NCBI GenBank assembly: GCA_002708475.1 | Contig: PAOL01000070.1 | Location: 1-35,422 of the forward strand | Source of the DNA: Oleispira sp. | GTDB lineage: Bacteria > Pseudomonadota > Gammaproteobacteria > Pseudomonadales > Oceanobacteraceae | DNA: 35,422 nt | Direction: 5' to 3' | In this document: positions 1 to 35,422 of the stretch, one piece after another | Layout: each line of letters starts with the position of its first letter | How positions within the stretch are numbered: the first letter of the stretch is position 1 | The notes under the pieces: model-generated | The model's database searches: none | What the model was told of the DNA's origin: nothing | What the model saw: the letters and a program-made list of their open reading frames with translations, nothing else | Position numbers and translations under genes: made by a program

Positions 1-2
1 AT

Positions 3-23
3 ATACCGTTCCTGGAAAAGTAA
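3..23 (+). pseudogene. tnpA: Extreme 3' end of a Tn3-family transposase gene (window-edge fragment)
   Basis: Frame 3 reads IPFLEK* and matches the YRPTIDK* C-terminus of the intact tnpA at 30474. The stop-to-IR-end distance is 76 bp in both copies (23 to 99; 30474 to 30550). Confidence 0.7.
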
Positions 24-63
24 TGCACCTCTACAGCCTAGGAATAGCAAGGCCTACAGAGCG

Positions 64-99
64 AATTGCAATATTTGGCGGCAAAATCCCTAGAACCCC
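64..99 (+). repeat. Terminal inverted repeat (tnpA-proximal end) of a Tn3-family element lying to the left
   Basis: attgcaatatttggcggcaaaatccctagaacccc nearly matches the intact right IR ...tttgcaatatttggaggcaaaatccctaggacccc at 30516-30550 (about 3 mismatches). Confidence 0.88.
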
Positions 100-1119
100 A
101 TTATGGGCGTTGGGCTGGAGGTTGTTGCTGATCTGGCTTCGCTGTTTTTTGATGCAGCATTGCAACTGGGGTGTTTGCGTTTTGCTGCCGGTATAGGTGG
201 CGGTGTTGTAACCGCAACTGCTATCAGCTGGATTGCACAGCAGCCAAATCCTGAAAGGGGCTATGGGCTGTTCATGATGCTGCAGTTTGGTGTGGGGGCC
301 CTGATTTTGGCTGTTTTACCACACTTTATGGCCGTGAATGGAGTGAATGTTATCTATTTGGTGTTTATTGCCTTTGCTTTCTTGTCATTGGTGTTGTCGC
401 CCGCTCTTAAGTGTTCACTAAAACGAAAAATTCATCAGGGTAACGATAACGACGGTATTGAAGTCGCAGCAGAGAAAATCAAACTGCTACCTGTCGGCTT
501 GTCTTTTGTCGCTGTCGGGTTGTTCGAGGCGGCGAATGCCGGTGTTTGGGCCTATATCGAGCGAGTCGGCCTGGCTATTCCCCTTCCCCGAGATACGCTG
601 GGTATGATTTTGGCGATTGCGTCTCTGGTCGGTATTCCCGGTGCCTTGGCCGTCGTTTGGCTCGGTATTCGTCGAGGGCGTTTTCTGCCGATCGCCGCAG
701 GGCTGAGCTGCGGAATGCTTTCATTGTTGTTACTGCTGGGTGTCGATGACCTTTTGTTGTACATGGTGGCGATTATGGCCCTGAGTGCCTCCTGGAGTTT
801 TACGCTGCCATATTTGCAGGGTATTCAGGCGCAGCTGGACCCTCAAGGGCGAATCGCTGTTTTGGGTTACTTTGTGGTTATGGTGGGCGTTGCTCTGGGT
901 CCTGCACTCTATGGGGGCGTCGTGGGCTCAGGAGACTACTCCAATGCCATGTGGTTAGGGGTGCTGCTTTTGGTGGGTTGCCTGATCGCGATTGCGCCAG
1001 TGGCAATAGCGACTGATCAAGTCTCTGATCGAAAACAGGCCGAATCGCCGACCGAACAGCTACCCAGAGTAGTGACCAAGTCGAGGCACAGATTAAAGAA
1101 ACTGCTAACTGGCATCTAA
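100..1119 (+). pseudogene. 5'-truncated major facilitator superfamily transporter
   Basis: Hydrophobic multi-TM ORF starting mid-family (RFAAGIGGGVVTATAISWIA); N-terminal helices are missing exactly at the Tn3 end. Confidence 0.7.
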
Positions 1120-1165
1120 CATTTCGTGATTTATTTATTCCGGATAAGTATTTAGGTAACTAACC

Positions 1166-2611
1166 ATGAGCAATGAACTGTGCTATCTATCTGCGACGAA
1201 AGCTGGTGAACTGTTTACCTCCAAAAAACTGTCGCCCGTTGAGCTGTTACAAGCGTTAATCAATCGCGCAGAACAGGTAGAGCCCTCTATCAATGCGTTT
1301 TCATTTGAGTATTTTGACGAAGCGATGGATGCAGCACGGCTAGCGGAGAAGTCGTATATGAAAGGGAGTGCTAGGCCCCTGGAAGGTATTGCTGTGGCGG
1401 TTAAGGATGAAGAGAATATTATCGGTAAGGTGACAACCAACGGCTCCCTGTTGTTGCAAGATAATGTCGCCCAGACTCATTCTCCGGTGGTAGAACGTAT
1501 GCTCAATGCCGGGGCCATTATTCATGCGCGTACCACGACACCGGAATTCTCTTCAAACACCGTGACCCACTCTCGCCTGTGGGGGGTAACAAGAAACCCC
1601 TGGAATACGGAATATACGCCGGGAGGATCTTCCGGTGGCGCAGGTGCTTCGCTGGCGGCTGGGACTACGACTCTGGCAAATGGTTCTGATATTGCAGGCT
1701 CGATTCGCGTGCCCGCGTCTTGTTCGGGTGTGATCGGATTCAAGCCCCCTTATGGGCGGGTGCCGGATGAATCTCCCTATAACCTGGATACCTATGCCCA
1801 TCAAGGCCCAATGGCAAGAACGGTGGCTGATTGTCGACTGTTCCAGAATGTGCTCTCCGGCCCCCATCCCTTTGATCCAGCCAGTGTAAGCCCAAAGTTG
1901 ACGATACCGGATAATCTTGAAAACATTCGAGGGATGCGTATTGGCTATTCTCTGGATCTTGGCTATTTCTCCGTGGATTCTGAAGTGCGCGAAAATACCT
2001 TGGCTGCGGTGGAAGTATTCAGACATTTGGGAGCGACTGTAGAAGAAGTTGATATAGGCTGGAACAGTAGTTGCCTGACAACGGCCATGACCCATCTGCA
2101 CGCATTGTTTGGCTCCACCTTACAGCGAGATTGCGTTGGTCGCGAAGAACAACTGACTGATTATGTACGTTATTTCTTGGGTACTGGCGGTTCACCTCAA
2201 CCAAAAAGTGTCGTCGAAGCGAATCTTCATGCCGGTGAAATGTTTGCTCAGTTAAGCAAGGTGTTTGCCTCTTACGATTTGTTAATTTGTCCTACGGTTG
2301 CCACCACGTTTGTAAAAGCGGATTTTGATTACAGTAAGGATACCTTGATTGTTGATGGTGAAATCATGGCCCCATCGCTGGCAAGCTGGTGCATGACCTA
2401 TCCGTTCAATACCCTGAGCCGTTGCCCTGTTCTTAGTGTGCCCACTGGTTTCGCCTCTAATGATGTACCTACCGGTATGCAGATTGTTGGCCCCAGCTTC
2501 GATGATGTAACCGTATTTAAAGCGGCTATGGCTTATGAAAGTGCGAAGCCGCCGATGTACAGTGGCGGCTTGGCGCCAGAAATATTGCAACAGCCTGAAT
2601 TGGTCATGTGA
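1166..2611 (+). CDS. Amidase (amidase signature family)
   Basis: AS motifs: VAVKDEENIIGKVTTNGS, GGSSGGAGASLAAG, GSDIAGSIRVPASCSGVIGFKP. Confidence 0.93.
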   Translation: MSNELCYLSATKAGELFTSKKLSPVELLQALINRAEQVEPSINAFSFEYFDEAMDAARLAEKSYMKGSARPLEGIAVAVKDEENIIGKVTTNGSLLLQDNVAQTHSPVVERMLNAGAIIHARTTTPEFSSNTVTHSRLWGVTRNPWNTEYTPGGSSGGAGASLAAGTTTLANGSDIAGSIRVPASCSGVIGFKPPYGRVPDESPYNLDTYAHQGPMARTVADCRLFQNVLSGPHPFDPASVSPKLTIPDNLENIRGMRIGYSLDLGYFSVDSEVRENTLAAVEVFRHLGATVEEVDIGWNSSCLTTAMTHLHALFGSTLQRDCVGREEQLTDYVRYFLGTGGSPQPKSVVEANLHAGEMFAQLSKVFASYDLLICPTVATTFVKADFDYSKDTLIVDGEIMAPSLASWCMTYPFNTLSRCPVLSVPTGFASNDVPTGMQIVGPSFDDVTVFKAAMAYESAKPPMYSGGLAPEILQQPELVM

Positions 2612-2778
2612 CACCGGATGTAATGCCTTGGGCTACGGACTTGCCGAAGACGCGCCACCGAAATATTATGCATCGAATTCTGCGCAAAATTGAAAAAATA
2701 GGTTTAATCTCAGTGTGGCATTATTGATAGGGTAGTGGAAATGTCTACTTGCTAATGACAAGTTTGTGACGGCACCGG

Positions 2779-3132
2779 TCATTCTGAGGCCGGAGAGAGA
2801 ACCAAGTCTCTGTTGGCATCGATCATTACCAGGGTGTTAAAGAAGCCGTTGTTGGCGCGTTCAAAGATGCGGACCGGGATCACACCCTCAAACGCCTTGG
2901 CCACGTCTTTAAGCCGCTTGACGGCGTGGTTGTTCTCAACGGTGGTGGCCAGTTCTAAATAGCGGTTGTTGATGTGCTAGCAGAAATAAGGGGTCTCAAA
3001 CAATTCCCGCAGCAGAACGATCTGGGCCCCCTGGGCGGCGGCCTCGTGCACTAGTTTAACCGCGTTTTCGATATTCACTTCGCGATCCCAGCTACAGGAC
3101 ATTTGTGTTACGGCTAGATTGATTTTCTTCAC
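2779..3132 (-). pseudogene. aguB: N-carbamoylputrescine amidase (nitrilase superfamily) remnant with in-frame amber and 3' truncation
   Basis: Minus-strand reading VKKINLAVTQMSCSWDREVNIENAVKLVHEAAAQGAQIVLLRELFETPYFC*HINNRYLELATTVENNHAVKRLKDVAKAFEGVIPVRIFERANNGFFNTLVMIDANRDLVLSPASE*; typical AguB N-terminal half. Confidence 0.85.
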
Positions 3133-3150
3133 TGCAATACCTCTCGAAAA

Positions 3151-4257
3151 TTACCGGGTTTCACCGGAAAACTGCGCCTGGGTGATACAGCCAATGCTGC
3201 CACCGCCCAGCAATATGTCTCGACAGCCCGGCACGCCCACGATTTTGTGATGGGGGAGCTGGTCCTGGATAATGGCGAGTGCGGGAGCGTCATTGGGGTC
3301 GTCGTACAGGGGCACAAAAACCGCGCTATTGCCAATGTAATAATTGACGTAGGTGGCGGCGATTCGCTCTCCCGGCTGGCGGGCGATGGCCTCGGCATTG
3401 CGATCGAAGGTCGCGTGCTCTTCTTCGGTCCAGCAGATGGGGTTGGGCTGATGCACCTTGACGACTTTGAGCGGTCTGCCCTTGGCATCGGTCTCGTTGC
3501 TTAAAATATCGTAAGTGAGCTGCGAGACTTCGTACTGGGGATCGTTTTTGTCTTCGGTCCAGGTCAACAGTACGACGCCGGGGGCGGCAAAGACACAGAG
3601 GTCGTCAATATGGCCATCGGTTTCGTCGAGGGGGCAGCCGGTGGGTAGCCAGATAATCTTCTCCACATTCATATAGTCCTTCAGTGCCTGGTCAACTTCC
3701 TCGTCGCTGCGCTCGCCCGTGCGGTTGGGGTTAAGCAGGCACTGGCGAGTGGTAATCAGGGTGCCTTCACCGTCGGCCTGCAAGGCGCCGCCCTCTGCGA
3801 CAATGGGGGCCTTGTAGCGATCGGTGTTCTCGATTTCCAGCACCTTGTGGGCGATATGCTCATCGAGCTCCCAGTGGTTTCTCAGGCCACCGATATGGCC
3901 GCCCCAGGAGTTGAACTGCCAGTCCACGCCGCGTACCTGGCCCTGGCCGTTGATCACAAAATTGGGGCCGGAGTCGCGCATCCAGGCATCGTTGGTGGAC
4001 ATCTCCACCAGTCGCACCGTGTCGGGCAGGCGGGCGCGGGCATTTTGAAACTGGGCGGCCGACACACACATGGTAACCGGCTCGCTTTCGGCAATGGCAC
4101 TGGCCACGCGAACAAAAGCCGCCTGGGCCAGTTTGGCGCCGGCGGGCCAGACATCGCTCTGCTGCGGCCAGATCATCCAGCACTGCTTTTTCGGTTGCCA
4201 GGCGCCGGGTACGTAGAAACCGTCCTGGCTGGGGGTGGTCTTCAAGGTCTTCGCCAT
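3151..4257 (-). CDS. aguA: Agmatine deiminase (peptidylarginine deiminase-like family)
   Basis: AguA motifs: DAWMRDSGPNFVI, WQFNSWGG, DETDGHIDDLCVF, LGGGSIGCITQ. Confidence 0.93.
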   Translation of the reverse strand: MAKTLKTTPSQDGFYVPGAWQPKKQCWMIWPQQSDVWPAGAKLAQAAFVRVASAIAESEPVTMCVSAAQFQNARARLPDTVRLVEMSTNDAWMRDSGPNFVINGQGQVRGVDWQFNSWGGHIGGLRNHWELDEHIAHKVLEIENTDRYKAPIVAEGGALQADGEGTLITTRQCLLNPNRTGERSDEEVDQALKDYMNVEKIIWLPTGCPLDETDGHIDDLCVFAAPGVVLLTWTEDKNDPQYEVSQLTYDILSNETDAKGRPLKVVKVHQPNPICWTEEEHATFDRNAEAIARQPGERIAATYVNYYIGNSAVFVPLYDDPNDAPALAIIQDQLPHHKIVGVPGCRDILLGGGSIGCITQAQFSGETR

Positions 4258-4371
4258 AGTCGCTGTCTCTTATGGGGTTTACGGAGTGAATCTGTAAAAC
4301 CTATGCTACTGCGGAGCGTCTGGGAGCAATATAGACCCATAGGGCAGGTGTTGGTGAAAGGGGGAGAGGCG

Positions 4372-5250
4372 TTATGGGGAGCTCGGCGGCGCCAGGTAGG
4401 CAGACAGGGGGTCGGGGTTTTCGTCGAGGTTCAGGCAGGAGAGCGAGTCGATAAACAAATAAAACAGCTCGGCCTGGGAGCTGATATCGAGCTTGCGATA
4501 GATATTTTGCCGGTGCAGCTTGACGGTCCTGAGAGCGATTTCCAGCTTGTCGGCAATGGCCTGGCTGGAGTGGCCGTGGAGAATCAGCAACAGCACTTCC
4601 CGCTCGCGGCCGGTGAGAACGGAACTGCCAAAATCCTTCATAACCTGTTTCAGTTGCCGGTGCAGGTCTGAGGTGGGGTTGGCCAGTTCCCGGTTATTGG
4701 TCAGGCGCAGGTGTTTTAGCACCAGTGTGCGCACCAGCGGCTCCAGTGCGTGCAGTTCATCAAGTCGGTCTTGCGTCAGCGTGTCGTTTTCCGTGTGGGC
4801 GAAGGAAAAATGGAGATAGCGCTCCTTCTGCCCGATATCCTCGAGGGTGATGCAATAACCCATATCATCGGCAATACCGTCCTTTTTGTAATAGCGCAGG
4901 AAAAACTCGGTTTCGCGGAAGTTATCCGGTGCCACATCGTTGAGGGTGTAAAACCCCGACGCCAGTCCCTCGGTGCTGGCCAGGTAAAAGGGATCGAGCA
5001 GGTAAAGGCCCTTGAGGTAGCGTTTAAGGTTCTTTGTTATGCCAGGAGAAGTGATATCGTGACTTAATGGCCTGGGTCCATGCTCTTGGGAAAAGGAGAA
5101 AATGATATTGCTCCTTTCCTGGGGAATGGTGTTATTTAATTCCTGGCTCAATAGGGGAAAAAACCTCGGCTCGCCTAGCTTGTCGATCATCCGAATCAGC
5201 AACTGTTTGTAGGGCTTGGTGATGGGGCGGTGTTTTTGCTCTGATGTCAT
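4372..5250 (-). CDS. LuxR-family transcriptional regulator
   Basis: C-terminal HTH: LTGREREVLLLILHGHSSQAIADKLEIALRTVKLHRQNIYRKLDISSQAELFYLF. Confidence 0.88.
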   Translation of the reverse strand: MTSEQKHRPITKPYKQLLIRMIDKLGEPRFFPLLSQELNNTIPQERSNIIFSFSQEHGPRPLSHDITSPGITKNLKRYLKGLYLLDPFYLASTEGLASGFYTLNDVAPDNFRETEFFLRYYKKDGIADDMGYCITLEDIGQKERYLHFSFAHTENDTLTQDRLDELHALEPLVRTLVLKHLRLTNNRELANPTSDLHRQLKQVMKDFGSSVLTGREREVLLLILHGHSSQAIADKLEIALRTVKLHRQNIYRKLDISSQAELFYLFIDSLSCLNLDENPDPLSAYLAPPSSP

Positions 5251-5460
5251 TGACTGCGTCTAACAATTATTTATTCGGTGCCTGCTTATTACTTATGCCA
5301 TGCTATTGAGTATAGGGCAAGTGGAAACCCATGCCCGGTGATCGTCTACCTGCCCTTTAGAACTATATTCTCCAGCACTTATCCCCCTTACACTAGCTCC
5401 ATAGAACAGAGCCTTTCTGTTTGGCACTGAAAGCACCGTTTTTACTTGAGGGTATGAGGC

Positions 5461-6867
5461 ATGAGCGAATTTGACCAGTACGACACACAGGCGATTGTGG
5501 AAATGGATAAGGCCCATCACCTGCACCCCTGGCAGTTCTTTGACCTGTTTCGTCACAATGGAGCACTGCCTATTGTCAAAGGTGACAACTGCCATATCTA
5601 CGACACCGATGGTCGCAAGTACTTCGATGCGGTCGGCGGCCTGTGGTGCAACAATATCGGTCTGGGACGCAAGGATATGGCCGACGCCATCGCCGAGCAG
5701 GCCTATAAAATGTCCTACGCCAGTGCCTTTGTGGACTTGACTAACGTGCCGGCCGCAGAGTTGGCGGCCAAGCTGGCGCAGCTGGCACCGGCACCCCTGA
5801 ACCATGTATTTTTTACCTGTGGTGGCTCCACGGCGGTGGACACGGCCTTTCGCCTGATCCACTACTTCCAGAACTGTCGCGGCAAGCACGACAAGAAACA
5901 TATTATCTCGCGCAAGAACTCCTACCACGGCACAACTTATGCCGCCATGTCGATTGGCGGCAAGCCCGGCGATCATCCGCCGGAGTTTAATTTTATCAGC
6001 GATATTATCCACCATATCTCCTACCCCAATTATTACCGCTGCGCGGAAGAGGGCATGAGCGAGGAGGAATTTGTCGACTGCCTGGTGCAGGAATTTGAAG
6101 ACAAGATCGAAGAGCTCGGCGGTGCCGATAAAGTGGCTGCCTTCTTTGCCGAGCCAATTATGGGGGCCGGTGGTGTGATTGTACCGCCAGAGGGTTACCT
6201 TAAGCGCATGCACGCGGTGTGTAAGAAAAACGACATTCTTTTTGTCTCTGACGAGGTGGTCACCGGATTTGGCCGCTTAGGCCACTGGTTCGCCTCTGAA
6301 GACGAGTTCGGCATAGTGCCGGATATGATCACCTCCGCCAAGGGCCTGACCTCCGGCTATATGCCACTGGGTGCGCTGCTGTTTTCCGATGAGATTTGGG
6401 AGGTTTTAAATGCGGAGGGTTCCGGGCGTTGTTTTCCCCATGGCTTTACCTACTCGGGGCACCCGGTGGCCTGTGCGGCAGCACTGAAAAATATCGAGAT
6501 AATGGAGCAGGAGAAACTGTTGGAAAACGTTAACGAAGTTGGCCCCTACTTTGAAGAGCAACTGAAAACGCTGGAGGACCTGTCCATTGTCGGACAGGTG
6601 CGCGGGCGCAAGTTTATGGTGTGCGTGGAATATGTCGCCGACAAGCAAACGCGGGAACTCTTCCCGGAAGAGTTGGATATCGGTAAACGCATTTCCAATC
6701 ACGCCGACAAGCTGGGGTTGATTTGCCGGTCCATTGTGCACCTGAACGTAATGTCGCCGCCACTGACCATGACCCGGGCCGATGTGGACTTTATTGTCGA
6801 CACCCTGCGCAAGAGTATCGAGCTCACCGTTGAAGAGTTGCGGTCAGAAGGTTATTTCGCGGGCTAA
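5461..6867 (+). CDS. PLP-dependent class III aminotransferase (omega-amino/polyamine type plausible)
   Basis: GGLWCNNIGLGR, FVSDEVVTGFGRLG, MITSAKGLTSGYMPLGA (PLP lysine). Confidence 0.93.
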   Translation: MSEFDQYDTQAIVEMDKAHHLHPWQFFDLFRHNGALPIVKGDNCHIYDTDGRKYFDAVGGLWCNNIGLGRKDMADAIAEQAYKMSYASAFVDLTNVPAAELAAKLAQLAPAPLNHVFFTCGGSTAVDTAFRLIHYFQNCRGKHDKKHIISRKNSYHGTTYAAMSIGGKPGDHPPEFNFISDIIHHISYPNYYRCAEEGMSEEEFVDCLVQEFEDKIEELGGADKVAAFFAEPIMGAGGVIVPPEGYLKRMHAVCKKNDILFVSDEVVTGFGRLGHWFASEDEFGIVPDMITSAKGLTSGYMPLGALLFSDEIWEVLNAEGSGRCFPHGFTYSGHPVACAAALKNIEIMEQEKLLENVNEVGPYFEEQLKTLEDLSIVGQVRGRKFMVCVEYVADKQTRELFPEELDIGKRISNHADKLGLICRSIVHLNVMSPPLTMTRADVDFIVDTLRKSIELTVEELRSEGYFAG

Positions 6868-6887
6868 CACAGGACTAGATTCAATGA

Positions 6888-8645
6888 ATCTCTACCAAAA
6901 TAACCAACTACCTCTCCAGCCATACCGGGCAAGGGCCGGGTAAGGCAGACCTGATACTGACCAACGCGCGGATTTATACAGTGGACCCCGGCCGGCCCTG
7001 GGCGGAAGCGGTGGCCATAAAAGATGGCCGGTTCATCGCGGTCGGTGGCCGGGCAGAGATGGATGCTCTCCGGGATGAGCACACCCGCGAGGTGGACCTG
7101 CAAGGCCGCTTTGCAATGCCGGGCCTCTACGATATGCATACCCACCCAGACCTGAGTCTGGCACCGGGCTATGCCGATTATCTGGATGTGGGGCTGGAAA
7201 GCCCCACGCCGGACGATATTGCAAAGGCGATTCTGGACTATGCGGAATCCCATCCGGGCGATGGATGGATATACGGTTCCTATTTTGTGCACTTCACCTT
7301 TCGTCAGGCGGAGATTGAGCCGGGGTGCGAGTGGCTGGACACCGTTATGCCGGATCGGCCAGTGGCCATTCTCGACCGTTCCTGGGGCTCGATGATGGTG
7401 AACTCCAAAGCCCTGGCCCTGGCCAATATCACAGCAGACACCCCCGACCCGGGCAATGGTTTTATACAGCGCGATTCCATTACGGGTGAGGCTACAGGCA
7501 TCCTGATTGACGGCGCTTATGCGATGATTCACGCCGCCATGCCGCCGACGCCCCAGCACGCGCTGAAAAGAGCCTACCGTGAAGGCGTGCAGTACCAGTC
7601 TTCCCGCGGTGTGGTGGCGACCAAGTATGTGCATGTGTGCGAGCATCGGCTGGAGGCGTTGAAGTCAATCGATGATGCCGGCGAAATGACACTGAGAGTC
7701 GAGGCCGCTATCAGCTGGCAGGACGATATCTTCCCGGTCAAGCGCCGTTGGGAGCTGCTGAGTGGCGAACGGCATTACTATCGCAGTGCGCGCCTCAATG
7801 CCAATGCGGTCAAGTTTCATTTTGACGGGGTGCACGAAACCCGTTCCTCCTACCTTTCCAGCCCCTGGCCCGGCGAGGAAAAATGGCGCGGCGGGCTGAA
7901 CCTGACGCCGGAACATATTACCGATATGGTAGTGGACCTTGATCGCCGGGGAATTCGTGTGATCTCCCACTGCACCGGCGACGGCGCATCGGATCTGTTT
8001 CTTGATGCCGTGGCAGAGGCACGCCGCGTTAACGGCGGGGGTGTGCGCCACCAGTGCGCCCATTCCACCTTGTTGCTGGAAGAGAATTTGGCGCGCTTCA
8101 AAGAGCTCAATGTCACCGCCGAATTCTCACCGGCCGTGTGGTATCCCAGTGATTTCGCCTACGCCCGTACTCAGGCCGGCGAAGAGAAAATGAAAACCCT
8201 CTACAACTTTAAGGGGGTGCTGGATGCCGGCGGGGTGGCGGTGATGGGTACCGATTGGCCGGTTTCCAATATCAACCCCTGGATCGGTTTTGAAACCATG
8301 GTGACGCGGAAGAACCCTTGGGGGGACTACTCGGAGCCCTTCTACGGCGAGCCGATTTCGCTGGAACAGGCGATAAAGGTGATGACCATTAACGGCGCCT
8401 GGTCCATGGGGATTGAGCATAAGGCCGGGAGTATCGAAGTGGGCAAATCGGCGGATTTGATTGTCCTGGATCGCAACCTGTTTGAACTAGAGCCTCAGGG
8501 AAATCTGCACAACACCAGGGTGGATATCACGGTGATGGAAGGTGAGATCGTCTGGGACCGGTTGGATCAGTTTGAACAAGCTGAACTTGAAGCGGTATGG
8601 AAAAGCGATCAGGTACCGACGTTTTATGAGCGCATGGAAGACTAA
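6888..8645 (+). CDS. Amidohydrolase family protein (YtcJ-like metal-dependent hydrolase); start uncertain
   Basis: KADLILTNARIYTVDPGRPWAEAVAIKDGRFIAVG, MYDMHTHPDLS-type HxH region, GTDWPVSNINPW, GSIEVGKSADLIVLD. The track start (GTG 6981) is too short; homologous-looking sequence runs upstream in frame. Confidence 0.85.
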   Translation: MSTKITNYLSSHTGQGPGKADLILTNARIYTVDPGRPWAEAVAIKDGRFIAVGGRAEMDALRDEHTREVDLQGRFAMPGLYDMHTHPDLSLAPGYADYLDVGLESPTPDDIAKAILDYAESHPGDGWIYGSYFVHFTFRQAEIEPGCEWLDTVMPDRPVAILDRSWGSMMVNSKALALANITADTPDPGNGFIQRDSITGEATGILIDGAYAMIHAAMPPTPQHALKRAYREGVQYQSSRGVVATKYVHVCEHRLEALKSIDDAGEMTLRVEAAISWQDDIFPVKRRWELLSGERHYYRSARLNANAVKFHFDGVHETRSSYLSSPWPGEEKWRGGLNLTPEHITDMVVDLDRRGIRVISHCTGDGASDLFLDAVAEARRVNGGGVRHQCAHSTLLLEENLARFKELNVTAEFSPAVWYPSDFAYARTQAGEEKMKTLYNFKGVLDAGGVAVMGTDWPVSNINPWIGFETMVTRKNPWGDYSEPFYGEPISLEQAIKVMTINGAWSMGIEHKAGSIEVGKSADLIVLDRNLFELEPQGNLHNTRVDITVMEGEIVWDRLDQFEQAELEAVWKSDQVPTFYERMED

Positions 8646-8700
8646 TCTTTGAGCGTGTTATTGTATTAAACGACTACTGCAGTTAGACGGTGGTGAGCCA

Positions 8701-9654
8701 ATGAGTAAAAAGTTTAGCCCGATTCCTGTTACCGTTATTTCCGGTTTTCTCGGCGCCGGAAAAACCACCTTGCTTAATCGTATTCTTAATGGTGATCACG
8801 GCCGTAAGATTGCGGTAATGGTCAACGACTTTGGTGAGATCAATATCGATAGTCAGTTGATCGTCAGCGCCGAACAGAGCATGGTGAACCTGTCTAACGG
8901 TTGCATTTGTTGCACTGTAGAAAGTGACTTGATCGAGCAGCTGCACAAATTGATCAATTTGCGTGAGCGCCCGGAGTATATCCTGATTGAAACCAGTGGC
9001 GTCTCGGATCCCTCCAAGGTGGTGAACACCTTGTGCTACCCGCAATTTCGCCAACAACTCACCGTCGATGCAGTGGTAGCTATCATCGATGCTGACAACT
9101 TTTCCAGCTTGGACGGCGACAGGAGAAAGCTGGCGATGGATCAGTTGAGTGTTGCCGATATTGTGGTGATTAACAAAACGGATCTGGCGACCACTCGGCA
9201 GGTGGAGTCGTTTCGCCAGCAATGGCTATACCCATACGCCCGGGTGTTCGAAACTCAATTTGCCGATATCCCTGTGGAACTGTTATTAGGGACGGAGCTG
9301 TTCGAGACGAACCACTCCCCAAGCAAATCTGGACACCAGTGCAACGCCAACTGCGATCACAACCACAATCAGCAATTTGCTACCTACAGCTGGGAGAGCG
9401 ATCAACCCCTGTCCCTTAGCAAGCTGCGTCATGCGCTGAAGCAGTTGCCGGAAAACCTTTATCGCGCCAAGGGATTTGTCTACCTGGCGGAAAGCCCTAA
9501 GCACCGTTGTAAGGTGCATTTGGTGGGCTCAAGGGTGGAGATTGAAAAGGAGGAACGCTGGCAACAGATGCCGAAAAATCAACTGGTAATGATTGGCTGG
9601 AATAATCTCGATGCAGCGCACCTGAATCAGGCGCTGGAAAATTGTTACAGCTAA
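8701..9654 (+). CDS. CobW/COG0523 G3E-family GTPase (metallochaperone-like)
   Basis: Walker A GFLGAGKTTLLN, GCICCTVESDL, VINKTDL and a His/Cys-rich loop GHQCNANCDHNHNQQ. Confidence 0.95.
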   Translation: MSKKFSPIPVTVISGFLGAGKTTLLNRILNGDHGRKIAVMVNDFGEINIDSQLIVSAEQSMVNLSNGCICCTVESDLIEQLHKLINLRERPEYILIETSGVSDPSKVVNTLCYPQFRQQLTVDAVVAIIDADNFSSLDGDRRKLAMDQLSVADIVVINKTDLATTRQVESFRQQWLYPYARVFETQFADIPVELLLGTELFETNHSPSKSGHQCNANCDHNHNQQFATYSWESDQPLSLSKLRHALKQLPENLYRAKGFVYLAESPKHRCKVHLVGSRVEIEKEERWQQMPKNQLVMIGWNNLDAAHLNQALENCYS

Positions 9655-9670
9655 CGCAACGTCGACGGAG

Positions 9671-9859
9671 ATGATTTATGATTGTCCGGCTGAAGTCGAG
9701 GCGTTAATTAAGCACCCGGAAGATTACATGCCCCTTGAGCCTGAGGCAAATAAAGACAAGCCAGAGGATAGGAGAGATACTCAGCAAAAAAAACACACGA
9801 TATCCCGTTGGAATAAACTTCAGTTTTGTGAAGCTGCCTCTTCTCGGAAAAAGATTTAG
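9671..9859 (+). CDS. Small hypothetical protein (62 aa)
   Basis: Short ORF just downstream of the G3E gene with a possible RBS (ggagatg); no recognised family. Confidence 0.35.
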   Translation: MIYDCPAEVEALIKHPEDYMPLEPEANKDKPEDRRDTQQKKHTISRWNKLQFCEAASSRKKI

Positions 9860-9895
9860 ATAATGCCAACTTTGTCAGCTGGTAGCTTGTGACAT

Positions 9896-9921
9896 AAGGG
9901 GGATTCTCTCGCCCCCTTTTT
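9896..9921. terminator. Rho-independent terminator-like hairpin (potentially bidirectional)
   Basis: aaGGGGGattctctcgCCCCCttttt. Confidence 0.75.
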
Positions 9922-9949
9922 ATTAATCCAGTGATGCCAGTTCGCTGGC

Positions 9950-10285
9950 TTAATCTCGTTAATGTGAACGGTTTTTCCGCAATGTCTCCGGCGGCGACTC
10001 CCCATAACGATCTTTTTGTAAAGGCAAGCCCCCCAGCAGTATAAACCCCAACGGGTGGCAATCTCTGTGACACCTATACGTTCCTTGGTCGCCAAAAAAT
10101 TCCCGTGAACCTTCTTTAGTCGGATGGTATGCAAATAATTCATCGCGTGATCTGCCGAAAGCGTTTAAACCTTTCATGCAATGTCCGCTCACTCATTCCG
10201 CAAGCCGCCAACAGATCAGCCATGGTACTGGGTGTGGTGATAGGTTGCGTCGCATCTACTGCCCTGATTAGCGTACAATTCGCCA
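9950..10285 (-). pseudogene. AraC-family regulator C-terminal remnant, multiply frameshifted
   Basis: Minus-strand pieces in different frames: MADLLAACGMSERTLHERFKRFRQIT / MNYLHTIRLKKVHGNFLATKERIGVTEIATRWG / YGESPPETLRK. These form a dual-HTH AraC domain. Confidence 0.8.
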
Positions 10286-10308
10286 TTTGATTCTAGGATG
10301 GTGTACTC

Positions 10309-10920
10309 GTGGTCAGTTTCAAAGGCTATTGTTATCCGAAAACGGTGATTTTGCAGTGTGTTCGTTGGTAAGTCGCTTATTGTTTAAGTTATCGTGATAT
10401 CGAGGAGATGATGAAGGAGCGAGGAATACACGTAGATCATAGCACCCTGAACCGCTGGGTTCTAGAATTCTCTCCACTGCTTGAAAAGGAGTTCCACAAA
10501 AGGAAACGTCGTTCAGGTGGCAGGATCCGACTTGACGAAACCTACCTTCTGGTTAAAGGGCAATGGAAATGCCTGTATCGCGCTGTTGATAAAGAAGGAA
10601 ATACCATCGATTTTTTGCTAACGTCAAAACGGGACAAAAAGGCTGCCAAGCGATTATTGAAGAAAATGATTAACCGAAATGGCAAGCCGGGATTAATCAA
10701 TATCGACAAAAGTGGAGCCAACCACGCTGCGATCAACGACTACAATCAAGAGAACAACACCCGAATCACTATTCGACAAAGTAAGTACCTAAATAATGTG
10801 ATTGAGCAAGACCACCGGTTCATAAAACGAAAAATGAAACAGGCCATGGGCTTTGAAAGATTTAGCAGTGCTGCCAGAACCGTTGCTTGACTGGAACTGT
10901 GGAGAATGCTTAAAAAGGGT
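10309..10920 (+). pseudogene. IS6-family transposase with at least two in-frame stops
   Basis: VVSFKGYCYPKTVILQCVRW*VAYCLSYRDIEEMMKERGIHVDHSTLNRWV...RLDETYLLVKGQWKCLYRAVDKEGNTIDF...QAMGFERFSSAARTVA*LELWRMLKKGQ. Confidence 0.88.
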
Positions 10921-11021
10921 CAGAAGAAATGGGGAGGGTCGCAGTCTCCCTGTGCACTATTCTATGCTCTGGCAACGTAAGCCGTAGTCGATACTAAATC
11001 ATTTTGTATTGTCAAAGGTAA

Positions 11022-11165
11022 ATGCGACACAACCGGCCTGCGCGCCAGCAAGTGCTGCACCTGAAGGTCAGTGATATCGACAGCCAACGCATGATCCTGC
11101 ACGTCGAGCAGGGCAAAGGGGATAAAGACCGCAACGCGATGCTGTCGCCGGCGTTGCACGGTAGC
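11022..11165 (+). pseudogene. Tyrosine recombinase/integrase fragment with frameshift
   Basis: GLRAS (alternate frame) then VLHLKVSDIDSQRMILHVEQGKGDKDRNAMLSPAL; no complete catalytic domain. Confidence 0.72.
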
Positions 11166-11216
11166 CAACACGTCGACAAGCGCGGAGCCCGAATCCCGCG
11201 GTTTCCTTCCCTGAGC

Positions 11217-11291
11217 GTTATAAGACGCCTGCCCGTTAACCAATGCGCACGGCAGCAAGAGGAAGAAGAGTTTGGGCAGGTGTCTTATAAC
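11217..11291. repeat. 18-bp imperfect inverted repeat around a 39-bp core
   Basis: GTTATAAGACGCCTGCCC (11217-11234) and GGGCAGGTGTCTTATAAC (11274-11291), 17/18 complementary. Confidence 0.85.
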
Positions 11292-11841
11292 CCTTAACAG
11301 GGGCGGATATTGAAATTCTCAACAGTTAATGTGTTTGGGAAAGTCAGCAGTGATACGCATTGCTGCCTTCCTTGGTGGCTAACGTCGTTGGGGAGATTGC
11401 CTCCGCCTTTAAAATCTTGCTGTTATACCGACCGGCACAATCAGTGATACAAGTTACCGTTGATACCTCACTTCTTTGCGGCTGACGACGCGATACTCTT
11501 CCCTCGAAACTTGCACTCTCCCTGTTATTGTAGGAACAGCCATTATCTCAATCGTGTCATTTAGGCACCAATCTTACTTGCTTGGTCGAAACGCCATCAC
11601 CCGCGCATCGCCTTTCGCGCTGTCCGTTATTGACCCCTTGCATGAATTCCTATCGTTGAATTTCGGGTAACGAAAAGACGTGGTTTATGCCCCAATTGAC
11701 CTGATTGTTGACCGCAACATGGATAGCCTAACAACAGTCATTGGAGACAGGAGTACCTGGCTGCCTATGTCCAGAAATCTAGGGGTTACCCTATATTTGT
11801 ATCTTTTATAAGAAAGAAGAATAAATATAACAGGAGAGACT

Positions 11842-14274
11842 ATGATGTTAAGTATCATCACCAAAACAATAAGCCCTCGACACAAGCTGGCCGCAGCCGT
11901 TGCATCTGCAACTATCCTGATGGCATCTCCGGTAACCCTGCACGCTGAAAACTCCCTTGCACTTGAGGAAGTCGTGGTGACTGCGCGTAAGCGTGCAGAA
12001 AGCCTGATGGATGCCCCTGTTGCGGTGACTGCCGTGTCTGGTGAAGCCATGGAAAACCAGGGTGTTACCAGTATGGAGCAGCTGTCCGCCAAGGTGCCAG
12101 GCCTACAAATAGGGCGTGCCGCAAAGACCAGCAATGTGAGTATCCGTGGTGTTGGTTCGGGTATTAACCAGGGCTTTGAACAATCGGTGGGTATGTATGT
12201 CGATGGTATTTATCAGTCCCGTAGCCGTCAGTTCACGCAGTCCATGGTTGACCTTCAGCAGGTAGAAGTCCTGCGTGGTCCACAGGGTGTGCTGTTCGGT
12301 AAAAATACCGTGGCCGGTGCCATTAAAGTCGAAACCGCCAATCCGCAAGCGGGCGAAGAATTTAACGGTTCTGTCACCGCTGCCTGGGAGCCGGAGCAGG
12401 ATACCCAGCGCTATACCGCCGTAATGTCCGGCTCTTTGAGTGACACCCTGGGTGCACGTGTAGTGCTGCGTGACTCATCATCCGATGGTTATGTGAAAAA
12501 CAAATACCTCGACCGGGACGAGCAGCAAAAAGACGACCAGCTGGCCCGCCTAGCCCTGGCCTGGGAGCCAACCGATCAGCTCTCGGTAGTCGGTAAAGTC
12601 TCCTATCTTAAGATGGATGCTGACGGCAAGGAGGCAACCATTAATGCTGTGGATAGCCGCTTGCCGACTCCCAGTACGCTCGCTATGTCAGCAGCGCTAG
12701 CGCCTGGTTTTAAGCCTTCGACTGGTGGCAGTGCCTATGAACACTATATTGGCAACAAAGACTGGACCAGCGGTGATTTTGAGGAAACTGAATCCACATC
12801 GGCGTCCTTGAAAGTAGAGTGGGATCTGGCTGGCTATACCCTGACGTCCTTGACCGGCTATTCAGATTTTGAATTTACACAGTTTCACGATATCGACTTA
12901 TTGCCCATCAATTTTATTAATAGCCGCGATGAGGAGGAGCTGGAAATGGTGAGCCAGGAGCTCCGCATAGCGACGGATTGGGATGGCGCCGTCAATATGA
13001 TCGGTGGTGTCTACTATGAAAAGCAGGACCTGCTTTTGAAAGCTGCTGCCCATTTCGACGGCACCTTTGGTGTGCTACCGGGATCGATTTTACCCGGCGG
13101 TATTGAGGAAGTTGGTCAGCAAACTGATTTTAATCAGGAGACCGAGACGCTGGCCTTCTTTGGGGAAATGAGTATTGATTTGAGCGAAGCGCTGACCCTG
13201 GAGCTGGGGCTGCGTTACTCCGAAGATGAGAAGGACGCTAGCAAGCGCGTACAGGTCGGTACCGGCGCACCGGATGCGTTGGCTATTCTTGTTACGCCTG
13301 AAGATACGGCGGGCTCGGCAGATTTAGCCGCTTATCTTGCCAATGCCGCGGCGGCTGGCGGTGCCGATGGCGCCAATGCTGCTGCTACCTTTGCCGGCTT
13401 GTTGAATCGCTATGCTGCTGATACCAGCAGTGATCGCACCGAGTACCACTTCGACCCATCGGCCAAGTTGCGCTGGGAGTACAGTGAAGCCGGCATGGTG
13501 TTTATTTCCTACTCTGAAGGCTACAAGTCCGGTGGTTTTAACGTTAGCCCCGATACTGCTAACCCTGACGGTAGTCCCCGAGCTGGCGACGAGTTTGAGG
13601 ATGAGTCCGTTAAGGCTTGGGAGTTGGGTATTAAACAGGAGCTGTTTGATGGTCGCGCCCGTGTCAGTGCCATTGCCTATCAAACCCAACTGGAAGACCT
13701 TCAGGTCACTTCCTGGAGTGGGGCCAGCTATGTGGTGGGGAACGCGGCTGAACTGACGGTTCAGGGCATTGAGCTGGAGGGGCAGTATTTGTTGCTAGAG
13801 AACCTCGAGCTTGGCGGCAGTGTCAGCTACCTGGACCATGAGTTCGATTCCTACACAGGTGCCGGCTGTTCCGTCATTGAGACCGGCTTGGGTAATTGCC
13901 CTACGGGTCAAAAAGATCTGTCTGGCGAGCGCGGTGCGTTTGCGCCGGAATACAGCGCCTCAGTTTATGTCGATTACACCTACAGTTTCGACCAGTTTGA
14001 GCTGAATGCTCATATTGATTTTAACTACAAGGACGAGATGTTCCTCGACGGCGACCTAGACCCCAATGCTTTGCAGGACAGCTATGTCAAGGTTGATGCG
14101 CGTCTCGGTTTGTCTACCCTGGATGGCAAGTGGGATTTTCTGCTCTACGGTCGTAACCTGACCGATGAGACGACTTACACGGCGTCTATTGATGCGCCTT
14201 TAAGTCCAGGTGTTTATGCCGGTTGGATTGAGGAGCCGCGTATTGTGGGTGTGCAGGGACGTTATAACTTCTGA
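11842..14274 (+). CDS. TonB-dependent outer-membrane receptor
   Basis: Signal-like N-terminus, LEEVVVTARKRAESLMDAPVAVT plug start, VEVLRGPQGVLFGKNTVAGAIKV, C-terminal ...GRYNF. Confidence 0.95.
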   Translation: MMLSIITKTISPRHKLAAAVASATILMASPVTLHAENSLALEEVVVTARKRAESLMDAPVAVTAVSGEAMENQGVTSMEQLSAKVPGLQIGRAAKTSNVSIRGVGSGINQGFEQSVGMYVDGIYQSRSRQFTQSMVDLQQVEVLRGPQGVLFGKNTVAGAIKVETANPQAGEEFNGSVTAAWEPEQDTQRYTAVMSGSLSDTLGARVVLRDSSSDGYVKNKYLDRDEQQKDDQLARLALAWEPTDQLSVVGKVSYLKMDADGKEATINAVDSRLPTPSTLAMSAALAPGFKPSTGGSAYEHYIGNKDWTSGDFEETESTSASLKVEWDLAGYTLTSLTGYSDFEFTQFHDIDLLPINFINSRDEEELEMVSQELRIATDWDGAVNMIGGVYYEKQDLLLKAAAHFDGTFGVLPGSILPGGIEEVGQQTDFNQETETLAFFGEMSIDLSEALTLELGLRYSEDEKDASKRVQVGTGAPDALAILVTPEDTAGSADLAAYLANAAAAGGADGANAAATFAGLLNRYAADTSSDRTEYHFDPSAKLRWEYSEAGMVFISYSEGYKSGGFNVSPDTANPDGSPRAGDEFEDESVKAWELGIKQELFDGRARVSAIAYQTQLEDLQVTSWSGASYVVGNAAELTVQGIELEGQYLLLENLELGGSVSYLDHEFDSYTGAGCSVIETGLGNCPTGQKDLSGERGAFAPEYSASVYVDYTYSFDQFELNAHIDFNYKDEMFLDGDLDPNALQDSYVKVDARLGLSTLDGKWDFLLYGRNLTDETTYTASIDAPLSPGVYAGWIEEPRIVGVQGRYNF

Positions 14275-14431
14275 TATGACCTGGTCTTTTCAATAACCTG
14301 ATGCCGGCTGCTAAGGCTGACGGCTGACGGCTGGAAGGCAGTGCGGGCTGAAAGGCCTGTTCTGCTTTCAGGTTTCAAGTCCGAGGTGGCATTCGCGAGG
14401 AGCGACCCGGTAATTAACTGGAGGAATTCTC

Positions 14432-15937
14432 TTGGCTATTAAAGTTCAAGGTCATGTTATTAATGGCGAGCATAAGGCGCAGCAATCGAGCGCCTATATT
14501 GATGTTATCAATCCTGCCAATGGCGAAATCGTAGCGCAAACCACTGCCGGTACAGCAGAAGAGGTTGACAAAGCCGTGGCAGCCGCCAAGGCCGCCTTTC
14601 CGGGGTGGCGTTCAACCCCTGCCAGTGAACGGGCTGCGTTGATTGCCCGTATAGCCCTGGTGTTGGGGGCCAATCTGGAGGAGCTTATAGAACTGGAGTG
14701 TAGCTGTACCGGTATTTTGGCGTCTCGCATGGCCTCATTTGATGTGCCGGCATTGATGCAAATCATACAAACCTTTGCGGAAAATCTCGAAGATTATCCG
14801 TTTGTGGAATACCCGCCAGTTCGTACCCTGCCAGAAGCTCATGACGTTAAGGTTTTTAAAGAGCCCCTGGGCGTTTGTGGCCTGATTTCTCCCTGGAATG
14901 CGCCACTGTTTGTGACCTTTGTCAAAATGATACCGGCCCTTGCCGCGGGCAATACGGTCGTGATTAAACCGTCTGAAAGCTCTTCTGTAGCAATAGTGCG
15001 GGTAGCTGAGTTGCTGCAAAGTATCCTGCCGCCGGGTGTTGTCAACGTCGTAACCGGTTATGGCCACGAGGCTGGTGCCGCGCTGGTGGCGCACCCGGAT
15101 GTGGCGAAAATATCCTTTACGGGCTCCACTAACACAGGTCGCATGATTCAAAGAACGGCCGCCGATACCATGAAGCGTGTGACCCTGGAATTGGGTGGGA
15201 AGGGCGCGGGTATTGCGTTGCCGGATGCGCCAATTGAATTAACGGCGCGCGGTGCAACGTTTGCGTTTTTGTTCCATGCCGGACAGGTGTGTATCTCCGG
15301 TACGCGCCTGTTTATTCATGAATCCATTCATGATCAGGTAGTTGCGCGTATGGTGCATTTGGCTGAAGCTCTCAAGCCTGGTGGTCAATTTGATCCGCAA
15401 ACGACCCTCGCGCCTATGGCTTTCAAGGCGCATTATGATCGAGTGATGGGCTATATCGACTCGGCAAAAGAGCAGGGCGCCACGCTGGTTTGCGGTGGCG
15501 AGCCAATGGTGGTTCCTGGTGCGCCTGAATCTCTGTTTATTCAACCCACGATTTTCACCGATGTCACCGACGATATGCGCATCTATCGAGAAGAGATCTT
15601 TGGGCCGGTCCTGTCGGTCATCAAATACAGCGATGTGGATGATGCCATACGCATGGCCAACGATAGTTGCTATGGTTTGTCGGCGGGGGTTTGGAGCGGC
15701 GACCCCATCGCTGCGCAGTCAATCGCTCGGCAGTTGGAGGCGGGTACCGTCTGGGTCAACGAATGGCATGCGCTTACCGGGGATGTGTCATTTGGTGGCA
15801 TGAAGCAGAGCGGCTACGGCCGGGAAATCAATATGGCATCAATTGAGTCCTACTTGGAAAGTAAAACCTATTTGACCAGTTTTGAGACCGATCCTGCGGC
15901 CAAAGCCCTGCAGGGGCTGTTGCACCAAGCGGTCTAA
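14432..15937 (+). CDS. NAD(P)-dependent aldehyde dehydrogenase
   Basis: SPWNAPLFV, VTLELGGKGAGI, FHAGQVCISGTR, EEIFGPVLSV, GGMKQSGYGRE. Confidence 0.95.
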   Translation: MAIKVQGHVINGEHKAQQSSAYIDVINPANGEIVAQTTAGTAEEVDKAVAAAKAAFPGWRSTPASERAALIARIALVLGANLEELIELECSCTGILASRMASFDVPALMQIIQTFAENLEDYPFVEYPPVRTLPEAHDVKVFKEPLGVCGLISPWNAPLFVTFVKMIPALAAGNTVVIKPSESSSVAIVRVAELLQSILPPGVVNVVTGYGHEAGAALVAHPDVAKISFTGSTNTGRMIQRTAADTMKRVTLELGGKGAGIALPDAPIELTARGATFAFLFHAGQVCISGTRLFIHESIHDQVVARMVHLAEALKPGGQFDPQTTLAPMAFKAHYDRVMGYIDSAKEQGATLVCGGEPMVVPGAPESLFIQPTIFTDVTDDMRIYREEIFGPVLSVIKYSDVDDAIRMANDSCYGLSAGVWSGDPIAAQSIARQLEAGTVWVNEWHALTGDVSFGGMKQSGYGREINMASIESYLESKTYLTSFETDPAAKALQGLLHQAV

Positions 15938-15982
15938 ACAGCACGTCAACAGAGATAGAGAAAATTCAGAAAGGAAATTAAC

Positions 15983-17179
15983 ATGTCAGATTCAGGTGCT
16001 TTTCAATATTGGCAGCGTTCGATAATTCACGCTGGTCCAGGTACGGTGATTCGCCTGCCCAATCTTTTCGCCGGTTTGGGTGGCAGACGAGTGGCGCTGA
16101 TCAGTGACAAGGGGCTGAAAGATGTTGGCCTGGTGGATAAGGTTGCCGAGCTGTTTACTGGAGATGAAGTTCCGGGAGCGCCAAAACTGGTAGCCACTTT
16201 CACCGATATCGCCCCGGATGCAGAGTCGAGCTGTATTAATCGGGCGCTTGCCGTGGTGCGTGAAAGCGCGGCCGACTGCCTGTTGGCGGTGGGTGGCGGC
16301 AGTGTGCTCGACAGTGTAAAAATGATCAAGCTGGCGATGTACAAGCAGGTGGGTGATATTCAGGAATTGATAAAGTCACCGGTACTTTCAATGAAGTGGC
16401 CGGAGGTGCAGCATATGGGGGTTCCTCATATTGCGGTACCCACCACGGCTGGTACAGGGGCGGAAATCACCAATGGCGCCGTAATCTACAATCAGGCTCT
16501 GGGTATCAAACACCTTATCCTTTCTGAGTTTTTAGAAGCGGATATCGCAGTATTGGATGCGCACATGACCACTGGGCTGCCACCCATGTTGACTGCGGCG
16601 ACCGGTATGGATGCACTGACTCACGCCGTGGAGACCATTGCCCATGTAAGGGTCAATGACTTTGCCTTGGCTCACGCTGTTACTAGTGCCAAGGTCATTC
16701 TGGAGAATCTGCCCAAGGCGGTTGCTAGCGGTCGGGACCTGCTGGCACGTCAGCATATGCTCAATGCCAGTGCGATGGCGTGTAACTCTGTGGTAGCTGA
16801 TTTTGGTGCCTCTCCCGTACACAATTTTTCCCACGCTTTTGGTGCGTTATTCCATATACATCACGGTGAGGCCAACGGGGTATTACTGCCTACAGTGATG
16901 GAAGCTATGCCTGAATTCTACGCGCCGGTTGCCGATAGATTAAAGGATGTGTTTGCTGTTGATGGCACTGATGCCGAAGCCGTGGTCTTGGCTGCCGCGA
17001 CGAAAATCCGCGAACTGCTGGATCGAATTGGCCATCCGCAGGACTTCAAACGACATACGATTGCGGAATCGTCACTGTTGAGTATTGTTCATGCCGTGTC
17101 ACATGATCCGCTGGCGGCGCTCTATCCTGTGGCCGTTGATCATATCGAGGTTATTGCCCGCAAGGCGTGTGGCTGGTAA
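15983..17179 (+). CDS. Iron-containing (group III) alcohol dehydrogenase
   Basis: LLAVGGGSVLDSVKMI, PTTAGTGAEITNGAV, GMDALTHAVET, HNFSHAFGALFHIHHGEANGVLLP. Confidence 0.94.
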   Translation: MSDSGAFQYWQRSIIHAGPGTVIRLPNLFAGLGGRRVALISDKGLKDVGLVDKVAELFTGDEVPGAPKLVATFTDIAPDAESSCINRALAVVRESAADCLLAVGGGSVLDSVKMIKLAMYKQVGDIQELIKSPVLSMKWPEVQHMGVPHIAVPTTAGTGAEITNGAVIYNQALGIKHLILSEFLEADIAVLDAHMTTGLPPMLTAATGMDALTHAVETIAHVRVNDFALAHAVTSAKVILENLPKAVASGRDLLARQHMLNASAMACNSVVADFGASPVHNFSHAFGALFHIHHGEANGVLLPTVMEAMPEFYAPVADRLKDVFAVDGTDAEAVVLAAATKIRELLDRIGHPQDFKRHTIAESSLLSIVHAVSHDPLAALYPVAVDHIEVIARKACGW

Positions 17180-17226
17180 TCCAGAGGCTGGCGACCATAG
17201 CTCCTGGTATTGAGGAGTGTTTGTGT

Positions 17227-18249
17227 CTAATCGCCCTCCAATTGATCGCGGTATTGCGTGGGCGAGACACCGGTCCAGCGACGAAAAGCACGAGCGAAGT
17301 TGCTGGTGTCGGTAAATCCCAGTAGAAAAGCGATTTCACTGAAGCTGACGTTTTTCTGTTCGATATATTGTTTGGCCAGGTTAGAGCGCAGGTTTTCCAG
17401 AATTTCCTGGTAGCTGGTGTTTTTCTGCTCCAGCTTGTTGTGTAACTTGCGTCGGCTGATATGCAGCAGTGAGGCGATGCGGTCTTTACTGCATTCCCCA
17501 GTAGGTAGCAGCTCAATAACCTTGGCTTCAACCTGGCGCACAATATCTTCGCGATCCAGTCGCGCCAAGTATTCGATAACGACTTCATCATTGCGTCTTG
17601 CCAGATCCGAGCTGCCCGAAGGTAGCTGGGCAAGCATATCTGCCTTCGCGAAGTAAATGGTATTTGTTGGTTCTGAAAAGGTCACCGGTGCACGAAAAAA
17701 ACGTTCAAAGTCCTCGGCATGGGTTTTCGGTACAGGGCGCTCGAACTCTACCTTTAGCGGAGAAAAATCTGGTCGATAAATGCCGCGGCAGATGTGAACT
17801 ATCGCCCCGAGCCAGCCATCCAGGCTTTCAATGCTTGCGTTCGGATTAACCAGCTCAATGACAAACCGAAAGTGCTCTTTATCCTCATGCAGGTAATGCG
17901 TTACGTTGTCGCTTATCAAGCGGGAGTAGTGAACCAGGCGCTGGCAGAAATCGTACAGGCTGCAGCTGGAGTAGAGCGAGAAACCCAGGGCATGAAAGTT
18001 CGCAGGTTGGAAATTACGTGCCACCACCAGCCCAAAACCTGGATTTCCAGTTGCGTTAACTGCCAATTTCATCAGGTGGAATATTTTATGGGCTTCGATC
18101 CGACTGCCGGGATCAGATGTCAACCGGTAGGGTATATCGGCCTCTTCGAATAACTGCGCGCTATTTTGTCCCTGCATTTCAAGGGCCATGGCGATGGCAT
18201 GGGTCCAGCTTGCTATGGTTTGAGGTTCATTTTGACTGATTTTTTTCAT
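17227..18249 (-). CDS. AraC-family transcriptional regulator
   Basis: C-terminal double HTH: IASLLHISRRKLHNKLEQKNTSYQEILENLRSNLAKQYIEQKNVSFSEIAFLLGFTDTSNFARAFRRWTGVSPTQYR. Confidence 0.94.
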   Translation of the reverse strand: MKKISQNEPQTIASWTHAIAMALEMQGQNSAQLFEEADIPYRLTSDPGSRIEAHKIFHLMKLAVNATGNPGFGLVVARNFQPANFHALGFSLYSSCSLYDFCQRLVHYSRLISDNVTHYLHEDKEHFRFVIELVNPNASIESLDGWLGAIVHICRGIYRPDFSPLKVEFERPVPKTHAEDFERFFRAPVTFSEPTNTIYFAKADMLAQLPSGSSDLARRNDEVVIEYLARLDREDIVRQVEAKVIELLPTGECSKDRIASLLHISRRKLHNKLEQKNTSYQEILENLRSNLAKQYIEQKNVSFSEIAFLLGFTDTSNFARAFRRWTGVSPTQYRDQLEGD

Positions 18250-18311
18250 GTAGAGTTAGTCTCAATTTGGTCAATACTTTACCGGGTTTTTATAACTCTT
18301 ATTAGTCACTC

Positions 18312-18325
18312 TAACAATGTTGTTA
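18312..18325. promoter_or_regulatory. Candidate operator palindrome in the araC/ligase divergent intergenic region
   Basis: TAACAA-tg-TTGTTA, midway between the divergent genes. Confidence 0.35.
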
Positions 18326-18475
18326 TTACTGCTCAAAAAGCTGACCTTGATTCTGTTACTTGTAGATCACGTTAAAACTGTGGGAAGCGGGACATATAGA
18401 CGTTATTTTAGCACGATATGACCTGCGATCCAGTGTCTGGAGTAGATACTATAGATTACACAAAGACAACCAGCT

Positions 18476-20068
18476 ATGACGAGTGTTCAGCAGATGAAAA
18501 TTAACTTTAGTGATCAGTTTCAGGCACTGTCTGACCGGTATGGTGAATGCGAAGCGCTGGTCAATGTAGAGCGCAATCGCCGTTTTACCTTTTCCCAGTT
18601 GCACCGGATCTCCAATCAGATCGTTAACATGCTCCGTGACACGCTGGGTCTGCAAGAGGGGGACCGCTTTGTCAATATTCTTGAAAATGACAATATGGCA
18701 CTGCTGCATGCTCCCACCATCCTCAAGGGAGATGTTACTGGCGCCTTTACCAATTTTCGTGATTCCCTCGAAGAGCATACCTGGCAAGTAGACTATGCCA
18801 AACCCAAAGTAGTCTTTATAGAAAATGAGCTGATTGACACCTACTACCCTATGTTGCGAGAAAGGCAGATCACCGTGATTTGCATGGATCCCATCGATCA
18901 GCCAAAAGAAGGACTGTTTTATTTTTGGGAGCTTATTGAGGCCGCTTCATCGGAAAACCCCAATATTGAAATCGACGATCGCGAGCATCCGCTATTAATT
19001 CGGTTTACCGGAGGAACCACCGGCAAGGGAAAGCCGGCTCTGTATTGTGCCGATAATTGGTTTGGTTTGCGCGATGGTATCTATGCGCTGGATGAGAGTG
19101 ATTGGAACACCGAATCACGTATGCTGCATTTGGCACCTATCAGTCATGGCAGCGGTATGTTTGTAGTGCCTGCGTTTTTTGCCGGAGGCTGCAATGTTAC
19201 TCTGAACGAGCCGGATCTTGCCCAGTACTGCAAGGTCATTGAGCGCGAGCGAGTGACCCATGCGATGATGGTTCCCACACTGCTTTACCGCTTACTGGAG
19301 TTGCCAGAGGCACTGAATTCAGACTTTTCCTTCCTGCAAAATATGTTCTATGGCGCCGCCCCCATCAGTCCATCCAAACTGAAACACCTGCAGGAGCAGT
19401 TTGGCAATATTTTTATTCAGGTGTACGGCTCTACGGAACATTTTTGTCTGGCTCTGTCGCTGAGTAAAACCGATCACTGTGTCGATGCACAAACGGAAGG
19501 TCGGTTGGCATCCGCAGGCCGTATCACCGCTGGTGTCGAAGTTGTAGTAATGGATGATGACGGCAAGCCTGTGCCTAGAGGTCAACTGGGCGAATTCTGG
19601 TTACGCTCTCGCGGTACCTGTCTCGGGTATCTGGATAACCCGGAGAAAACGGCCGAGGAGTTCTGCAACGGCTATTGGAAGTCCGGTGATCTGGGTTATA
19701 TCGATGAGCAGGGCTTTGCCTTTATCGTCGATCGCAAGAAAGACATGATAATTTCCGGTGGTTTTAATATTTACGCTACCGAGGTAGAAGCAGTAATCAA
19801 TTCTCACGAGTCGGTATTGATGTCGGCCGTCGTCGGAATTCCCCATGAGGATTGGGGAGAGGCGGTTCACGCCGAAGTGATGCTGCGAGACGGTATGACA
19901 CTGGATAAAGATCAGTTGATTGCGCTGGTTAAGGACACACTGGGCAGTTACAAGGCGCCCAAGACGGTTACGATCGTTGATCAATTGCCGGTGAGTGCTG
20001 TTGGCAAGGTTCTGCGCAAAGATGTACGTCAAAAATACTGGAAGAACGTCGAGCGTCAAGTAGGTTGA
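18476..20068 (+). CDS. AMP-forming acyl-CoA synthetase/ligase
   Basis: RFTGGTTGKGKPAL, VYGSTEH, KSGDLGYIDEQGFAFIVDRKKDMIISGGFNIYATEVE, VSAVGKVLRKDVR. Confidence 0.93.
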   Translation: MTSVQQMKINFSDQFQALSDRYGECEALVNVERNRRFTFSQLHRISNQIVNMLRDTLGLQEGDRFVNILENDNMALLHAPTILKGDVTGAFTNFRDSLEEHTWQVDYAKPKVVFIENELIDTYYPMLRERQITVICMDPIDQPKEGLFYFWELIEAASSENPNIEIDDREHPLLIRFTGGTTGKGKPALYCADNWFGLRDGIYALDESDWNTESRMLHLAPISHGSGMFVVPAFFAGGCNVTLNEPDLAQYCKVIERERVTHAMMVPTLLYRLLELPEALNSDFSFLQNMFYGAAPISPSKLKHLQEQFGNIFIQVYGSTEHFCLALSLSKTDHCVDAQTEGRLASAGRITAGVEVVVMDDDGKPVPRGQLGEFWLRSRGTCLGYLDNPEKTAEEFCNGYWKSGDLGYIDEQGFAFIVDRKKDMIISGGFNIYATEVEAVINSHESVLMSAVVGIPHEDWGEAVHAEVMLRDGMTLDKDQLIALVKDTLGSYKAPKTVTIVDQLPVSAVGKVLRKDVRQKYWKNVERQVG

Positions 20069-20109
20069 AAGTAGACAGTAAGTGGCTAATTTTTGGAGGA
20101 TGTTAATAC

Positions 20110-20898
20110 ATGAGTGAAGCAGCATTGTTAATAGAAAGGCGCGGCCCAATTGCCTGGCTGACCATGAATCGGCCAGAGGCGATGAATGCCATTAACCTGG
20201 ACATGATCAAGCTCTATGAAAAATACCTGCCTGAAATCGCCACGGATGACAGTGTGCGTGTGTTGGTGATTACAGGGACAGGGCGCGCATTTTGTGCGGG
20301 TATTGACTTGAAACAAGTGCTGGAGAGCAGCAATGTCCCTGCCGGTGAAAAAGATATTCTCGACCGTTTGTGCGGAAACGTGTTGGGAGTGCTGCGGGAT
20401 TTCCCCAAGCCGGTGATTGCCTCACTCAACGGCATGACCCTGGCAGGAGGCCTGGAAACAGCTATGTGTGCCGATATCGTGGTGGCCGCCGAGTGCGCCA
20501 AAATTGGCGATGCCCACGCCAATTTCGGGGTTTATCCCGGCGCCGGTGGCGCGGCTGTGTTGCCGCGGTTGGTGCCGCTCAATGTTGCCAAGTATCTTTT
20601 ATTGACCGGCCGCACGCTGACGGCCAACCAAATGAAAGACTACGGTTTTGTGAACGAAGTTGTTGCCGACGAGGCGCTGATCGATGAAACCCAGGCCCTG
20701 GCTGTGCATATTTCGGGCAACAGCCCACTGGCCATGCGCCGCATGAAGGAAGTGGCCAATAAGGCCAATGATGTCAGTCGCGATGCTGCCCTGCAACACG
20801 AGCAGGTTGTGTTTCGCCAACACCAACGTTCGTGGGATTTTCAGGAAGGTATTGCGGCCTTTGGCGAGAAGCGCAAGCCGCAGTTCCAGGGGCGCTGA
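20110..20898 (+). CDS. Enoyl-CoA hydratase/isomerase (crotonase) family protein
   Basis: LTMNRPEAMNAIN, TGRAFCAGIDLKQ, NGMTLAGGLETAMCADIVVA, NFGVYPGAGGAAVLPRLV. Confidence 0.94.
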   Translation: MSEAALLIERRGPIAWLTMNRPEAMNAINLDMIKLYEKYLPEIATDDSVRVLVITGTGRAFCAGIDLKQVLESSNVPAGEKDILDRLCGNVLGVLRDFPKPVIASLNGMTLAGGLETAMCADIVVAAECAKIGDAHANFGVYPGAGGAAVLPRLVPLNVAKYLLLTGRTLTANQMKDYGFVNEVVADEALIDETQALAVHISGNSPLAMRRMKEVANKANDVSRDAALQHEQVVFRQHQRSWDFQEGIAAFGEKRKPQFQGR

Positions 20899-20935
20899 GT
20901 CAGGTCTATCCATTGATATCTACTGAGAATAAATT

Positions 20936-22174
20936 ATGAGCGACATTTATATTGCCGGTGTTGGTATGACCAAATTTGGCCGTCACCTCGAACGCAGCTA
21001 TCACGATCTGACCGGCGAAGCGGTGGAACTGGCCCTAAGCGATGCCGGCGCCGATAAGCGCGATATCGCCCAGGCGTATTTTGGTTCCTGTGTGATTGGC
21101 TTTATGCAGGACCAGCACATGGTCCCCGGGCAGATCGCACTGCGTTCCATGGGATTTGAAGGTATTCCCATTTTTAACGTGGAGGGAGCCTGTGCCTCAG
21201 CCAGCTCGGCTATGTACCTGGCGGCGCAAGCAATCCGTGCAGGCGACTGCGACATCGCCATTGCAGTGGGCACCGAGAAAATGAACAGCCCGGACAAGGC
21301 CAAGATGTTTGCGGCCTTTGACTCCGCCTGGGATGTGTCCACTGCGGAGGCCAATCGGCAACAGTTGGTCAAAATGGGTGAGGGGATAATCCCGCCCGAG
21401 GGCTCTCAGTCTCCAAAACCCTACAGCATGTTTATGGATGTCTACGCGGGTTTCTGCCGTCAGCACATGAAAACCTTCGGCACTACGCAACGCCAAATTG
21501 CCGCTGTGTCCGCCAAAAACCACACCCACTCAGTACACAACCCGCTGTCGCAATATCAGGTGGCCTACACCACTGATGAGGTGATGGCCGCAGCTCCTAT
21601 TACCTATCCGTTGACGCTGCCCATGTGTGCGCCCATCTCCGATGGTTCGGCAGCTGCGGTGCTGTGTAACGCTGAAGGCCTTAAGCGCTTACAGGGTGAT
21701 GCCAGCCGTAGCGTGCGCTTGTTGAGCAGCGTGGTACGCTCTGGTACCACACGGGATGCCAGTGATTACCGGAACCATGTTACCGCGCAGGCGGCCTCGC
21801 AGGCATACGAAAAGGCCGGGGTCAGTCCTGCCGATGTGGATTTGGCGGAAGTACACGATGCCACAGCCATGGGCGAGATTATTCAAGCCGAAAACTTGCA
21901 GCTGGTGCCCTTTGGCGAGGCCGGACCGGCGGCAGAGAATGGCGAATTCACCATCGGCGGTCGCGTGCCCATAAATACCTCCGGTGGCCTTGAATCCAAG
22001 GGCCATCCTATAGGCGCCACCGGGCTGGGGCAAGTCCATGAACTGGTGACCCAACTACGTGGTGAAGCCGGCGCTCGGCAAGTGGAAGGCGCCAAGGTAG
22101 CGATTCAGGAAAATGGTGGTGGTATCTTCGGTGTGGAAGAAGCAACCGCGGTGATTAGCATTCTGGCAAAGTAA
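20936..22174 (+). CDS. Thiolase, SCP-x/lipid-transfer type
   Basis: IAGVGMTKFGRHLERSYHDLTGEAV, NVEGACASASSAMYLAAQAI, AEVHDATAMGEI, NTSGGLESKGHPIGATGLGQ. Confidence 0.93.
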   Translation: MSDIYIAGVGMTKFGRHLERSYHDLTGEAVELALSDAGADKRDIAQAYFGSCVIGFMQDQHMVPGQIALRSMGFEGIPIFNVEGACASASSAMYLAAQAIRAGDCDIAIAVGTEKMNSPDKAKMFAAFDSAWDVSTAEANRQQLVKMGEGIIPPEGSQSPKPYSMFMDVYAGFCRQHMKTFGTTQRQIAAVSAKNHTHSVHNPLSQYQVAYTTDEVMAAAPITYPLTLPMCAPISDGSAAAVLCNAEGLKRLQGDASRSVRLLSSVVRSGTTRDASDYRNHVTAQAASQAYEKAGVSPADVDLAEVHDATAMGEIIQAENLQLVPFGEAGPAAENGEFTIGGRVPINTSGGLESKGHPIGATGLGQVHELVTQLRGEAGARQVEGAKVAIQENGGGIFGVEEATAVISILAK

Positions 22175-22187
22175 TTTCTTGGAGATA

Positions 22188-23336
22188 ACGATGAATTTCA
22201 CATTAAATGATGAACAAAAGATGGTGCTGGAAAGTCTGCGAAAATTTCTGGATGCTGAAATCGAACCCGCCTTTCGTTCCCATGGCGAGGGATTTATTCC
22301 CCGTGAAAAAATGCAGCGCTGGACGCAACAGCTATCGGAATACGGTCTGATCAAAGCGCCTCATGCCGAAGAGTGGGGCGGGTTCGGTATGGACTGGTTG
22401 ACGCACCTGCTGGTGTTCGAGGAGGTGGCTTATACATCGCTTGATATCGCCATTCCCGGCTTTATCAACTGTGTTGGTGCCGAGCTCCTGAGCCAGTTGG
22501 GCTCCGAGGAGCTCAAACGCAGGTATCTGCCAGATCTCATTTCCGGCGATAAGTTTATTTCGATGGGTATTTCCGAGCCCGACGTGGGCTCTGATGTGGC
22601 CGCGGTGAAAACCCGGGCGGTGCGCGATGGTGATCACTGGATAATTAATGGTGAAAAGACCTGGATTACCAACGGTGAATATTCGGATATATTCATCTGT
22701 ACCTGCAAAACGGGTGACGGCGAAATCAGCCATATCCTCATCGATCGCGAAGAACATGGCTACGACGTGATGGGTATAGAGAAAATGGCGCTCAACGGCC
22801 AGTCCACGGCACAGGTGTTTCTATCCGATGTGCGAGTACCGGTCAACAATACCCTGGGTGAGCTTGGTGCAGGCTTGAAAAACACACTCAAGCTTTTTGA
22901 GTACGCCCGCTGTCATATGGCCATGTGGGGAGTTGGTGTTGCCCGTCGCGCCATGGATGAATCCATTAAGTACTCCCAAGAACGTTCACAGCACGGCAAG
23001 CAGATCGCCGCTCACCAACTGATTGCCGACAAGATTGCCACTATGGCTACGAAAATCGATGCCGCGCGTCTGCTGACCCACCGGGCGATGGATATGGTGC
23101 AAGCCGGAGCGCGTGCCGATAAAGAGTGCTCTATGGCAAAGTGGTACGGTACTGAAATAGCCGTTACCGCGACCCGAGATGCTGTGGAGATCCATGGGGG
23201 TAATGGCGTCACTAAGGAGTTTGTGGTTGAGCGCTTGGCGCGCGAAGCGATTATTAGTCCCATTCCTGATGGAACCACTGAAATTCAGAAGCTCTTGATT
23301 GCACGCTGTCTGACCGGAGTTCAGGCATTTCGATAA
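22188..23336 (+). CDS. Acyl-CoA dehydrogenase
   Basis: SMGISEPDVGSDVAAVKTRAVRDGDHWIINGEKTWITNG, ATRDAVEIHGGNGVTKEFVVERLAREA. Confidence 0.95.
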   Translation, partial: TMNFTLNDEQKMVLESLRKFLDAEIEPAFRSHGEGFIPREKMQRWTQQLSEYGLIKAPHAEEWGGFGMDWLTHLLVFEEVAYTSLDIAIPGFINCVGAELLSQLGSEELKRRYLPDLISGDKFISMGISEPDVGSDVAAVKTRAVRDGDHWIINGEKTWITNGEYSDIFICTCKTGDGEISHILIDREEHGYDVMGIEKMALNGQSTAQVFLSDVRVPVNNTLGELGAGLKNTLKLFEYARCHMAMWGVGVARRAMDESIKYSQERSQHGKQIAAHQLIADKIATMATKIDAARLLTHRAMDMVQAGARADKECSMAKWYGTEIAVTATRDAVEIHGGNGVTKEFVVERLAREAIISPIPDGTTEIQKLLIARCLTGVQAFR

Positions 23337-23386
23337 TCATCTGAACAATAGAGTTAATTGAAACAAAACACATATGAGAGAGCACG

Positions 23387-24163
23387 ATGGATCTACAAGA
23401 CAAAGTAGTTGTCATTACCGGAGGAGCTTCAGGTTTGGGGCAAGCGACTGCTAACTATATGGTACGGGAGAAAGGTGCCAGAGTGGCTTTATTTGATCTA
23501 AATGAAGAAACTGGTGCGGCTACTGTGGCGGAACTGGGCGACGATAATGCTATTTTCTGCCAGACCGATGTAACCTCTGAAGAAAGTATCGACGCGGCTG
23601 TTGCTGCTGTGATCGACAGGTTCGGCGCCATTCACGCAGATATTAACGCCGCCGGTATTCCGCTGCCTTGTAAAATACTCGATAAAGAGGGGAAGGCCAG
23701 CAGCCTGAAGAAGTACGCCACGGTCATCGATGTCAATCTGTGTGGTGTATTTAATGTGATGGCCAAGTGCGCGGAACAAATCGCAAGAAACGAACCTGAT
23801 GCCAATGGCGAGCGTGGTGCAATTGTTAATATTTCTTCGGGGGCTGCGTATGAAGGACAGATAGGTCAAAGCGCCTATAGCGGCTCTAAAGCAGGTGTCA
23901 ATGGCATGAATATGCCTGCCGCCCGAGAGCTTGCTAAATACGGCATCAGGGTCAATTCCATTGCTCCGGGCTTGTTTGGCACCCCGATGGTTCAGTCTCT
24001 GGACAAGAATGTCCAGCAGTCGTTGATCAATATGTGTGAAGCGCCAAAGCGTATGGGGGAGATGGACGAGTTTGCCCATACCTGTGCTTTCCTGATTGAA
24101 AATGGCTATATGAACGGTCGTGTGATTCGCTTGGATGCCGCAACGGTCATGCAGGCCAAATAG
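23387..24163 (+). CDS. Short-chain dehydrogenase (HSD17B10 / 3-hydroxy-2-methylacyl-CoA dehydrogenase-like)
   Basis: VVVITGGASGLGQATA, NAAGIPLPCKIL, INISSGAAYEGQIGQSAYSGSKAGVNGM, VNSIAPGLFGTPM. Confidence 0.9.
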   Translation: MDLQDKVVVITGGASGLGQATANYMVREKGARVALFDLNEETGAATVAELGDDNAIFCQTDVTSEESIDAAVAAVIDRFGAIHADINAAGIPLPCKILDKEGKASSLKKYATVIDVNLCGVFNVMAKCAEQIARNEPDANGERGAIVNISSGAAYEGQIGQSAYSGSKAGVNGMNMPAARELAKYGIRVNSIAPGLFGTPMVQSLDKNVQQSLINMCEAPKRMGEMDEFAHTCAFLIENGYMNGRVIRLDAATVMQAK

Positions 24164-24233
24164 TCCAGATTTTTTCTTTGAATAATGAATCACAATATTT
24201 ATCGTGTCAGTAAATGGTAGAAAGGAGATGGTA

Positions 24234-25385
24234 GTGGGGCCCTTGCAAGGTATTAAGGTCATTGAAATCGCCGGCCTTGGGCCGGCACCTGTGTGCGGTA
24301 TGTTACTGGCAGATATGGGCGCCGAGGTTATTCTCGTTCAGCGTAAAAGCAGAGGTACCGCCAATATCACTGATGCCGTTACCAACAGTAAATACGCCAT
24401 TCCCAATAGGGGTAAAAAATCTATTGCTCTTGACCTAAAAGACACCTCAGCCGTAGAGGTTGTACTGGATTTGGTCGCCGATGCTGACGCCCTAATTGAG
24501 GGTTTTCGGCCAGGTGTGATGGAGCGTTTGGGCCTGGGGCCCGATGTCTGTATGGAGAAGAACCCGCGGCTGCTCTATGGCCGTATGACCGGTTGGGGGC
24601 AGCATGGCCCATTGGCTCAGGCTGCGGGTCACGACATTAACTATATCGCCCTTAGCGGTGCATTGTACTACTCAAGTCACCGGGGTGAAGCGCCCTTCGC
24701 GCCGCCGTCTTTGGTAGGCGATGTAGGCGGTGGCTCGATGGTGCTGGTTATGGGGCTATTGGCAGGCATCCTCAACGCCAAGGCTACTGGTAAGGGTCAG
24801 GTGATAGACGCGGCTATTAGCGACGGCAGTGCGCTGATGACATCGTTGCTTTATTCGTTTCACCAGGCCGGTTTGTGGAGCAACGAGCGCGGCGATAATA
24901 TCATCGACAGTGCCTCGCCCTGGTACGATACCTATGAGTGTGCCGACGGCCACTACATAACGGTGGGTGCTTTGGAACCACAGTTTTATAGTCTGTTTCT
25001 GGAAAAATGTGGCCTCAGTGATAACCCTGTTTTTGCCCGCCAGTTTAACAAGGCGGATTGGCCGCAAGCAAAGAACACAATTGTTGCTCTGTTCAAATCC
25101 AGAACTCGAGCCGAGTGGTGCGAGTTAATGGAAGGCACGGATGTTTGTTTTGCACCAGTATTGGATTTTGAAGAGGCTGCGGCGCATCCTCATAATCGTG
25201 AAAGGGAAACCTTTGTTGAATTGGATGGTATTGTGCAGCCGGCGCCGGCACCAAAGTTCAGTGCTACCCCCCTGAACATAGCATCTGCGCCACCACAGGA
25301 AGGCGAGCACACAGAGACGATATTGAAGTCGGTTGGCTACCAGGATGATTATATCGATTTGCTCAAAAGTCGAGCGGTTATTTAG
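24234..25385 (+). CDS. CaiB/BaiF family, alpha-methylacyl-CoA racemase-like; start probably the GTG after AAGGAG
   Basis: GPLQGIKVIEIAGLGPAPVCGMLLADMGAEVI, EGFRPGVMERLGLGP, RMTGWGQHGPLAQAAGHDINYIALSGAL. Confidence 0.9.
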   Translation: MGPLQGIKVIEIAGLGPAPVCGMLLADMGAEVILVQRKSRGTANITDAVTNSKYAIPNRGKKSIALDLKDTSAVEVVLDLVADADALIEGFRPGVMERLGLGPDVCMEKNPRLLYGRMTGWGQHGPLAQAAGHDINYIALSGALYYSSHRGEAPFAPPSLVGDVGGGSMVLVMGLLAGILNAKATGKGQVIDAAISDGSALMTSLLYSFHQAGLWSNERGDNIIDSASPWYDTYECADGHYITVGALEPQFYSLFLEKCGLSDNPVFARQFNKADWPQAKNTIVALFKSRTRAEWCELMEGTDVCFAPVLDFEEAAAHPHNRERETFVELDGIVQPAPAPKFSATPLNIASAPPQEGEHTETILKSVGYQDDYIDLLKSRAVI

Positions 25386-25466
25386 CGATTCAAACAGCCT
25401 GAAAGGGTATGAATAGTTGCCCTGTTCGGATGCTTATTAGTAAGAGATTTTGATAAGAGGTTGACG

Positions 25467-25557
25467 ATGAAACGATTTTCGTCGCGCTGTCACTGCTGCT
25501 AGCAGCCAACGGCAATGCCGCCGAGCGCTCCAATATCCTGCTTGGAACAAACGCTTC
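25467..25557 (+). pseudogene. Possible sulfatase N-terminal remnant (signal peptide plus ERSNILL), frameshifted and truncated
   Basis: After a 1-nt frame correction: M-K-TIFVALSLLLAANGNAAERSNILL, like the RPNILLI start of exported sulfatases. Confidence 0.4.
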
Positions 25558-25569
25558 GGTCCTCGGAGC

Positions 25570-25890
25570 GTGATACACTCCTATGCGATGGCCGAGTGGA
25601 CGCACGAGTCCACTACTGACCCCGAGGCTCGCTTATTCCGCAAAGGTAAAGGAAAAGAGGCCAAGCTGTGCTTCATGGGGCATCTACTCACCGAGAACCG
25701 TAATGGCCTGATTGTTGATGCAGAAGCCTGCCTGGCCGGAACATCCAAAGAATGGGATTCGAGCATCAGTTTGCTGGCAAATCAGAGCGCTCGACCAGGG
25801 CAAACAGTGAGTGCAGATAAAGGATATAACACCAACGAATTTGTAGAAGGTTGTCGCGAATTAAAGGTGACGCCACATGTTGCGGCGACG
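25570..25890 (+). pseudogene. IS5-family-like transposase internal fragment
   Basis: THESTTDPEARLFRKGKGKEAKLCFMGHLLTENRNGLIVDAEACLAGTSKEW...VSADKGYNTNEFVEGCRELKVTPHVA; truncated at both ends. Confidence 0.8.
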
Positions 25891-26241
25891 ATTTTTTGCC
25901 GCTATGTCAATCTATATCTTCAACTAAATTCTTCGTTTATCTTCAGCCTGAAACTCTAATCTCCAGTATTTATATCGAAAGTGTAATAACTGCAAAATAC
26001 GCTCGACTACGATCCGCGTGGCGAAGGGGCTTAGAACTGATGTTGTTCTCGCAGGAGCGCTCAGTGTCAGGATTACTTACAGTCTAGTCCCATAAGGCTA
26101 ATAATATTGTCGTAATAATTCTGTAAGTCCTTGTAGAACTGTGAGTTTTTGATCAACAGTATGTTTCTTGCTTGCAAAACGCTCTTGGGCCACATGCTTG
26201 GGTGATGTACACCCGACGGTCAATGCTGGAAGGAGAGAAGG

Positions 26242-27009
26242 ATGAAGCGACTATTCCCTGCCTTATTAACACTGGCACTTGTTTCATTTTTTGGCAGCGC
26301 CGCAGCCTCTAAGATAGAGCCGGGCTTCGACCTTCTAAAAACCAAAAAGGGCGAATTGACGCTCAAATCATTGAAGGGAAAAGCGATCTCTCCATTGAAC
26401 ATGAAACTCAAAAGCAATCCGATCAAGAAAAAGAAGACCGGGAAGAAGTTTGGTAAAACCGACAAAGTGCTGCAACGCAAGAAACTTCATCCCAGAAAGG
26501 CGGACACAATTGATGTTGAATTGGTCCATCTTTCACTAAAAAGCGCCGCGCCAGTGAAAATCAAGAAAAAGAACAAGACCAAAAAGTACGACGCTTTTGT
26601 CACTCTGAACAAAAAGGAAAATTCCAAAGGTCAGCTCAAGATCAAATCCCATGACGATAAAAAGGGCGGCGGTGACTTCCTGTTGACACTCAATAATTTG
26701 TTTTTGAAAATTGATTTTGTCCCCATTCTCGGTGGCCAGGGAGGTGCGATTACCGAATTGATCGATGTGGGTCCTCTTCGCTCCAGCGGTGGCACCTGGT
26801 CCCATGGGGCCGATAGCTCTTACCCCACGATACCTAACTTTCCTGCGGGAAATTTCTTTATCCGTGATTTCGGGCTGGGGAATGATGCCGATCCTTTCTT
26901 TCTGCAGTCGATTGTAGCGGCAAGAGTCCCACTGCCTGCCACGTTGCTGCTAATTGGCAGTGGTCTGTTATTTATTGGGTTTGCCAGAACACGTGGCCCC
27001 ATGACCTGA
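26242..27009 (+). CDS. Secreted Lys-rich protein with C-terminal PEP-CTERM (VPLPA) sorting signal
   Basis: N-terminal signal peptide MKRLFPALLTLALVSFFGSAAAS; C-terminus VPLPATLLLIGSGLLFIGFARTR. Confidence 0.82.
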   Translation: MKRLFPALLTLALVSFFGSAAASKIEPGFDLLKTKKGELTLKSLKGKAISPLNMKLKSNPIKKKKTGKKFGKTDKVLQRKKLHPRKADTIDVELVHLSLKSAAPVKIKKKNKTKKYDAFVTLNKKENSKGQLKIKSHDDKKGGGDFLLTLNNLFLKIDFVPILGGQGGAITELIDVGPLRSSGGTWSHGADSSYPTIPNFPAGNFFIRDFGLGNDADPFFLQSIVAARVPLPATLLLIGSGLLFIGFARTRGPMT

Positions 27010-27093
27010 CGGGCAGTCGTCTTCAGGTCGTACACACTATGCTGTCGATTAAAGATCGGTTGCCCCTAATCGCCGGCCTCTTGCTCCCTATCG

Positions 27094-27120
27094 GGGGTAC
27101 TGGGGATTTTACCTCCAAAT
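27094..27120 (-). repeat. Terminal inverted repeat of a second, diverged Tn3-family element
   Basis: GGGGTACTGGGGATTTTACCTCCAAAT vs GGGGTCCTAGGGATTTTGCCTCCAAAT at 27323 (24/27). Confidence 0.88.
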
Positions 27121-27148
27121 GTAACACTTCCCTCTGAGTCCCCCATGA

Positions 27149-27322
27149 TTACTGGCTTGTAGCGGAGGTGTGTTTTGCACTTACGGGTAAATACCCATCA
27201 ATGGAGCACATCAGTTCCACCAGGTCCGGTAACTTCTCACTCAATTCGAAGTTGTAGGTGCCTTTCAGATTGATGTTGTACCAAGCCACTGGAGAGGCTT
27301 GTTTTACAACCTGTACCCTATT
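27149..27322 (-). pseudogene. tnpA: C-terminal fragment of a second Tn3-family transposase, cut off at the intact element's left IR
   Basis: Minus-strand NRVQVVKQASPVAWYNINLKGTYNFELSEKLPDLVELMCSIDGYLPVSAKHTSATSQ* aligns with ETVKRASPVAWENINLRGRYTFAPTGELPKLEDLMESIDGYRPTIDK*. Confidence 0.9.
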
Positions 27323-30300
27323 GGGGTCCTAGGGATTTTGCCTCCAAATATTGCAAAAACCGCCGGAGGCCCCGCCATCCGTGGGCTGCAGGGGGCTATT
27401 AGTTTCTAATGCGCTGAGAAATTCGGTATCTTCTTCGACCTTTAGGTCAAAGAATGAGCAGAAACAAGCGGCTATCAATCCTCACTGCTGCCGAGGTCGA
27501 GGATCTATATGGCGTCCCATCCTTCAATGAGTCATACCAGCGATTCTACTTTATGCTGAATGACAAAGAACTAGCGGAGATATCGAGAATAAGGCAACGC
27601 AAATATCGTTGTGTGGCGATTGCTTTGCTGGGCTACTTCAAATGCAAACCGGTCCTGCTTAACCCAAGGTACAAATCAATGCAGGACGACTTGGTATTCA
27701 TAGCCCGATTTCACTATAGGGACCTTACCTTCAGGCGTTTTAGCCTGAAACCTGACCAAAAATCCCGTATCTATGCGCGTGTTCTATCGATCGTCGGCGT
27801 CAGCAACTGGAACGATAAAAGACATCAGCCACAGCTTGTCGAGCACTTGTGTACCTGTGCTGAAAGCTGGGTGGAGCCCCGAGCAGTCTTTGACGCTGCA
27901 ATCGAATATTTGGCTCGCCAGAAAATCGCAATTCCCGCCTATAGTACGCTGCAGAAGATCGTCAGTCAGGTTATTGGCCAGCACCAGAAACGATTGCATG
28001 ACCAGATCGACGCCGCTTGCAGCCAAGGTCTATCAACTATGTTGCTCACACTGGTTTCCGGTGAAGGCCAGTTTACATTCCAGCAACTACGCCAGAGCGC
28101 CCGCAATTTTACCGGCACCGAGTTGCAAAAAGAAATAGCCGTGTATCACCATATTCAGCCGTGGATGACGGATGTGACGACTGTACTCGAGTCACTTTCT
28201 CTCTCTCAGAAAAACCAGCAACACTATGCCGAACGGGTTGACTACTACGGAGCCAAACTTAAACGTCAATCGCTTGCTAACCAGCGCCTGTACTTGCTGT
28301 GCTATCTGCAGTCGCGGCACCAGCAGGGCCTGGAACGTATTGCGGAAGGGTTCATACATCACCTCCGGCAAGTGAAACAACGTGCGCATCAAATGGCCCA
28401 AGAACGGGTCTATCGGGATTGGCAAAAGGCAGCTCGCAATGTGAGCAAAGCTACTGATATCTTACACCTGTTCGTTGATGACAGCATCGATCCTGATACG
28501 TCGTTTCAAGCTGTACAGCAACGGGCGTTCCAGTTTCTCAATGTCAGCGACCTGAACTCAGTCTGCCGATACCTGAGTAATCAGAAACAGTCGGCGGAGG
28601 AGGCATTTTGGCAGCACCTGGATACGGAGTCCACATTGCGAGCCGGACTGTTGCGTTCGCTCTTTTGCTGTCTGCGTTTTGACGGTACCGACAAAACGCG
28701 GCGGTTAGCCGGGGCCCTGGCCCAAGCTCGGTTGGATTTGGTCGCCGGTAATAGGCTCGGCGATGTCAGCATTGATCAGCGTTTACTACCGAAAGCCACA
28801 CGGCCATTGCTGTCGAAACCCGATGGCAGTATAGACAAATCCAAGTATGAATGGTTTTTGTATCTGCAGATACCCAACCGCTTAAACGGCCAGTTGACGC
28901 TGCCGGAAGTCATTCGATATCGGGCGTTAGAGGATGATCTCGTGAAGCCAGAGATCTGGAAAAACCAGAAGGGGTCCTTGGTGGAGGGCACTCAGCAACC
29001 CAATATCAGCGAGGATCCGAAACGTCTGATTCCACGCATGGCGGATGAGCTGACCCTTCGGTTGCACGAAGTCAGCCACTATTTGGAGCGTTCAGATACC
29101 AGGGACGTAATTTTGCGACCGAAAGACGGCAAACATCACTGGCGGCTGCCTACAGCCAGCAAGAAGCACCTAGTGAATAACCCGTTCTTCCAGCAAATGA
29201 AAGCGGTCAGCATCGCCGATGTATTGCGCGTAGTGGATCGGGATACCGGGTTCATTGACGACTTCCAACATGTGCTGGGCTTGAGCTCGAAAAGCCGTCA
29301 GTACGAAGTGGATCTGCTGGCGATACTGATTGCCAATGCCACTAATCAGGGCATCTATGGCATCGCGCAGATTTCTGACTGCACCTATGAACAACTCAGC
29401 ACTATCCAAGCGAACTACCTTCGGTTGGAAACCCTGAATGCGTCCAATGACCGCATCAACAACGCCACTACACGACTGAGTATCTTCAAGCACTACAACA
29501 TTCAGGAAGATATTCTGCACGCCAGTGCCGATGGTCAGAAGTTCGAAGCCAAACGCGAGACATTCCGCACGCGGTACTCCTCAAAATACTTCGGGACCAG
29601 CAAAGGCGTGTCCGCGGTCAGTCTGAATGCCAATCATATGGCCATCAATGCCCGGGTAATCGGGGCCAATGAGCATGAATCCCATTACATCTTTGACCTG
29701 TTGATGAACAACAGTACTGAGATAGTCCCCGACATGCTCTCAACTGACACTCATGGAGTAAACCATGTGAACTTTGCCCTGCTCGACCTGTTCGGATATC
29801 GGTTCGCACCTCGATATGCCCAGGTCGGCAGGGTCATCAATGAACTATTCAACATCACCGAAGACAAGAACCAGCAAGTGCATATATCGTTGCGCAAGCC
29901 GATCAACACGCAGCGTATCATGGCTCACTGGGACACCATCCAGCGGATTGCCGTCTCTTTGGCTCAGCGCAAGACCAGTCAGGCCAGGTTAGTGCGTAAA
30001 CTATCCGGTTACAAGCACAATCACCCATTACTGGAGGCATTGACCGAATATAACCGGCTGCTGAAAGCCCAATATCTGCTGAACTACATTGACGACGCCA
30101 GCCTTAGAAATCACGTTCAGCGAGCGTTGAACCGGGGTGAAGCCTATCACCAGCTGAGACGGGCGATTAGCCACGTCAATGGCGACCGATTCCGGGGTAA
30201 TAGCGATGAGGAGATCCAGATCTGGAACGAAAGTGCCAGACTGGTGGCAAATGCCATCATCTACTTCAACTCAAAAGTGCTCAGTAATCTGCTGGACAGC

Positions 30301-30550
30301 TTTGAGGATCAAGGCAATGCAATGTCTCTGGAAACAGTAAAGCGGGCCTCACCTGTAGCCTGGGAGAATATCAACCTCCGGGGTAGATACACATTCGCAC
30401 CGACAGGTGAATTGCCAAAACTTGAGGATTTAATGGAATCGATTGATGGCTACCGGCCGACAATCGATAAGTAATGGGCCTCCAGAAACCACAGCTGGCG
30501 CGGCCTGCAGCGGTTTTTGCAATATTTGGAGGCAAAATCCCTAGGACCCC
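27323..30550 (+). mobile_element. Tn3-family transposable unit carrying tnpA only
   Basis: Perfect 41-bp IRs GGGGTCCTAGGGATTTTGCCTCCAAATATTGCAAAAACCGC (27323-27363) and reverse complement (30510-30550) flanking a full-length tnpA; no resolvase or passenger gene inside. Confidence 0.93.
27454..30474 (+). CDS. tnpA: Tn3-family transposase (DDE_Tnp_Tn3)
   Basis: 1006 aa; N-terminal DUF4158-like region, HASADGQKFEAKRETFRTRYSSKYFG, STDTHGVNHVNFALLDLFGYRFAPRYAQV, SPVAWENINLRGRYTF. Confidence 0.97.
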   Translation: MSRNKRLSILTAAEVEDLYGVPSFNESYQRFYFMLNDKELAEISRIRQRKYRCVAIALLGYFKCKPVLLNPRYKSMQDDLVFIARFHYRDLTFRRFSLKPDQKSRIYARVLSIVGVSNWNDKRHQPQLVEHLCTCAESWVEPRAVFDAAIEYLARQKIAIPAYSTLQKIVSQVIGQHQKRLHDQIDAACSQGLSTMLLTLVSGEGQFTFQQLRQSARNFTGTELQKEIAVYHHIQPWMTDVTTVLESLSLSQKNQQHYAERVDYYGAKLKRQSLANQRLYLLCYLQSRHQQGLERIAEGFIHHLRQVKQRAHQMAQERVYRDWQKAARNVSKATDILHLFVDDSIDPDTSFQAVQQRAFQFLNVSDLNSVCRYLSNQKQSAEEAFWQHLDTESTLRAGLLRSLFCCLRFDGTDKTRRLAGALAQARLDLVAGNRLGDVSIDQRLLPKATRPLLSKPDGSIDKSKYEWFLYLQIPNRLNGQLTLPEVIRYRALEDDLVKPEIWKNQKGSLVEGTQQPNISEDPKRLIPRMADELTLRLHEVSHYLERSDTRDVILRPKDGKHHWRLPTASKKHLVNNPFFQQMKAVSIADVLRVVDRDTGFIDDFQHVLGLSSKSRQYEVDLLAILIANATNQGIYGIAQISDCTYEQLSTIQANYLRLETLNASNDRINNATTRLSIFKHYNIQEDILHASADGQKFEAKRETFRTRYSSKYFGTSKGVSAVSLNANHMAINARVIGANEHESHYIFDLLMNNSTEIVPDMLSTDTHGVNHVNFALLDLFGYRFAPRYAQVGRVINELFNITEDKNQQVHISLRKPINTQRIMAHWDTIQRIAVSLAQRKTSQARLVRKLSGYKHNHPLLEALTEYNRLLKAQYLLNYIDDASLRNHVQRALNRGEAYHQLRRAISHVNGDRFRGNSDEEIQIWNESARLVANAIIYFNSKVLSNLLDSFEDQGNAMSLETVKRASPVAWENINLRGRYTFAPTGELPKLEDLMESIDGYRPTIDK

Positions 30551-30615
30551 TGTGAGCTGAACTGCTCGGGAGTACAGTGGGAGACGTAGGCACATCTTCT
30601 AACTAAATGCCCTGG

Positions 30616-30701
30616 GGGAGGGATAAGTACGGGTATCCGGGTAGGTCGATTTCGTTCCTCGCCCTCCCACTGTTCCAAAGGCAATCTTGCCTTTGGACAG
30701 T
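30616..30701 (+). promoter_or_regulatory. Structured 5' leader / palindromic operator upstream of the 145-aa ORF
   Basis: GGGAGGG (30616-30622) / CCCTCCC (30662-30668) with inner GGATA/TATCC, followed by ACTGT-t-CCAAAGGCAA-tc-TTGCCTTTGG-ACAGT (30669-30701). Confidence 0.6.
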
Positions 30702-30715
30702 ACAGGAGAACGAAT

Positions 30716-31153
30716 ATGTCGATGAGTGCAGGGCCAGAGAAACGACGTGATACGTTGAACGAGTATGGCTTATCCAGGTTATCCCTCCAGGCAGGTATCG
30801 CTATTCAAGAACAAGAGAATGTCAAAGCAATATCGAAAGCAAAACGCTTGATTGGTTTCCACCTGACCAAATACTTCGGCGGCTGCTCAATTATGGAGGG
30901 GTATGGATTTTGGTCGCATCAAGGCGACGAATTCGAACGCGAGTATGATGACCCGCAACAGGAAGCGCTTCTTTGGATCAATCTGATGATTATGCCCGAT
31001 CAGCTTGATCAGGCTCGGGCCTGTATTAAGGAATGCGGGGAGCTACTGCGAGAAAGAGGCTTCGCGCCGGATCTAAAGCGTATTCATTGTGAACTGACAG
31101 TAACAGAAGCTCACCATATAACGGTGGGTATTGGGAGTGTGACCCATGGGTGA
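30716..31153 (+). CDS. Uncharacterised 145-aa protein, 3' end abutting an IS200/IS605-type right end
   Basis: RBS aggag, ATG, continuous ORF (HLTKYFGGCSIMEGYGFWSHQGDEFEREYDDPQQEALLWINLMI...); stop codon lies at the IS boundary. Confidence 0.65.
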   Translation: MSMSAGPEKRRDTLNEYGLSRLSLQAGIAIQEQENVKAISKAKRLIGFHLTKYFGGCSIMEGYGFWSHQGDEFEREYDDPQQEALLWINLMIMPDQLDQARACIKECGELLRERGFAPDLKRIHCELTVTEAHHITVGIGSVTHG

Positions 31154-31197
31154 CTGCTCCCCACCCAACGCTTCGCTAGGGTGAGGCTTCCCACTTC
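31150..31197 (-). repeat. IS200/IS605-type right end (reRNA/omegaRNA scaffold region)
   Basis: Minus strand GAAGTGGGAAGCCTCACCCTAGCGAAGCGTTGGGTGGGGAGCAGTCAC directly after the tnpB stop; CACCC/GGGTG stem typical of these ends. Confidence 0.65.
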
Positions 31198-31470
31198 TCA
31201 GGCTGCAGCCGGTAACAAACCGGACTTACGCTCGCCTCCGTGGGCAGAGACGACAAGTCCTGCCGCCTGTAATTGGAAAATTCCCTGTTGCTTGATGTTG
31301 ATCGCCGCATTGGTATCGCGGTCATGGACGGCGCCACAAGCACACGTCCAGGCTCGCACCGAGAGTGCGAGTGTGTCCCGCTTTTCACCACAACAGGAAC
31401 AGGTCTTCGATGAAGCAAACCACTGGTCAATTTTGACCAAGTGCTTACCCGACTGCTCAGCCTTGTAGTG
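31198..31470 (-). pseudogene. tnpB: TnpB (OrfB) C-terminal remnant, 5' part lost at an IS21-type end
   Basis: HYKAEQSGKHLVKIDQWFASSKTCSCCGEKRDTLALSVRAWTCACGAVHDRDTNAAINIKQQG: Zn finger CxxC...CxC plus RuvC-III Asp. Confidence 0.88.
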
Positions 31471-31471
31471 T

Positions 31472-31530
31472 TGATTTGCATTTAAAACTGACCCAGGATT
31501 TTCATCAAAATTTGACCCACCCTGTTCGCC
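31472..31530 (-). repeat. IS21-family terminal repeat region
   Basis: tttaaaactgacccaggattttcatcaaaatttgacccaccctgtt; repeated (A)CTGACCCA / TTGACCCA motifs at the istB-proximal end. Confidence 0.65.
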
Positions 31531-31533
31531 TGA

Positions 31534-32298
31534 TTATGGCGTAATTCTCGGTTTTCTTCCTGCCTGTATTTCCTTCTGATTCGTTGTCGAGTGTTTGTGT
31601 CGGTCACTGTCATTTCCGGTTTCTAGGATATGGCAGTGATGGGTAAGCCTGTCGAGCAAGGCCGTCGTCATCTTCTCGTCACCAAAGATGCTCGACCATT
31701 ATCCGAAGCTGAGGTTGGTCGTAATGATGATGCTGGCGCGCTCGTAGAGTTTGCTGATCAGATGGAACAGCAACGCCCCGCCGGCTTGGCTGAACGACAG
31801 ATAGCCAAGCTCGTCCAGGATCACCAGATCGGTGTGTATCAAGCGATTTGCCAGCCGCCCTTGTTGAGCCTGCTGTTTCTCCTGTTCCAGGACATTGACC
31901 AGCTCAATAGTGGATAAGAACCTCACCCGCTGACGATGATGCTGGATAGCCTGCACACCGATGGCCGTAGCGAGGTGAGTCTTGCCCGTGCCCGGCCCAC
32001 CGACCAAGACGACATTCTGGGTATCCTCCAGGAACTGGCAGCGGTATAGTGACTTCACCAGCGCTTCATCGGCCATACTTTGCTGGAAGTCAAAGCCGGT
32101 CAGGTCACGGTAAGCCGGGAACTTCGCAACCTTCATCTGATACTGGGTGGAGCGCACATCGCGCTCAGACGCTTCCGCTTTAAGTAGCATATCCAGCACG
32201 GGTAGCGCACTCTGGTAAGCCGGTGAGGCTTGCTCAGAGAGCGTTGAGATCGCATCGGTCATGCCGTGCAGCTTCAGGGACTTCAGCGTGGCGACCAT
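31534..32298 (-). pseudogene. istB: IS21 helper ATPase with in-frame ochre stop
   Basis: [98 protein letters not shown]...; TAA at 31699-31701 where NLSFGEW is expected. Confidence 0.9.
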
Positions 32299-32302
32299 CG
32301 CA

Positions 32303-32452
32303 TCAGTGTTTATGGGGTGTTCTCCTCAGCTTGTCATAGCGGGCCGTGTTGGCCAGCGGTTCTGTGACCAGTTTCAAGGCGGGGGGGGTTAATGGCTGGG
32401 GTCGCTGTGGTTGCCCCACAAGAGTTTGCATCTCGCTCAAATCCGGTAAAGA
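32303..32452 (-). pseudogene. istA: C-terminal remnant of IS21 transposase
   Basis: LPDLSEMQTLVGQPQRPQPLTPPALKLVTEPLANTARYDKLRRTPHKH* directly upstream of istB; in-frame stop just before it and an 8-C tract inside. Confidence 0.5.
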
Positions 32453-32904
32453 CTAAGCCTTCGGCGCGATTGAGATCACGGTCTTGACCGGCTTAGAGTG
32501 CAATGCGTTGGGTTAATTATGGGCAATCCCATGATGTGTGTTTCTCTTGAGGCACCATTGGGTCACAGCACCTATCGTTGAGTGATTTTCAACCGCGATC
32601 CCGTTTTTGTCTGTCTAGCCCTGAGGTGTCGTAATGGTGACGGACAAAGGCGGGAACCAGACGCCGCGTGCAATAAATTGAAAATTCCCCTACATCCCCC
32701 CGGCGGCTATCGTCGAGGGCTTAGATTGTATGTATGAGTTGGTGTTAGAGGGGGGCGCCTGAAACCCTAAATTCGGCTAGAAGTACATAGGGGCGTACTG
32801 TATCGCTATCCTAGCGCAGCGATATAGCTGAATCACGGGTTGGTGCTGTTGGGCTAACTGAAATGACTAATAGGCTAAGCTAAGTGAGATGATTTTGGAG
32901 TAAT

Positions 32905-35253
32905 GTGAAAAAATCAAAAATCATAATAGAGTTGTTTGGAAATATGAACATTCGGTTTCTGCCTTTAATGCTTCTTATAGTTTTGTGCTCTGACCATGAA
33001 TTTGCACTTGCCGAAAACGGAGGTCAAGGGTATCGACTTGAGGAAGTAACTGTTACAGCTCAAAGACGTACGCAAGATGTTAGAGATGTGCCAATCGCTA
33101 TTACTGTAGTTTCTGGCGATGAAATGAGAGATAAAGCTATATCAGACTTAACAGATATGGCTAAGTTATTGCCAAATGTGTCAATAAATACAGATTACAA
33201 TGCAATGTATATGAGGGGTATAGGAACGGCTGAATCGAATGTAATTGGTGAGCAAGCGGTTGCCTACATTTTGGATGATGTTTATGTGCCAAGGCTAGAT
33301 TTCTTGAAGCCTGGGTTTGTGGATCTAGCGAACATAGAAGTAATGAAAGGGCCGCAAGGAACTTTATATGGTAGGAATGCTACCGGTGGGGTTATAAAGA
33401 TTGATCATGGTATGCCAACGAGGGAATGGGAGGGCTTTGTAAATCTGGCCTCTGGCGATAGAAACTTTAAAAACTATGAAGGTGCGATATCGGGTCCGTT
33501 AACGGATAAAATTTCCTTTCGTTTAGCTTTAAGGAGCGCCGGAGAAGATGGTTTTGTAGAAAACCTAGTTACTGGTGGAAAGTCAAGAAATAAAGATATT
33601 GAACAAGCAAGAATTTCTATTAGGGCAGATATTAGCGATAACTTTTCAATTGATGCAAGTTACTATCATCTTGATTATTACATTGGCGCATCCGGTGGGG
33701 ATGAAATTCATAAGTATCCTTCCCAATTAAGAGCTCTTGGTGAGGTGTTGACGCCTGGATTTGAGTCTAATCTTGATAGGAGGAATTCAAATTCTTCTGA
33801 AAATGAATCAAGTGGTAGCGGCTATATTGCTCCGATAAAATTTACTTATGACAAGTGGGATCATACGTTCAGCTATGTTTATGGAATGGTTGGCTTGGAT
33901 GATGCGATTCGAGCAGATACTGATGGTCAATCAGCAAATGCTGTCAGAATGTTCATTGATCAAGAGTTTGAGCAAATAAGTCATGAGTTGAGAGTTGTTT
34001 CGCCACCTGGGAGATTTCAATACGTAGCTGGGTTGTTCTATTTGGAAACAGACCTTGAGTCAGAGGTCGGTACCCCATTGTATGCTGATTGGATAAAGTA
34101 TATAAATGTTGGTGGTCTCTCTCCTGATGGGCTTGGTCTCGGTGGGGTGTTAGATCTCGTTACAGGCTTGGTAACAAATGATGATGGTGAGTTGTCGAGG
34201 CTGGACGGATATTTCACTGTCGATGTTGAGTCGTTTGGCGTGTTTTCCCAAGTTGAATGGTCAATCACTGATTATCTAGTTATGACGTTAGGAGCTCGAT
34301 ATTCAGATGATAAGAAACATGGTACTGCTATTCTTACTGATGCGGGCCCGTATCCAATATGGGATGTGCTGATATTGGGAGGGTATACTGCGGACGAAAC
34401 TCTTATATTTAGGGATTTTTCACCAAAAATATCTTTAAGCTGGGAGCCTCATGAGAATGTAACAATTTATTCAACATTTTCTCAGGGGTATCGAGCTGGT
34501 AGTTTTAATATTGGGGCATTTAGTAAAGATAAATATGTATTTGATGCCGAGTCCAGCGATACCCTTGAGGCGGGTGTTAAAACATCACTGCTCGATCAAC
34601 GTTTAAGGTTGAATTTTGGGGCTTTTTATACTGAATATGATGGATATCAGCTGGCAACATTTACCGGATTAAACTATACCCAAAGTAATGCAAATGAAGT
34701 GCGAACAAATGGCGTTGAATTTGATATGACTTTACTTGCTGCTGAAGGTTTGATCCTTTCAATGAATGTAGGGTACAACGATGCTAAGTTTGTTGATTAT
34801 AAAGATGCCCCATGCCGAACGGAGGCTCCCCTAGAGCCCGGGTATCAAGTTCAGGGGATAGTCGCTCTGCCTCCTAGCCCTGAATGTGATTTGTCTGGAA
34901 AAGAGCTACATAGGGCTCCAAGGTTGTCAGGTAGCTTCTCATTTAGTTATGAGTCCCAGATTTTGGATTGGCCCTTAAAGTTTGTGCTCGGTGGGGATGC
35001 TAATTTTAAAGGTGGGGAATATATGGACCCGGATTTGGATCCAGATGATTATCAAGAGGAATATTGGATATATAACGGTCGAATTGGGTTGAAAAGTCTT
35101 TCGGAAAGTTGGGGGCTAGAAGTTCAGGTTAAAAATATTAGTGATGAGCTGGTTAAAACCTATAGTGGAGATGTCACGCTTCAGCCTGGAGCTCATTGGG
35201 CGCTAACCAACCCGCCTCGAACTGTTCATGCTGCACTCAGACTTAATTTTTAA
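32905..35253 (+). CDS. TonB-dependent outer-membrane receptor (second, AT-rich)
   Basis: YRLEEVTVTAQRRTQDVRDVPIAITVV, IEVMKGPQGTLYGRNATGGVIKI, C-terminal HAALRLNF. Confidence 0.94.
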   Translation: MKKSKIIIELFGNMNIRFLPLMLLIVLCSDHEFALAENGGQGYRLEEVTVTAQRRTQDVRDVPIAITVVSGDEMRDKAISDLTDMAKLLPNVSINTDYNAMYMRGIGTAESNVIGEQAVAYILDDVYVPRLDFLKPGFVDLANIEVMKGPQGTLYGRNATGGVIKIDHGMPTREWEGFVNLASGDRNFKNYEGAISGPLTDKISFRLALRSAGEDGFVENLVTGGKSRNKDIEQARISIRADISDNFSIDASYYHLDYYIGASGGDEIHKYPSQLRALGEVLTPGFESNLDRRNSNSSENESSGSGYIAPIKFTYDKWDHTFSYVYGMVGLDDAIRADTDGQSANAVRMFIDQEFEQISHELRVVSPPGRFQYVAGLFYLETDLESEVGTPLYADWIKYINVGGLSPDGLGLGGVLDLVTGLVTNDDGELSRLDGYFTVDVESFGVFSQVEWSITDYLVMTLGARYSDDKKHGTAILTDAGPYPIWDVLILGGYTADETLIFRDFSPKISLSWEPHENVTIYSTFSQGYRAGSFNIGAFSKDKYVFDAESSDTLEAGVKTSLLDQRLRLNFGAFYTEYDGYQLATFTGLNYTQSNANEVRTNGVEFDMTLLAAEGLILSMNVGYNDAKFVDYKDAPCRTEAPLEPGYQVQGIVALPPSPECDLSGKELHRAPRLSGSFSFSYESQILDWPLKFVLGGDANFKGGEYMDPDLDPDDYQEEYWIYNGRIGLKSLSESWGLEVQVKNISDELVKTYSGDVTLQPGAHWALTNPPRTVHAALRLNF

Positions 35254-35422
35254 TTACAATAAAAGGAGATTTTATGCCTAGGGAACATCTGATTAATTGA
35301 AGAGAACCGACATGACGGCTGCTAAATTCAATAATCAGGCGCTCATTTCTCTCTTTTCTGCGCTATTTAGCGCGCTTTTGAAGAGCCTTTATGCGCCTGG
35401 CGCACCTAGCCCCGATTTTCGG

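Follow-up and report, generated by a model that had tools for sequence, protein, structure and literature searches.

The window, the 35,422-nucleotide stretch of Oleispira sp. DNA that we analysed, carries an intact IS3000-like insertion sequence of the Tn3 family, which has interrupted an older, diverged relative and is flanked by unmatched bases. The results show that unmatched flanks are the usual state of such elements, and we assign a probability of roughly 0.55 to the reading that the window holds one copy of an unresolved cointegrate or composite event in the 3' end of the older tnpA. A 57-kb composite insertion, bounded by near-identical copies of the same element, was found in a complete chromosome of another family of the order.

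An intact IS3000-like element inside a diverged relative

The terminal inverted repeats (IRs) of the intact element (27323-27404 and 30469-30550) are 82 nt long and 83% complementary overall, and their outer 38 bp are identical at both ends, in agreement with the Tn3 family, whose IRs measure at least 38 bp and begin with GGGG. The left IR of the intact unit, which the preliminary description had placed at 27323, is present at 27323-27349 (+) and the right one at 30524-30550 (-); shuffles of the window give none. The sole long open reading frame of the unit is tnpA, and a resolvase gene is absent between the complete IRs, which at 3,228 bp is the layout of the IS3000 subgroup (about 3.2 kb, tnpA only). 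Its product has the length of about 1000 residues and the Tn3 DDE domain of Tn3-family transposases, matching NCBIfam NF033527 (Tn3 transposase) along its length with 831.6 bits (cut-off 500) as well as Pfam PF01526 (Tn3 DDE, 415 bits) and PF13700 (DUF4158). In an alignment to the solved Tn4430 transposase, D693 pairs with D679 of Tn4430, and, judging from numbering and motif positions, the catalytic set would be completed by D765 and E896. Annotated plasmid-borne IS3000 transposases share about 62% identity with TnpA from end to end, and the ends of the two elements align from base 1 to base 3228. The Tn3 family has seven named subgroups, IS3000 being one (PMC7157771), and on the basis of this identity we count the element among the relatives of IS3000. 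Copies that differ from it by a single SNP are present in other bacteria, including the complete genome G367, and the element is ordinary in kind, another IS3000-like member of its family.

On the left, minus-strand codons reading RVQVVKQASPVAW... abut position 27323 and run to the stop as a 56-residue tnpA tail. A tblastn search with the intact TnpA finds this tail at 27182-27316 (-) with 58% identity (E 2e-9), the IR core previously assigned to the older unit is present beyond it (Table 1), and 28 of 38 terminal bases are common to the remnant and the intact element. The nearest full-length relative found for the remnant is a 3,225-bp element of the Cellvibrionaceae MAG SAT230 (L032), which lies in another genome, is uninterrupted, and matches 222 of the 229 bp with 87% nucleotide identity; judged by its length, the window lacks about 3.0 kb of the older element. 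The match to L032 extends to within 7 bp of the break by BLAST and to the break itself in a gap-free alignment, and the break falls exactly at the 38-bp end of the intact element, which supports the nested insertion into a diverged relative proposed earlier. The anatomy leaves no doubt about the order of events at 27323: the older element was interrupted by the intact one. To the right of 30550 there is no tnpA-like sequence and the older tnpA does not continue, as had also been noted; its missing N-terminal part was sought throughout the 2.65-Mb, 81.6%-complete assembly, in which no further parts of either tnpA were found.

Table 1 Features of the window and copies of the element in G367.
Feature	Position	Strand	Basis or remark
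End of third IS3000-like element	1-99	+	tnpA tail 1-21, right IR 73-99
MFS transporter gene, apparently truncated by third element	103-1119	+	Pfam match from profile position 69
Catabolic operon	18476-25385	+	Pfam: AMP-ligase, enoyl-CoA hydratase, thiolase, acyl-CoA dehydrogenase, SDR, CoA-transferase
3' remnant of second, diverged IS3000-like element	27094-27322	-	229 bp, cut by intact element
Terminal-IR core of older element	27094-27120	+	pattern search; none in window shuffles
C-terminal codons of older tnpA, TAA stop	27149-27322	-	translation; tblastn 58%
Left 5-bp flank CTATT	27318-27322	+	sequence
Intact IS3000-like Tn3-family insertion sequence	27323-30550	+	3,228 bp; 82-nt IRs and near-identical copies
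tnpA	27454-30474	+	1006 aa; NF033527, PF01526, PF13700
Right 5-bp flank TGTGA	30551-30555	+	sequence; mismatched to left
G367, first copy	4116268-4119495		same orientation as the other two
G367, second copy	4147056-4150282		same orientation
G367, third copy	4170229-4173456		same orientation

Targets preserved on one side only recur among related loci. In L023, a 99.9% copy of the window element contains another IS3000-like element and does not resume beyond it; in L043, a relative's tnpA is present only to the right; and in L020 a TonB receptor gene is cut exactly at the left end of the element, its other half not being present on the right. The window thus joins several such cases and is not peculiar. 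L044 and L035, where relatives' tnpA lie nearby and do not abut the junction, and L008, with only a weak 31-residue match, were not counted as nested.

A third IS3000-like element, missed in the preliminary description, is cut within its tnpA tail by the left edge of the contig; its end is 73% identical to 30466-30550 and 81% identical to the right end of L009. The open reading frame of an MFS transporter starts 4 bp past its IR and lacks the N-terminal part. Other mobile sequences in the window are a C-terminal fragment of TnpB (31198-31440), an IS4-type DDE fragment (25570-25959) and an IS6/IS240-type DDE reading frame (10408-10890). The istB to the right of the intact element (31699-32298) is 90% identical in amino acids to the istB at 9825-10421 of L017, where it belongs to an insertion interrupting the same element in Spongiibacter pelagi. 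A gene for a PEP-CTERM-type secreted protein (26242-27009, weak NCBIfam match) adjoins the older IR.

Flanking duplications across the group

The flanks of the window copy, ctatt and tgtga, do not form the 5-bp target duplication of the Tn3 family. The preliminary description had rightly observed the mismatch and had deduced from it a one-sided deletion or recombination after the insertion; the nesting stood, whereas this second step did not, because most related copies lack a matching duplication anyway. Genome contigs, whole genomes and complete plasmids were searched for related copies with sequence on both sides, of which 41 remained after deduplication. The shuffles used for comparison assume independent flanks, and not every copy is independent; the census figures are therefore indicative: a copy's own 5-bp duplication is present in three of the 41 (0.37 expected by shuffling) and absent in 38, and duplications common to different copies within one genome number six, in five genomes (0.38 expected, with a maximum of 4 in 2,000 shuffles). 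On complete replicons, one copy in 12 has its own duplication and 11 lack it, indicating that fragmentary assembly is not the cause of the missing duplications. Five of the six shared duplications are of the direct-repeat kind, the 5 bp to the left of one copy recurring to the right of the other. Shared duplications of this sort point to replicative transposition without a resolvase, which would leave unresolved cointegrates or composites; the cointegrate mechanism has been described for the Tn3 family (PMC7157771). Since the state without a duplication is normal in this resolvase-less group, no second event is needed for mismatched flanks. A later deletion or recombination may have taken place at this locus, but the missing duplication is no proof of it.

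G367 presents the composite arrangement in full. This complete chromosome carries three copies (Table 1), of which the outer two each differ from the window element at one base of 3,228, and the middle one is one base shorter, with its tnpA split in two frames. CGGGT stands on the outer sides of the outer copies, 57 kb apart. When these flanks are joined, they give an uninterrupted 558-aa reading frame with both WS/DGAT domains (a wax-ester-synthase gene), and in three congeners the uninterrupted site aligns across the join with 78-79% identity. The block, 57 kb long, is a composite insertion for which the empty site has been verified, having the two copies and the one outer duplication of a composite transposon; the window holds a single copy. 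A 36.8-kb Marinobacter plasmid (L108) carries IS3000-like copies at intervals of about 6.4 kb, directly oriented and alternating with a repeated segment, as tandem amplification would give.

Comparable evidence was sought at the window locus. If 27094-30550 is taken as a larger unit, with the older IR as an alternative end, the flanks (tatcg and tgtga) are also mismatched, and no common flanks were found among the four ends in the window. L015, which has CTATT on its left, was rejected as the same site on account of its unrelated surrounding sequence. Regarding an empty site, DNA searches of 44 genomes of the family found no match for either 25386-27093 or 30551-35422; 30551-31160 has no DNA match in plasmids, and its 145-aa reading frame has no protein match there.

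Origin of the window locus

From the anatomy, the nesting and the unmatched flanks seen directly in the window, together with the family-wide pattern and the G367 composite, we infer the following origin for the locus. A resolvase-less element of the IS3000 subgroup would have transposed replicatively into the 3' end of a diverged relative's tnpA, leaving two direct copies around donor DNA and the 5-bp duplication split between their outer sides. CTATT, within the older tnpA, would then be the target side and the DNA from 30551 onward donor or cargo, and the remaining 3.0 kb or so of the older element would lie beyond the partner copy, off the contig or since lost. Against this origin, the MAG has no second copy of the intact element (apart from the IR of the third element, the assembly contains no further one of this type), and IR fragments at contig ends would be the normal trace of a partner. 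As the MAG is incomplete, a partner may nevertheless be missing from it, and the same picture would result if the partner had been lost afterwards through recombination or an adjacent deletion.

The single copy in the MAG and the absence of the remainder of the older tnpA would also fit the view taken in the preliminary description, namely a simple insertion with a 5-bp duplication followed by a one-sided loss, either through an element-mediated adjacent deletion or through a swap of the right flank by homologous recombination. The right flank, a patchwork of transposon scraps including the TnpB fragment and istB, likewise has the look that repeated rearrangement would give. We nevertheless regard this course of events as rather unlikely, given that it adds a second event to account for a state that is the rule in the group.

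A junction created by the assembly was also considered. Copies one SNP away exist in other bacteria, and short reads of two genomes could have been joined through the near-identical element, or the contig could be foreign to the MAG. The contig has a GC content of 51-53% over most of its length (100-32900) versus 41% ± 2% in ten other contigs of the MAG, with 47.5% at 25.4-27.1 kb and 42% only in the last 2.5 kb, and its first bases belong to another element of the group. The composition does not change at the intact element, however: 30551-32900 (about 52%) resembles the left side, and the drop occurs near 32.7-32.9 kb. In addition, G343 has a 69% homologue of the receptor gene at 32905, some 6 kb away from a related operon, and so links both flanks. 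An assembly or binning artefact is thus improbable as the source of the locus, while the contig may be an acquired island, misbinned or partly chimeric.

A catabolic operon beside IS3000-like elements

The operon beside the window element has homologues in G367, G308, L020, L027, L028 and G120. The G367 homologue lies within the 57-kb block, between the second and third copies, with amino acid identities of 67% (enoyl-CoA hydratase), 81% (thiolase), 82% (acyl-CoA dehydrogenase) and 71% (SDR). In G308, a copy of the element with about 100% identity, itself interrupted by another insertion and matching that of Spongiibacter pelagi (L017), is located about 0.8 kb downstream of the SDR gene in the same orientation. 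Pieces of the operon adjoin other IS3000-like subgroups in Haliea alexandrii (L020), Halioglobus (L027) and Marinobacter (L028).

Thiolases with at least 79% identity occur in four of the 392 sampled genomes of the order (the window's genome, G367, G308 and G120), and the element with about 100% identity is found only in the first three; in G120, a 78% copy shares a separate contig with a CoA-transferase homologue. In four genomes with thiolases at 62-64%, no IS3000-like tnpA was found in the 12-20 kb read in each. The operon DNA is 71-72% identical, as opposed to 99.97% for the element, indicating that the element reached the neighbourhoods of the operons long after these had diverged. We tentatively propose that IS3000-like elements of several subgroups may be a recurrent carrier of one catabolic operon among marine gammaproteobacteria, with carrier copies being replaced faster than the cargo diverges. 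The association is a lead, given the low numbers and the fact that the element itself led to some of the loci, yet this recurring link is of more interest than the ordinary element of the window.

A literature search, which left most subscription journals outside its reach, found no papers linking IS3000-like elements to catabolic genes. IS1071 is a Tn3-family element with tnpA only that takes part in composite catabolic transposons. By description, the element studied here is similar, a resolvase-less Tn3-type insertion sequence associated with catabolic genes; IS1071 belongs to a separate TnpA subgroup (PMC7157771). A precedent for a composite is Tn3000, in which two copies of IS3000, also a 3.2-kb tnpA-only Tn3-family element, surround blaNDM and mobilise the DNA between them (PMC8894482). 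In contrast to Tn3000, the cargo here consists of catabolic genes in marine gammaproteobacteria, the G367 unit spans 57 kb versus 7-10 kb for most Tn3000, and the window contains no proven composite.

These findings correct a common inference, in that mismatched flanks of resolvase-less Tn3-family elements are not in themselves proof of a later deletion, and they document a 57-kb composite whose duplication is intact and whose empty site has been verified. They further suggest that IS3000-type elements, known for the spread of a carbapenemase gene in hospital bacteria, may move degradation genes in marine bacteria.
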